From a virus, in the IMG/VR virus record IMGVR_UViG_3300031962_000007, positions 1-42,383 of that record: DNA of 42,383 nt; one strand, 5' to 3'. Numbering within the stretch: position 1 is the first letter of the stretch; the number at the start of each line of letters is the position of its first letter. This document shows, one piece after another, positions 1-42,383 of this stretch. The translations under genes were made by a program, and so were the position numbers. The notes below the pieces were generated by a model. The model did no database searches. It was not told the origin of the DNA and was given only the letters and a program-made list of their open reading frames with translations.

Positions 1-840
1 TTTTTCGGGTACTGGGTTCGCGGTTGTTCGTTTATAACGATCAACACGAGCCTTAGCGATTTTATTGGACAATTCTTCTCCAACATAAGCCAAAAGATCA
101 TCCCCATCAAGAGTAGCCATTGTTGAACGATGAATTTCTTTTAAGTCTCGTGCAACATATGGAAGAACTTGTTCAACTGTATATTCTTTCTTTTCGGTCA
201 GGCCTGCATCAATATACTGGGCAATAAGGGCCAAACTTAGTCTAGTTTTGGGTATCTTATTCGCATTAAGCGCAATCTCGCAGTCTTTCTCGAATTTCTG
301 CGCCCACTCTTGCGTTTTGCGATTGGCTTCGGCAGCCTTTGCTTCAGCTTCTTGCTGTTCTTTGAGAGCTTTAGCTTCGGCTTCTCGTTCTTTGTATTCC
401 TCTAGCTCGCGCTGTTCGGGCGTCATAGCCTGAAGTCGGAGCTGATTATAGAGAATTTCAGTAGCTAGCTTTTGAGCGTCTATTCCATTCTTTTTGCATT
501 CTTTGTCAAATGCTATAGGATCAGACTGTAGCATCGTGAGAAGTTTATCTGCCATATCTACTTTCTGAGCAGACGTGCGAGCTTTCTCTTCGATGCCAAA
601 TACTTTCTGAAGATCGGCCTTTAACTTATCTTCGTTTGAGGCATCGTACTCAACTTCTTTACCGTTAACATTCAACTTAAATATTTTTTTCGGTGCTTCC
701 CCAACGCCATTCTCGTCAACTTTTACAACCGGCGAGGTATCAACTTTCGGTGCAACTTTGGCATCGGCTTTAGAGGCTATCTGCGCCTCGCTAGATACTG
801 CTGGTGCAACTACGGCTGGTGCGGCGTTGGTTTCTGGCAT
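1..840 (-). CDS. Scaffold-like protein, 3' end cut by the window edge
   Basis: An open frame of 280 codons runs from an ATG at 840 to the left edge without a stop. The ATG follows a GGGGAG ribosome site. The N-terminus is Ala/Pro/Val-rich, a short globular stretch (KIFKLNVNGKEVEYDA) follows at about residues 53-68, and the rest is Glu/Lys/Ala/Gln-rich and probably helical. That composition and the position downstream of portal on the late strand fit a capsid scaffolding protein, which would direct shell assembly and then leave. The small N-terminal motif resembles those in phage scaffold proteins. The capsid gene would be expected just beyond the left edge. The function is inferred from composition and order, not from a catalytic motif. 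Confidence 0.7.
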   Translation of the reverse strand, partial: MPETNAAPAVVAPAVSSEAQIASKADAKVAPKVDTSPVVKVDENGVGEAPKKIFKLNVNGKEVEYDASNEDKLKADLQKVFGIEEKARTSAQKVDMADKLLTMLQSDPIAFDKECKKNGIDAQKLATEILYNQLRLQAMTPEQRELEEYKEREAEAKALKEQQEAEAKAAEANRKTQEWAQKFEKDCEIALNANKIPKTRLSLALIAQYIDAGLTEKKEYTVEQVLPYVARDLKEIHRSTMATLDGDDLLAYVGEELSNKIAKARVDRYKRTTANPVPEK

Positions 841-852
841 GGTTTATCTCCC

Positions 853-1119
853 CTAGAAATTCTCACCGAGGATAGTTCGTGCCCTTTCGGCCACGTTAGT
901 GATATCTCGTGTGAGTACGGACATCTGTGCCTTGTGAGCCGCGAGCGTCGCCAACATATCGGCGATGTCCGCGTCTCGATTCTTACGCGCTAAAACGGTC
1001 TGCGCGGCCTGCACTCCCCATAACACAACCGCAGACACCGCGATTATCGGGGAGCGAAGATAAGCGGCTTCACCGAGCAGTGCGATTGTGAGCAAGTAAA
1101 GAGCTATGTAGTCTCTCAT
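853..1119 (-). CDS. Small membrane protein with coiled-coil tail, unknown
   Basis: 88 residues starting MRDYIALYLL. The ATG overlaps the stop of the upstream gene as ATGA, which fixes the start and suggests coupling. A hydrophobic N-terminal half (about residues 4-38, one or two membrane segments) is followed by a charged helical half (ARKNRDADIADMLATLAAHK). The topology would suit a holin or an accessory membrane protein, but it lies between virion genes and scaffold, so the role is unknown. Confidence 0.6.
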   Translation of the reverse strand: MRDYIALYLLTIALLGEAAYLRSPIIAVSAVVLWGVQAAQTVLARKNRDADIADMLATLAAHKAQMSVLTRDITNVAERARTILGENF

Positions 1120-1376
1120 AGGTAGACGTTCCTGAAGTAATCCTCTGGCTTCTGCTCGATCTCGTTGAACGCCCACCCGTCCATCAGGTCGTCAGCCGCC
1201 CCGATGGCGTGGCCAAGCGTAGTGAACAAGCCATTACGTTTTCCTACTACTTTATCGTCCTTTATCATCAACATTTCGGCAGCAAACAATCCTTCCGCGT
1301 CTGGAATCACCCTGAACGCAAGAGAGACTACAGCCGCTTGCGGCTCCTTCTCTTCCCCGACTTGTGTTTTTGGCAT
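1116..1376 (-). CDS. Conserved-looking small phage protein, unknown
   Basis: 86 residues from MPKTQVG. I chose this ATG over one six codons upstream (1394) because AAGGAG sits six bases before it. The protein has no membrane segment and reads as a small mixed alpha/beta fold (AEMLMIKDDKVVGKRNG, then a C-terminal acidic/aromatic tail ending YFRNVYL). It sits in the late operon between virion proteins and scaffold. I do not recognise the family. Confidence 0.6.
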   Translation of the reverse strand: MPKTQVGEEKEPQAAVVSLAFRVIPDAEGLFAAEMLMIKDDKVVGKRNGLFTTLGHAIGAADDLMDGWAFNEIEQKPEDYFRNVYL

Positions 1377-1393
1377 CGCTTTCTCCTTTTTCA

Positions 1394-1528
1394 TTAGGTG
1401 TAAAAAATGTAAAAGTATGAATTTTCTAGAGAAACTTGAAAAATAGTTGCCGTAGGATTAGCAGTGAGCCAAGTCTGTACTTCGACTGGATTTGTTATGT
1501 CATAGGTAAAAATTGTAGCGATTTTCAT
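1394..1528 (-). CDS. Very small late-operon protein, unknown
   Basis: A 44-residue frame (MKIATIFTYDITNPVEVQTW...) fills the gap between two virion-region genes exactly. Its ATG directly follows the stop of the upstream gene (TAAATG) and its own stop overlaps the next possible ATG as TAATG. This tight fit and the protein-like composition argue that it is real. It is rich in beta-forming and aromatic residues near the C-terminus. Function unknown. Confidence 0.5.
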   Translation of the reverse strand: MKIATIFTYDITNPVEVQTWLTANPTATIFQVSLENSYFYIFYT

Positions 1529-2014
1529 TTAGAGTTCCGTCCAAGTAAGCGTCATTGCCGCCTGCCTATTGCTAGAAGTGGGATTACCTGTAACAAGCAA
1601 ACTATGTCCTGGATTCACATGAATAGAAAAATCCGGTAAAAAATTCAACGAATTTGAATTTTGCCCGTATATATAAGTGTCAAGCGGCGTACCGCCGCTC
1701 GAAACTACGGATAGTGTATACGCTAACATAGTAGAAGCAATACTACTCCCAACATTATTCGTGACCGGAGTGAAGACAGTACCATTAGCCGTGATAGTCG
1801 GATCGGCAAATAATCTAAAAGTAGTAGACACGTTTGCAGCAGTACAACTCAAGGCTACTTTATAAAGATAAAGAATCCTACCATTCCCCGCTGGATTCTT
1901 TATCAAAACAAGAGGATTGTCCGTGCCAGATGCTACCTGATTAAGTAATACAGAAATCGTATAGACCTGATCGGCAGTAACAAATTCCGAAATATGAGAA
2001 CCAACTTCGCTCAT
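1529..2014 (-). CDS. Putative virion structural protein
   Basis: 161 residues beginning MSEVGSHISEF. The sequence is Ser/Thr/Asn/Val-rich with alternating hydrophobic residues, typical of beta-sandwich capsid-decoration or fibre proteins, and has no catalytic motif. It ends TLTWTEL. It follows the 354-residue virion protein in a run of similar late genes between portal and scaffold, so a head or fibre accessory role is likely. The specific role is not known. Confidence 0.6.
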   Translation of the reverse strand: MSEVGSHISEFVTADQVYTISVLLNQVASGTDNPLVLIKNPAGNGRILYLYKVALSCTAANVSTTFRLFADPTITANGTVFTPVTNNVGSSIASTMLAYTLSVVSSGGTPLDTYIYGQNSNSLNFLPDFSIHVNPGHSLLVTGNPTSSNRQAAMTLTWTEL

Positions 2015-2029
2015 GCGATCCTACATTTT

Positions 2030-3094
2030 TTACTCATAAGAAATAGTTAAATCCCACGCACCCGTAGAAACAATTGTCAAGCCTACGTTGAACGGTACGT
2101 TATATTTTAATGTCGTCAATTGCAAGCCACTAGAAGAAGTGATGATACCTATAACTGTTCCCGAACCTGCCGTGTTGTCATAAATCGTAATAGTGCTGGT
2201 TGCTACAGCGGTCGTGTTTACTGTAATAGAATGCAACTTTCCAGGCGTATTCTTAAGAATGGTAGTTGCAGCAGTTGTTATATGGCCGAACTTAGTTTCT
2301 GTGACAATATTTCCTAGCCGTAGTATAGACACCTCAAGTGCCTGCAAGGTGGTATTGGTAGCACCGCCTCCGGTATTATTGTTCTGCAGAGTCGACGGAA
2401 GGTCTAAAATTTGAGACTTTGGAAAAAGAAAAGGCGTTTCAACAGTGTCGATTTGGTGAACTAAAGAATTGTCAATATAAAAATCGATGGACGCGAACGA
2501 ATACACAATTTCCCAAACATGATAGTTGCCGTCCAAAACAAAAGAATTGCTAACATTCCAACTAGTCTCGGCTACCGCCGTATCAGAAGAGGCGGCACGC
2601 GTAACGATATTTAGCGTTGTGCCAGTCAACTGGAAAAACATGCCATTGGTGGCGTTGAAGGCTCCCCAATTCCGCGTATTATTGGCGGTTCCCGTATCTC
2701 CTACCTTCAGAACAGCGTGGTAAACATTTTCGCAACCGGCAACAAATATGCCAACATCAACGCTTTGGTATTGCGCTGTAGAATTTGCCGTCGTACCCGT
2801 AGAGAGCTGAATGCGCCCAGCATTCTGCAAAACTGTAGCACTGCCTGTTACAGTCTCCGTCCAAAAGTTCGTGTCCTTTGCTCCAGCGAAAGAAGTACCC
2901 ACAAGGCGCACGAGAGAGCTAGTACGTAGGCTATGGACCTTGCTTACCCAAGATTGAGAGTCCGTAAAAGGATCAGTCGGCACAATGTACAACGCGCCAC
3001 TTTCGGCCACCGAACCAGTGTTAGAGGGAGTGACAGCATCGGTGAGAACTACTTGCGTCGCACCTTCATCCGAGCCTATGGGAGCATCAGCCAT
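2030..3094 (-). CDS. Putative virion/fibre protein with lectin-like middle domain
   Basis: 354 residues beginning MADAPIGSDEG. After a short acidic N-terminus there is a beta-rich middle part (about residues 80-240) with features like HVWEIVYSFASIDFYIDN, which looks like a concanavalin/LamG-type jelly roll in which a thin-film or surface ligand is bound. The last 90 residues (TITIYDNTAGSGTVIG, YNVPFNVGLTIVSTGAWDL) form a beta-rich C-terminal module common in phage structural proteins. A receptor-binding or capsid surface protein is the likeliest role. The domain assignment is by pattern only. Confidence 0.6.
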   Translation of the reverse strand: MADAPIGSDEGATQVVLTDAVTPSNTGSVAESGALYIVPTDPFTDSQSWVSKVHSLRTSSLVRLVGTSFAGAKDTNFWTETVTGSATVLQNAGRIQLSTGTTANSTAQYQSVDVGIFVAGCENVYHAVLKVGDTGTANNTRNWGAFNATNGMFFQLTGTTLNIVTRAASSDTAVAETSWNVSNSFVLDGNYHVWEIVYSFASIDFYIDNSLVHQIDTVETPFLFPKSQILDLPSTLQNNNTGGGATNTTLQALEVSILRLGNIVTETKFGHITTAATTILKNTPGKLHSITVNTTAVATSTITIYDNTAGSGTVIGIITSSSGLQLTTLKYNVPFNVGLTIVSTGAWDLTISYE

Positions 3095-3106
3095 TTTTGT
3101 CCCCTA

Positions 3107-3919
3107 TTAATGCGTAAAGAATGTTAGATATGTATCAAGAGCTGATGTGTCTCTATTTTTGAGCGTCACTTTAACAGAAGACCCCGAAGGAATCGTATAA
3201 GAGTCTTTCATATCAAACTCTGAATTCGGATTAGACACGCTCGTGAACCCATTCCAATAGACTACTTCGCTGCCCGTGACTCCGATGGCGACCGTCATTT
3301 TTAGTGTACCCGACATTGCAGCATGAATATGATCTAGCTTAACAGGACCGGCGACGGAATGAGTAACAGTTGCTCCCGAAGCCACAGCCGCATCGGTAAA
3401 ATATGTGAGGACAGGCGTTACGCCACCTATCTGGACGTTGATGGGGGATTGGTCAGATGCAACGACGACTGGGACCGAATTTGCCATCGTGTTCTGCCCA
3501 AGGGAGATGGCCGAGCCCCCTACTTGCGTGAGATTTTCCGCCACCGTATTGGTAACGAAAGAATTTGTGCCGATAACATTGACCGCACCAGGCGATGTGC
3601 CATAAGCTGACGGCGCACCTAAAGCTGTGGTATCCCACTGAATAACGTTTACATTCTGCGTGCCGCTAGGAGTAATAGTAGCTGCGACACGTAAGTTTCC
3701 GTTCACATCTAATGAAAGAGGATTAGTTTGCCCCGTTGTATAAAGAGGGGCGGCAGTAGTAACCGCACCCTGAATCAATACACCATTTTGGCCGGAAGTC
3801 GTACTTCCTTGAGCATAATCTTCCGATGGATTAATCGTCGTTCCAACGGCGTTTGCCACCTCGGTGGTGAACTCAGAAGCGAGGGCCCGTACCGGTAGTT
3901 GTGAATCATTATCTGCCAT
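3107..3919 (-). CDS. Putative virion/fibre structural protein
   Basis: 270 residues beginning MADNDSQLPVRAL. It is Thr/Ser/Val/Asn-rich and beta-rich throughout, with no catalytic motif. An N-terminal stretch (ATTINPSEDY..., LSLDVNGNLRVAAT) resembles virion proteins, and the C-terminus looks like a compact beta domain ending LDTYLTFFTH. It shares the MADND start with the 332-residue fibre-like protein at 4802-5800, which may be a common virion-attachment peptide. Spacing to its neighbours is 1-12 bases, so it is part of the same late operon. Confidence 0.6.
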   Translation of the reverse strand: MADNDSQLPVRALASEFTTEVANAVGTTINPSEDYAQGSTTSGQNGVLIQGAVTTAAPLYTTGQTNPLSLDVNGNLRVAATITPSGTQNVNVIQWDTTALGAPSAYGTSPGAVNVIGTNSFVTNTVAENLTQVGGSAISLGQNTMANSVPVVVASDQSPINVQIGGVTPVLTYFTDAAVASGATVTHSVAGPVKLDHIHAAMSGTLKMTVAIGVTGSEVVYWNGFTSVSNPNSEFDMKDSYTIPSGSSVKVTLKNRDTSALDTYLTFFTH

Positions 3920-3920
3920 A

Positions 3921-4115
3921 TTATTTCTCCGTTAGAATTTTTTGAATTTCCGCGATGCGCTTGTTAGATGCCTCGACGTTCTCCGAAATCTTTGCTTTTT
4001 CGTCCTCGATCTCCATGACTCTCAGCTCAAGCCGCTTAAGGTTAAGTTGAAGGCCAAACATCTCCACTTCGAGTCGCTTGGAGTTCAGTCTCTTGCTTGG
4101 ATCATGGTCTGACAC
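3921..4115 (-). CDS. Small coiled-coil protein
   Basis: 64 residues, strongly charged, with heptad-like spacing of Leu/Met/Ile (LQLNLKRLELRVMEIEDEK and on to the C-terminus) and no glycine-rich or membrane segment. It is probably a single helix or coiled-coil dimer. It ends one base before the next gene begins. A linker or trimerisation aid for the adjacent fibre-like proteins is possible, but this is inference. Confidence 0.55.
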   Translation of the reverse strand: MSDHDPSKRLNSKRLEVEMFGLQLNLKRLELRVMEIEDEKAKISENVEASNKRIAEIQKILTEK

Positions 4116-4116
4116 G

Positions 4117-4773
4117 CTATTCCCCCATCAAATTAACACGAAATTGTCTTAGACCAGGCGCATACTGAAGCACTGTGACAGTAATGACATCGCCGCTAAC
4201 CGCCGGTATGGGTGCGCCAGCATACGAGATATCCAAAGTTTGCGTGGCGGTTGACGTTCGTCCGCCCCCTATGATGGAGCCGTTCTTGCGAATCAAGAAC
4301 TCGCCCACATACGTGCCCCACCCTACCATTTGCGTCACATGAAACGACGAGACAGGAACCGTGTAGGATAAGATTGTCGTCTCTATTCCGCTCGGCACCG
4401 TGTCGCTCGTGGCGAATAGGTTTACGCCGGTCGGATTCGGCACCTCCGCAACTATCCAAGGAACGGTACCTTGGGTAACGACTGTGGCCGTGTTTCCGTC
4501 AATATCCAACGGACGGCCCCAGTCTATAAGAAGGGCTTTCTCGCTTGAATTCTTGGCGAACTCCACCAAGTAGCCGAGACTGTCCAGGTATACGCGAAGA
4601 TTGGACACGTCCTCGGCGGTGAACAACGAGCAGTCCACTGTCGTGTTGAACTCACCCGCCGCTGTGGCCGTGGTGATGGCTCCATTGACAAGAGCCAAAA
4701 GACCGAACGGGACGTTGAACGCGGTTTGGGCCGCCAACTGAGTGGCCAGATATGTAGGTACAGGACCAGCCAT
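4117..4773 (-). CDS. Putative virion structural protein
   Basis: 218 residues beginning MAGPVPTYLATQLAA. Beta-rich with Thr/Val/Gly repeats and a C-terminal segment ending LRQFRVNLMGE. It contains SYTVPVSSFHVTQMVGWGTY and later EFLIRKNGSIIGGGRT, which read as a receptor-type beta-sandwich seen in phage fibre and head-decoration proteins. It is co-directional and tightly spaced with the other virion genes. No enzymatic motif was seen. Confidence 0.55.
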   Translation of the reverse strand: MAGPVPTYLATQLAAQTAFNVPFGLLALVNGAITTATAAGEFNTTVDCSLFTAEDVSNLRVYLDSLGYLVEFAKNSSEKALLIDWGRPLDIDGNTATVVTQGTVPWIVAEVPNPTGVNLFATSDTVPSGIETTILSYTVPVSSFHVTQMVGWGTYVGEFLIRKNGSIIGGGRTSTATQTLDISYAGAPIPAVSGDVITVTVLQYAPGLRQFRVNLMGE

Positions 4774-4801
4774 TATATAGTCACTCTAATAGAGTTTATT
4801 T

Positions 4802-5800
4802 CTAGACAGCGATTACTTCTTCGAGTATTAGCGTAGAAACTTCTCCATTATTAAGGTTCATGTAAAGATTGCCGCCGTTTCGAGCTTGAGCATATACTTC
4901 ATAGACATGAGATGCAGTATCCGCAGGATGATGAACAATATCAATAGCAATTGATACCCCAAAATCTGCCGGAGTAGCAATGTTGACAGTTCCATTGTGT
5001 GACAAAGAAAAACCAAAAGTAGCGTCGCCAATATTAACTCCATCCTTAAATATTGTCCAATCGCCATTTAAGCAGTCTACGTCTAAAAAAGCATTGCCAG
5101 TAAATTTAATATGAACGAGATGGGCCGCGTCGCTCAGTGCAATTGCTTTAGATAAACCTGTAGTAACGAAAGTTGTTGAAGTAGTGTGAAACTGAGTATT
5201 TGATTGAGCATAAGCAATAGTCGGAGTATTACCTGCCCCGCTGGCCGCAGCTGTAATACGCCCGTTCGCATCTACCGTTATATTAGCCGATGTATAAGAA
5301 CCAGGAGTAACGGCCGTGTTTATAAGATCGAGAGCAGGAGTAGTTCCGCCGGTGGAGGAGATATTACCAGCAGTACCAGATACGCTTATGACTTTACTAT
5401 TGAGCTGAGTTTGAATTGCGGAAGTAACTCCAGAAAGATAATTTACTTCGGTTGCGCTCGCTCCACCGCCAACGATGAAGCCAGAACCGTCTGACACCAT
5501 TACTGTATCGCTTGGCTGCGTAGCTAGTTTGGTAAACGCAATTGCGGCACTTGTGCTAATTTGCGTGTTTGTAATCGTACCAGAGGCAATTTTGGTCGCA
5601 GTAATCGCGCCCGTTGAGATAGTTGCCACTTGACTTCCAGTGCCTGGACCAGCTGCCACGTCGCCAGTAAGCCGATTTATACCTCCGTCAGCCACAAGGG
5701 TGAGCGGCGTCCATGCCGGACTTCCCCCTCCGAATCCTTCTAGTCCTTGGGTTACTTGGTTGTATCTTAGATTGTTTATACTTTTGTCATTGTCTGCCAT
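4802..5800 (-). CDS. Tail-fibre-like protein
   Basis: 332 residues beginning MADNDKSINNLRYNQ. Residues about 70-200 carry repeat-like phrases common in phage fibre proteins (GAITATKIASGTITNTQIS; EVNYLSGVTSAIQTQLNSK; then ITVDANGRITAAASG), consistent with a trimeric beta-structured shaft. The C-terminal 130 residues look like a separate globular head. A host-recognition or surface fibre role is likely. The gene is more AT-rich than portal or terminase, suggesting separate acquisition. It lies between portal and scaffold rather than in the tail cluster, which is unusual for a tail fibre. Confidence 0.65.
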   Translation of the reverse strand: MADNDKSINNLRYNQVTQGLEGFGGGSPAWTPLTLVADGGINRLTGDVAAGPGTGSQVATISTGAITATKIASGTITNTQISTSAAIAFTKLATQPSDTVMVSDGSGFIVGGGASATEVNYLSGVTSAIQTQLNSKVISVSGTAGNISSTGGTTPALDLINTAVTPGSYTSANITVDANGRITAAASGAGNTPTIAYAQSNTQFHTTSTTFVTTGLSKAIALSDAAHLVHIKFTGNAFLDVDCLNGDWTIFKDGVNIGDATFGFSLSHNGTVNIATPADFGVSIAIDIVHHPADTASHVYEVYAQARNGGNLYMNLNNGEVSTLILEEVIAV

Positions 5801-5825
5801 TTTATTCTCCTTGGTTTATTTGGTA

Positions 5826-6206
5826 CTAGCTATTCACTACACTTGGCGGAGGAACAACTGTCACGTCGTCGTAGTCCGCATTGTTTCTGGCATTCATGGT
5901 GACTGTAAGGTTCATTCCGAAACTAGAGGCCGTGTATAAAATCTTGTAGTAGCGACTGAACACGGGGTTAAGGTGCCAGATCGTCGTGCCCGCCATAGTG
6001 ATGCTGACAGTCAGGCCCGAAACGGCCACGAAGTTCTGGCCGTCCACCGATTCGTAGACCGCGAGCGTTCCGGTCCCGCCGCCTACGGGCGCGTACGTGG
6101 CCGACAACGACAAGATATCGATGGTACTGAGGTCTAAGACGACGCCGGTCGTGGTCGTCTGGTTTAGGACGCTTATTACGGCTCTATTATCTGCGATTAG
6201 GGACAT
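5826..6206 (-). CDS. Small beta-rich virion protein
   Basis: 126 residues beginning MSLIADNRAVISVLN. The alternating hydrophobic pattern (TLAVYESVDGQNFVAVSG, YYKILYTASSFGMNLTVTM) reads as a single immunoglobulin-like or jelly-roll beta sandwich ending in a Pro/Val tail. It sits directly after portal in the transcript with 15 bases between. It could be a head-decoration or fibre base protein. It has no enzyme motif. Confidence 0.55.
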   Translation of the reverse strand: MSLIADNRAVISVLNQTTTTGVVLDLSTIDILSLSATYAPVGGGTGTLAVYESVDGQNFVAVSGLTVSITMAGTTIWHLNPVFSRYYKILYTASSFGMNLTVTMNARNNADYDDVTVVPPPSVVNS

Positions 6207-6221
6207 GTTTGGGCTCCTTGG

Positions 6222-8318
6222 TTATTTTTTGGGCGGCGCGGCGTTGCCCATCTGCGATGCGGCAGCCGTCACCATCGGTGGCGTTGCCTTGGGTAAAATC
6301 GGTGCTCGCGGCGGCTTTATGGCCCCCGCCGCCTGCGCCAACGGCGGTGCGGCATTCGTCACCGGCGCGGCCCCTGCTGGCATGGGATTCGCCACGGGTC
6401 CTGGCGTCGGCTGTTCCGGCATGGGTGCTCCTGGGGGCGGCCCCTGGACGTTATTGCCCATCAATGCCATCAAGCGCGGGTCGTCAAGGGACTGGATTCC
6501 TGGGAATAAAAATTGGGCATGGGTCATATTGTGCTGAATAACCGCCGCCATAACGGGATCGTTCTGCTTCTGTCGCAATGCGGGGTCCATCATAATCACA
6601 AAATGCTGCTGGATATGATTCGCGTGGTTGTCCCAAGGCGAGGCTATTTGCGGCAAGCCACGCCGAAGTTGCTCGTTCTCTTTTATGATGAGCATGTTCT
6701 CGGCCTCTGGTCCCTCCGTCATGGGATCGAGTTGGCCCGTCTCAAGCACCTCGAAATATTGGTTGGCGTCCTTTATGAGGCCCTTCGCCATCAAGTCCTG
6801 CGCGATCTGTAGCTTGCCCGCCTCCGAGCGCGTCGCTGGATTTCCAGCCGACACGATCACGCGGGAGATGTTGGACAGGTCCGCGCCGGAGAACTCACCC
6901 ATGTACGGCGACTTGCTCGCGCCCGCTATAGTAATCATGCGCTTCGTGTTGGCGAAGCTCTTTAGCATGTTAAAAAGTCCTGTGGCCGAGCGTTCAAGAA
7001 AACTGATATATGCCTGTTGAATAGGTGAATTGAATACCAACGCTTGAGCCTGGAGAAAGGCCATGGCAGTACCAGATTCAACACCAGTTGGCGGTTGGCC
7101 GCGCAAAATTGAAGGAAGGCCACTTAATTTCTCCATTTGACTCTCTAGAATGTCAAGGAACTTAAAGACTTCGGCGGGTGTTTTGCATAACTCTAAACCA
7201 ACTGGCACACCATTCTTCATGTTTGTCTTGATAAAATTCAAGCCCTCGATCACCTGCTCTGGTTTTGTCTGGGTAGACTCGTCGATTACGATGTTGGTGA
7301 TGGCAAAGGCTTGCTGATTGGTCACGATAACGCTTAGCGTCTTGTCGTAGGCGTACTGTAGCTTGACCAGGGAGGTCATCACAGTGCTGCCAAAATTGTT
7401 GAAGAGCGTCTGGTCCGGCATCATCGGGTAAAGCGGAATCTCGTCGTATGGGAGCGCGGTGTCGAGAATCCACGTGTCCGCGTCTATGTACTGGGTGATG
7501 CGCCCCTCTGGGCAGGCGGCGGTCTTCCTGTGGATGAACGTATAAACTGGAATCAGGTCCGAGTTGGATGTCTGGGCGTCCACGATGTGACCGAAGCGGA
7601 AGCGTTGAAGGGTAGTGGGCATAGAGTAACCCTTAAGCTCGTCCAGCAAGTCTGGCCGCTGGGCGATTAGATCCCATTTGTTGAGATACTCGCGAACAAT
7701 ATACCAGTCGTTGTCCACATCCATGCGCGTGTAGTCTCGGATTACGTCCATGGGGCCTAGAATAGCGTATTGAAAGTCTCCCTCCTTTACTGGCACCTGC
7801 TTGCCGGAAGGGTCGGACATCACGTCCACGATCTGGCCGATGTCCGCGTTCCACTTCTCAAACATCCATCCCTCGCCCGTAACAAGCCCGTAGGTGAGGG
7901 CCATCTTGTAGGCGTCTTCCATGTGCTTAACTTTCAAGTAGTAGTTGCTTACGGAGTCAAAGATGATGTCCTGTGACATACTCTTATGGTCATCATTTAT
8001 GGCCTCTGGTTGGAAGGAAGGCCGTTGATTCGCTATCGTGCTCACAAGGCCAGTGACGATAGAACGATAAATGTTGGATTCAATAAGCTTGTACTGCCCA
8101 CGATCTCCGCCGAAGCGGATGCCGATTTTCATCTCGGAACGCATCCACATTTCCCAATTGGTGCGCCACGTGGTCAGCTTGCCGGTACGGAGGGCATAAT
8201 CTTGGTAGTCGTTGACCCGCCGCTCACACTCCGGCAATAAGTCTTCAACGGGCAACGTGGCGAAATATTGATCCGGCTCGCCGCCGAACGTCTTCGAGTT
8301 CATTGAACCACTGGCCAT
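6222..8318 (-). CDS. Portal protein
   Basis: 698 residues. It lies directly downstream of the large terminase with one small gene between, the standard place for portal, the dodecameric head vertex through which DNA enters and leaves. The N-terminal third has the usual portal flavour (ERRVNDYQDYALRTGKLTTW, ...GLVSTIANQRPSFQPEA, LTYGLVTGEGWMFEKW), with mixed alpha/beta wing and stem regions after it. The last 100 residues are Pro/Ala/Met-rich and probably disordered. The length fits long podovirus portals. The ATG overlaps the previous stop (TAATG). I did not see a fused protease or other extra domain. Confidence 0.88.
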   Translation of the reverse strand: MASGSMNSKTFGGEPDQYFATLPVEDLLPECERRVNDYQDYALRTGKLTTWRTNWEMWMRSEMKIGIRFGGDRGQYKLIESNIYRSIVTGLVSTIANQRPSFQPEAINDDHKSMSQDIIFDSVSNYYLKVKHMEDAYKMALTYGLVTGEGWMFEKWNADIGQIVDVMSDPSGKQVPVKEGDFQYAILGPMDVIRDYTRMDVDNDWYIVREYLNKWDLIAQRPDLLDELKGYSMPTTLQRFRFGHIVDAQTSNSDLIPVYTFIHRKTAACPEGRITQYIDADTWILDTALPYDEIPLYPMMPDQTLFNNFGSTVMTSLVKLQYAYDKTLSVIVTNQQAFAITNIVIDESTQTKPEQVIEGLNFIKTNMKNGVPVGLELCKTPAEVFKFLDILESQMEKLSGLPSILRGQPPTGVESGTAMAFLQAQALVFNSPIQQAYISFLERSATGLFNMLKSFANTKRMITIAGASKSPYMGEFSGADLSNISRVIVSAGNPATRSEAGKLQIAQDLMAKGLIKDANQYFEVLETGQLDPMTEGPEAENMLIIKENEQLRRGLPQIASPWDNHANHIQQHFVIMMDPALRQKQNDPVMAAVIQHNMTHAQFLFPGIQSLDDPRLMALMGNNVQGPPPGAPMPEQPTPGPVANPMPAGAAPVTNAAPPLAQAAGAIKPPRAPILPKATPPMVTAAASQMGNAAPPKK

Positions 8319-8482
8319 TATTTCGCTCCGTTTTCTTTTTGTTTATATTCGATTAATATCCGGCTGTAGATTCTACGGCAACAATCCTTGCAACCGTCTA
8401 GGTGGTGAAGGAACGCTGCAAAATCGTCTGCCGTATGGTCCCCGCGTTTTACTTTTTCGCAATAAGGATTGTCGCTAGTCAT
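8318..8482 (-). CDS. Small zinc-finger-like protein between terminase and portal
   Basis: A 54-residue frame (MTSDNPYCEKVKRG...) fits exactly between terminase and portal: it overlaps the terminase end by 8 bases and its stop overlaps the portal ATG as TAATG. It contains FLHHLDGCKDCCRRIY, an H-x3-C-x2-C pattern like the zf-HC2 (anti-sigma type) zinc finger, plus an N-terminal Cys. It may bind zinc and act as a small regulator or packaging accessory. The zinc motif is seen; the role is unknown. Confidence 0.6.
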   Translation of the reverse strand: MTSDNPYCEKVKRGDHTADDFAAFLHHLDGCKDCCRRIYSRILIEYKQKENGAK

Positions 8483-9947
8483 AGCTTTCATCATGTTCTT
8501 CGCGGTTAAATTCCTGGCCCATTGCGGCGTCTAACCCCGCACTAATAATCTCTGCTGTCTGCGCTTTGTCGCCCTCCAGCAATTTCTTAGGGATGAACGT
8601 GTTCTCCTCATTGTGCCTAAAGCTTGGCGGAAGCGGATTAGTGAGGAGGTCAACGCTTCGCACAAGGTACATAAGCATTGCGAATCCGTCATAATGGCCA
8701 AATGTCTTGGAGCGGGAGAACTCCTTGCCACGGGCACCCCCCTTTGTCTTGGTCCACACGCCATTCTTCAGGCATCCGAGCGTCTGCACACACTTCGGGC
8801 TCACGATCACGCGCCCTTCCTTCACTAGCTCACGAACATCCGACACCATCACATCCAGATAGGTCTTGCTCTCCACGGGAGAGAAGTAGAGATGATGCCT
8901 TAGATTAAAATCCTGGAGAAGGGACGGCGTGTTATTGTCCGCGATCCTCTTCTTTATCTCCGCATCTGCGAACACTTCCTTTTCCTTAGCAATAATTCGC
9001 TCGGCTAAAAGGTCGGTGGTTTGTTCGGGTGACTTCATACAAACCTCGTCCCGAAGAACGATCGCAGATTTTCCGCCAGCCCATTCAACACTGGCAAACC
9101 CGCATACGGAGTTATCGGTCCATCCCTGGTCCAGCGCGTCATACTTAAACCAGAACTTGAAATTGTCATTCCTTGGAACTTCTCTCTCGTACTCCGGCCT
9201 CCACTCTGGGCAGAGCTGGAAGTCCGTATCGATAACGAACTCACAGAAGAACTCCCTCCGCACCTTGTGGGAGGTGATCCCGCCGAGGTCCTTTATGAAC
9301 TTCTCCTGCCGCTCCAGCGGGTAGTGGCTATCGCGGATGGTGAGCTTCATGTAGGCCCCGTCTATCTCGGCCTGGTCGCAATAGCCCTTGAAGGCGTGGT
9401 CCGGCGTGACCGGCGGCGTTGAAAGCAGGAGCATGTTTCCGTTGCGTGGAATGAGCGTTGAAACCAGCGCACCATCGACAATTTCGTCTAGATTCGCCGA
9501 GAATCCTGCCTCATCGAGGATAATTAGGTCAAAAGCGAATGACCGTAAATTATTGTAGGAAGTACCAACGCCCTTCCCCACGCCACGGAAAAGAATCTTG
9601 GAGCCGTTCTGAAACTTTATCTGAGTCTTGTTTAGCCTAGGCTTAAGGTGCTCTGGGCACGTGGCGAACACCACATCGTAGAGCTGCCGCACGTACTCCT
9701 GCACGTCGTCCACGGTGGGGGCTATGAAGGCCACGAGGGCGTTCTTCTTGGCTATGCACGTCTCCGCGCAAAGGAACAGGCCGAGCACGCTCTTTCCGAT
9801 CTTGCGGCTGCAGTTGACGACGAACTTGGAATTACGCCCCGTGCTCGCCTTGAAGGCATCGTATATCTTACGCTGGGACGGGTTGAGGTGTACGTACAGC
9901 CGCCCTATCTGCCAGGACGCTTCAATTGCCTTCTCGGCATCGGTCAT
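8475..9947 (-). CDS. terL: Terminase large subunit
   Basis: 490 residues, the normal length. It powers DNA packaging into the prohead and cuts the concatemer. A Walker A-like motif SRKIGKS lies at residues 47-53, and Walker B with the catalytic Glu, LIILDEAG, at 141-148, followed by a coupling-type LLLSTPP. The C-terminal half contains acidic residues suited to the RNase H-fold nuclease (KYDALDQGW near residue 272, and FGHYDGFAM near 430). The ATG comes right after the stop of the upstream Cys-rich gene (TGATATG). Packaging type (cos or headful) cannot be told from the sequence alone. Confidence 0.92.
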   Translation of the reverse strand: MTDAEKAIEASWQIGRLYVHLNPSQRKIYDAFKASTGRNSKFVVNCSRKIGKSVLGLFLCAETCIAKKNALVAFIAPTVDDVQEYVRQLYDVVFATCPEHLKPRLNKTQIKFQNGSKILFRGVGKGVGTSYNNLRSFAFDLIILDEAGFSANLDEIVDGALVSTLIPRNGNMLLLSTPPVTPDHAFKGYCDQAEIDGAYMKLTIRDSHYPLERQEKFIKDLGGITSHKVRREFFCEFVIDTDFQLCPEWRPEYEREVPRNDNFKFWFKYDALDQGWTDNSVCGFASVEWAGGKSAIVLRDEVCMKSPEQTTDLLAERIIAKEKEVFADAEIKKRIADNNTPSLLQDFNLRHHLYFSPVESKTYLDVMVSDVRELVKEGRVIVSPKCVQTLGCLKNGVWTKTKGGARGKEFSRSKTFGHYDGFAMLMYLVRSVDLLTNPLPPSFRHNEENTFIPKKLLEGDKAQTAEIISAGLDAAMGQEFNREEHDESYD

Positions 9948-9948
9948 A

Positions 9949-10101
9949 TCAACAGATTACATGACCGCCGCATAGCGACTGACCACAATAGTAGCAAGGA
10001 TGGTATATTGGATAGTACGGCCATCCAAGTTGGCCAGGCTGTAATTCTCTAGCTCTCGCTTGTGTGCACTCGTGGCAGTCGCAACGAGGATGGTTATCCA
10101 T
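9949..10101 (-). CDS. Small Cys-rich (zinc-binding) protein
   Basis: 50 residues from an ATG with GGGGAG four bases upstream; an in-frame GTG at 10140 overlapping the previous stop would add 13 residues. It holds CDCHEC near the N-terminus and CYYCGQSLC near the C-terminus, two CxxC-type pairs that could form one zinc site. It ends one base before the terminase ATG. A small-terminase function is not supported; the role is unknown. Confidence 0.55.
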   Translation of the reverse strand: MDNHPRCDCHECTQARARELQPGQLGWPYYPIYHPCYYCGQSLCGGHVIC

Positions 10102-10139
10102 AGGGCTCCCCGTGCCGGTCGATGAGGAGACGCCCTCCA

Positions 10140-10487
10140 CTAGGATTTCGGCGAATCCACCGACTCTATGGCCCCATGCTCGTCCGACAAAACGGCGTTC
10201 GTGGCGACCTTAGCCGCTTCGATGTCTACCACACTTGCAGCAGCCTTCGCCTCGTTCTCGATGACCTTCGCCAGGTTCTCCCCGCGCACCTTAAAGTCGT
10301 TGTACTGGAAGGCGAGGAAGTTCAGCACCTCTGCCACCTTCATTCCCAGGTGCCCTGGGTGGCTTGCCTGCGCGATGTAGTCGTGCGCCCGCGCGAACAG
10401 GTCGCGGATGGCCTCGATGTCTTTCAGTTGTGCGACTTTCGTCGGCTGTACCTGTTGCCCTGCTACTGCGTTGGTTGTGTCGCTCAT
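10140..10487 (-). CDS. Conserved-looking helical protein upstream of terminase
   Basis: 115 residues, mostly alpha-helical, with a flexible N-terminus and a core IEAIRDLFARAHDYIAQAS, MKVAEVLNFLAFQYNDFK. It lies two genes upstream of the large terminase in the same operon, the usual place for a small terminase subunit. I do not see a clear helix-turn-helix, so small terminase is only a possibility. The ATG lies downstream of two palindromes at 10516-10557 and a GGGGGAT-type ribosome site. Confidence 0.6.
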   Translation of the reverse strand: MSDTTNAVAGQQVQPTKVAQLKDIEAIRDLFARAHDYIAQASHPGHLGMKVAEVLNFLAFQYNDFKVRGENLAKVIENEAKAAASVVDIEAAKVATNAVLSDEHGAIESVDSPKS

Positions 10488-10515
10488 GTTAGTTATCCCC
10501 CGATTATGTTTGATA

Positions 10516-10557
10516 CTGTCACTATATGACAGCTTACTGTAAATCTATTGTTTACAG
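10516..10557 (-). promoter_or_regulatory. Twin inverted repeats in the gap before the terminase genes
   Basis: Two perfect palindromes lie in the 88-base gap upstream of the 10140-10487 gene: 10516-10532 (arms CTGTCA/TGACAG, 5-base spacer) and 10537-10557 (arms CTGTAAA/TTTACAG, 7-base spacer). Centres are about 23 bp apart, near two helical turns, and both arms begin CTGT. This fits a pair of operator sites or two RNA hairpins. No T-run follows, so a terminator is unlikely. A consensus sigma-70 promoter is not obvious. Confidence 0.5.
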
Positions 10558-10575
10558 CGAACCCCAAACTATAAA

Positions 10576-10992
10576 CTATTCCTGCGTGTACGGCTTGTCA
10601 AATCCTATGACAGGCTTGTCCGTGTGCTCCCACACGTCGCAGCACTGCCCGGGCTTCACCCTGCCGGTCCACAGCAGGCAATTGCCGTGCGAGTAGTGGT
10701 CGCACGTGCCACAGTTGACCAGGTCCGCCTCGACATACCCCGCCGTCTCCGGCGTGGAGCGCGAGGGCTTGATGTCTTCTGACTTATACTTCTCCGGCCC
10801 CTTCTCCCATAGCAGGCATGTGCCTCGCTTTAGGTCTATGTCCTGCCTGACGAGCAGGCACGTGTACTTGTCGCCAACGCGGATACGGTGCTCGCAGCCG
10901 CCGCACTTGTGGTCTGGCGGGTCCGTGTCGTCTACGAAGAACGGTATGTCGAACTGGCTGTTCTCTATCTGGTCGCTAGGCTTGCGTTCCAT
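10576..10992 (-). CDS. Cys-rich protein with two similar metal-binding-like halves
   Basis: 138 residues. Two Cys clusters share a pattern: CGGC, then C after 11 residues, then C after 13 (residues about 30-60), and CGTC, then C after 7, then CC after 11 (about residues 94-117). Each half has a CLLW motif. The spacing recalls the C-x2-C-xn-C-xn-C arrangement of high-potential iron-sulfur proteins, but zinc binding is equally possible. It is the second gene of an operon of Cys-rich small proteins upstream of terminase. Function unknown. Confidence 0.55.
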   Translation of the reverse strand: MERKPSDQIENSQFDIPFFVDDTDPPDHKCGGCEHRIRVGDKYTCLLVRQDIDLKRGTCLLWEKGPEKYKSEDIKPSRSTPETAGYVEADLVNCGTCDHYSHGNCLLWTGRVKPGQCCDVWEHTDKPVIGFDKPYTQE

Positions 10993-11260
10993 TTCCGAAC
11001 CCCTCTGGCACGTCCCACACTGTGCCGTCTATCCCCTCGCTGAACCCGATCCCGTCGCGCGTGCACCAGTACAGCCCCTTCAGGCTGGGGTCCATGTCGT
11101 CGCGCAGCCAGTGGTCCATTATCTCGCCGCCGCACGTTATGCACTTGCGCCCCTGGAACCTCAGCACGCCCTTGGGGTTGAAGTCCCGAAGCATCATCGG
11201 CCCGCTCTCAAGCAGCAGCTGCGGGTCCGTGTTCGCGCTGGATCGTGTCTGCTCGCTCAT
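10976..11260 (-). CDS. Small protein with CxxC motif, unknown
   Basis: 94 residues from MSEQTRSSAN. The start is set by GGAG five bases upstream and an ATGA overlap with the preceding 44-residue gene; an upstream in-frame ATG at 11305 is less likely. It contains KCITCGGEIMDHW, half of a possible zinc knuckle, and an acidic, Gly-rich C-terminal half. It overlaps the next gene by 17 bases. Function unknown. Confidence 0.55.
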   Translation of the reverse strand: MSEQTRSSANTDPQLLLESGPMMLRDFNPKGVLRFQGRKCITCGGEIMDHWLRDDMDPSLKGLYWCTRDGIGFSEGIDGTVWDVPEGFGNGTQA

Positions 11261-11391
11261 AGTCTCTCCGATATATCCGCCCATCCCATTTGAATAGCGT
11301 CGCATTGTTCAGCCATTTCTATACAATGTAGACGACTATCGCGGTAGCTAGTTTCATACACCCAGCAAATACCTATGTGCCAATCGCTCAT
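11257..11391 (-). CDS. Very small protein, unknown
   Basis: A 44-residue frame (MSDWHIGICWVYETSYRDSR...) with ATGA overlaps at both ends: its ATG overlaps the stop of the 61-residue gene upstream and its stop overlaps the next ATG at 11260. It has three Cys and four aromatic residues in its first half. The exact tiling supports coding. No family recognised. Confidence 0.5.
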   Translation of the reverse strand: MSDWHIGICWVYETSYRDSRLHCIEMAEQCDAIQMGWADISERL

Positions 11392-11573
11392 ATGATCGTC
11401 TCGTCCCCCATTTTGATATGCGTCGTGTTCCTAAACTTATTACATTCGCATCGTGAACATTCGCCTACGTCGTTCTCGTGCCCGCGCTCCTTGTGCGAGC
11501 ACTCGCAGATGAGCATGAAGTGCGCCCCTGGGTTCGCTCGGACCACGCCGACCCACTCATCCATACGTGTCAT
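11388..11573 (-). CDS. Small Cys-rich protein, likely zinc-binding
   Basis: 61 residues. CECSHKERGHENDVGECSRC and a further Cys-Asn-Lys give five Cys and two His in about 23 residues, a plausible zinc or double-zinc knuckle. The gene overlaps both neighbours by 3-17 bases in the operon leading to terminase. No enzyme motif. The precise role is unknown. Confidence 0.55.
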   Translation of the reverse strand: MTRMDEWVGVVRANPGAHFMLICECSHKERGHENDVGECSRCECNKFRNTTHIKMGDETII

Positions 11574-11760
11574 CCAGCAACTCGTCTAGGTGCGCCCGCG
11601 TGTCGTAGAAATAGTGTTCCGCCTCCCCGCATATCGGACAGGGGTCGTGCTCGTGCGGGTGCCTTCCGCACGTGTCACAATGCATGTCGTGGCAGCACGC
11701 CTCGTCTTTGTGGCAACGATACCCGCAAGTCTCGTCGGTCACTTGGCGACGCCTATCCAC
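11557..11760 (-). CDS. Small Cys/His-rich protein, likely zinc-binding
   Basis: 67 residues from a GTG start (MDRRRQVTDETC). It carries CGYRCHKDEACCHDMHCDTC and then CPICGEAEHYF, giving nine Cys and several His, enough for two zinc sites. The acidic C-terminus (LDELLDDTYG) overlaps the next gene by 17 bases. The start is uncertain because the ribosome site is weak. Function unknown. Confidence 0.5.
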   Translation of the reverse strand: MDRRRQVTDETCGYRCHKDEACCHDMHCDTCGRHPHEHDPCPICGEAEHYFYDTRAHLDELLDDTYG

Positions 11761-11779
11761 GGCCCTAGCGACGCGCCGT

Positions 11780-12181
11780 TCACGACGGCTTCCTGTCCAG
11801 CACGTGCTCTATGAATCGGTTCTGTATGACCAGGCGGATGTTCCGTCGCGGTATCCCTCCGACCATCCGGCGCACGCTCTCGTTGTCCTTGGGCTCGCAC
11901 GCGCCCACGCGGAACGTGTTCGCTCCCATCGGGGCCATGAAGTCGTGCAATAGGTCCAGCGCGCCAGGCTCGTCGCCCAACGAAAGAGAGCCTAAATCTA
12001 GCGGGAAGCTGTCTAGTGAGCATCCTACCATCCTATACGATCCCACGCCCGCGAACGTGCCGTACATGTACAGCTCGCCCACGTGGCGGCCGTTGGCGTC
12101 GCGGTAGCGGCGCACTATGGCGAGGTGCACCGGCGAGCGGTCGAATAAGCCGCAGAACCATGTGTAAAGTTTGGTTAACAA
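11780..12181 (-). CDS. Unknown late-operon protein with TTG start
   Basis: 133 residues. I place the start at a TTG at 12181 because GGAGGGGAG lies seven bases upstream and it falls just after the stop of the previous gene; the frame stays open further upstream only by overlapping that gene. Recognisable phrases are GELYMYG, VGCSLDSFP and a C-terminal ACEPKDNESVRR ... NRFIEHVL. This looks like a conserved globular phage protein but I cannot name the family. No membrane segment is certain. Confidence 0.55.
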   Translation of the reverse strand: MLTKLYTWFCGLFDRSPVHLAIVRRYRDANGRHVGELYMYGTFAGVGSYRMVGCSLDSFPLDLGSLSLGDEPGALDLLHDFMAPMGANTFRVGACEPKDNESVRRMVGGIPRRNIRLVIQNRFIEHVLDRKPS

Positions 12182-12183
12182 AT

Positions 12184-12537
12184 CTATCTCCCCTCCATCG
12201 CTTCCAAGGCCAGCTTTGCCGCCCTGCTCGCCTTGCCCGTCCATTTGCGGACGCGGGTCTTGTTGGTGGTGGTTATCAGGTACGGCAACAGCCGCATCCA
12301 CATGCGTATGCGCTCGCGCCGGTTGTGCCTGATGGCGTCCGCGAAGTCGGCGGCCCAGTCTAGGCCAGCCTTGGCGAACCGCTTGGCTATCGAGCTAGGG
12401 TGCTTGGCGTGGAGGTTCCTAGAACCGACCGGCCTGCCGCCCTTGTTGAGCTTCGCCAAGCTTTGCGGACTGACCGCCAAAGGGCTACTGGCCAGGTCCT
12501 CTGCCGCGCCAACGTCCTTGGGCTTCCGCTCGTCCAT
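12184..12537 (-). CDS. Basic phage protein with KGGRPVGSRN motif
   Basis: 117 residues beginning MDERKPKDVG, with GGGGGG just before the ATG. Residues about 32-42 hold NKGGRPVGSRN, an AT-hook-like basic motif common in small phage packaging or DNA-binding proteins. The C-terminal half is helical and basic (RRERIRMWMRLLPYLITTTN). It is the first well-supported gene of the minus-strand late operon. A small-terminase or DNA-binding role is possible but not shown. Confidence 0.6.
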   Translation of the reverse strand: MDERKPKDVGAAEDLASSPLAVSPQSLAKLNKGGRPVGSRNLHAKHPSSIAKRFAKAGLDWAADFADAIRHNRRERIRMWMRLLPYLITTTNKTRVRKWTGKASRAAKLALEAMEGR

Positions 12538-12764
12538 GGTCCCCCCGATGTGAACTATTGTTAAGGCGTAGGTACGCGCTTAACGCTTCTTTGCATTGTT
12601 ACGGAATTACCACATATAATAAATACGAAACACTTGTAACGGATGCGCGTACGACAGGCGCGCAAGGTACCGCATAGGTAGTATACTATCCGCATTGTGG
12701 CCTAGCGAGCTAGTAAATAAACCCACTACGTTAGTTTGTTTGAACAACGTGGTGAGCTTGCGTG

Positions 12765-12929
12765 CTAGTTCTTTGCGTTTGAAGGCTTCCAATTTCTTAG
12801 TACAAAATCCGCTCGTATTTTATAGGCTTTTTCACTAGTGAACTTATTGTAAGCGTAGTGGCCGACTAGTATTTTACGTTTCCTACTTTGCAAGTCACTT
12901 TTTCTTAGCCGGTATAGTGTCCTTAGCAT
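12765..12929 (-). CDS. Possible small basic protein at the head of the minus-strand operon
   Basis: A 54-residue frame (MLRTLYRLRKSDLQ...) begins at an ATG with AGGG five bases upstream; another in-frame ATG lies 12 bases further up without a ribosome site. It is Lys/Arg-rich, with HYAYNKFTSEKAYKIRADF in the middle. It is the only plausible gene in 12.54-13.26 kb. It could be a small DNA-binding protein, but coding is not certain. Between it and 12537 (about 225 bases) I see no further supported gene. Confidence 0.35.
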   Translation of the reverse strand: MLRTLYRLRKSDLQSRKRKILVGHYAYNKFTSEKAYKIRADFVLRNWKPSNAKN

Positions 12930-13077
12930 TAGTTCCCTCATTATGTTTGTTCGTTAAAGCACAAAACAAGACCACCACCCTATAGGTGGCGTTACTTAAG
13001 TTACCAGGCTCGTAGCCTGTGGCCTATCCGGCGTGTCAGCCGCCAGTCTCGCCCTATCCTCTTCGCTATCGCAATGA

Positions 13078-13110
13078 TGAAATAAAGAAAGGAAAGCCTT
13101 TGGGCCTTCC
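13078..13110 (-). terminator. Candidate Rho-independent terminator on the minus strand
   Basis: Read on the minus strand, GGAAGGCC-CAAA-GGCTTTCC (one A/C mismatch) is followed immediately by TTTCTTTATTTC. This has the shape of an intrinsic terminator. No minus-strand gene lies upstream of it within the non-coding region, so it would end a short RNA or attenuate a leader transcript that includes the hairpin at 13117-13157. Confidence 0.45.
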
Positions 13111-13116
13111 CGATAT

Positions 13117-13157
13117 ACCCACAGATGCCCGTAAACGTAGGACAGGCATATATGGGT
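13117..13157 (-). ncRNA. Candidate structured small RNA or leader element
   Basis: A long interrupted stem: ACCCA (13117-13121) pairs with TGGGT (13153-13157) and ATGCC (13125-13129) with GGCAT (13145-13149), with equal 3-base internal loops on each side and a 15-base loop holding a small CGT/ACG stem. On the minus strand it is followed by the terminator-like hairpin at 13078-13110, so an RNA of roughly 80-100 bases is possible. Structure is seen by eye; expression is unknown. Confidence 0.3.
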
Positions 13158-13266
13158 CCTTTAGATAAATCGGATGTCGACTTTGCTTATTTAGCGACAT
13201 GTTTTGATTTAAGGGACTTGCGAAAATAATGTCTTCGTGATAGGCTTGTATTGGAGGATAAAAACC

Positions 13267-13452
13267 ATGAACAGTCCTATTGAACGTCGTGAGTCAGAGT
13301 ACAAGTTGCACAACGAGTTTCGAGACGCGCAAGGCCAAGCCCATTTCCCGCCAAGGACTTTAAGTGAAGGGCAAATAGACGTAGTGCGCTTGGGCAAAGC
13401 GGGCGGCTATTATCCGCTTATGGGCGCGAAAAAATCTAAAAATAAGCCTTGA
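13267..13452 (+). CDS. First gene of the plus-strand operon, unknown
   Basis: 61 residues beginning MNSPIERRES. The ATG has GGAGG eight bases upstream; the frame is open a few codons further up but without a better site. The protein is hydrophilic, with a basic tail (GAKKSKNKP). As the first gene after the divergent control region it is likely expressed immediately early and may target a host function, a role inferred only from position. Confidence 0.6.
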   Translation: MNSPIERRESEYKLHNEFRDAQGQAHFPPRTLSEGQIDVVRLGKAGGYYPLMGAKKSKNKP

Positions 13453-13514
13453 TAAATTGGTGTTCTGGGGTTAGACTAAAGCAGAAGTGAGAACGATGAA
13501 AAGGAGATATCATA

Positions 13515-13772
13515 ATGAACCTTAACCCAATCAAAGCGAACATGACCGAGCTACAACTCAACGATTGGTTTGTGCTTTTCAGCTACAAAACGCCCGTAGC
13601 GGCTATCGATAGAAGCACCGGCAAGGCGTTCAAGACCGCGAAGCATTGGAGTCGCACGACCTCTAAACACATTAACCAGTATTTCCTTGACGTGTTGCAC
13701 GCGCCGAATGGGGCGACTATCGAGGAGAAGCCGCAAGAGTGGTTTGATAGCATCACTGTGGGGGTGAAATAA
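13515..13772 (+). CDS. Small conserved phage protein (LFSYKTPVA motif)
   Basis: 85 residues with a strong AAGGAG site. NDWFVLFSYKTPVAAIDR and KHWSRTTSKHINQYF match a widespread family of short phage proteins of unknown function in which a VLFSYxTPVA strand is followed by a W-S-x-T-T-x-x-H-I-N motif. No catalytic residues are known for the family. It is encoded one base before the next gene. Confidence 0.7.
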   Translation: MNLNPIKANMTELQLNDWFVLFSYKTPVAAIDRSTGKAFKTAKHWSRTTSKHINQYFLDVLHAPNGATIEEKPQEWFDSITVGVK

Positions 13773-13773
13773 C

Positions 13774-14226
13774 ATGAGAATTCAAGAAACGAAAGTCTAT
13801 AAATTTGATGAGCTATCCGACGATGCAAAAGATAAAGCGCGTGCATGGTATCTAGAAGGCGCATTCGATTATGATTGGTATCAGTATATTTATGAAGATG
13901 CTAGTCGCATTGGTCTACGTATAACTGAATTCGACGTAGATCGAAACACTATCGTCGGTGAGCTGGAAACTACAGTTAACGAAATAGCAGCAAACATTCG
14001 CCAAGAGCATGGAAAAAGCTGCGATACCTATAAGCTTGCCCTATCTGTCGATAGACGCAAGCCTAACGATAGCGATGAGGTAGTTAGCGAATTCAAACAC
14101 GCATTGCTTGAGGAATACCTTGTAATGCTTCGCAAAGAAGCGGAATACATTCAGAGCAATGAGGCAGTAGACGAGAATATTAAAGCGAATGAGTATGAAT
14201 TCACAGAAAGTGGTGAACGCGCATGA
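13774..14226 (+). CDS. Conserved phage protein, unknown (antitoxin-like N-terminus)
   Basis: 150 residues beginning MRIQETKVYKFDELSDDAKDK. The N-terminal YKFDELSDDAKDKARAWY and C-terminal DENIKANEYEFTESG are features of a common phage protein family of unknown function. It is acidic and mostly helical, with no membrane segment. It could be a small inhibitor or DNA-mimic, but no evidence fixes this. Overlaps the next gene by ATGA. Confidence 0.65.
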   Translation: MRIQETKVYKFDELSDDAKDKARAWYLEGAFDYDWYQYIYEDASRIGLRITEFDVDRNTIVGELETTVNEIAANIRQEHGKSCDTYKLALSVDRRKPNDSDEVVSEFKHALLEEYLVMLRKEAEYIQSNEAVDENIKANEYEFTESGERA

Positions 14227-14468
14227 AAACCATTAATACAGGACTACGGGCATTGACCACGAGCAAGGAACGGGCCGAGATTCGAGCAATTGGCGTCAAG
14301 CGGCAAGTCAGACTAGTGTACAAGGGCCAGATGAAGTGGTCCAGGAAGTACGGGATAGACTCCCGCATGTGGGACGTAGTGCTGCCCATCCTGCCTAGGT
14401 ACGACTACTCGTCCGGCGGCTATCCGACGTTCACCATTGAAGGGCTAAAGGAAAGGAAGCTAATCTAA
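14223..14468 (+). CDS. Small basic protein, unknown
   Basis: 81 residues, ATGA start overlap and TAATG end overlap with neighbours. Basic N-terminal half (TTSKERAEIRAIGVKRQVR) followed by a Tyr/Pro-rich C-terminal half (LPILPRYDYSSGGYPTF). No known motif. Early-operon accessory gene. Confidence 0.55.
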   Translation: MKTINTGLRALTTSKERAEIRAIGVKRQVRLVYKGQMKWSRKYGIDSRMWDVVLPILPRYDYSSGGYPTFTIEGLKERKLI

Positions 14469-14680
14469 TGTTCTACTCTCAAAGACTAACGAAGCAACAA
14501 ACGGAAAACTTGTGCGTGCGGTGCGAAACGAAGTTCGACCGGTGGTCTACGTACCACCAACATGTGCTAAGCAACGATTGCAAGTTGGCCATAAAGCCTT
14601 TGAACACGAGCGGTCGGAGCAAAGAGGAAATAGTAAAGAGCTGGGAATCCCAGCAGAAACAAGGAGCTATAATCCGATGA
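14468..14680 (+). CDS. Small zinc-finger-like protein
   Basis: 70 residues. CVRCETKFDRWSTYHQHVLS followed by a Cys four residues on (C-x2-C ... H-x2-H ... C) resembles a single C2H2-type zinc finger, so DNA or RNA binding is possible. The C-terminal part is helical and basic. It overlaps the next gene's start by 4 bases. Function is inferred only from the motif. Confidence 0.55.
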   Translation: MFYSQRLTKQQTENLCVRCETKFDRWSTYHQHVLSNDCKLAIKPLNTSGRSKEEIVKSWESQQKQGAIIR

Positions 14681-15177
14681 AAAAAGCGATAATTATTAGC
14701 GTCGTTTTGTTCGCCATTCCCGCCTTGGGGCTGGCGACTAACGAAGGAAACGGAAATGGCAACGGAGGACCGGAAGGCAATGAAGGAATCATAGGACCGC
14801 AAGGACCTACGGGCCCGCAAGGACAGCCAGGGCCAAACGGTAGCAACGGAGCTAACGGCGTGAACGGACCTATCGGCGTCAACGGAAAAGACGGAAAGAA
14901 CGGAATCGACGCGAGCACGCAATTCAAGGGCACGGACTTGGCTCTCGACGCGGCGGTGAGAATCATCGACGTGAAGTATCTGCAGGTGCAAGCGTTCGAC
15001 ACATACGTGTTCGGCTCTACGCCAGGTTCGGACGTGTTTGGGCAAGGGCACAACTCGACGATAGGTGCGAGGATAGTAATAAAGCTAGGGAAGAGTTACG
15101 AGGAACGTTTGCTTGAAAAGCAGGCCTTAGAACTGAAAGCTCTTGAGGCTCGCCTATCATTGTTGGGAATGAAATAG
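14677..15177 (+). CDS. Secreted collagen-like protein
   Basis: 166 residues from an ATG with AAGGAG upstream. Residues 1-20 (MKKAIIISVVLFAIPALGLA) are a good signal peptide with an Ala cleavage site. Then comes an Asn/Gly-rich part and a run of about 12 Gly-X-Y triplets (GPQGPTGPQGQPGPNGSNGA and on), a collagen-like triple-helix segment. The C-terminal 90 residues form a globular or coiled part ending in a helix (LEKQALELKALEARLSLLG). Collagen repeats are frequent in phage fibres, but a signal peptide is unusual; export to the periplasm or cell surface is predicted. It lies in the early operon. Confidence 0.7.
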   Translation: MKKAIIISVVLFAIPALGLATNEGNGNGNGGPEGNEGIIGPQGPTGPQGQPGPNGSNGANGVNGPIGVNGKDGKNGIDASTQFKGTDLALDAAVRIIDVKYLQVQAFDTYVFGSTPGSDVFGQGHNSTIGARIVIKLGKSYEERLLEKQALELKALEARLSLLGMK

Positions 15178-15183
15178 TCTTTC

Positions 15184-15238
15184 GCTTGCCCTTGGGGTAC
15201 GAGGTTTAACCACTTCTCCGTATCGAGCGAGGGCAAGC
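15184..15238 (+). promoter_or_regulatory. Long stem-loop ahead of the methyltransferase gene
   Basis: GCTTGCCCT at 15184-15192 pairs perfectly with AGGGCAAGC at 15230-15238. Inside, 15196-15203 (GGTACGAG) pairs with 15216-15224 (CTCCGTATC) with one bulged base, closing a 12-base loop. The structure fills the 75-base gap between the collagen-like gene and the methyltransferase, ending about 14 bases before the latter's ATG. No T-run follows, so a cis-regulatory RNA is more likely than a terminator. Confidence 0.45.
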
Positions 15239-15252
15239 ATGAGGACTAAACC

Positions 15253-15888
15253 ATGAAAATACTTGTAGCCTGTGAGGAATCACAAAAAGTTACCGAAGCG
15301 TTTCGTCTACGAGGTCACGAAGCATACTCGTGCGATATAGAACCATGCGGGGGTAGTCATCCCGAATGGCATTTGAGGCAGGATGTCACGCCATTGCTAG
15401 CTTCTCAATGGGATATGATTTTAGCTTTTCCGCCGTGCACGCATTTAGCCGTAAGCGGAGCTGCTTGGTTTGCCCAAAAACGCGCGGATGGTCGTCAACG
15501 GCAAGGCATAGAATTTTTTATGCAATTTGCAAATGCGACATGTCCACGGATTGCTATTGAAAACCCAGTAGGTATAATGTCGAAAGAATGGCGAAAACCA
15601 GACCAGATAATTCAGCCTTATCAATTTGGTGATCCATTCAGTAAAAAAACATGTTTATGGCTAAAGGGCCTTCCTAAGCTTAGGCCTACAACTATTGTAG
15701 GCAGTGGCGAACGCATCACATTCGCTAGCGGTAAGTCTATGCCAAAATGGTATGCTGATGCGTTTCACTTGCCACCAAAGGAAAGAGCGAAAGTTAGAAG
15801 CCGCACGTTCGACGGAATAGCTAATGCAATGGCGGATCAGTGGGGTAGCCAAGAATTTGCTGGAGAAGGCAGAATTGAAAATGCTTAG
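15253..15888 (+). CDS. Putative DNA cytosine methyltransferase (small phage type)
   Basis: 211 residues. The N-terminal ILVACEESQKVTEAFR and YSCDIEPCGG (residues 22-34) fit the SAM-binding motifs of C5-cytosine methyltransferases, FPPCTHLAVSGA (59-70) carries the Pro-Cys catalytic pair, and IENPVG (102-107) matches the ENV motif. No target-recognition domain is present, as in other short phage members. The role could be DNA modification against host restriction, but target and activity are unknown. It follows the stem-loop at 15184-15238, and GAGG precedes the ATG. A non-DNA substrate cannot be excluded. Confidence 0.75.
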   Translation: MKILVACEESQKVTEAFRLRGHEAYSCDIEPCGGSHPEWHLRQDVTPLLASQWDMILAFPPCTHLAVSGAAWFAQKRADGRQRQGIEFFMQFANATCPRIAIENPVGIMSKEWRKPDQIIQPYQFGDPFSKKTCLWLKGLPKLRPTTIVGSGERITFASGKSMPKWYADAFHLPPKERAKVRSRTFDGIANAMADQWGSQEFAGEGRIENA

Positions 15889-15923
15889 GGTATAGGAACA
15901 TTCATTGAAAGGGGTAAGCTGAT

Positions 15924-16067
15924 ATGGAATGGGTTTGTCATTGGTCAACCTCGCCAGACGGAGAGCATCGACTAGAGTTTCAAGAGGATGCCCATGGGAT
16001 AGTAACATGGCGTTGTCTTAATTGCGGTGAAACAATCCATCAATATTCTGATACACAAGGAGGATAA
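15924..16067 (+). CDS. Small Cys-containing protein
   Basis: 47 residues (MEWVCHWSTSPDGEHRLEFQ...). An early Cys-x-x-His-type pair and CLNCGETIH give a possible zinc site. GGGG lies upstream of the ATG. It sits four bases before the next small zinc gene. It may be a zinc-ribbon protein; role unknown. Confidence 0.5.
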   Translation: MEWVCHWSTSPDGEHRLEFQEDAHGIVTWRCLNCGETIHQYSDTQGG

Positions 16068-16071
16068 ATCT

Positions 16072-16197
16072 ATGAATTCACATTTGTGTCCTAGTTGTCG
16101 TGGAACAGGCTTGGATGGTCCTACATACGAGGATACATGGAATCCCTGCCATGAATGCGAAGGCGCGGGCGAAATATTCGAGGGTGAAAATGAGTAG
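16072..16197 (+). CDS. Small DnaJ-type zinc-finger protein
   Basis: 41 residues with GGAGG upstream. CPSCRGTGLDG and CHECEGAGE are two CxxCxGxG repeats, the DnaJ central zinc-finger motif, here alone without a J domain. Such free repeats occur in many phage small proteins. It could bind a partner protein or nucleic acid. Confidence 0.6.
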   Translation: MNSHLCPSCRGTGLDGPTYEDTWNPCHECEGAGEIFEGENE

Positions 16198-16540
16198 GGA
16201 GCGAGATATAGCTTTCGGGCTTCATTCCAATATCCCACGTTGTTGTATTGATTTTTTCGTCAATGAATGGGACTGCACACGCGAGACTTTACACTCACGC
16301 GCAATCGATATAGCATGTCCACGGTGGAATTATGTTCCATGCCCTATTTGCCTAAAGAAAAATAACAAAGTCCGCATACGCGAATGTATAATAGAATGCG
16401 GGCGAGAGTGTTGGAAGTATTTTGACGAAAGGGGGCACTATGATAGCGGAACTTCTACTTTTGGGAACGCTCCAAGCAACGGCATATCGAGCAACGCCAG
16501 AGCAAACAAAGCCCACATGCAAAAATCGTCATGCATGTGA
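16190..16540 (+). CDS. Cys-rich protein, unknown
   Basis: 116 residues from ATG 16190 overlapping the previous gene. RCCIDFFVNEW, CPRWNYVPCPICLKKN and ECIIECGRECW give more than eight Cys, suggesting a zinc- or iron-sulfur-binding protein. The last third (about 33 codons) overlaps the following 3D-domain gene in another frame and looks less protein-like, so this tail may be under little constraint. Function unknown. Confidence 0.5.
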   Translation: MSRERDIAFGLHSNIPRCCIDFFVNEWDCTRETLHSRAIDIACPRWNYVPCPICLKKNNKVRIRECIIECGRECWKYFDERGHYDSGTSTFGNAPSNGISSNARANKAHMQKSSCM

Positions 16541-16808
16541 GACAAGTATCGGCGAAAATGTTTCAGAGCTTGGCGTTGCTGTTAGCCCCGATCTTTTGGC
16601 TAGTGGTAGAGTGCATTATCGTGATTGTCTCTATATTTCTGGGATTGGTTTTAGGATTGTTAACGATACCACCAATAAGCGTTTACATAACGCTGTTGAT
16701 GTATTCGTATATGAAAAGGGCGAAGAGAGACGATTCGGAATACGACATTTGAAAGTGTGGCTGATAAAGCCGCCAGACAAAACAAAAATCGCCGAGGAGG
16801 AAAAATGA
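16440..16808 (+). CDS. 3D-domain protein (lytic-transglycosylase-like fold), secreted
   Basis: 122 residues from ATG 16440 with GGGGG upstream. The first 18 residues (MIAELLLLGTLQATAYRA) look like a signal or anchor segment and include the TAY often found at the start of 3D proteins. The rest matches the 3D (Asp-Asp-Asp) domain: LGVAVSPDLLASG, then RIVNDTTNKRLHNAVDVFV with Asp-76 and Asp-87, then RRFGIRHLKVWL. These domains have the double-psi barrel of MltA-like peptidoglycan enzymes, so cell-wall action is plausible. One conserved Asp/Gly position appears altered (NDTTN rather than DTGG), so activity is uncertain. It may be a lysis or entry factor. Confidence 0.65.
   Translation: MIAELLLLGTLQATAYRATPEQTKPTCKNRHACETSIGENVSELGVAVSPDLLASGRVHYRDCLYISGIGFRIVNDTTNKRLHNAVDVFVYEKGEERRFGIRHLKVWLIKPPDKTKIAEEEK
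16558..16752 (+). CDS. Hydrophobic frame nested in the 3D-domain gene (uncertain)
   Basis: A 64-residue frame (MFQSLALLLAPIFWLVVECI...) lies wholly inside the 3D-domain gene in another frame. It would give two membrane segments and a charged tail (KRAKRDDSEYDI), the shape of a small holin. No good ribosome site is present (CGGCGAAA before the ATG). It may be a frame artefact of a T-rich gene or a genuine embedded gene. Confidence 0.25.
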   Translation: MFQSLALLLAPIFWLVVECIIVIVSIFLGLVLGLLTIPPISVYITLLMYSYMKRAKRDDSEYDI

Positions 16809-17047
16809 GAATAGAAATTGGAGAATTAGTTCATGTTCTAGGAAAAGAGTTAGCCCATTCAACGGATGAATTACAAAGTCGTTTCTTAAACAACTTTGCC
16901 GCTGAACTAAAGATGATAAGTGAATCACGCCGAGAGACACAACTTTGCTATTTGTCAGATAAGCTTTCTAAAGATGGTTGTGAATTAATTATCGCACTTG
17001 CTGATTTTGTGAAAATTCGACAGGAGAACAAAACTCATGCAGTATAA
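16805..17047 (+). CDS. Small helical phage protein, unknown
   Basis: 80 residues from ATG 16805 with GAGGAGG upstream, overlapping the previous stop as ATGA. HSTDELQSRFLNNFAAEL and SDKLSKDGCELIIALADFV suggest a helical protein of a type common in phage early regions. No known motif. It overlaps the next gene by 11 bases. Confidence 0.55.
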   Translation: MRIEIGELVHVLGKELAHSTDELQSRFLNNFAAELKMISESRRETQLCYLSDKLSKDGCELIIALADFVKIRQENKTHAV

Positions 17048-17195
17048 AGCTTATGGAAATCGAAAATCGACGCCCTCGCGGATGGCGCGAAAGCATGCAA
17101 GGCGCGAAGTGTTTGTGGCGAACAAAAAGATGGCTAAAGCGGCACGAAAAGCGGCCCGATTAAAACGGAAATCGCTCGAAGTGTCTTACGAATGA
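17037..17195 (+). CDS. Very basic small protein
   Basis: 52 residues, with about 20 Lys/Arg (KKMAKAARKAARLKRK). AGGAG lies about 10 bases before the ATG, and the stop overlaps the next start as ATGA. It could bind DNA or RNA. The basic composition is seen, the function is inferred. Confidence 0.5.
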   Translation: MQYKAYGNRKSTPSRMARKHARREVFVANKKMAKAARKAARLKRKSLEVSYE

Positions 17196-17659
17196 GGGGC
17201 CGTGTGGGTATATCGGGAAAGACAAATATGAATGACCGACACTTTGTAAAAAAGCAGAAGTTAAAAGAAATTAGCGGCTCAAGCGGGGCATATGAGCAAT
17301 GGATGGAGGGGCACAAAGGTTCCCGTTCCAAAGGATATAGACGCAAAGACGGGCTAGACGAGCGTTTTGGACGCATTACCGAGGACGTACTAGCCAATCC
17401 CGATAGCCTACAAGAGAGCGAGGCGATGTACGCCAATGACCAGCCCTCCAATCCGCACTTCATCTTGGGGGAAGCGGTGGAGCATTTGCAAGGACGACAA
17501 CGAGAGGTCTATTTGTTGACTATGCGGGAGGAGAAGTCGCTTGCAGAGGCCGCCCAAGTGCTCGGAATCGCGAAAGGCACCGCGCAAAAGTACCAGGAAC
17601 GGGCCATAAAATTTATCGAGAGCTATTGTAAGCAAGCAATAAATCGGGGGCGTGTATAA
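17192..17659 (+). CDS. Sigma-70 region 4-like transcription regulator
   Basis: 155 residues (or 143 from an internal ATG at 17228). Residues about 95-143 form a sigma region 4-type helix-turn-helix: LQGRQREVYLLTMREEKSL, then EAAQVLGIAKGTAQKYQER. The N-terminal 90 residues lack sigma region 2, so it is more like an ArpU or positive-control factor than a complete sigma factor. It may switch on late genes by binding host RNA polymerase or DNA; no phage RNA polymerase was found in the window, which would make such a factor useful. Confidence 0.7.
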   Translation: MRGRVGISGKTNMNDRHFVKKQKLKEISGSSGAYEQWMEGHKGSRSKGYRRKDGLDERFGRITEDVLANPDSLQESEAMYANDQPSNPHFILGEAVEHLQGRQREVYLLTMREEKSLAEAAQVLGIAKGTAQKYQERAIKFIESYCKQAINRGRV

Positions 17660-17871
17660 TGGGCGACAAAATAAAGCAGATTTGGTCGTATATTCAAGAC
17701 CTTGCGGATGTACGAGGGGATACCATAATGGCAGCTATGTCGGCTGTTTTCATAGTGCGCGTGGCAGCATCCGCATTCGCAAAATTTCCGCCGTTGACAG
17801 CGAGCGAGGCGGCGTTCTACGCATCAGCCATCGGTTCCTTCGCCTATAGCAATCGAGGGCCAAAAGCGTGA
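17659..17871 (+). CDS. Small membrane protein
   Basis: 70 residues. After an N-terminal amphipathic part, residues about 22-40 (TIMAAMSAVFIVRVAASAFA) form a membrane segment, with a second weaker one near the end. TAATG overlap with the previous gene. It is the first of three consecutive membrane-type genes, so a holin-like role is possible. Confidence 0.5.
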   Translation: MGDKIKQIWSYIQDLADVRGDTIMAAMSAVFIVRVAASAFAKFPPLTASEAAFYASAIGSFAYSNRGPKA

Positions 17872-17996
17872 TAACTATGTTCGCTATGATCGCCGGAGCA
17901 CTTACCTCGGCGGCATGGGTTGCACCACAGCCACAATGTTATATCTACGCGGTAATCGCTAGTGTATTCTTTGTCATAGTGCGGAGGGCACAATGA
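17868..17996 (+). CDS. Very small membrane protein, GTG start
   Basis: 42 residues from a GTG overlapping the previous stop (GTGA), with GAGG nine bases upstream; an ATG at 17877 is an alternative. Two short hydrophobic stretches (MFAMIAGALTSAAW and YAVIASVFFVIVRR) fit a hairpin of two membrane helices. It overlaps the next gene's ATG by 4 bases. Function unknown. Confidence 0.45.
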   Translation: MITMFAMIAGALTSAAWVAPQPQCYIYAVIASVFFVIVRRAQ

Positions 17997-18511
17997 CATT
18001 CTCGGATCATTTCAAGCATTTCCTAACGGCCATTTGCACGGCCATTGTTTTCCTTGTGGCTGGATGGTTTGGCCTACGCCATATCGTCGCCGGTCAGCCA
18101 CAAGGCGTTGTTCTCAGGCCCCAGGACAAGGAGCGCGTGTCCTACAATTCGACCTCCCATATCCTTACCGTCACTACCGACAAGGGCACGACAAGATCAT
18201 ACACGCGCAATCTCAACATCCTCGTCGAGAAGAATGGGACGGTCATAATCAAGAAGCGTCTTGTAGGCTTCGAGCGGGCTCCGTTCATGGCCATAGGGGC
18301 ATCATTCGATGGCTTGTCACTGAAGAGGAATGGCTACCTAGGATTAAACTTAGTGGAACTTTGGCGATTCGATATCGGTCCCGCTCTTGCAATAGGCGAG
18401 ATCGGCGTTAGGCCGTTGGCGCAAATTCAATACAATTTCTACTCCAACACGAGCATCATGGTTGGTTGGTGGTTTGGTGCTTACCATGCTGCCATAGGCG
18501 TTAAGTTCTAG
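17993..18511 (+). CDS. Membrane-anchored phage protein with beta-rich domain
   Basis: 172 residues. An N-terminal membrane segment at about residues 10-28 (FLTAICTAIVFLVAGWFGL) is followed by a Thr/Ser-rich periplasmic-type part (SHILTVTTDKGTTRSYTRN) and an extended beta/Gly-rich C-terminal half (NGYLGLNLVELWRFDIGPA). No lytic motif. Third member of the membrane-gene run. A spanin-like or anchoring role is possible but not shown. Confidence 0.55.
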   Translation: MTFSDHFKHFLTAICTAIVFLVAGWFGLRHIVAGQPQGVVLRPQDKERVSYNSTSHILTVTTDKGTTRSYTRNLNILVEKNGTVIIKKRLVGFERAPFMAIGASFDGLSLKRNGYLGLNLVELWRFDIGPALAIGEIGVRPLAQIQYNFYSNTSIMVGWWFGAYHAAIGVKF

Positions 18512-18526
18512 AAAGGATGGCTATAT

Positions 18527-19144
18527 ATGCAAATTGATCGGCAATGGCTAGAACGCCAATGTGCATGTCCTGAAGGTAAAGAATTCTTCTTGGCGGAGGG
18601 GATTCTTCTTTTAGATGCTGGCACGCGTAATTTAATAAAAAAAGAAAAGCTTGAGTGGGCAAATTGGCTTGTAACACGCGCAATGAACCATACGCAAAAA
18701 GTGCTTTATGGAGTGTACGCTGCAAAACAAGTTTTACGACTATATGAGAATATCTATCCAAAAGATCATCGCCCCCGTAATGCGATTCAAGCTGCTTTAC
18801 GATTCGTAAAAAATCCAACTAAAGAAAATGAAGAGACGGCTTACGCGGCTTACGCGGCGGCTAACGCGGCGGCTAACGCGGCGGCTTACGCGGCTAACGC
18901 GGCGGCTTACGCGGCGGCTTACGCGGCTTACGCGGCGGCTAACGCGGCGGCTTACGCGGCTTACGCGGCGGCTAACGCGGCGGCTAACGCGGCTTACGCG
19001 GCGGCTAACGCGGCGGCTAACGCGGCTTACGCGGCTTACGCGGCGGCTTACGCGGCTAACGCGGCGATGAAAACGAAGATCATTTTGTATGGACTTCGAT
19101 TAATTAAAAAGGAGAATAAATCATATGTCAAGAGTGATTGCTGA
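18527..19144 (+). CDS. Ala-rich repeat protein with Tyr/Asn-Ala-Ala units
   Basis: 205 residues. The N-terminal 100 residues form a globular domain (CACPEGKEFFLAEGIL; LEWANWLVTRAMNH) resembling putative-immunity-type proteins with an Ala repeat tail. From about residue 105 to 180 the chain consists almost only of [Y/N]-A-A and [Y/N]-A-A-A units, then a short Lys-rich tail. The repeat would form one long Ala helix or solenoid. Weak ribosome site (AAGGATGG before the ATG). The last 20 bases overlap the next gene. Role unknown. Confidence 0.65.
   Translation: MQIDRQWLERQCACPEGKEFFLAEGILLLDAGTRNLIKKEKLEWANWLVTRAMNHTQKVLYGVYAAKQVLRLYENIYPKDHRPRNAIQAALRFVKNPTKENEETAYAAYAAANAAANAAAYAANAAAYAAAYAAYAAANAAAYAAYAAANAAANAAYAAANAAANAAYAAYAAAYAANAAMKTKIILYGLRLIKKENKSYVKSDC
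18838..19066 (+). repeat. Tandem 9/12-base repeats inside the Ala-rich gene
   Basis: About 230 bases built of GCGGCTTAC and GCGGCTAAC units with extra GCG codons. The pattern is irregular (9- and 12-base spacing), keeps frame throughout and encodes Ala with Tyr or Asn alternating. It has the look of slippage-generated expansion. No start or stop in the repeat interrupts the 205-residue protein. Confidence 0.85.
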
Positions 19145-19481
19145 CGAGAATGGTGGTGGAGAATTCAATCCCACCGCATTCCTGCGTGAAGAGGGCGCGA
19201 TGCTTAAGGGAATCGTGCTAGGCAAGCGGGAAGTGAAAACGGAGTACGGACCAAGGCCCGTGTACAGCTTCAAAGTTTTGGATGCCACGTGCAAGTTTAA
19301 AGCGGGCAAAGTTGAAGTACAGCCAGAGGAAGGCGCAACGGTGGATGCATTCGCGCCTACACGTTTGGCACGGCAGCTCGCGCATGTTGAGAATGGTGAA
19401 ACTGTTACAATTACTTATGCAGGCAAGAAGAAGGTGGGACGTGGGCAGCCAGCTCATGTGTTTCGCGTCGAAGTAGAGTAA
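19125..19481 (+). CDS. Single-stranded DNA-binding protein candidate
   Basis: 118 residues. [17 protein letters not shown], then [19 protein letters not shown] and [19 protein letters not shown] read as an OB-fold of phage SSB type. The position before the nuclease and prim-pol genes supports a replication role: coating single strands. The family match is weaker than for the enzymes; an alternative is another small OB-fold protein. The acidic C-terminal tail typical of SSBs is short (VEVE). Confidence 0.5.
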
Positions 19482-19482
19482 T

Positions 19483-19893
19483 ATGTTTGATGAAAAAGCC
19501 TATAAACGAGCGTACTATCTAGCTCATAAAAGAAAGATTTGTGCGCGAAGTAAAGCGCGTTATTTTGCTTTTAAGGAGATCGATAGAACACGTCGTTTAG
19601 TAGCGGCTAATCGCTATATTCAACGAAATAAAGAGTATTGGTCTTATCAACACATGATGCAACGTTGTTATAACTCAAAAGATAAAGACTACTCACTTTA
19701 TGGTGGACGAGGGATTAAAGTGTGTATTCGTTGGCGAGGCTCATTTGTAAACTTTAGGAAAGATATGGGTATTCGACCTGTAGGTTTTTCTATTGATCGA
19801 ATCAATAATAATGGAAACTATTCCCCAACAAACTGCCGATGGGCTAGTCCAATAGTTCAGGCAAATAATAGGAGGCTACCTTGCCACTCATGA
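19483..19893 (+). CDS. HNH-type homing endonuclease
   Basis: 136 residues beginning [18 protein letters not shown]. The DNA-binding N-terminus is very basic, and the core has [25 protein letters not shown] and [18 protein letters not shown], the pattern of free-standing phage HNH endonucleases found beside introns and in intergenic spaces. The gene is AT-rich compared with its neighbours and ends 13 bases inside the start of the next one. It probably cuts homologous sites lacking it and spreads by repair. Confidence 0.8.
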
Positions 19894-20225
19894 AACGCCA
19901 AAATGGAAGCACTGCTACGGCGACCCCCCCGACGGTCGAAACAACAAAGAACAATATTGATGCTACGCATCATGCACCAACAGTAACCGAAATACCGAAA
20001 GCGACGAAACACACACGCGAGACGCCGATGACGAAGGACGACTACTGGCGCAGACGCGAGGAGCGCGACATCGAGACGGGCGTGCGCATTCGCCGAAGCG
20101 GCGTTATACAAGCCGCCGCCATGTCCGTGGGCACGAGCCAGTACAATACGGGCAGCACAATTGAGTCCTATGCCGATGTCGTCGAAAAGCTTGCCGAGCG
20201 GATGCTCGCGTGGGTTAACCGATGA
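19881..20225 (+). CDS. Conserved phage protein, unknown (TTG or ATG start)
   Basis: 114 residues from a TTG at 19881 (GGAGG five bases upstream) or 111 from an ATG at 19890. The N-terminus is Thr/Pro/Ala-rich and disordered. The C-terminal 65 residues ([20 protein letters not shown], then [13 protein letters not shown]) match a recurrent phage protein near SSB/replication genes. No catalytic motif. The HNH gene overlaps its start by 13 bases, so the original start may have been displaced. Confidence 0.55.
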
Positions 20226-20365
20226 TAGAGTTCGAGTTTTATGCTCCGGCGCACAACGTCGATCCTTACGGGGCGTCGGCGAGCATCGAATACACGACGG
20301 GTGAAGAGCTGGACTTCTTGGAGATCGACGAGCAGATTCATGCCATGTTTCTAGGATACCTATAA
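20222..20365 (+). CDS. Small acidic protein, unknown
   Basis: 47 residues ([20 protein letters not shown]...), with an acidic second half (TTGEELDFLEIDEQIHAMF). ATGA overlap with the gene before; its stop touches the next ATG. Coding is supported by the exact tiling. Function unknown. Confidence 0.5.
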   Translation: MIEFEFYAPAHNVDPYGASASIEYTTGEELDFLEIDEQIHAMFLGYL

Positions 20366-21019
20366 ATGCCGCATACTGAATGCTATGTAAACGGAGTGTG
20401 GTACCCGAGTGTCAGCACTATAATTAGTGCGGAATCGAAGCCTTGGCTTCAAACATGGCGTGAAAAGTGGGGATCGCTTGCCGAGCGGAAAGTGAAAGCC
20501 GCCAATGAGATAGGCACGGAATTTCATCGTTGCGTCGAACAGTATCTTGAAACTGGCGGTTATCAGTTGAGCATGACATTGTCCACGGCTTATTATCCAC
20601 GCCTGCGCGGAATGATGGGATCGTTTGTTGATTGGGCAACAAGTGTAAATGGCGAGATTCATTCTACAGAATTAAAAGTAATAAGCCATACGCATACCTA
20701 TTCGGGAACGCTAGATGCCGTAGGGACATTTGACGGAAATCCTATGCTCTATGATTGGAAAACAAGTAGCCGTATTTATCCCGACATGGATATTCAACTT
20801 GTCGCATACGCGGAAGCGTATAAGGAGCAAACGGGCCAAGAAATCAAGCAAGGAATGATCGTACACGTGTCAAAAGACAAGCCGCATTTTAAACTCACGA
20901 CCAAGACTTTCAAACTTGGAAAGCGCGTGTTCAACAAGTTTCTTAAACTTAGAAGCATGTTCGATGAAATATACGATCAATCATCCGCATCGATTCAAAC
21001 GCTGGATTTTGAGGAGTAA
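20366..21019 (+). CDS. PD-(D/E)XK nuclease, RecB/Cas4-like
   Basis: 217 residues. H54 in GTEFHRCV and the core TYSGTLDAVG (D117), LYDWKTSS (D130, K132) and QLVAYAEAY (144-152) are the ordered motifs of the PD-(D/E)XK RecB exonuclease group. It would degrade or process DNA ends in recombination or replication. It lies between the SSB candidate and prim-pol genes. The length fits single-domain phage exonucleases. It has no Cas4-type Cys cluster. Confidence 0.8.
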   Translation: MPHTECYVNGVWYPSVSTIISAESKPWLQTWREKWGSLAERKVKAANEIGTEFHRCVEQYLETGGYQLSMTLSTAYYPRLRGMMGSFVDWATSVNGEIHSTELKVISHTHTYSGTLDAVGTFDGNPMLYDWKTSSRIYPDMDIQLVAYAEAYKEQTGQEIKQGMIVHVSKDKPHFKLTTKTFKLGKRVFNKFLKLRSMFDEIYDQSSASIQTLDFEE

Positions 21020-21021
21020 CT

Positions 21022-21249
21022 ATGCCAAAAGCAACCATGACATTCAACTTGCCGGAAGAACGATACGAGTACGCTTGCGCTATTCATGGGGCGGATTGGA
21101 AGTCCATCGTGTACGAAGTCTCCATGTTCCTGCGGAACAAGCTCAAGCACGGGCACGAGTATAAGACGGCGGACGAGGCCCTCGAAGCGGTGAAGGCGGA
21201 GCTTTGGGAAGAGTGCAACGCAAGCGGTCTTGATCCTTGGAGCGAATGA
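21022..21249 (+). CDS. Small conserved phage protein, unknown
   Basis: 75 residues: FNLPEERYEYACAIHGADW followed by SMFLRNKLKHGHEYKT and a helical tail. This is a recurrent phage protein in replication regions, of unknown function. It lies two bases after the nuclease gene. Confidence 0.6.
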   Translation: MPKATMTFNLPEERYEYACAIHGADWKSIVYEVSMFLRNKLKHGHEYKTADEALEAVKAELWEECNASGLDPWSE

Positions 21250-21518
21250 TGAAAAAATCTAGGAGAGAAAAACAACTAGAGTCCATTATACTGGACATAT
21301 CTTGGATGGCCCGCCGCTACGCGGATGGACGGCAAACATACGCGCCGCATATGTACAACGACGCTATAGAGTTGGCCGTTAAACTCGGGTTGCCGATCCA
21401 AAAAGACATCATCGTTAAGCCACCGTCGTACTTTGCCCAGGACGGCGACCCGAGAATTGCACCGCGAAAGGAGCCAATCGATGAAAAAAGTACCATCAAT
21501 GAAGAGACAGGCTGTTAA
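21249..21518 (+). CDS. Small conserved phage protein (DISWMARRYADGR motif)
   Basis: 89 residues; the second of two adjacent ATGs was chosen because GGAG is six bases upstream. DISWMARRYADGRQTYAP is a recognisable conserved phrase of short phage proteins of unknown function. Tail DPRIAPRKEPIDEKS is hydrophilic. It overlaps the next gene by 38 bases in a different frame. Confidence 0.6.
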   Translation: MKKSRREKQLESIILDISWMARRYADGRQTYAPHMYNDAIELAVKLGLPIQKDIIVKPPSYFAQDGDPRIAPRKEPIDEKSTINEETGC

Positions 21519-21654
21519 AGAGCTTAAAGTCTGTATACGCGAGTCCCGTAAAGTGGCGCGCCAGATAAACCGCAAGCTTGAGTCGTTGGCGCAGTGGAAT
21601 AAGGCGAAGCAGAAGGCCAAGGAGAAGCTAGTAGAACTTTGTGGGCTCAAATGA
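21481..21654 (+). CDS. Small basic helical protein
   Basis: 57 residues from an ATG with AAGGAG upstream. It is a helical Lys/Arg-rich chain (KVARQINRKLESLAQWNKAK) with one Cys near each end. A nucleic-acid-binding or coiled-coil role is possible. ATGA overlap with the next gene. Confidence 0.5.
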   Translation: MKKVPSMKRQAVKELKVCIRESRKVARQINRKLESLAQWNKAKQKAKEKLVELCGLK

Positions 21655-21788
21655 ACTTATCGGTAGTCGCTGGACCGCACGGAGGTTGGTGGGTAAAGGA
21701 TGGCGACAAAGTGTTGATGTGGTCCTATTCCAAGGAACACGCGGAGCAATACAAGGAGGAATTGGTAAAACTATGTGGTCCACGCTAG
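21651..21788 (+). CDS. Very small protein, unknown
   Basis: 45 residues (MNLSVVAGPHGGWWVKDGDK...). The ATG overlaps the previous stop as ATGA. WWVKDGDKVLMWSYSKEHAE suggests a small beta-hairpin plus helix. A longer frame here in another register was judged a shadow. Confidence 0.45.
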   Translation: MNLSVVAGPHGGWWVKDGDKVLMWSYSKEHAEQYKEELVKLCGPR

Positions 21789-21841
21789 AAAATATGTTTG
21801 ATGCGGTTGTGGAAAGGATTCTCTTATGGGTCATAAAGTAA
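21773..21841 (+). CDS. Possible 22-residue membrane peptide
   Basis: ATG 21773 to TAA 21841 encodes MWSTLENMFDAVVERILLWV plus two residues, an amphipathic or membrane helix. The nearest AGGAGG is 15 bases upstream, which is far. It bridges neighbouring genes, but coding is uncertain. Confidence 0.2.
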   Translation: MWSTLENMFDAVVERILLWVIK

Positions 21842-21960
21842 AGCCAAAATATGATTGTGATGAAGAAGGCCACGCGAATGATGGAAGTTGCTTGTGCTTT
21901 CGGAAGTGTGAGTGTAAATATTGCCAAGAGCGTGAAGCGTGGACGGACCTTGGTAAATGA
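21826..21960 (+). CDS. Small Cys-rich (zinc-binding) protein
   Basis: 44 residues with AAGGA seven bases upstream. CDEEGHANDGSCLCFRKCEC and a further CxxxC pair give seven Cys in 25 residues, enough for a double zinc site. It overlaps the prim-pol/helicase ATG by 4 bases (ATGA). Role unknown. Confidence 0.5.
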   Translation: MGHKVKPKYDCDEEGHANDGSCLCFRKCECKYCQEREAWTDLGK

Positions 21961-23492
21961 TGATGCAAACTGCTCTTAGGTATGCCGCCGATGGCTTCGC
22001 CGTGTTTCCTTGCAGACCCAAAGGCAAGGAACCGCTTGGCTCACTTGTGCCGAACGGTTGCCTTGATGCCACGACTGACACCGATACGATCAAAGGATGG
22101 TGGACGAAATGCCCAGACGCGAACATAGGAATCGCCACAGGACTGAAGTCAGGGATAGCTGTTGTAGATGTGGATGGGGCGGAAGGTGCGATTTCCGCGA
22201 ATCGATTGCGGCTACAGTCGAACATTACTGCCCTGACGGGAAATGGAAGACAGCTTTTCTACGCCGATACCGAAGGGAAACTGCGAAACTCCGTCAAGAA
22301 GATTGCGCCAGGCGTGGACACGCGTGGGACGGGGGGATATGTAGTTGTCCCGCCAAGCCTGCATCCAAACGGAAAAAGATACATTTGGGTTGGGCAGCCG
22401 CTAAACCGTGGATCACTTTCACCTCTCCCGGCCATGTTTCAGCAACAGATGGGCGGACCTTTATCACAAACTGTGAGTGCGGCTCCGATTTCAACCATCC
22501 GCAAGCCTGATAGTTGGATCGCTACCGCTCTTGAGGAGATGAAGAAGGGCCATGTGCATAATACGCTTATAAGCGTGCTTGGCAAGTTTCGAATACATAA
22601 CTTTAGCGAGGACGATACGTTTAAGTTACTCCAACCATATGCTCTCGTAGACGGTAGGCCGTTCGAGGGCCTACGCGACAAGATCGCAGAGATATGGAAG
22701 CGGTACCCAGCGGGGACGCCGCAAGGACTGGAACATTCCGAGAGTGTCGACACATTCCTAGAGGACATAAAAGAGGTGGACTGGCTATGCAAACCATTCG
22801 TGGCAAAAAAATCGATAGGCTTCGTGGCTGGCTTGCCCGAAACACTAAAAACCTGGTTATGTATCGACTTCGCTGTGGAGTGTGCACGGGGTGGCGGCCT
22901 GTGGATAGGGTTGTTTCCAGTGAACGGTTGCAAAGTTTTGTTTGTGGACCAAGAACGCTGGAAAGGGGAGACTCAGCGACGATTCAGCTCTGTACTTGCC
23001 GCCAAAAGCATAGCACACGCAGACTTGAAGGAGAGTCTATTTCTCAAGTCTGGTACGACGATACGTCTGAATTTGGACCAATCCTACCAAGCCTTTCGGA
23101 CAGAGCTTTTGTCTATGCGACCCGACTTGGTGATCGTGGACAGCTTCGCCACTTTCCACACGTTGCCGGAGAACGATAGGACGGAGATACAGAAGGTGCT
23201 TGAGCGCATAAAGGAGCTTCGCAACGAGATCGGATGCACGTTCATGTTCATCAACCACGAGAACAAGTTCGCGTATTCGACCGAGGAGAAGGGCGAGCCA
23301 AACCTCGGCACGATGGCCGGTAGCGTGGCGATAGGTGCATCGGCGGAGTTCGCGCTGATCGTGCGGAAGGTGCAAGACAACACGTCCATCGTATGGCACG
23401 TCAAGAGCACGATGGCCCAAAAGGCCAAGGCGTTCTATGCATCGGTCCTCGACGTGCCGAACGGTATAGTCGTGCGCGGCTTGAATGACTGA
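21957..23492 (+). CDS. Primase-polymerase / helicase fusion
   Basis: 511 residues. The N-terminal 170 residues match the bifunctional primase-polymerase domain: FAVFPCRPKGKEPL, VVDVDGAEGA (metal-binding Asp pair) and VDTRGTGGYVVVPPSLHPNG. The second half is a RepA-like AAA helicase: Walker A VAGLPETLKTWL near residue 290, with a Leu before the Lys instead of Gly, and Walker B LVIVDSF near 391, then a sensor-type FINHENK. It should make primers and unwind DNA at the fork for the family A polymerase. ATGA coupling to the upstream gene. Confidence 0.88.
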   Translation: MMMQTALRYAADGFAVFPCRPKGKEPLGSLVPNGCLDATTDTDTIKGWWTKCPDANIGIATGLKSGIAVVDVDGAEGAISANRLRLQSNITALTGNGRQLFYADTEGKLRNSVKKIAPGVDTRGTGGYVVVPPSLHPNGKRYIWVGQPLNRGSLSPLPAMFQQQMGGPLSQTVSAAPISTIRKPDSWIATALEEMKKGHVHNTLISVLGKFRIHNFSEDDTFKLLQPYALVDGRPFEGLRDKIAEIWKRYPAGTPQGLEHSESVDTFLEDIKEVDWLCKPFVAKKSIGFVAGLPETLKTWLCIDFAVECARGGGLWIGLFPVNGCKVLFVDQERWKGETQRRFSSVLAAKSIAHADLKESLFLKSGTTIRLNLDQSYQAFRTELLSMRPDLVIVDSFATFHTLPENDRTEIQKVLERIKELRNEIGCTFMFINHENKFAYSTEEKGEPNLGTMAGSVAIGASAEFALIVRKVQDNTSIVWHVKSTMAQKAKAFYASVLDVPNGIVVRGLND

Positions 23493-23599
23493 TGGGTCGT
23501 ATTTTCTATTGTTTCTGGTGTGGCCGACGAAACAAGCAAGGTTGTTGTCAGATTTGCTGGTTGGAGTTCACGAAGTGGATGAACGGAGGTAAGGCATGA
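23492..23599 (+). CDS. Very small zinc-ribbon protein
   Basis: 35 residues: CFWCGRRNKQGCCQICW is a complete two-knuckle zinc ribbon within 17 residues. Start overlaps the prim-pol stop (TGATG) and its stop overlaps the next ATG. Such microproteins may act as adaptors; function is not known. Confidence 0.5.
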   Translation: MGRIFYCFWCGRRNKQGCCQICWLEFTKWMNGGKA

Positions 23600-24138
23600 A
23601 ACGAGAACTTGACGAGGAACTTTGCAGGATCGCCCCCCATTTGTTCGGCGACAGGCACGCCGACATGCGAACCACGGCCCTTTGCTGGGGCTTCGAGTGT
23701 GGCGACGGATGGTATGGGTTGCTAAGGGAAGCCGCCCTAAAGTTGGAGCCGTTGTGCAAGGCGGAGCATGACAAGTATGCTCATTTGGAGAAGAAGTGGT
23801 ACAAATACGTTCGTACGGTTCTCTATTGGTCCAACAAGGTTCCAGGACTTTTTAAGCCCCTTTATTGGCTTGTTAATAAGCTCATTCCTGGTTTGAATAA
23901 TCCCTTCCATTGGTATGGCGGTGGTCCACGCGCCTCCCAAATCAAGGAGAAGTATGGCACGCTCCGCTTTTACATAACCCACGGCACCGAGGAGATGTAC
24001 AAGATCATTGATAACGCGGAAAGACAAAGCTCGAAGACATGCGAGGAGTGCGGTAAGCCTGGAAAGCTGAGAGGACGAGGATGGTATTATACTCGATGTG
24101 CCCCTTGCTGGAAGCGGATGCGGAAGGAGATAGAATGA
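23596..24138 (+). CDS. Conserved phage protein with C-terminal zinc ribbon
   Basis: 180 residues. The N-terminal part has ALCWGFECGDGWYGLLRE, the middle IKEKYGTLRFYITHG, and the C-terminus a zinc ribbon CEECGKPGKLRG ... RCAPC. This is a recurring phage family of unknown function; the layout suggests a DNA- or RNA-binding zinc ribbon attached to a helical domain. GGAGG precedes the ATG. Confidence 0.65.
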   Translation: MKRELDEELCRIAPHLFGDRHADMRTTALCWGFECGDGWYGLLREAALKLEPLCKAEHDKYAHLEKKWYKYVRTVLYWSNKVPGLFKPLYWLVNKLIPGLNNPFHWYGGGPRASQIKEKYGTLRFYITHGTEEMYKIIDNAERQSSKTCEECGKPGKLRGRGWYYTRCAPCWKRMRKEIE

Positions 24139-24335
24139 TTTTCACCGACGATGATCTAGAACGGCTGAAGTTTAGCTTAGGAACACTATACATTCCTACA
24201 ATTAATCCAAAAATATTGGACGCGATGATCGTTCGCTTAGAAGCGGCGGAAAGAATTATAAAAGCCATTGATCCCGAGGAAGTCGCACAAGTACATGAAA
24301 ATTTCGTTGCTTGGCTCAAGGCGTCGGGGAAATGA
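24135..24335 (+). CDS. Small helical protein, unknown
   Basis: 66 residues, MIFTDDDLERLKFSLGTLYI then a helical half (AMIVRLEAAERIIKAIDPEE). ATGA overlaps at both ends. Acidic, no motif recognised. Confidence 0.5.
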   Translation: MIFTDDDLERLKFSLGTLYIPTINPKILDAMIVRLEAAERIIKAIDPEEVAQVHENFVAWLKASGK

Positions 24336-24811
24336 TTCTTAAAAAGTATCGTCTAAAAGACGGAAGTATATACTTTCATAAACTTTATTTTTCTTTGGTC
24401 CCCAAGTGGATGACTAAATATTCGCCGCCGTTCGGTGACTACAATTATGCGGCCTATCTCTATCAGCCGCACAAATACTTCATCGCTCTTTATGACCAAG
24501 CGAAGTGGTTCATTCAACGTGGTTACAGAGGCTACGCCGAGTGCGACGTGTGGAGTATCGATTGGTATCTCACGAAGTGGATGCCAGAGGCACTGAGAAT
24601 CCTTCACAAGACAAAGCACGGAACGCCCGTGGGCATGACGGTGAAGGGATGGGACACGCGGCTCCTAGGGATTATCGACGGCTTTGTAGCCGCCCGCGAG
24701 ATTCAAGAGATGAGGCATAGGTATAGGGGCGCGGAAAACCGCGCCGCGTGGCGGCGGTTCAACAAAGGGATGAGGCTCTTTCACGAGTGCTTCTTCAATC
24801 TTTGGGATTAG
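24332..24811 (+). CDS. Conserved phage protein (RGYRGYAECDVWSIDWYL motif), unknown
   Basis: 159 residues from ATG 24332. RGYRGYAECDVWSIDWYLTK and ALRILHKTKHGTPVG are a conserved phrase of phage replication-region proteins with no established function. Many aromatic residues and a helical C-terminus (RFNKGMRLFHECFFNLWD). No catalytic signature. Confidence 0.6.
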   Translation: MILKKYRLKDGSIYFHKLYFSLVPKWMTKYSPPFGDYNYAAYLYQPHKYFIALYDQAKWFIQRGYRGYAECDVWSIDWYLTKWMPEALRILHKTKHGTPVGMTVKGWDTRLLGIIDGFVAAREIQEMRHRYRGAENRAAWRRFNKGMRLFHECFFNLWD

Positions 24812-24821
24812 GAGTGACATT

Positions 24822-25025
24822 ATGACCCGTAATTGCCCCATATGCGACTATGAATTCAAGGACGGTGACGACGTTGTGGCCGTAATGGTGGCCAAATTCA
24901 AACTCATCGACAGCGACACTAGTTACGCTATAGACCATCCGACCAAGTGCGTCGAGCTTGTGCACTCGGACTGCTTCGATTGGGAGGACTATGAGGACGA
25001 TGATAAGGTGGATTCGCAATCATGA
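24822..25025 (+). CDS. Small protein with CxxC knuckle and acidic tail
   Basis: 67 residues. CPICDYEFKDGDDVVAVMVA followed by a later CVELVHSDCFDWED gives a likely zinc site of the ring/ribbon kind. The acidic end (EDYEDDDKVDS) could mimic DNA. It begins 10 bases after the previous stop. Confidence 0.5.
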   Translation: MTRNCPICDYEFKDGDDVVAVMVAKFKLIDSDTSYAIDHPTKCVELVHSDCFDWEDYEDDDKVDSQS

Positions 25026-25047
25026 GAGATTATACTATAAAAGTTCT

Positions 25048-25200
25048 ATGAGCGAGAACAGAATGCGAGAGATTGCTGATGATATTTGTTTAAAGATTCG
25101 TAATGGCGGTTCACACATGCCCAAAGATTGTTTGATTTTAAAAGCCCTCGAAGCGGAGCGGAAGGCGGGAATTGGCGAAGGCAATGAAAGAACTTGTTGA
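25048..25200 (+). CDS. Small protein, unknown
   Basis: 50 residues, MSENRMREIADDICLKIRNG and then ILKALEAERKAGIGEG. Weak ribosome site. Overlaps a 28-codon frame that leads to the next gene. Coding is moderately likely. Confidence 0.4.
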   Translation: MSENRMREIADDICLKIRNGGSHMPKDCLILKALEAERKAGIGEGNERTC

Positions 25201-25270
25201 CGAAAACCGAGATCGACAATTTGTTATTGACGCGCTCGCCGCCTACCAAACGGCGCGGGGAGACAAATGA
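25184..25270 (+). CDS. Possible 28-residue peptide
   Basis: ATG 25184 to TGA 25270 encodes a charged helix (MKELVDENRDRQFVIDALAA...), with its stop overlapping the next ATG as ATGA. It would link two genes without a gap. Short length makes this uncertain. Confidence 0.3.
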   Translation: MKELVDENRDRQFVIDALAAYQTARGDK

Positions 25271-25560
25271 CCATCGATCAACTGGTTCGCGAGGCGCACG
25301 GCACCGCCATAGACAAGGGATGGTGGATTTTCCCTCGCACCTCTCTCGAAATTCACGCCCTCATCCACTCGGAGATATCCGAGGCGACTGAGGCTGTGCG
25401 GAACATGCGCGAGGCCAATCAACTAGAAGAGTTCGCCGACGCTATAATCCGAATAGCGGACTTCTGCGGGTACAAGGGGTGGGACTTGTCGCAGGCCATC
25501 GAGGTCAAGATGGCGTACAACAAAAAGCGGCCTTTTCGACATGGGGGCAAAACGGCATGA
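25267..25560 (+). CDS. MazG-like nucleotide pyrophosphohydrolase
   Basis: 97 residues. IHSEISEATEAVRN then EEFADAIIRIADFCGYKG and KMAYNKKRPFRHGGK carry the EExxE-type and D-containing helices of the MazG-like all-alpha NTP-PPase family and its closing RPxRHGGK. It would hydrolyse (d)NTPs to monophosphates, or lower (p)ppGpp or altered nucleotides in infected cells. It belongs to a small nucleotide-metabolism group (25.3-27.3 kb). Confidence 0.8.
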   Translation: MTIDQLVREAHGTAIDKGWWIFPRTSLEIHALIHSEISEATEAVRNMREANQLEEFADAIIRIADFCGYKGWDLSQAIEVKMAYNKKRPFRHGGKTA

Positions 25561-25706
25561 TCGCCATTGGTTTACCAAGTGAAGATTTAGAAATAGAACC
25601 ATTTGTTTCTGGGACTTACTTTGAGATGTCAGCGACGCGAGAAGATGCCGCTTATATAGAAGAAATTCGTGAACAACTTTTTGCAAGGATGATGCAATGG
25701 GCGTAA
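25557..25706 (+). CDS. Small acidic protein, unknown
   Basis: 49 residues (MIAIGLPSEDLEIEPFVSGT...) acidic with a helical second half (EDAAYIEEIREQLFARMM). ATGA overlap with the MazG-like gene and a 10-base overlap with the next. Unknown. Confidence 0.45.
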   Translation: MIAIGLPSEDLEIEPFVSGTYFEMSATREDAAYIEEIREQLFARMMQWA

Positions 25707-26146
25707 AAAGTCTAAAGTATGATTGTTACCTTGCGGGAGCTATGCATAAGCGTCTCGGCAGAGATGTCCTGACCGAGCGCGAGAACGCCAAGGCCATCTG
25801 CCGCCAGCTCGGGCTCAAATACTACGATCCGGCGGAGGACGAGCTTATAAAGCCGCACTTGGTCATCGACGCGAAGCCGAGTATGAAGCGCATGAGATGG
25901 TACGTTAAAAAGGATTTTTCTCATCTAGACAGATGTAAAACGGTTGTAGTATTGACGGGCGATCATTCAAGTTCTGGAACAAACTGGGAGATGGCACGAA
26001 TGCATTTTATTCATAAACGGCCTATTCTTCTTATTGCCCCGCGAATGTACGATAGGCAATTCGTGAACTTTACAACGGTATTGGCTACGAAGATATTCGG
26101 AACGCCGATGGCTGCTTTTCGTTATCTTAAAAGGAGAATCAAATGA
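25697..26146 (+). CDS. Nucleoside 2-deoxyribosyltransferase-like protein
   Basis: 149 residues. CYLAGAMHKRL near the N-terminus, CKTVVVLTGDHSSSGTNWEM in the middle (SSGTxxEM is the hallmark of the deoxyribosyltransferase-like fold with its catalytic Glu) and KRPILLIAPRMY after it. It could exchange bases on deoxynucleosides or remove the base from dNMPs, feeding or altering the dNTP pool for the polymerase. It sits with the MazG-like and diphosphohydrolase-like genes. Confidence 0.65.
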   Translation: MGVKSLKYDCYLAGAMHKRLGRDVLTERENAKAICRQLGLKYYDPAEDELIKPHLVIDAKPSMKRMRWYVKKDFSHLDRCKTVVVLTGDHSSSGTNWEMARMHFIHKRPILLIAPRMYDRQFVNFTTVLATKIFGTPMAAFRYLKRRIK

Positions 26147-26262
26147 GTATAGAAAAAACTAGTGAAGAGTTGGAGCAATTAGTCAAGGATTTACAGGAGT
26201 TCAAGGAAACGGGAATAATAGCTCGAATCCACAAGGCGCATAGTAAAGGAGATAAAAAATGA
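26143..26262 (+). CDS. Very small acidic helical protein
   Basis: 39 residues (MSIEKTSEELEQLVKDLQEF...), one long charged helix. AAAAGGAG lies upstream, and ATGA overlaps occur at both ends. Coding is well supported by the tiling. Unknown role. Confidence 0.5.
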   Translation: MSIEKTSEELEQLVKDLQEFKETGIIARIHKAHSKGDKK

Positions 26263-26411
26263 AAGTATTTCAAGTCGTCGATGATTGCGTAGTAAGCGGT
26301 GTGTTTTCTAGCCGTGAAAAAGCGGCTATGTGTATTCTAGAGATAGTTGAAAAAACAAAGAATCAACATCTGCAGGATTTATTACGCGTCGATATCCTTG
26401 AGGTCGAGTAA
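26259..26411 (+). CDS. Small protein, unknown
   Basis: 50 residues from ATG 26259: MKVFQVVDDCVVSGVFSSRE then a helical C-terminus. Looks like a small alpha/beta fold. AAAGGAG upstream. No family recognised. Confidence 0.5.
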   Translation: MKVFQVVDDCVVSGVFSSREKAAMCILEIVEKTKNQHLQDLLRVDILEVE

Positions 26412-26412
26412 T

Positions 26413-26673
26413 ATGCCATATATTGACCAAGCAATTCGTGCTAGTTTAGAAGATGGTCGGGGGCCCACTAAGGTCGGCGAGTTGAATTATCTCGTCACGA
26501 GACTACTAGACTCCTACCTCATGACGAATGGGCTAAGCTACACGCAGATCAACGCCGTCATAGGCGTGCTGGAATGCGCCAAGATGGAACTATACAGGCG
26601 GATCGCCGCGCCCTACGAGGACAAGAAGAGCCGCGAGGCTGGGGATGTGTATGTCAGCATCAACAACCTATAG
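26413..26673 (+). CDS. Conserved phage protein of the DUF6899 type
   Basis: 86 residues. GELNYLVTRLLDSYLMTNGL, SYTQINAVIGVLECAKMELY and RRIAAPYEDKKSREAGDVY match the pattern I know for the DUF6899 phage family (GELNYxxT ... GVLExAKxExYRR ... PYExxK). The function is unknown. It lies in the nucleotide-metabolism group. Confidence 0.7.
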   Translation: MPYIDQAIRASLEDGRGPTKVGELNYLVTRLLDSYLMTNGLSYTQINAVIGVLECAKMELYRRIAAPYEDKKSREAGDVYVSINNL

Positions 26674-26827
26674 GCTGTCGTTCGCGCTGGCCGCCATTGA
26701 CTTGTGGATCGCCACGATTTGCGCCATCGACGGCGACACGTACTTTGTGGCGTTCATGGTTCTGGCGGGCTTGATGTGGGCGCATGGGATATACTTTAAG
26801 AACAAAGCGGAAAAAGAAGGAGAATAG
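26645..26827 (+). CDS. Small membrane protein
   Basis: 60 residues; GGGG precedes the start. A hydrophobic core of about 40 residues (LSFALAAIDLWIATICAI and YFVAFMVLAGLMWAHGIYF) forms two membrane helices with a charged C-terminus. It overlaps the previous gene by 29 bases. Function unknown. Confidence 0.5.
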   Translation: MCMSASTTYRLSFALAAIDLWIATICAIDGDTYFVAFMVLAGLMWAHGIYFKNKAEKEGE

Positions 26828-26828
26828 C

Positions 26829-27266
26829 ATGGAAAAGAATCAAATGTACGGGCCGACGAAGTGTTGCGATAATGGAAACTTCTTCGATGGTCATATTTGT
26901 CAAAAACAGCCTGGATTTATGATTAAAGATAGCGGTAAACGGGAAGAGTTTAAAAGCGGAATGGTTCGAGACACGGGCGATAAACCGCGCTATCTCCGCA
27001 TTTTTACCGGCCCAATGGCTCAACGATGGGCGGAGCATCTCCACAAGGGCGCGAAGAAATATCCCGATGTTGCCCCAGGGGTGCCAAACTGGACGCTTGC
27101 GGATGGAGAAGCTGAGCTTCAACGCTTCAAAGAATCGGCCCTAGACCACATGGTGAAATGGCTACGCGGTGAGATGGATGAGGACCATGCTGCTGCTGTG
27201 CTTTTCAATATCAACGGAGCAGAATTTGTGAAGCAGAAGCTCCAAAAAGGATCACTAGCATTTTAA
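26829..27266 (+). CDS. dATP/dGTP diphosphohydrolase-like protein (DUF5664 type)
   Basis: 146 residues from ATG 26829. DKPRYLRIFTGPMAQRWAEH, then KGAKKYPDVAPGVPNW and AELQRFKESALDHMVKWLRG with DEDHAAAVLFN is the conserved order of the dGTP_diPhyd_N/DUF5664 phage family (K-Y-P-x-NW ... SA-x-H ... DEDHxAAVxFN). The family is linked to hydrolysis of dATP/dGTP and related purine nucleotides. Next to MazG-like and deoxyribosyltransferase-like genes it points to control of purine dNTPs. Zn/Mg-ligand His and Asp residues are present; activity is inferred. Confidence 0.75.
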   Translation: MEKNQMYGPTKCCDNGNFFDGHICQKQPGFMIKDSGKREEFKSGMVRDTGDKPRYLRIFTGPMAQRWAEHLHKGAKKYPDVAPGVPNWTLADGEAELQRFKESALDHMVKWLRGEMDEDHAAAVLFNINGAEFVKQKLQKGSLAF

Positions 27267-27295
27267 AACAAAATCCAAACGGCAAGTCCCTTGTA

Positions 27296-27679
27296 ATGAC
27301 AGTTTGTCATCCGAAGCGAAAGCATTATGCAAAAGGTCAATGTGTTCGATGCTGGCGACGAGATTATTATGGAACGCCGGAATGGCAACAGAAGAAAGCA
27401 CAGTGGCAAAGTAGTTCTTATAGAGCCCATAGAACTTTTCATCTCGAAAAAAGTAAACTCTATCATGTCTGGAAAGCCTATGGAATAGACTTAGGCGACT
27501 ATTTTGCCTTACTAGCCGAGGGTTGTCAAATTTGTGGCAATCAAGCAATGGTTATTGACCATAGCCATAAAACAGGTAAAGTAAGAGGCGGTCTTTGTAA
27601 GCAATGTAATACAGGTTTAGGGATGTTTCGGGATAATCCAAAATTACTAAAAAGAGCAGGAGCGTATCTTGGATTATAA
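27296..27679 (+). CDS. Endonuclease VII-like HNH nuclease next to DNA polymerase
   Basis: 127 residues. N-terminal CHPKRKHYAKGQCVRCWRRD is a basic zinc module; CQICGNQAMVIDHSHKTGKV and CKQCNTGLGMFRDNP form the endonuclease VII-type core with DH-x-H and two CxxC zinc ligands. The gene is AT-rich and its last 11 bases overlap the polymerase start. It acts as a mobile homing-type gene or a resolvase; in T4 the family resolves branched DNA. Confidence 0.8.
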   Translation: MTVCHPKRKHYAKGQCVRCWRRDYYGTPEWQQKKAQWQSSSYRAHRTFHLEKSKLYHVWKAYGIDLGDYFALLAEGCQICGNQAMVIDHSHKTGKVRGGLCKQCNTGLGMFRDNPKLLKRAGAYLGL

Positions 27680-29540
27680 AGATAAACGAATTGTTATTAT
27701 CGATTTTGAAACATTCTATAATAGAAAGAGTTCTTACGATTTAGAAAGTTTATCCGTTACCGAGTATGTCAGAGATTCACGGTTTTGGCCGCATGGTTTA
27801 GCGTATAGGTTTCTCGACGAGGAGAAGACTCATTGGCTCGCCGGAATCCACGTGATCGAGGGATGGGTGGCGTCTGTTGACTGGAAAAATACGGTGGTGG
27901 TAGCCCACAACGTGCGATTCGATGGCTCGATCCTATCTTGGCGGTTCAAGGCCAAGCCGTTCGCTTGGATGGACACGGTGGGACTAGCGAAAGCCATCCT
28001 AGGCGAGAATGTTTCTGGATATTCACTCAAGCGGCTAGCCGAATATTTGGGGATGACGCCTAAAGGAGAAATCTCTTGCGAAGGCCTCCTACATCCGTCG
28101 CCCGAACAATTAGCCGCCTTGGGAGAATACTGTAAGAACGATGTTGAAATTTGCAAAGGAATCTATGAGAAACTTATTCCGCAGTTCCCAGAAAACCAGC
28201 TCGGACCCATGGACTGGACTATCCGTGCTTTTGTCGAACCAAGCCTTGTGCTTGACACCGCAGTTTTGGAAAAAGGAGTCAAAGATGAAAAAGCGAGACG
28301 CGAAGAAATCATCAAAAAGAGTGGGGTCTCTAAAGCAACGCTCTCTAGCAATAAACAGTTTAGTGAATATCTCATCTCCAAAGGAATTGCCGTTCCAACC
28401 AAGCAATCCGCCCGAACTGGACAGCTTATACCGGCATTCGCCCGAACAGACGATGGACTGGCTACGTTACGCGGACTCGCGCCAGAACTCTACGCCGCCC
28501 GAATCGCCAGCAAGTCCAATCTCCTGGAGACTAGAGGCGAGAGCCTATTGGCGGTTGCAAAAACTGGCACATTTCCTTTTGATGTCGGCTTTTCGGGAGC
28601 GGTTCAGACGCATCGGTACTCTGGGGGCTCTGGCGCGGGTGGCAATCCTCAGAACTTCACTCGCAATTCTTTTCTTCGGGACGCTATATGCGCTCCTGCG
28701 GGCCATAAACTCATCGTGGGGGATTTTGCCGCCATTGAACTGAGGCTTCTCGCGTGGCTCGCCAAGGAGCCTAAGCTCATGGGCAAAATCATCAATAATG
28801 AAGATGTCTATGCGGATTTCGCCTCGACGAAGTATGGGCGTAAAATCACGAAGGCCGATAAGGTCGAGCGACAATATGGTAAGGAGTCCATTCTTGGACT
28901 TGGTTATCAGATGGGGGCCGAGAAGTTTAAGACCCGCATTAAGACAGTGATGGGCGTTGACATCACAAAGGATGAAGCATGGAAAACAGTAGACCTGTAT
29001 CGAACAACATACTTCAATGTCCCTCGGCTATGGGAAAACGCGGACAATCTTTTACCGCTTATCGCGTCTGGAAAGGTTGGGTGTCTTTGGTTTGCTCCTT
29101 TCATAAAGGTAAAAAAAGCCGCGCTTGTATTGCCATCCGGTTTGGAGATCAAGTATCCGAACCTATGCTTCGGGATGTTCTTTGACAATCGGCGTAAGGA
29201 AATGACCGAGGGATGGCATTATACCATTTTTTTCAAGACATATGAAAGCGAAGAGACGGGATTGTATGGCGGCAAGATCATCGAGAACATATGCCAAGCC
29301 CTCGCGGGGGAGCTATGCAAGGAAGCCATTGAGCGGGCCGAGGCGGATGGCATAAATTGCGTCGGTCAAGTGCACGATGAAATTTTAGCTCTCTCACGAG
29401 AGGGATGTAGCGATCATGATGTCCAAATAGATGCACACTTTCTTCGACTCCATATGGAGAAAGCACCGACATGGATGCCGAATTTAAAATTACGAGCGGA
29501 GGTTGGCTATGGCGATAATTGGAACTCAGCTAAAGTCTAG
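27669..29540 (+). CDS. DNA polymerase, family A, with 3'-5' exonuclease
   Basis: 623 residues from a TTG with AGGAG upstream. The exonuclease domain has IIDFET (D12, E14), VVAHNVRFDG (79-86) and YCKNDVE (about 150-158), so proofreading is likely intact. The polymerase domain has motif A GDFAAIELRLLAWLA (about 348-362), motif B with KVERQYGKESILGLGY (about 397-412) and motif C GQVHDEILA (about 565-573). It lacks a 5'-3' exonuclease domain, as in T7-like polymerases. It is the replicative polymerase working with the prim-pol/helicase. The short TTG start overlaps the HNH gene upstream. Confidence 0.92.
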   Translation: MDYKDKRIVIIDFETFYNRKSSYDLESLSVTEYVRDSRFWPHGLAYRFLDEEKTHWLAGIHVIEGWVASVDWKNTVVVAHNVRFDGSILSWRFKAKPFAWMDTVGLAKAILGENVSGYSLKRLAEYLGMTPKGEISCEGLLHPSPEQLAALGEYCKNDVEICKGIYEKLIPQFPENQLGPMDWTIRAFVEPSLVLDTAVLEKGVKDEKARREEIIKKSGVSKATLSSNKQFSEYLISKGIAVPTKQSARTGQLIPAFARTDDGLATLRGLAPELYAARIASKSNLLETRGESLLAVAKTGTFPFDVGFSGAVQTHRYSGGSGAGGNPQNFTRNSFLRDAICAPAGHKLIVGDFAAIELRLLAWLAKEPKLMGKIINNEDVYADFASTKYGRKITKADKVERQYGKESILGLGYQMGAEKFKTRIKTVMGVDITKDEAWKTVDLYRTTYFNVPRLWENADNLLPLIASGKVGCLWFAPFIKVKKAALVLPSGLEIKYPNLCFGMFFDNRRKEMTEGWHYTIFFKTYESEETGLYGGKIIENICQALAGELCKEAIERAEADGINCVGQVHDEILALSREGCSDHDVQIDAHFLRLHMEKAPTWMPNLKLRAEVGYGDNWNSAKV

Positions 29541-29712
29541 AAAGCAGCAACGATTGGACGCGGAACTTGGCGTGATTATAGATGAGATGGAAAGGGCCAT
29601 GTGGGCGGCCAACAAAAAATATTTGGCGGAACGCCATATTGCTCTTACCTCCCATATGCAGGAAACGCTTGGACTATTTTTAGCTTTTTGCGAGAAAAAT
29701 TATGGAAAATAG
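29509..29712 (+). CDS. Small helical protein, unknown
   Basis: 67 residues from ATG 29509, overlapping the polymerase end by 32 bases. Helical and amphipathic (DAELGVIIDEMERAMWAANK, HMQETLGLFLAFCEKNYG). GAGG upstream. Function unknown. Confidence 0.5.
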   Translation: MAIIGTQLKSRKQQRLDAELGVIIDEMERAMWAANKKYLAERHIALTSHMQETLGLFLAFCEKNYGK

Positions 29713-29875
29713 CGTTGGCCGTGCCATATATAAGCGTGGCAAGTTATATTTTAACGACGTTAGTTGGACGATGGTAAAAGCCGTCGCACGACGAACGAAA
29801 AAATCGCCAAAGATAGTTGTTATAGCTGCGTTAAAACGACACGCACGACTTATAGGAAAAAAGAGGTTTATTTGA
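29702..29875 (+). CDS. Small basic protein overlapping the HNH frame
   Basis: 57 residues from ATG 29702 (MENSVGRAIYKRGKLYFNDV...), basic, with SKSP-like turn and IVVIAALKRHARLIGKK at the end. It overlaps the previous gene by 11 bases and the first 112 bases of the HNH gene in another frame. Composition looks protein-like. Which frame is used in the overlap is uncertain. Confidence 0.4.
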   Translation: MENSVGRAIYKRGKLYFNDVSWTMVKAVARRTKKSPKIVVIAALKRHARLIGKKRFI

Positions 29876-30129
29876 AAAAACAAAGATGGAGTAGTCGCTT
29901 TTTCGAGAAAGAACGTGCAACTTTAGCTAAACAACAAGATGGAAAATGTGCTATTTGTAAAAAACCAGAGTCTATGTTTAAGCGTAGACTGAACCTAGAT
30001 CACAACCATAAAACAGGTCAAATCAGGGGTTTACTTTGCTATCGCTGTAATAAATTTGTAGTTGGTCGGCATGATCTTGAGTCCGCTACAAAACTACTAA
30101 ATTACTTGAAAGTGGAGGCTATAAAATGA
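29764..30129 (+). CDS. Endonuclease VII-like HNH nuclease
   Basis: 121 residues from a TTG at 29764. A second possible start is a TTG at 29872 with GAGG five bases upstream, giving a shorter protein. N-terminal CYSCVKTTRT matches the first zinc pair in sister genes, then CAICKKPESM, LDHNHKTGQIRGLLCYRCNK is the typical core with DH-x-H and CxxC. The gene is AT-rich. Its stop overlaps the next ATG by 4 bases. One of four endonuclease VII-like copies in the window. Confidence 0.75.
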   Translation: MDDGKSRRTTNEKIAKDSCYSCVKTTRTTYRKKEVYLKKQRWSSRFFEKERATLAKQQDGKCAICKKPESMFKRRLNLDHNHKTGQIRGLLCYRCNKFVVGRHDLESATKLLNYLKVEAIK

Positions 30130-30287
30130 TTATTTTTGGTTTTGACATAGAAACGCATAATTCGGACGGGTCTTTAAAGCCTCGTCCAGTCTATTGGATT
30201 GGCGATACCTCAGTTACAGGTGCGGACGAAGAACATACCGATGAAATCTACGAGCAACTGGACGCTGAACAGGTATTTTCCGCATGA
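30126..30287 (+). CDS. Short exonuclease-like N-terminal fragment or microprotein
   Basis: 53 residues, MIIFGFDIETHNSDGSLKPR... The start FGFDIET is the DxE first motif of DnaQ-type 3'-5' exonucleases, but no later motifs are present before the stop at 30287. It could be a remnant of an exonuclease interrupted near the HNH insertion, or a stand-alone small gene. ATGA overlap with the HNH gene supports translation. Confidence 0.45.
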   Translation: MIIFGFDIETHNSDGSLKPRPVYWIGDTSVTGADEEHTDEIYEQLDAEQVFSA

Positions 30288-30457
30288 AAGAGCCCTCTGA
30301 GCTTGATATCGCTCAATTGAGGTTTGAGATGCGCCAAATGTACGGTCATCTTGGACTTGAGGGCTCATTGCAGGTGCTATACGAGATGATGGTAGGAGCA
30401 AAAGTTCTCGCCGAAGTCATAACGGAAGAGAGGAGTAAAAATGACCAAGCAAACTAA
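30284..30457 (+). CDS. Small helical protein, unknown
   Basis: 57 residues, ATGA overlap with the gene before. IAQLRFEMRQMYGHLGLEGS and LQVLYEMMVGAKVLAEV form helices. Hydrophilic ends. It overlaps the next gene by 17 bases. Unknown. Confidence 0.45.
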   Translation: MKEPSELDIAQLRFEMRQMYGHLGLEGSLQVLYEMMVGAKVLAEVITEERSKNDQAN

Positions 30458-30620
30458 AGACAGGATTCGTAAGAAAAAAGATAAGGCTTGGCATTGGCCA
30501 TATCAACGCATGAGCGATGGTCCCGAATACTCTTGTCGTCATGGGGTTGGCCATAGTCGGGGAGTCCACGGTTGCGATGGATGTTGCTCTGATCCAAACT
30601 TTCCAAAGGAGAGGTGCTAA
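30441..30620 (+). CDS. Small Cys/His-rich protein (HGCDGCC motif)
   Basis: 59 residues with GAGAGGAG upstream. CRHGVGHSRGVHGCDGCCSD is a characteristic short phrase of a small phage protein family and would bind zinc. The N-terminus is Lys/Arg-rich. Function unknown. Confidence 0.6.
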   Translation: MTKQTKDRIRKKKDKAWHWPYQRMSDGPEYSCRHGVGHSRGVHGCDGCCSDPNFPKERC

Positions 30621-30621
30621 A

Positions 30622-31332
30622 TTGGCTAAAATTCGTTTTCTCGACATAGAAAGTCATGGATCGTACTTTAAGGCCGACTCAGGCTTCATATTCTGCATGA
30701 GCTACAAGGACCTCGGCGAGAAGAAGGTGCACACGGTCGTCAGAAACAACGTTCTTCCCGATCCCTACGACGACAAGGCCCTTTGCAAGCAGATATACGA
30801 TATCATAGGCGATGCGGACATGATCGTGACGCACAATGGGAAACGGTTTGACATTCCGTTCATAAACACACGCCTACTTATCCACGATCTGCCACCATTG
30901 CCCAACGTTCCGCACTTCGACACCTGCGAGATTATATTCAAGAAGCTAAAGATGTCGGGACGGCTCGACAACACGTCGGCCACCTTCGGCTGGAAGTTAA
31001 AGAAGCATGGCGTAGAGGTGCAAAAGTGGTTTAGGGCGGCAGCTGGCAACAAGGCGATGCTCAAAGAGATTGTGAAGCATTGCGAAATAGATGTGAAGTT
31101 GCTTGAAAAAGTGTATCTCAAGTTACGCCCGTTAGGGTTCAAACACCCGAACATCGCCCTCATTAACGAGGATGGTCGGCAATGCCCAATCTGCGGCAAA
31201 AAAGGGACACTGCAATCGCGGGGATGGCTTCCGGCCCAAGTGAATAAGGCCAAGCGATACCAATGTACCTCATGTGGCGGATGGTCTCATGCGCGATATG
31301 AGAAGGTAAAAGGCGTGGATATCAGGCTATGA
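30622..31332 (+). CDS. DnaQ/YprB-like 3'-5' exonuclease with zinc ribbon
   Basis: 236 residues from a TTG with AGAGG seven bases upstream. RNase H-like motifs in order: IRFLDIES (D8, E10), THNGKRFDIPFI (70-81, with D77), and HCEIDVKLLEKVY (153-165, D157). A C-terminal zinc ribbon, CPICGKKG (188-195) and CTSCGGW (215-221), follows. This is the YprB-type nuclease family. It may process RNA or DNA ends; a substrate cannot be told from the sequence. Confidence 0.8.
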   Translation: MAKIRFLDIESHGSYFKADSGFIFCMSYKDLGEKKVHTVVRNNVLPDPYDDKALCKQIYDIIGDADMIVTHNGKRFDIPFINTRLLIHDLPPLPNVPHFDTCEIIFKKLKMSGRLDNTSATFGWKLKKHGVEVQKWFRAAAGNKAMLKEIVKHCEIDVKLLEKVYLKLRPLGFKHPNIALINEDGRQCPICGKKGTLQSRGWLPAQVNKAKRYQCTSCGGWSHARYEKVKGVDIRL

Positions 31333-31586
31333 GCGAGGGGTTCATTATCGATCCTTGGGTGGGGTTGCTGTTCTTTCGTTTTTGTCGCCGCTATGGCGTG
31401 CAAAGGCGGGAGGACCGCGTTCTTCTCATGCGAGAACTTGCCCGTCGTAAGAAAGCCCAGTATGTGCGGGACGTGAAGCCGCTCCTTGCGGGAAAGAATG
31501 TGTTGCAAATAATGTTCAAACCACCTTATAATCCTGGGCCTGAGCACATATGTCCTGAATGTAGACCATGGAGGAATGAAGTATGA
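31329..31586 (+). CDS. Small basic protein with C-terminal CxxC
   Basis: 85 residues, ATGA overlap with the exonuclease gene. Basic helical middle part (REDRVLLMRELARRKKAQYV) and HICPECRPW near the C-terminus, which could be half a zinc knuckle. Unknown. Confidence 0.5.
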   Translation: MSEGFIIDPWVGLLFFRFCRRYGVQRREDRVLLMRELARRKKAQYVRDVKPLLAGKNVLQIMFKPPYNPGPEHICPECRPWRNEV

Positions 31587-31702
31587 ACTTATTGGTGCTT
31601 GTTGGGGTAGTTTGCGTCGTTGTTGGAGTCGTGAAAGGCTTGGGTTGGCTAGGCGGTGGACTAGCATTGCTTGTGTTGGGTACTATGATTGAGTTCTGGT
31701 AA
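31583..31702 (+). CDS. Very small membrane protein
   Basis: 39 residues, almost all hydrophobic (MNLLVLVGVVCVVVGVVKGL then GGGLALLVLGTMIEFW), giving two short membrane helices. ATGA overlap with the gene before. It directly precedes the membrane-anchored protease. Coding is plausible. Confidence 0.5.
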   Translation: MNLLVLVGVVCVVVGVVKGLGWLGGGLALLVLGTMIEFW

Positions 31703-31715
31703 AAAGGAGAGAAAA

Positions 31716-32468
31716 ATGAGACGCCTTATCCGCACACTCGCTACTTTAGGCCTATTGAGCCTCGGAATTTGGGGTTGGAAAAGAGAGGAAGGATTTAAAC
31801 CACGGGTTAAAGTTCCTGTGACCCGCTATCACGGCTATGAATTAAATCGTGAAGCCATCAATCGCGCCAAAGCCTTCACTGTTCTCATTAGCAACGAAGG
31901 ATTTGGTAGTGTAGGCCGAGGGACCGGCGTTCTTATTGATCCTACCCACGTTCTTACGTGCGCTCATATGGTGGAAAGTTCGCAAGACGACATGTGGATT
32001 TATCCCTATCCAATAGGTATAGTAGTAAAAGGAAAACCAATACTTGTCAATAGCGGCGTTGATCTTGCCGTTCTTGAGCTTAGTAGCGCGGTTGTGATCG
32101 CGCATTACGCCGTATTTCAGGACATGCACTATGACGGCGAGCCCATAACCATAGTGGGAAATATTCTAGGCTCAATGAAATGGTTTGTCAGTTTTGGAAT
32201 CATAAGCGGAGACTTTCAAGGCTATCTTTTGACGGATGGTTTAATCCATGGAGGAAATAGCGGCGGCCCTTGGATCAACGAGCGAGGGGAAGTAGTGGCT
32301 ATAACTTCATGGGGCTTGCAGAACCGAAAGGACGAGGAGTTGGGAGTTAGCGGAGGAGTGTCAGCGAGCACTATTCATGAGTTTTTGAGGACATGGAAGT
32401 CTCCTTCAATCGGCCAAATATTGCGGATGATCTTGGGCGGTAACAGCATCAAAAAGGGGGACAAATGA
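31716..32468 (+). CDS. Membrane-anchored trypsin-like serine protease
   Basis: 250 residues from ATG 31716 with AAAGGAG upstream. Residues 1-25 form a basic N-terminus and hydrophobic segment (IRTLATLGLLSLGIWGW), a signal anchor. The S1 catalytic triad is complete: His in LTCAHMV (residue 84), Asp in GVDLAVLEL (116) and Ser in HGGNSGGPW (182). No PDZ domain follows, unlike DegP. It would act in the periplasm or at the membrane. It lies at the end of the early operon among membrane proteins and could degrade host factors or process phage proteins; this role is inference. Overlaps the next gene by ATGA. Confidence 0.82.
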   Translation: MRRLIRTLATLGLLSLGIWGWKREEGFKPRVKVPVTRYHGYELNREAINRAKAFTVLISNEGFGSVGRGTGVLIDPTHVLTCAHMVESSQDDMWIYPYPIGIVVKGKPILVNSGVDLAVLELSSAVVIAHYAVFQDMHYDGEPITIVGNILGSMKWFVSFGIISGDFQGYLLTDGLIHGGNSGGPWINERGEVVAITSWGLQNRKDEELGVSGGVSASTIHEFLRTWKSPSIGQILRMILGGNSIKKGDK

Positions 32469-32659
32469 AACACTATATTTCCGCCGGTCTGTTGACCGCG
32501 TTGATCTTGTTCCCATTGTTTGACTATACCTACGTGAAAGGTTGCCAGGACGGAGTAGCGCGCTACAAGCGTAGTAAGAACTTCATGCTCACACTATACA
32601 GCATGTACATGTTCGGCGTACGCGATGGATATGACGCCTGCAAGGGAGGAAAGAGATAA
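32465..32659 (+). CDS. Small membrane or secreted protein
   Basis: 64 residues with an N-terminal hydrophobic segment (YISAGLLTALILFPLF), then KGCQDGVARYKRSKNF and VRDGYDACKGG. Two conserved-looking Cys in the exterior part may pair. ATGA coupling to the protease gene. Unknown. Confidence 0.5.
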   Translation: MKHYISAGLLTALILFPLFDYTYVKGCQDGVARYKRSKNFMLTLYSMYMFGVRDGYDACKGGKR

Positions 32660-32730
32660 TGCCGCCTATAATTATGCTAGTGGCATGGGTTGCGTGGATG
32701 GCGGTCGTACTAGCGGGAATGAAGCAATGA
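32659..32730 (+). CDS. Very small membrane peptide
   Basis: 23 residues (MPPIIMLVAWVAWMAVVLAG...), a single membrane helix. It starts in a TAATG overlap with the previous gene and its stop overlaps the next ATG. The tiling supports it, but the short length leaves doubt. Confidence 0.4.
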   Translation: MPPIIMLVAWVAWMAVVLAGMKQ

Positions 32731-32918
32731 ACACGTTGGCGACTCTAATAGCCATAGCGGCGTGGTGCGGCCAGCCTAATGCCGGTCTCTATGGGTCCGG
32801 ATGGTCACCACGCGCAGTACAACAGTGCCGACAAGCCATATGGGCTTGCCTGCAGAAGCATCCTCATGACGCCCAATGCTTTTTAGACGAGAAGCTCGAC
32901 GCGGAGGAAATAAAATGA
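32727..32918 (+). CDS. Small secreted-like Cys-containing protein
   Basis: 63 residues. A short hydrophobic N-terminus (MNTLATLIAIAAWCG) precedes a Gln/Trp/Cys-containing part with Cys at QQCRQAIWAC and QCFLDEKL. It could be a small exported protein with disulfides. ATGA overlap with the previous gene. Confidence 0.5.
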   Translation: MNTLATLIAIAAWCGQPNAGLYGSGWSPRAVQQCRQAIWACLQKHPHDAQCFLDEKLDAEEIK

Positions 32919-33010
32919 ATTTATGGAAGGCATTTGCGATTTGGTTGCTCGTGGCGGTAGGTAGTTATTTAGGCGTGTGCTTATTGTTCGTGTTGTTAGG
33001 CGGGTATTGA
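32915..33010 (+). CDS. Very small membrane protein, last gene of the plus-strand operon
   Basis: 31 residues (MNLWKAFAIWLLVAVGSYLG...), one long membrane helix. ATGA overlap with the gene before. It overlaps the end of the converging minus-strand gene by 15 bases, and no terminator hairpin is visible between the two operons. Confidence 0.45.
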   Translation: MNLWKAFAIWLLVAVGSYLGVCLLFVLLGGY

Positions 33011-33526
33011 TTCTACTTTTACGGTAAATTCATCTGGAAGAATTGTCATCATCCTATCGAAAGCAGCACGACTATTGTCCAGACTGTCATTGTCGATGGT
33101 TGTACCTATGGCAATGCAGCCCTCTAGTTGTGCTGGATAATTGGCCGGATGGATTTCGATGTAGGTGCGGCTTGGCACTTGAAGATGCGGAGTCGCAAAT
33201 CCGAAATGCGGCGAAATCTCCTTACAAGAACGGTATATGCCCTCTGGTATTGCTACCTCTATCCTCTCCATTGTAAATCCGAGCGGTTTTCCTTCATAAT
33301 CCATAGTTCCAAAATGAGCGTCTGTCGTTTTCATCTTTGGGTCCCGTGTTACGCGGAGCAGGTTTGTCGCATTCGTCGAGGTCGATGTTGAAGCCGCATC
33401 GCTCGCGGGAGCACTTTGTGATGCGGTACCATTGTTTAGTGCGCTTGGACTGCTCGAAGATGCGAATAGGGATGACAGAGAGGTGGCAACCTGGGCAAAC
33501 AATCGCATCCATACGGGTCCCTCCAT
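32996..33526 (-). CDS. DUF5675-like protein with Ser/Thr/Ala-rich N-terminal linker
   Basis: 176 residues from ATG 33526 (GGGGAG upstream). The C-terminal 120 residues match the DUF5675 pattern: LLRVTRDPK, FTMERIEVAIPEGIYR, RTYIEIHPANYPAQLEGCIA and an ending DEFTVKV. The family has an L,D-transpeptidase-like look but no proven activity. The N-terminal 55 residues start MEGPVWMRLFAQVATSLSSL and then run Ser/Thr/Ala-rich; they overlap a zinc-ribbon-like frame on the same strand. It lies next to a small coiled-coil membrane protein, so the pair may be lysis- or entry-related. An upstream in-frame ATG (33613) would overlap the previous gene. Confidence 0.65.
   Translation of the reverse strand: MEGPVWMRLFAQVATSLSSLFASSSSPSALNNGTASQSAPASDAASTSTSTNATNLLRVTRDPKMKTTDAHFGTMDYEGKPLGFTMERIEVAIPEGIYRSCKEISPHFGFATPHLQVPSRTYIEIHPANYPAQLEGCIAIGTTIDNDSLDNSRAAFDRMMTILPDEFTVKVESIPA
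33294..33512 (-). CDS. Zinc-ribbon-like protein nested in the DUF5675-like gene
   Basis: 72 residues from ATG 33512, with GGAGG seven bases upstream, an excellent ribosome site. IVCPGCHLSVIPIRIFEQSK and WYRITKCSRERCGFNIDLDE give a C-x2-C ... C-x4-C zinc ribbon. It lies entirely inside the DUF5675-like gene in another frame. The composition is more protein-like than the Ser/Ala-rich linker of the other frame. Either the two genes overlap or one N-terminus is wrong. Confidence 0.45.
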   Translation of the reverse strand: MDAIVCPGCHLSVIPIRIFEQSKRTKQWYRITKCSRERCGFNIDLDECDKPAPRNTGPKDENDRRSFWNYGL

Positions 33527-33528
33527 TT

Positions 33529-33702
33529 CTATCTCCCCGCTAGATGTACGTGGTGCAGAGTCTCTATCAAGATCGGCGATCCGAGGATGAACCAAATGGA
33601 CTTCTTCAGCCACTTAAGGTCCCCCCGTATCTCCCCCGATTCTATGAGGTGCTTCTCCAGGGCCTCTTCGAGCCTGGAGATGCGCTTTTCAAGGCTGGGC
33701 AT
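33529..33702 (-). CDS. Small coiled-coil membrane protein (XhlA-like layout)
   Basis: 57 residues from ATG 33702. Residues 1-30 form a charged coiled coil (LEKRISRLEEALEKHLIESG), then LKWLKKSIWFILGSPILIE carries one membrane segment with a basic start. This layout resembles XhlA/hemolysin-like phage lysis proteins, but the match is by shape only. It overlaps the 650-residue gene by 14 bases and ends two bases before the next ATG. Confidence 0.55.
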   Translation of the reverse strand: MPSLEKRISRLEEALEKHLIESGEIRGDLKWLKKSIWFILGSPILIETLHHVHLAGR

Positions 33703-35641
33703 CGTTGTTCTCCTTTTGGTTCCTTAAAAATTCCTTTAGCTTATCCGCCATGTCCGAATTGAACGGCTGGTGGAACTTCTGTGTGCTGTTCGCCGGTAGG
33801 TCTTCCATCGGGACCGGCTTCTTCTCGTGCGTCGGATTCTTGAGCTGCGAGGCGAGGCCCTCCAGCGTGCTTCCAAGCTCGGGGATCGGCTCGGTGAGGC
33901 CGCCTTCCGCCATTTTGGCGGGATTCTGGCGGGATTCAGGTGTCTCGTTTTGTAGATGGTTGTCTTGGTTCGTAGCCACGGGATTGTCGGACATCTTCTG
34001 CTTCGCCGCCGCGTAGGCGGGATCGCGCTGGCTTAGGATGAAGTCCGTCACCGCCTGCGACTTCTGAAGCTCGCCCGCGTCCTTGGCCATCGCGGCGTTC
34101 CTGTCGAACACTGGCTTCCACGGGGCCAACGCGGGATGACTGACGTTTATAGTGGTGGGGGCCGCACTCTTTGGTGCGGAACCCGCGATCTGCGCTCCGG
34201 CCACGGGCAGCATGCCCGCTATGTTGGGTATGGCGGCTGCCGCGCTCTGCGCCATTCCGGCCATAGCCCTGGGGTTTTGCAGCGTAGCCGTGGCCGCGCC
34301 TATGGCCCAAAGTGGGTGCCCCGCACCGAGCAAGCCTAGCGATGTCAAGACATTTATGGCGGGTGTTTTCTGGCCTGGCAACTGGCCGACTAGCTTCCCG
34401 ATCATCCCAAATCCTTTTGCGGGCATGTTTCCGGCCCTCTCGCGGCCCAACACGTCCTGCAAGCCGTCAACCACGGGATAAAGCTTCGAGTATCCGGCCA
34501 TCGCGTCTTTCAACTGAACGGGAAGGTTCGGATTGTCAGCCGCCTTGTTGACTATGCTTTTCTGCGCCGTGCTAAGTTGCCCGTACACGTCCGCTGCGGC
34601 GGCGTTTTTTACCGCCCCATTCTCGAACGCCGAGTTTCCGTACGATTTCTTTAGCTGCTGAAGTTGGTCGAACGTGATGAAGCTGGCTGGCTGCGCGGTC
34701 GTTATGTCTGGAGCCACGCGCTCCGCCCCGTTGCGGTTCGCCATTGCTATGATGTCGGCCATGCCGCGCTTGTAGAACAGGGCCGCCTTAGCTTCGTCTG
34801 GATTTGCAAGCTGGCTCGCGCTACTATACTTTTCTTCCAGTGCATCCAATAGCGGCTTGGTGTCCGTTGTGAGCCCCATTTCGGTGGCCTGCTTCCCGAT
34901 TTGGCCTATCTGGTCGCCATACCGCTCGTGTATGGCTTTCGCGGTATCGAACATTTCCTGCGTGGATGCCCCTGGGCGCACTATGTTCTTGTCCATGAGC
35001 ATCTTTCCCGTGTCGAGAAGCTCCTGTTGGCTCATGTTGCCCAGCTCGTCCGAGCCCATGCCCACGCTCTGCGCCGCCTTCTTTGATGCAAATTCCTCTA
35101 GGCCTGGGACGGCCTTCTCAGCTAATCCAGCTAGCTTCTGCCCCGCCGCGCCCCCCACCGCACCCAATCCGGCCCCCAAAGCGACTTCTCCCGCCGCCTT
35201 TGCCCCCGAACCCCCGCTGGCGAGCGTGTCTATGGCGTTTCCCGCCCCGAATCCGGCCCCAATCGCCGCCCCTTGGCCTGCGGCCTCACCAACGGTCATT
35301 GGGACGCTAGAACCCCCCGTAGCGATAACTGGAGCCACCACTCCGGCGGCCTGCCCAGCCATCCTGGCCACCGGATGGGATGCGATATCGGCCTGAATCT
35401 CCTTCTCAATCTCCTGGCGTTCTTGCAAATATGGTTTATTTTCAACCGCCCCTGATAATGCGGCTGTGGCTTGGGTTCCTAGTGGGATCATGCCGACCGC
35501 CCCGCGTCCCGCCGCTCCCAAAGCCGTTGTTTCGTCCGTCGGCTCTTCTGTGCCCACCGCTGGTATTGCCCCTAGGGCGGTAAAGTCCACCTTGCCCGTA
35601 TGGGCCGGTGCGGCATCCAATTGAGAAAAGTCTATAGCCAT
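33689..35641 (-). CDS. Large internal-virion-like (DNA ejection) protein
   Basis: 650 residues, rich in Ala/Gly with Gly-zipper segments (GAAIGAGFGAGNAIDTLASG; GAGLGAVGGAAGQK) that could insert in a membrane. The rest is helical, with a long Ala/Gln/Lys part and a hydrophilic end. This fits podovirus ejection proteins that leave the capsid and cross the cell envelope. No lysozyme or transglycosylase motif was found. It is downstream of the 831-residue partner, with an 11-base gap. Confidence 0.6.
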   Translation of the reverse strand: MAIDFSQLDAAPAHTGKVDFTALGAIPAVGTEEPTDETTALGAAGRGAVGMIPLGTQATAALSGAVENKPYLQERQEIEKEIQADIASHPVARMAGQAAGVVAPVIATGGSSVPMTVGEAAGQGAAIGAGFGAGNAIDTLASGGSGAKAAGEVALGAGLGAVGGAAGQKLAGLAEKAVPGLEEFASKKAAQSVGMGSDELGNMSQQELLDTGKMLMDKNIVRPGASTQEMFDTAKAIHERYGDQIGQIGKQATEMGLTTDTKPLLDALEEKYSSASQLANPDEAKAALFYKRGMADIIAMANRNGAERVAPDITTAQPASFITFDQLQQLKKSYGNSAFENGAVKNAAAADVYGQLSTAQKSIVNKAADNPNLPVQLKDAMAGYSKLYPVVDGLQDVLGRERAGNMPAKGFGMIGKLVGQLPGQKTPAINVLTSLGLLGAGHPLWAIGAATATLQNPRAMAGMAQSAAAAIPNIAGMLPVAGAQIAGSAPKSAAPTTINVSHPALAPWKPVFDRNAAMAKDAGELQKSQAVTDFILSQRDPAYAAAKQKMSDNPVATNQDNHLQNETPESRQNPAKMAEGGLTEPIPELGSTLEGLASQLKNPTHEKKPVPMEDLPANSTQKFHQPFNSDMADKLKEFLRNQKENNDAQP

Positions 35642-35652
35642 GTTATCGTCCT

Positions 35653-38148
35653 TTACGGCTGAACCTGTAAGTTGGGGTCTAGTTGTTTGGCTTTTGACAG
35701 GTTGCCCGCCGGAATCCAGAGCGTCTGACCGTCCGAAGACTTTATGAGCACGTTGCCCTTGGCTCTGTTGAAGTAATTGTCTGCTAATTTTGATCCGCTG
35801 GCCTGTAGTTGTGCCGCGCTGGGCTTGATGCTGAGCACGGATGCGTTCTTTACTGCGTTGTCCACGTCAGTTGAGGCCTGCGCGTGCGCCTTCATATAGA
35901 GGTCCGCATCCTTCTCTTGCTTGGCCACCTGGGCCGACATCAGCTGGAAGTACGTGGGTAAGTCCTTCTTCATCGTGCCCTTGGGTGCCCCTATCATCTT
36001 GTTGAGGGTGTCATCAACGCCGTATGCGTCCGCAGCGGCAGCCTGCTTAAGGGCGTTATCACCCATTTGCGTCTGCAGTTGCAGCTTTTGAATTCTGTCC
36101 TGGCGAGCCTTGTCGAAGTTGGCTAGAGCCTCGTCCCGCTGAGTCTTTTCCATGGTGAATATGTTCTGCAGCGAATGCTGCTCCTTTCCGCCCTTGGCGG
36201 CGAGCGCGTCCCCGAGCCCAGAGACGGCCTGCGCGATGACCGCGCCTAGCCCGTGTTGCTGCTCCTGTAACTTGTCGGCCAGGGCTTGCCGGTCCTCGGG
36301 ATTGACCCCCTCGGTAAGCTTGGACGTGTCCTGGTTGAATATAGTGCCTAGATTTGGCATACCTGCGGTAGAGGCGACCGGCGTGGCCGCCGGAGCGGCT
36401 GGCTTTGGTAGCGGGGCCGCCGGAGGTACGACTGGCGGCATGGGTGGTGCCGCAACTAGAGCTGGAGGCGTTGCCGTCGCTCCAGGCAGATTGGTACCCA
36501 ACGCCGCATTGACGGCTGGCGCGATTCCTGGGGTCGCCGCTACGTTTGCCGCGCCTTCCGCGACGGCTGGCATCGTGGGCAAAGTTTTTCCAAGCGTGGT
36601 GCCGACTTGCGACAAAGCTGCCTTGATCTGGTCCCAGTATGTGGGGTCACTAGGGCTTGGCGAAGCCATACCGCCAGTGGTCACAGTACCATCGCTTGGT
36701 GTAACTCCACCGTCCGCGTACTGCTTAATTCCCATGGCTTTGTATATCGCACGCAGTTTCTCGTCACTAGGGGCCGCTAGCTTTGGCTTTTCTGGTTCCG
36801 CGTTGCGTCCCTCGGCCTTCTTCAGCGTTCCGCCTTCGGCCATAGTGATGGGCATCGTCGCCCCATCTTTCTGGACTTCCGCATCCCCGTGAGTCTTCAC
36901 CCTTTCCATATCCCCTTCTTTCGATGTGACCGTGGCTGGAAGGGCGACTTTGACGGTGTCGCCAACGTCGTCCTTGGCCATCTCGTCCGGCGTGCGTTTC
37001 AAGTGAAATTCGGTGTCCTTGGACACGATGGGCACGGACATGTGCGACTCGCGGTTGACGTGAACATCCCCGCCTGGCGCGTGCGGGACGGCTCCGCCCT
37101 TGGCCATATGTTTAGGATTCTCTTTTTCGCCCGTTTCCGTCATGTCTTTCTTTACGGATGGGTCCATTCCTTGTACATGTGTAACCTCTTTCACTTTACT
37201 TAGTGGTTCATTTTCTAGGAATGTAACGTGTGGATAGCCACCTTCTGCATAATTTTCATTTCGCCCAGTAGCGGCATTTCCTAGAGTTTTAGATGCTTCT
37301 TTTGTAAGATGAACATCTTTTTTAACTCCTGGAAATTTTTCGTTTTCTAGAAGGGTAACATGAGGATAGCCACCCATAGCCATTGCACGAGCCATCATAC
37401 CGTTTGGGACAGGATGGGCCAAAGAAGAGCGTTCCACTTTACCGCCCTCGGCAAATGGTTGAGGTTGAGTATTACTTGGTTCACGTTGTGTGGCTTCGGG
37501 AGACGTATAGCCGCCTTCAGCATAGGCATTAGGCGCAACCTGGCTAGGAACATTAATTTGCGCTGGTAGAATTCCTTTAGCTCTAAGGATATGCTCAGGA
37601 ACAGAACCAGGAGCTGCATCGCCAAATTCAGACTTCAAAAGCTCTGGCGGTCCTTTAACACCCCAAATTTTAACATCTCCGCTTGGGCTTTTTTGAATGC
37701 CCTTAAGAAAGGCTTCGATCTTTGGGGCAGCTGCTTCTGTCACCCCTTCCATTTTTGGAGCCGCTTTATTAAAAGCGGTTTTAATGGCAGGAGATACTTT
37801 ATAAGAGGCTTTTTTTGCCATTTCTAAAGCTTGCGCTGCTGTTTCATCTTCAGGTCCTAAAGTCATAGCACCTGTTTCACCTAAGCCTTCAAGAGTCATA
37901 GGCAAACTTTCGGCCAAACTTTTGGTAGCTGGGCCCAAAAGATAAGGGGCTAAAAAGTCTGAAACAGTTGTATCTTGTATACCTGGTTCATCCTGTATGC
38001 TCCCTCCCTCCGCCATATTCTTTCCGCCGCGCGGATGCGCGTTATGCAAAGCTGCGGCAACAGCTTGATCGTGAGGATGACCGCTTGCTTGCATCTCTTT
38101 TATATTATGGGCTATAATGTCAGGACTTTTGCCGGATTTAAGAGGCAT
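35653..38148 (-). CDS. Large internal-virion-like structural protein with AEGG repeats
   Basis: 831 residues from ATG 38148; an upstream extension would overlap the HNH gene. It begins MPLKSGKSPDIIAHNIKEMQ and ends its first module with PHDQAVAAALHNAHP, a small motif found in many phage structural proteins. There are repeated patches of AEGG (at about residues 45, 214, 238, 308, 347, 445 and later) and a doubled GGYPHVTxLENE phrase. The C-terminal 300 residues are Ala/Gln/Lys-rich and helical (QAVSGLGDALAAKGGKEQHS). Likely a partner of the 650- and 444-residue ejection proteins. The 5' third is AT-richer than the rest. Confidence 0.6.
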   Translation of the reverse strand: MPLKSGKSPDIIAHNIKEMQASGHPHDQAVAAALHNAHPRGGKNMAEGGSIQDEPGIQDTTVSDFLAPYLLGPATKSLAESLPMTLEGLGETGAMTLGPEDETAAQALEMAKKASYKVSPAIKTAFNKAAPKMEGVTEAAAPKIEAFLKGIQKSPSGDVKIWGVKGPPELLKSEFGDAAPGSVPEHILRAKGILPAQINVPSQVAPNAYAEGGYTSPEATQREPSNTQPQPFAEGGKVERSSLAHPVPNGMMARAMAMGGYPHVTLLENEKFPGVKKDVHLTKEASKTLGNAATGRNENYAEGGYPHVTFLENEPLSKVKEVTHVQGMDPSVKKDMTETGEKENPKHMAKGGAVPHAPGGDVHVNRESHMSVPIVSKDTEFHLKRTPDEMAKDDVGDTVKVALPATVTSKEGDMERVKTHGDAEVQKDGATMPITMAEGGTLKKAEGRNAEPEKPKLAAPSDEKLRAIYKAMGIKQYADGGVTPSDGTVTTGGMASPSPSDPTYWDQIKAALSQVGTTLGKTLPTMPAVAEGAANVAATPGIAPAVNAALGTNLPGATATPPALVAAPPMPPVVPPAAPLPKPAAPAATPVASTAGMPNLGTIFNQDTSKLTEGVNPEDRQALADKLQEQQHGLGAVIAQAVSGLGDALAAKGGKEQHSLQNIFTMEKTQRDEALANFDKARQDRIQKLQLQTQMGDNALKQAAAADAYGVDDTLNKMIGAPKGTMKKDLPTYFQLMSAQVAKQEKDADLYMKAHAQASTDVDNAVKNASVLSIKPSAAQLQASGSKLADNYFNRAKGNVLIKSSDGQTLWIPAGNLSKAKQLDPNLQVQP

Positions 38149-38551
38149 GATTTTTCTCCAAGTAGGAAATAGCAGACGATAGAAATATCTTAGAGTCTCT
38201 AAAGCACCCAATTCCTTGATTACATTTATCGCATAATAACCCTCTAACTTTATTAGTTCGATGGTCATGATCTACAGCAAGAGCCTTATTGCCATTTACT
38301 TTGTAGCATATAGCGCATAATCCTTTTTGACTTTCGAGAAGCCTATCATAGTCTGCCCTCGTTAAACCGTAAAATAGTTTTATTTTTGCGTACCGATCCA
38401 CTTCATATAATTTTTCAGGGTTATTCTTTTTCCATTGATTAGCACGAATCCCTGTGCACACCTTACAAGCACGGCTAGACAAAAAACGACCACCTATAAA
38501 AGTATCGTGGCCTTGTATACAGAATTGTTTTCGTTCTCCAAGAATAGGCAT
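38138..38551 (-). CDS. Endonuclease VII-like HNH nuclease between virion genes
   Basis: 137 residues. N-terminal RACKVCTGIRANQWKKN supplies a zinc pair, then CAICYKVNGNKALAVDHDHR and GLLCDKCNQGIGCFRDS form the endonuclease VII core. The gene starts in a TAATG overlap with the 444-residue gene and its stop overlaps the start of the 831-residue gene by 11 bases. It is AT-rich relative to most of the virion genes. A mobile homing-type gene is the best interpretation. Confidence 0.78.
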   Translation of the reverse strand: MPILGERKQFCIQGHDTFIGGRFLSSRACKVCTGIRANQWKKNNPEKLYEVDRYAKIKLFYGLTRADYDRLLESQKGLCAICYKVNGNKALAVDHDHRTNKVRGLLCDKCNQGIGCFRDSKIFLSSAISYLEKNHAS

Positions 38552-39885
38552 TATTTTGACCTTTTATAGTTTTTTGTAAAGGAAGTTAAATCAACGCGAT
38601 GATTTGGATCGCCACCAATGGGGGCATTTCTAGCAAAACGTTCCATGCTTTCTCCATCTTTCGGCACCGAACGCGGGATGACAAGCTCCCCTGGACTCAG
38701 CTTTGCGTTCACCGTGTCGTTTTCCTCGCTATCGCCCTCCACCTTGGCGTTGCCAGGGATAAGCGCGCCAAGCTTGGCACAGATCGCGTGGTCGTGCGTC
38801 ACTCCACCCTCTGCATAACAGACGTAACCCCCTTTTGCAAATGGCTGATTTGCGGCAGCATTTTGTTGATAGCCTGGATAAACAGACGGATTTGTAGCAC
38901 CACCTGGAATTGTAGAGGCTGTAGCGGGTCGCCCTATAGCTTTGCCTGCTTGGCTTCCTATCGCTGCTCCTACTGGTCCGCCCAATGCGGCTCCGCCGAT
39001 GGTTCCTGCCGCTCCTAAGAGAGAGCCAGCGAATCCAAGACCCGCATTTTGCGCCGCTTGAGCCGCGCCAGCTTGTTGTTGGCTAACGCCGGATATTCCC
39101 GCCGCCTTGTTCAGCTCATTGTTGAATTGTTGTTGAGGAAGGGCCGCGTTGTAATACACACGGTTCTGCCCCGCCGCCGTGTTCGCCGCGTTGACGCCCT
39201 GAGCAGTGTTCGTGTTGAATTCGCCCGCCTGAATTTGATTGGCCACGTTGCCGGTGTTTGCGGCGTTCGTATACCCTTGGTTTACCGCGTTGATCTGGTT
39301 CTGCGCCGCCGCTTTCTGTGCCGCTTGCGCGTAATCGGAGGCGTTGATACCTCCGCCAATGTTCGCCATTTGGTTCAGTGCGGCTTGCCGGTTGGCTTCC
39401 GCCATGGCGGCAGCTTGTAAGCCTTGAGTTGCGCCCGTGTCTGATGCGCCTTGCGCCTCAATAGCGCGTTGTGTCAAGGCAAAGTCTCCCCCGCCCTGGC
39501 CCTCCGCTTGCGCCGAGCGCATGATGGCCTCTTGCGCGCCCCTGTTCTGGGCGTTTGCCGCGTCGATGGTCTGTTGCAAGGCGAGCTTGGCCGCCGGATC
39601 AAGCCCACCGGCGTTGGCGATGTCCGTGTATTGGCTGAGGGCCGCCATTTGCGCCGCCCTGGTGGCGGGATCAAGGGCGATGTTGTTGTAGGCCGACGGG
39701 GCTTGGGTGGCCACTTGGATCGCCGCCGGATTTACGGTTCCCTGCACCGTCTCCATGGGTAGCTGGCCCACCGTCTCCGACGCGATGGTCGGAACAGCCG
39801 CATTTTGATAGGCGGCTAGTGCTTGTTTTAAGTAATCTTGCGCGGATGAATCGGACGATCCGAATAAACTGTCGAAGAGGGCCAT
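38551..39885 (-). CDS. Ala/Gln-rich internal-virion-like protein
   Basis: 444 residues beginning MALFDSLFGSSDSSAQDYLK, a typical start of podovirus ejection-type proteins. The middle is an Ala/Gln/Asn-rich helix with repeated AAQKAAAQNQ-like stretches; residues about 290-315 form a Gly-rich hydrophobic segment (LLGAAGTIGGAALGGPVGAA). The C-terminal third includes FAKGGYVCYAEGG and AKLSPGELVIPRSV, phrases common in phage proteins. It should ride inside the head with the 650- and 831-residue proteins. No enzyme motif seen. Confidence 0.6.
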   Translation of the reverse strand: MALFDSLFGSSDSSAQDYLKQALAAYQNAAVPTIASETVGQLPMETVQGTVNPAAIQVATQAPSAYNNIALDPATRAAQMAALSQYTDIANAGGLDPAAKLALQQTIDAANAQNRGAQEAIMRSAQAEGQGGGDFALTQRAIEAQGASDTGATQGLQAAAMAEANRQAALNQMANIGGGINASDYAQAAQKAAAQNQINAVNQGYTNAANTGNVANQIQAGEFNTNTAQGVNAANTAAGQNRVYYNAALPQQQFNNELNKAAGISGVSQQQAGAAQAAQNAGLGFAGSLLGAAGTIGGAALGGPVGAAIGSQAGKAIGRPATASTIPGGATNPSVYPGYQQNAAANQPFAKGGYVCYAEGGVTHDHAICAKLGALIPGNAKVEGDSEENDTVNAKLSPGELVIPRSVPKDGESMERFARNAPIGGDPNHRVDLTSFTKNYKRSK

Positions 39886-39886
39886 A

Positions 39887-41350
39887 TTATCTTACTCCTA
39901 TTTTTTTAAGTTCTTTAGGCACTACCAAAAGCGGATTAGCGGCATATTGCACTATGGGATTGCTAACAAACTGATCAAAGAATCCGCCTTTTTTAGATGC
40001 GTCATAGTTTGCTTGATTTTGAGCCCCTAGTTTATTGGCTAGAGCTTGTGCTGCACTTGTTTCATCAGAACTTGCAGCGTTCGCAGCATTAAGCGCGGCA
40101 TTATAATCAAAAGTATTGAGATTTGTCGGTGCTGTTCCAGCCTGTGTTGCCGTCGCAGGATTAATAGCCATTGTAGGTGTCTGCAAATTCATTCCTTGTA
40201 AAAGTGTTTGAAATGCCTGTGCTTTTGCATAGTCTTCTGGCGTGGCAACATTCGCAGAAGTGATAGCGTTAGGAGAGGTTTGTTGCAAAAAAGGCGTCCA
40301 ATCAATGTTCTGTGTTTGGGATAGGGCCCCCCCATGACTTGGACCCGTAACCCACTTCGGAAGATTAGCTTGGTTAGATGCTTGCCACAGTGCCGTGGCT
40401 TGATCCGGTGTAATTCCCAGAGCTTGGGCATCAACAGGAGAAATAGCTTTATTTTGAACGTCCGCTAGTAATCGAGCATTTTGCTGGGCTGCATTCTGTT
40501 GTGCGGCTGTTAGTTTTCCTGTTATGCCAGTGTTTAGGCCAGTTATCTGGCCGCTTATGGCGTCCTGAGCCGCTTTGGCCGATGCCGCCGCGTCTTGCTG
40601 CTCCTTGACGATCTGTTTGTTTACGTCAGCCGCGCCTGATTGTAATCCAGTGACTAAATTCTTGAACGGATCATAGGCCTTTTGGATGGATGCCAACGCG
40701 TTGGGGTCCTGGGATAGAATCGCCTCGTTCAAGGCTGTGACGCCACTTGTAGGCGTTGCTTCGTTTTGGGATATGAGGTTTTCACGTCCCGCTTCTGTTC
40801 CTGTTTGGGACTGGCCCGTGGCAATGGCTTGGTTGATGGCGGCCTGCTGGTTCGCATACTCCGGCGTGCCCTCAACCGAAGTGGGCCCTCCGTATGCGTT
40901 CTGCAAAAGGCTTTGGAATTGCTTTATATTTCCTTGGTCGCCAGTGAATGACACTGGATTTGCCGCTTCTTTCGCCAGAAGATCGGGGTTGCTTGGCGTA
41001 TAGCCAGGAGCATTCTGCACCTGCTTGTTGATGTCGGCTATAGTCGCGTTTGACTGGTTCTGCAGGTTGCTATATTGTTGGTTGATGCCAGGCGTAATCT
41101 TGGCCGCCAACGGAGCCGCTTGGCCTTGGTTCGCGCTCAAATAGTTCTGCAGGGAGGCGAACTGCCCGCCAGCTACCGGTGTCGGTGTTGCGCCGGTGCT
41201 CGCTCCGCTTGTCCCACCTCCGCCAACCGTGGGGACGGCAGAGGATGGAGAAAGGCGAACGGGCGCAGCACCGCCACCCGAAGGTGACACCGCACCTTGT
41301 GGCGCGTTCGGATTCTGCTGCTCCTCATCCATATTTGAAACATACGGCAT
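39887..41350 (-). CDS. Ala/Gln/Asn-rich virion protein
   Basis: 487 residues from ATG 41350 with AAGGAG eight bases upstream. The first 70 residues are Pro/Gly/Ser-rich and disordered; then come long Ala/Gln/Asn helices (AAQQNAAQQNARLLADVQNK) and a short hydrophobic C-terminus (FVSNPIVQYAANPLLVVP). It is probably one of the internal virion proteins. Its C-terminal part (39.9-40.5 kb) is AT-richer than the rest, suggesting a junction of two sources. Confidence 0.6.
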   Translation of the reverse strand: MPYVSNMDEEQQNPNAPQGAVSPSGGGAAPVRLSPSSAVPTVGGGGTSGASTGATPTPVAGGQFASLQNYLSANQGQAAPLAAKITPGINQQYSNLQNQSNATIADINKQVQNAPGYTPSNPDLLAKEAANPVSFTGDQGNIKQFQSLLQNAYGGPTSVEGTPEYANQQAAINQAIATGQSQTGTEAGRENLISQNEATPTSGVTALNEAILSQDPNALASIQKAYDPFKNLVTGLQSGAADVNKQIVKEQQDAAASAKAAQDAISGQITGLNTGITGKLTAAQQNAAQQNARLLADVQNKAISPVDAQALGITPDQATALWQASNQANLPKWVTGPSHGGALSQTQNIDWTPFLQQTSPNAITSANVATPEDYAKAQAFQTLLQGMNLQTPTMAINPATATQAGTAPTNLNTFDYNAALNAANAASSDETSAAQALANKLGAQNQANYDASKKGGFFDQFVSNPIVQYAANPLLVVPKELKKIGVR

Positions 41351-41362
41351 TTTTGTTGCTCC

Positions 41363-41788
41363 TTAGTTTGTGATTGGCGGCCATCGCACTTCGACAGTCA
41401 CAGAATATGGCACACTATCAGTTAGACCGCAAATACCCAAAATGTTCAGTTTTCCATCTGTGAAATTCCAGCTGACGAATGGAGCCGTGGCAAAGACGAG
41501 GCTCGACCCATCCGTGGGCACTATCTTTCCGAGCGTTAGACGGCTTGGTTGGTACGAAAATAAGGCCACGAAACTGAACGTGTTGTTTGCGGCCACTGAT
41601 GAGCCGACGATACTGAACGTCTTCACCTGGCAGATGTCGTTTTCCTCCGGCGTCAGCTGATTTTGTAAGCCGTAGTAGAGCTGCTGGAAAAAAAGATTTA
41701 TAGCGTAGAGGAGCTTGCTTTTCCAACTTCCTTTCGGCGCATCGTTCAGGTCTTCTTCTGTCAGCCTTCTGTAAGTCAGGTTCTTCAT
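41363..41788 (-). CDS. Small tail or head structural protein
   Basis: 141 residues. The N-terminal part is helical (DAPKGSWKSKLLYAINLFFQ), with a beta-rich C-terminal domain (SFVALFSYQPSRLTLGKIVP, then YSVTVEVRWPPITN). It starts in a TAATG overlap with the HNH gene and lies before the internal virion genes, where podoviruses carry tail accessory genes. No catalytic motif. Function is inferred from position. Confidence 0.55.
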   Translation of the reverse strand: MKNLTYRRLTEEDLNDAPKGSWKSKLLYAINLFFQQLYYGLQNQLTPEENDICQVKTFSIVGSSVAANNTFSFVALFSYQPSRLTLGKIVPTDGSSLVFATAPFVSWNFTDGKLNILGICGLTDSVPYSVTVEVRWPPITN

Positions 41789-42192
41789 TAAATACTGCCT
41801 AAATATCTTTCTATTTTTTCTTTGTGATTTTCGTAGTGACCAACCGCAACATTACAACCTACGCATAAAAGACCTCGAACTTTTTTAGTTTTATGACAGT
41901 GGTCAATAACTAGTGGCTTTCGTTCATAACACATTGCGCAATAGCCATCTTGTTTTACTAGTAAAGTCTGATACTCTTCAACCGTCAAAGCATATTTTCT
42001 TTTAAGATCAGACTTTAAATTGATTTCTTGAACTTTTTCCTTGTGAATTTGTCGGTATTTTCTTTGAATCAAAGCTTTGCATTCCTTGCAAAAATACTGT
42101 AGACGATCTTTACTATAGTTGCTTCGAGAAAAAGCTTCTATAGGCTTTTCTTTTTTACAGCCTTTACAAAGTTTAAGTGATACTGTAATCAT
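41788..42192 (-). CDS. Endonuclease VII-like HNH nuclease near the right edge
   Basis: 134 residues from ATG 42192; an upstream in-frame extension would overlap the tail gene fragment. LKLCKGCKKEKPIEAFSRSN is the first zinc module with CxxC, FCKECKALIQRK the second, then CAMCYERKPLVIDHCHKTKK and GLLCVGCNVAVGHYENH the endonuclease VII core. It is AT-rich. It sits two bases after the upstream virion gene and overlaps the next by one base. Confidence 0.8.
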   Translation of the reverse strand: MITVSLKLCKGCKKEKPIEAFSRSNYSKDRLQYFCKECKALIQRKYRQIHKEKVQEINLKSDLKRKYALTVEEYQTLLVKQDGYCAMCYERKPLVIDHCHKTKKVRGLLCVGCNVAVGHYENHKEKIERYLGSI

Positions 42193-42194
42193 AT

Positions 42195-42383
42195 CTACTT
42201 GCTCCGAGTCGTAGTGTCGGCATAGACCACAACACACCCACCGTAGGTGAAGCCAACCATCGCTTGGCTTAAGCTTAATGAGATATTTAACCAGTGAGCC
42301 CGTCGAGCTGGCAATGGAATGTACGTACGTATGGACGATACGGCGAATGGGTCCACGCCACCCCAATACGCCTGCCCCCACTG
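42195..42383 (-). CDS. C-terminus of a virion protein, 5' end cut by the window edge
   Basis: A frame open from the right edge to a TAG at 42195 gives about 62 residues (QWGQAYWGGVDPFAVSSIRT..., ending YADTTTRSK), rich in aromatic and beta-forming residues. Position and composition fit the end of a tail-tube or head-completion protein in the same late operon. The other frame across this stretch is the extended HNH reading, which I reject. The identity cannot be fixed from the fragment. Confidence 0.45.
   Translation of the reverse strand, partial: QWGQAYWGGVDPFAVSSIRTYIPLPARRAHWLNISLSLSQAMVGFTYGGCVVVYADTTTRSK

Follow-up and report, generated by a model that had tools for sequence, protein, structure and literature searches.

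In the window, i.e., the whole analysed stretch of 42,383 nucleotides from a virus record, an ORF at 14677-15177 (+) was found to encode a collagen-like protein of 166 aa, predicted to be an exported fibre. Its tail is common to 25 further IMG/VR contigs. The ATG overlaps the stop codon of the preceding gene (14468-14680, +) as ATGA, and a ribosome-binding site, AAGGAG, was recognized at 14661-14666 (+), 10 nt upstream of the ATG. The preceding gene is small and zinc-finger-like (CxxC...H/C). Ahead of it, plus-strand ORFs starting at 13515, 13774, and 14223 occupy 13515-14468, beside the turn to the minus-strand genes. A gene of similar look was seen upstream of the fibre gene in 9 of the 18 loci read by eye, the window included. 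In L035, it continues into the fibre frame without a stop, and in L036 it overlaps a fibre remnant. The frame of the fibre gene is open further upstream to a GTG at 14512, and opposite-strand ORFs are also present; the reading used here is the one conserved in relatives.

The translated product begins with MKKAIIISVVLFAIPALGLA, and TNEGNG... follows the likely cut. The signal peptide was predicted at aa 1-20 (14677-14736, +) by inspection, i.e., from composition and homologues, with 75% identity to L106. It was accepted as a Sec signal on that basis, with a Lys-Lys start, a hydrophobic core of 10 residues with a mean Kyte-Doolittle value of 3.40, Gly-Leu-Ala before the likely 20/21 cut, and no lipobox. 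The collagen region was assigned to aa 28-78 (14758-14910, +). It has Gly at every third residue in 17 unbroken Gly-X-Y triplets, the last 14 of which are cleaner. The Pfam Collagen domain (PF01391) matched aa 28-77 with an E-value of 5.7e-7 and 29.7 bits, above the cut-off of 27.2. An earlier note on this DNA had described a collagen-like protein with a signal peptide, and both parts were recovered here, the signal peptide by inspection. In the Pfam scan of the protein (E up to 0.1), PF01391 was the only match, and the phage fibre domains PF08400 and PF06820 were not found. The C-terminus reads ...LSLLGMK, without an LPXTG wall anchor. A conserved non-collagen part of 87 aa, which the earlier note did not describe, makes up the tail at approximately aa 80-166 (14914-15174, +). 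It is predicted to comprise three beta strands, the motif KLGKSYEE, and a C-terminal helix.

The search of IMG/VR with the window protein gave 29 loci, 15 of which have the tail. The other 14 (L012-L016, L019, L021, and L023-L029) showed no tail by HMM and were omitted from the counts. By protein, tail-alignment, relative, and degenerate-DNA-pattern plus HMM searches together, the tail was found in a total of 25 IMG/VR contigs besides the window. These include four near-duplicate pairs and four partial contigs (L036, its near-copy L011, L108, and L115), which hold just part of the tail or of the gene. Tail model A3 added seven of the contigs (L102, L106, L108, L112, L115, L117, and L124). It matched in all of the 20 records given, many of which were rows used in building it. 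The window fibre, also a row of the model, has both the tail HMM match and the signal peptide.

The members share one layout, i.e., signal peptide, variable middle, and tail. The middle is collagen only in the window, L031, L032b, L033, L035, L060, L106, L112, and L124, and collagen with a coiled-coil-like part in L037, L041, L042 (read from its near-duplicate L107, also for the tree), L102, and L117. L040, L044, L046, L050, and L051 have a head and a coiled-coil-like part without collagen, and L032a has a coil-type middle. Because relatives replace the collagen while the signal peptide and tail stay, collagen is not the essential part. In a Pfam search of seven members at E up to 10, collagen was found in three, and the rest gave weak, assorted names, mostly of coiled-coil proteins. 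The heptad scan of the stalks gave core hydrophobic fractions of 0.62-0.88 with no control set, and thus was not used as proof of coiled coils. Two members in tandem were observed in each of L032 (6245-8264) and L060 (record G012, 109465-110521), which are viruses of 142-151 kb; in L032 the coil type precedes the collagen type. In L037, a short lipoprotein-like gene (6327-6515) was seen before the fibre gene, and a protein with one hydrophobic stretch (7797-8171) after it.

An export signal with a small-x-small cut was identified in 13 of 14 proteins, i.e., the window and 12 of 13 homologues; for the exception, L050, the start used lay too far upstream. In six relatives (L031, L032b, L033, L035, L060, and L112), two Cys residues spaced by 10 or 11 positions closely follow the predicted cut, which fits an oxidising compartment. 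The pair is absent from the window, L106, and L124. In the tail, strand 1 carries R-x-x-D, strand 2 has an aromatic and Asp-rich end, and strand 3 reads G-x-x-x-x-x-KLGxS[YW]E, followed by the helix. The strand-3 pattern fits all 22 tail sequences. AlphaFold models of the window tail and the L044 protein, of low confidence (mean pLDDT 61.9 and 56.5), both end in three strands and a helix. In Foldseek searches with these two models, nothing significant was found (best E 0.035, 0.32, and 0.037).

Outside IMG/VR, the tail was searched in several collections. By tblastn, neither the whole protein nor any of three fragments of the tail had a relative among INPHARED phages, with a single chance match at E 8. 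The tail was not found in GTDB species genomes by two pattern scans, a kind of scan that divergent copies can escape. None of the 29 stretches from the first scan was confirmed as a tail. The degenerate-pattern scan gave 27 stretches, the best of which (L088 and L065; HMM E 0.001 and 0.0015 over 32 and 23 residues, in short frames) were attributed to chance. Four of the 27 (L062, L071, L075, and L078) had suggested an Elusimicrobia host, and this lead was dropped since none matches the HMM at E up to 10. The host of the closest terminase in the phage collection, Silvanigrella, was likewise rejected as a host name, as 26.5% identity is too distant. Long viral proteins with KLGSSYED-like stretches were also rejected, with E of about 0.005-0.12 over about 22 residues. 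At the thresholds used, the tail had no match in Pfam or PDB (best E 0.64 in the PDB profile search), and the tail alone had no PHROG match at E up to 0.1. As far as searched, the distribution of the tail family is viral.

For the genome setting, the earlier note had placed the gene in an early operon opposite the virion genes. The strands agree with this. By hmmscan, the terminase (8475-9947) and portal (6222-8318) genes of the window were located on the minus strand. Exonuclease, primase, and DNA polymerase A genes are all on the plus strand. Virion and replication genes thus point apart, and the fibre gene begins about 1.2 kb past the first plus-strand ORF counted, at 13515. The search for homologues in relatives, which the earlier note had proposed, extended this, i.e., DNA polymerase A is on the fibre strand in 13 of the 13 records that have both, among 20 searched. 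These records are related, so the 13 cases are not independent events. Terminase was found by PHROG 2 in 9 of 20 records, a lower bound because this search missed the window's own terminase. It is opposite to the fibre in five of these (L035, L036, L046, L102, and L112) and on the fibre strand in four large genomes (G001, G002, G007, and G012). In the window, L044, and L106, direct comparison likewise puts terminase on the strand that does not carry the fibre. In records below 60 kb with terminase placed, it is opposite in all seven (the window, L035, L036, L044, L046, L106, and L112).

This arrangement supports expression of the fibre together with the replication genes. The word early would be a reading of position and strand, and timing is not readable from strand alone, because a peptidase-like gene (16422-16808, +) and small membrane proteins, possibly for lysis, share the direction. 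The 16422-16808 product had weak PHROG peptidase matches and no Pfam match, and presumably resembles a 3D-type domain. One small membrane protein is encoded downstream of the fibre at 17659-17871 (+). The promoter and terminator scan gave 5 promoter-like sites, versus 3.9 in shuffled sequences, and was thus uninformative.

Several other genes of the window were recorded as observations. The gene at 17993-18511 (+) encodes 172 aa, starting with a membrane helix; the C-terminus is beta-like, has Phe as its last residue, and by eye looks like that of an outer-membrane protein. Its relatives were found in L044, L033, and L112, and no match was obtained in Pfam, NCBIfam, PHROG, or INPHARED at the limits used. 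The product could be a spanin of a single protein that bridges the envelope and has no lipobox. Assignment to a known beta-strand spanin class found no support in passages of PMC6139136 and was dropped. A tandem array of an Ala/Asn/Tyr-rich repeat lies at 18845-19066 (+) within a 205-aa protein matching phrog_38757. The product of 31689-32468 (+) was predicted to be a trypsin-like protease (PF13365, E 3e-17); its N-terminal stretch is hydrophobic, and it may be exported. Three endonuclease VII-type genes, perhaps homing endonucleases, are scattered at 27296-27679 (+), 38138-38551 (-), and 41788-42381 (-).

The descent of the fibre gene was discordant with that of terminase. L044 shares 90% identity with the window in terminase, 92% in portal (over 185 aa), and 69% in primase. 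At the corresponding locus it has a head-type gene, and the fibres align over only 70 aa with 31% identity. In L106, terminase is 92% and fibre 51% identical to those of the window. L112 shows 29% in terminase, 69% in portal, and 46% in primase (over 252 aa), and its fibre has 62% identity over 128 aa and 56% end to end. In the tail tree, the window, L112, and L106 form one group (97/90), and L044 and L046 form another (99/99). The discordance of terminase and fibre, with the separate tail groups, indicates that the gene moved between phages or was replaced whole. The neighbours of the window and L044 also diverge, i.e., 38% identity in the zinc-finger-like gene and 37% in the 17993 gene. The plus-strand region therefore diverges fast in general, and a special arms race of the fibre gene is not isolated by these values. 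That phages exchange entire gene classes at a single locus is consistent with a part that faces a shifting target.

From these results, the best explanation is considered to be an exported trimeric fibre that would be expressed together with the replication genes and act in or outside the host envelope, with hindrance of rival phages as its likeliest, putative purpose. We put this reading as a whole at roughly 45%. An exported trimeric fibre of the envelope is in itself probable. The product would act as a homotrimer destined for the host cell envelope. The Sec signal peptide would carry the chain across the inner membrane and then be cut off. In collagens of bacteria and prophages, domains at the chain ends serve for trimerisation (PMC11162425 and PMC3368898). 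Since collagen needs three chains and terminal domains trimerise elsewhere, the tail is the natural candidate for a trimeriser. Its strands and helix would join three chains and nucleate the collagen triple helix, or the coiled coil or head and coil in relatives. Made with the replication genes, the fibre would be in place before virions are finished and would act outside the cytoplasm. As the likeliest mode, it is proposed to cover or occupy structures on the surface and so to reduce the adsorption of competing phages.

Surface exposure with hindrance of other phages is a tentative guess, with the odds against it. It is the best guess because the gene sits with the replication genes, its form is not fixed, and its class changes between close relatives. 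The earlier note had suggested export to the host surface. Export itself is reasonable from the signal peptide kept in divergent homologues and the Cys pair in several relatives, and arrival at the surface is the more speculative part. No surface anchor was identified, i.e., neither a lipobox nor a YadA anchor, so the fibre may stay periplasmic or be released. The outer membrane is an assumption about the host.

A rather unlikely alternative is a YadA-type mini-autotransporter, in which each of three chains would contribute its three amphipathic strands to a barrel within the outer membrane that presents the collagen or coiled-coil part. Its order of signal peptide, stalk, and short C-terminal beta domain is the order seen here, and also in L029, where a YadA anchor replaces the tail. 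L029 is a 217,605-base IMG/VR contig classed as viral, and the product of its gene at 5758-7515 (+) is 585 aa long and begins much like a signal peptide. It matches collagen (E 6.7e-14), the YadA stalk (1.2e-18), and the YadA anchor (5e-14), with no match to the tail model. By its domains, the L029 protein is a predicted collagen-bearing trimeric autotransporter with the same order of parts and a true anchor where the fibre family has its tail. Strand 3 of the tail is also in favour, since in all 22 sequences its Gly is invariant and one face is non-polar, the other face bearing Lys and mostly Arg/Lys. We take it to resemble the outer-membrane beta-signal, a weak fit because any amphipathic strand with Gly would fit. 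A phage-linked precedent exists in an Eib structure that a review tables under an enterobacterial phage (PMC7247746).

However, the YadA anchor (PF03895) was found in none of 12 records (E up to 1) and in none of seven members (E up to 10). As controls, 6 of 14 control genomes match at E up to 1, one of them over the cut-off, and L029 was positive at E 5e-14. Because L029 was matched by PF03895, the model would have seen a YadA anchor in the fibre family; L029 supports the analogy, yet also shows that an anchor would be detectable. Moreover, the two low-confidence models give three strands per chain, whereas YadA-type anchors have four (PMC7247746), and the chain continues into a helix past the last strand. 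We know of no precedent for a nine-strand barrel. The anchor test speaks against an autotransporter, which is kept as an analogy. A virus-specific outer-membrane-inserted trimeric fibre, with a three-strand-per-chain anchor in place of YadA's four and interchangeable collagen, coiled-coil, and head modules that re-coat the host early against competing phages, is a doubtful extension.

It is similarly improbable that the fibre is a periplasmic lysis or envelope factor, which spans or props the periplasm and aids envelope disruption with the possible lysis genes 1-3 kb downstream. The downstream plus-strand genes at 16422-16808, 17659-17871, and 17993-18511 are in line with this, and relatives of several of them lie 3' of the fibre in L044, L046, L106, and L033. 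In the loci of large genomes that were read, however, the neighbours of the fibre differ from those of the window. The mature fibre also has no inner-membrane anchor or lipobox, unlike spanins (PMC6139136).

A virion component, i.e., a tail or capsid fibre with an incidental N-terminal hydrophobic stretch or one added during egress, is quite unlikely. Many PHROG matches of the window protein (best 25 of 45) are tail fibres, all over the collagen repeats. Module swapping is typical of receptor-binding fibres, and YadA-domain proteins were detected in cyanophage virions by mass spectrometry (PMC9146016). Against this, a cleavable-type signal peptide is kept across divergent members, and the gene runs in the direction of DNA polymerase and, in the small genomes where terminase was located, against that of terminase. 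Other virion candidates lie among the minus-strand genes, e.g., 4802-5800 (minor tail match) and 2030-3094 (virion structural match). Host-fitness cargo, an adhesin altering clumping or attachment of infected or lysogenic cells, would follow bacterial collagen-like surface adhesins such as Legionella Lcl (PMC11162425) and is very unlikely. No lysogeny gene was seen among the window proteins scanned (part of the ORFs), and the GTDB pattern scans gave no family member in bacterial species, so long-term expression in lysogens is unsupported.

The predicted exported fibre has meaning in several respects. A phage collagen is easily filed as a tail fibre from its repeats alone, whereas here both the export signal and the conserved tail contradict that label. 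The window protein is a natural collagen of very small size that includes a candidate domain for trimerisation and would be easy to express. A fibre that reached the host surface would amount to a phage-made coat, modular and exchangeable, during infection and would allow a ready test of rival exclusion.

Compared with known systems, small exported proteins acting at the outer membrane include T5 Llp and T1 Cor, the superinfection-exclusion lipoproteins of phages. The fibre family differs from them, as no lipobox was found in any of 14 family sequences. The family resembles E. coli O157 prophage collagens (EPclA and kin) in being phage-encoded collagen with a C-terminal trimerisation domain, here a candidate one, though those bear the phage fibre domains PfN/PfC (PMC3368898), none of which matched in the window protein. 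A 170-aa PHROG family annotated with unknown function, phrog_29809, is of similar length and matched aa 41-106 with E 3e-5, past the collagen and into the first strand; this match was obtained with the full protein, unlike the tail alone. As in Legionella Lcl (NF046116), an exported collagen-type trimer is predicted with a C-terminal domain that may start folding. Lcl differs in its N-terminal helix and DUF1566 C-terminal region (PMC11162425), in place of the three-strand KLGxSYEE tail. NCBIfam matches of the window protein cover the collagen repeats and stop by aa 85, far under the cut-offs, i.e., 25.5 bits of 500 over aa 18-85 for Lcl, 28.9 of 325 for streptococcal SclB, and 23.3 of 400 for SclA, so that it belongs to neither group.

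Trimeric autotransporter adhesins (YadA and Eib; PF03895) share the signal peptide, the modular stalk or head, and the C-terminal beta domain, and differ in having the YadA anchor and four strands rather than three predicted ones. The FGG insertions of autotransporter stalks have three antiparallel strands (PMC7247746), as in the predicted tail, a likeness of topology only, since no sequence or fold match was found. Titles and abstract openings of open-licence literature on phage collagen-like proteins and phage-encoded trimeric autotransporters gave no description of such a family. The kind of protein has precedents as exported trimeric fibre, collagen adhesin, and phage-linked autotransporter, and its combination of parts and its tail are absent from the libraries searched. 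The relatives with different middles at the same place point to an undescribed, putative family of virus-made fibres of the cell envelope.

Follow-up and report, generated by a model that had tools for sequence, protein, structure and literature searches.

A PDZ-less trypsin-like protease with a predicted membrane anchor in a clade of tailed phages, and an RseP-type protease gene beside it in one relative

The protease gene and its predicted anchor

The tailed-phage contig analyzed here (42,383 bases, IMG/VR; hereafter the window) encodes a 250-aa trypsin-like serine protease with a predicted membrane anchor at 31716-32468 (+). The preliminary description had read the locus as a complete S1 triad with an N-terminal anchor, rare in phages of this type and followed by a coupled series of tiny membrane or secreted proteins, which might together modify the host surface or its stress responses.

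The coding sequence starts with ATG at 31716, a few bases 3' of the Shine-Dalgarno sequence AGGAG (31705-31709, +). A program-listed open reading frame begins instead at TTG 31689, an unlikely start because the proteases of the relatives begin at the homologous M-R/K-R. The protein matched the Pfam family Trypsin_2 (PF13365) with an E-value of 2.8e-17, above the gathering score, and also matched Trypsin (PF00089, E 2.8e-9). The catalytic residues were H84 (codon 31965-31967, motif TCAHM), D116 (32061-32063, VDLAVLEL) and S182 (32259-32261, GNSGG within GGNSGGPW), all on the plus strand, so the triad is complete as described. Its loss in relatives, which the preliminary description would have taken as evidence against its reading, was looked for, and all 13 aligned sequences (the window protease and those of 12 other phage contigs) keep the three residues. 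Judged by the Pfam cut-off, the triad and the fold match, the window protease belongs to the S1 chymotrypsin-fold serine peptidases (Trypsin_2).

An AlphaFold model built on an alignment of ten sequences (mean pLDDT 69.5) consisted of a helix at residues 2-25 (31719-31790, +), a disordered linker and a two-barrel protease. The hydropathy of this helix is moderate in the window protein, with a KD17 value of 1.46, below that of one internal segment (1.78). Across the 13 sequences the values ranged from 1.5 to 2.9, and the helix was clearly hydrophobic in most of the relatives, so the proposed anchor held up as a conserved feature. The AxA signal-peptidase motif was absent from most of the relatives' anchors. 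Positive charges flank the helix on both sides, and charge does not settle the topology. The window protease is likely to be membrane-attached, as suggested partly by the helices of the relatives and partly by the modeled helix. In L143, a divergent member, the protease may be secreted instead of anchored.

Conservation, operon setting and similar phage proteases

An IMG/VR scan with the protease as a single protein found no close relatives. The clade was gathered through searches with the DNA polymerase and the portal protein, which were 70-73% and 78-95% identical, respectively, on contigs of about 50 kb; we take these to be soil phages from the contig prefixes of the metagenome sources. The protease occupies one slot in each of the nine near-full relatives, 3' of the exonuclease gene and 5' of a DUF5675 gene. 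A further 16 records searched were fragments of 4-33 kb with no protease, which does not count as evidence that the gene is missing. A family profile added three more distant loci (L140, L143 and L144). About a dozen contigs represent the clade.

The 12 other proteases were 28-69% identical to that of the window. At the DNA level, pN was 0.20-0.26 against a saturated pS of 0.71-0.90, which shows strong purifying selection. Given its presence at the same slot in all nine near-full relatives, the triad kept in 13 sequences and this selection, the protease is a core gene of the clade. The slot seems to retain its predicted activity even as its sequence is replaced or evolves quickly. In L133/G011, a relative with a 74% identical DNA polymerase, protease identity falls to 28%, but the anchor, the S1 domain and the triad are all kept. 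Within the 28 records whose DNA polymerase is about 36% identical, no Trypsin_2 gene was found, and hence the protease is not tied to the polymerase.

The genome is divided between the strands. The minus strand carries the structural genes (terminase, portal and virion proteins) together with endonuclease VII, and the plus strand carries the replication genes (primase/polymerase-like, DNA polymerase A and exonuclease). The protease lies near the end of the plus-strand operon, co-directional with the DNA polymerase and exonuclease genes. Upstream are the DNA polymerase exonuclease subunit that marks the slot (30517-31332, +; phrog_403, E 5.4e-47), an 85-aa gene (31329-31586, +; 53-62% identical in six relatives) that occupies the same place in most near-full relatives, and a 39-aa transmembrane ORF immediately before the protease (31583-31702, +). 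A promoter scan gave 11 matches against 5.8 expected, a result that is not interpretable.

Four ORFs follow, each overlapping the preceding stop by 1-4 bases. They encode a 64-aa protein with an N-terminal transmembrane segment (32465-32659, +; ATGA overlap with the protease stop), a 23-aa transmembrane peptide (32659-32730, +; TAATG coupling), called from its ribosome-binding site and hydropathy, a 63-aa product with a signal-like N-terminus and four Cys (32727-32918, +; ATGA coupling), and a 31-aa single-transmembrane peptide that is the last of the operon (32915-33010, +). The coupling argues that these small ORFs are real. Homologues by sequence were found for the 64-aa protein, at 56-84% identity in four of the nine relatives, three of them directly 3' of the protease; none was found among the relatives for the 23-, 63- and 31-aa ORFs or the upstream 39-aa ORF. 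Most relatives end the operon with transmembrane ORFs of 26-48 aa, analogous to the 31-aa peptide and with no sequence match to it. The preliminary description thus had the extent of the series (32465-33010) and its membrane or signal-like character right; the series has four ORFs, not three. A 97-aa ORF at 32625 has a wrong start.

Convergent with the operon, at the end of the late genes, lies a DUF5675 protein (32996-33613, -; Pfam E 9.2e-18) conserved in relatives. Its IHPANYP..LEGCIAIG segment recalls the YkuD motif HxGxxxxxxxGC, and it may be a peptidoglycan enzyme. Beside it, a 57-aa protein with a coiled coil and a transmembrane segment (33529-33702, -) is conserved in all nine relatives; it is XhlA-like by architecture only and had no Pfam match.

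The claim of rarity stood only in part, because the protease is universal in its own clade and similar ones are annotated in other phages. Small exported or anchored trypsin-like proteases occur in Rhizobium/Sinorhizobium phages (16-3 p036, phiM9 gp102, P10VF_080 and RHph_TM3_3_14B) and in Sulfitobacter phages. The former resemble the window protease in being exported or anchored, in their length of 212-299 aa, too short for a PDZ domain, in their profile E-values (4e-7 to 1e-15) and in an accessory or early-looking location; they differ in sharing less than about 30% identity, across part of the domain, and in their sporadic occurrence in unrelated phages. The protease of Sulfitobacter phages pCB2047-A/C (SUAG_00063) is likewise a small exported S1 enzyme (profile E 1.3e-20), but has a cleavable signal peptide and lies in the lysis cassette. 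In T4-like phages the related protease gene stands alone, in the vicinity of the major capsid gene. A small MotA/TolQ/ExbB-like membrane protein was observed at or just after the protease in several Rhizobium/Sinorhizobium phages (L153:4678-5103, L156:4139-4564, L155:4504-4920 and L160:4214-4690; Pfam 6e-5 to 1e-4 in two), possibly forming a protease/ion-channel pair.

Likeness to DegS and a site-2 protease in a relative

DegS lacking its PDZ domain was the top PDB fold match of the protease (E 3.8e-12), with HtrA1 alongside at about 4e-12. The family profile matched HTRA1 (E 5.8e-21), DegS and DegQ at E-values from 6e-21 to 1e-18, and aligned with DegS (5jd8; E 1.2e-20) from just past the anchor across the whole protease domain. 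The architecture of DegS (E. coli; TIGR02038/NF008147), the sigma-E site-1 protease, is also similar, with a short N-terminal tail, a membrane helix, a linker and an S1 domain. However, Pfam found no PDZ domain in the window protease, and the approximately 22 residues beyond the protease domain leave no room for one. The L3 loop is also shorter than in DegS by about nine residues. It has about 6 residues in 12 of the 13 members and 13 in L133, while DegS and HtrA1 carry 9-12 extra residues there in a HMMER alignment. In DegS, L3 residues 176-189 carry autoinhibitory contacts with the PDZ domain (PMC11642142). HtrA1, DegP and DegQ (S1C) share the fold and the GNSGG active site, and differ from the window protease in their PDZ domains and in its predicted anchor.

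Scores against the NCBIfam HtrA and DegS models were far below the cut-offs (DegS, 24.2 bits against 422.95), and cellular HtrAs were all about equally distant. On these sequence features, the protease falls outside the HtrA family (S1C), which requires at least one C-terminal PDZ domain, and with a short L3 and no PDZ it lacks the elements of DegS-type allosteric control. It would work like a DegS/HtrA protease domain freed of its sensor.

Exported PDZ-less trypsin-like phage proteases were already known; the surprise is the partner found in one relative. This genome (G023, also L132; IMGVR_UViG_3300024331_000001) encodes a 247-aa M50 protease (record positions 18338-19012, -) in the operon of the S1 protease, about 0.8 kb further downstream and with clade genes on both flanks. 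The protein matched Pfam M50 at 2.4e-49, has intact HEASH and NLFPIPALDGG motifs, and scored 172.9 bits with the NCBIfam model 'RIP metalloprotease RseP', over the cut-off of 147.55. By its HExxH and LDG motifs and this score, it is an RseP-type M50 site-2 protease. Residues 6-109 and 125-243 match residues 4-107 and 309-425 of an RseP homologue. Thus the HExxH/LDGG motifs and two membrane halves are shared with RseP, but the tandem PDZ domains of about 200 residues are replaced by about 15 residues, and the gene is phage-encoded beside a site-1-like protease. The M50 gene was present in one of the 32 records searched, and in one of the 13 protease-bearing genomes. A second viral contig with such a gene was not found in IMG/VR, and among isolates most matches came from records that were unannotated or looked bacterial.

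In E. coli, DegS (site 1) and then RseP (site 2) cut RseA, freeing sigma-E, and disruption of the RseP PDZ domains permits RseA cleavage without the site-1 cut (PMC10202637). A pair of site-1 and site-2 proteases, both devoid of regulatory domains, is what would be expected of a short-circuited cascade; for the window phage this evidence is circumstantial. The stress-response part of the earlier suggestion thereby gained support from an unexpected side, through a gene of a relative. A literature search on phage site-1 or site-2 proteases, or on phage-triggered sigma-E, found nothing on point.

The reading that we favor, with a probability of about 0.4, is that of an inner-membrane-anchored, unregulated DegS-like site-1 protease acting in the host periplasm on host membrane or regulatory proteins. 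It is ranked first mainly because of the pairing of two PDZ-less proteases in G023. We infer the topology, constitutive activity, timing and target as follows. The protease would be expressed from the distal part of the replication operon, and its N-terminal helix would insert in the inner membrane, with the catalytic domain facing the periplasm. Unlike DegS, the enzyme would need no unfolded-porin signal for activity, and its substrates would be host membrane proteins, cut in their periplasmic part and most likely including a regulator such as an RseA-type anti-sigma factor. The stub would be finished by a site-2 protease, the host RseP in most phages of the clade and the phage PDZ-less RseP in G023. 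The M50 gene is absent from the window phage, which would consequently need the host enzyme.

More tentatively still, and with the odds against it, the clade may carry a constitutive cascade of regulated intramembrane proteolysis, with a PDZ-less DegS-type protease as a core gene and a PDZ-less RseP in at least one member, that bypasses the host envelope-stress sensors and frees a membrane-held regulator on the phage schedule. HtrA-like phage proteases have so far been annotated with no function, and a clade with a universal PDZ-less protease and one PDZ-less RseP pairing makes the idea concrete and testable. Phages may seize the two-step envelope-stress switch of the host with proteases stripped of their sensing domains; if true, this would be a new level at which phages control host sigma factors.

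Among the alternatives, the protease might serve surface or periplasmic exclusion or counter-defence, clipping a receptor, ejection proteins of incoming phages, membrane-anchored defence proteins or small toxins. Among clade members, protease identity drops faster than DNA polymerase identity (means of 47% and 73%, respectively), as is often seen in host-interaction proteins, and in several Rhizobium/Sinorhizobium phages a related protease begins an operon with the MotA/ExbB-like membrane protein. The RseP of G023 would fit as well, since RseP reportedly degrades small membrane proteins and suppresses HokB toxicity (PMC10470546). However, the locus has no direct link to defence or exclusion genes, and the PADLOC matches were generic trypsin domains in other architectures, which leaves this explanation somewhat unlikely. 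Less likely again is an accessory role in lysis, in which the exported protease would weaken the envelope or process lysis proteins late. It adjoins the convergent cassette of DUF5675 and the coiled-coil protein in most relatives, and the signal-peptide-bearing protease of Sulfitobacter phage pCB2047-A lies directly 3' of endolysin and XhlA-like genes. But the protease is on the replication-gene strand; in L140 and L143 it stays near the exonuclease gene with DUF5675 6-7 kb off, and neither Rhizobium phage 16-3 nor T4-like phiM9 has it in a lysis cassette.

The HtrA-type fold would also suit a DegP-like quality control that clears misfolded envelope proteins accumulating during infection. Such degradation needs PDZ domains and large oligomers, and deletion of PDZ1 abolishes DegP activity (PMC11642142). 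With no PDZ domain in the window protease, we consider this role improbable. Serine proteases are indeed employed in phage head maturation, one example being the S49-type enzyme of Felix O1, but processing of a virion protein is very hard to reconcile with the predicted anchor, a gene outside the structural operon and a family different from the known head proteases.

Host, donor and other genes

Phages of Silvanigrella, Pseudomonas and Rhizobium are weakly similar to the window phage, which hints at a Gram-negative host. A portal search of GTDB genomes found neither host nor prophage, and the Silvanigrella phage CP017838, the nearest isolate by portal and terminase, has no such protease. The protease profile matched a single HtrA-like gene in GTDB, from Chloroflexi at 30% identity, which points to no donor lineage.

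Several other genes were noted. Five relatives carry, near the protease, a conserved protein of 369-424 aa (L129:9712-10956, +; L132:3864-4973, -; L140:8505-9713; L143:4415-5689; L144:10546-11679) with an N-terminal amphipathic or membrane helix and no Pfam match. Its AlphaFold model bore a weak resemblance to (alpha/alpha)6 glycosidases, for example chitosanase or GH76/Dfg5 (best E 6e-3), and the protein is possibly a membrane-bound envelope glycosidase.

In the window, an exported-looking protein (14680-15177, +) contains a collagen-like G-x-y repeat (Pfam Collagen, 5.6e-7), and a small exported protein (16422-16808, +) shows weak similarity to L-alanyl-D-glutamate peptidases over their C-terminal part (phrog_2307, 4.9e-5). 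A sigma-factor-like protein (17192-17659, +; phrog_1190, E 5e-9) resembles region 4 only and is possibly a late-gene regulator. Within the ORF at 18527-19144, a long A-A-Y/N-A repeat in 9- and 12-base units (18824-19070, +) encodes AAYAANAAAYAA-type sequence. Several HNH/endonuclease-VII-like ORFs are also present: those at 38138-38551 and 41788-42381 matched Pfam Endonuclease_7, and those at 27296-27679 and 29764-30129 appeared HNH-like on reading the sequence and comparing it with the relatives.
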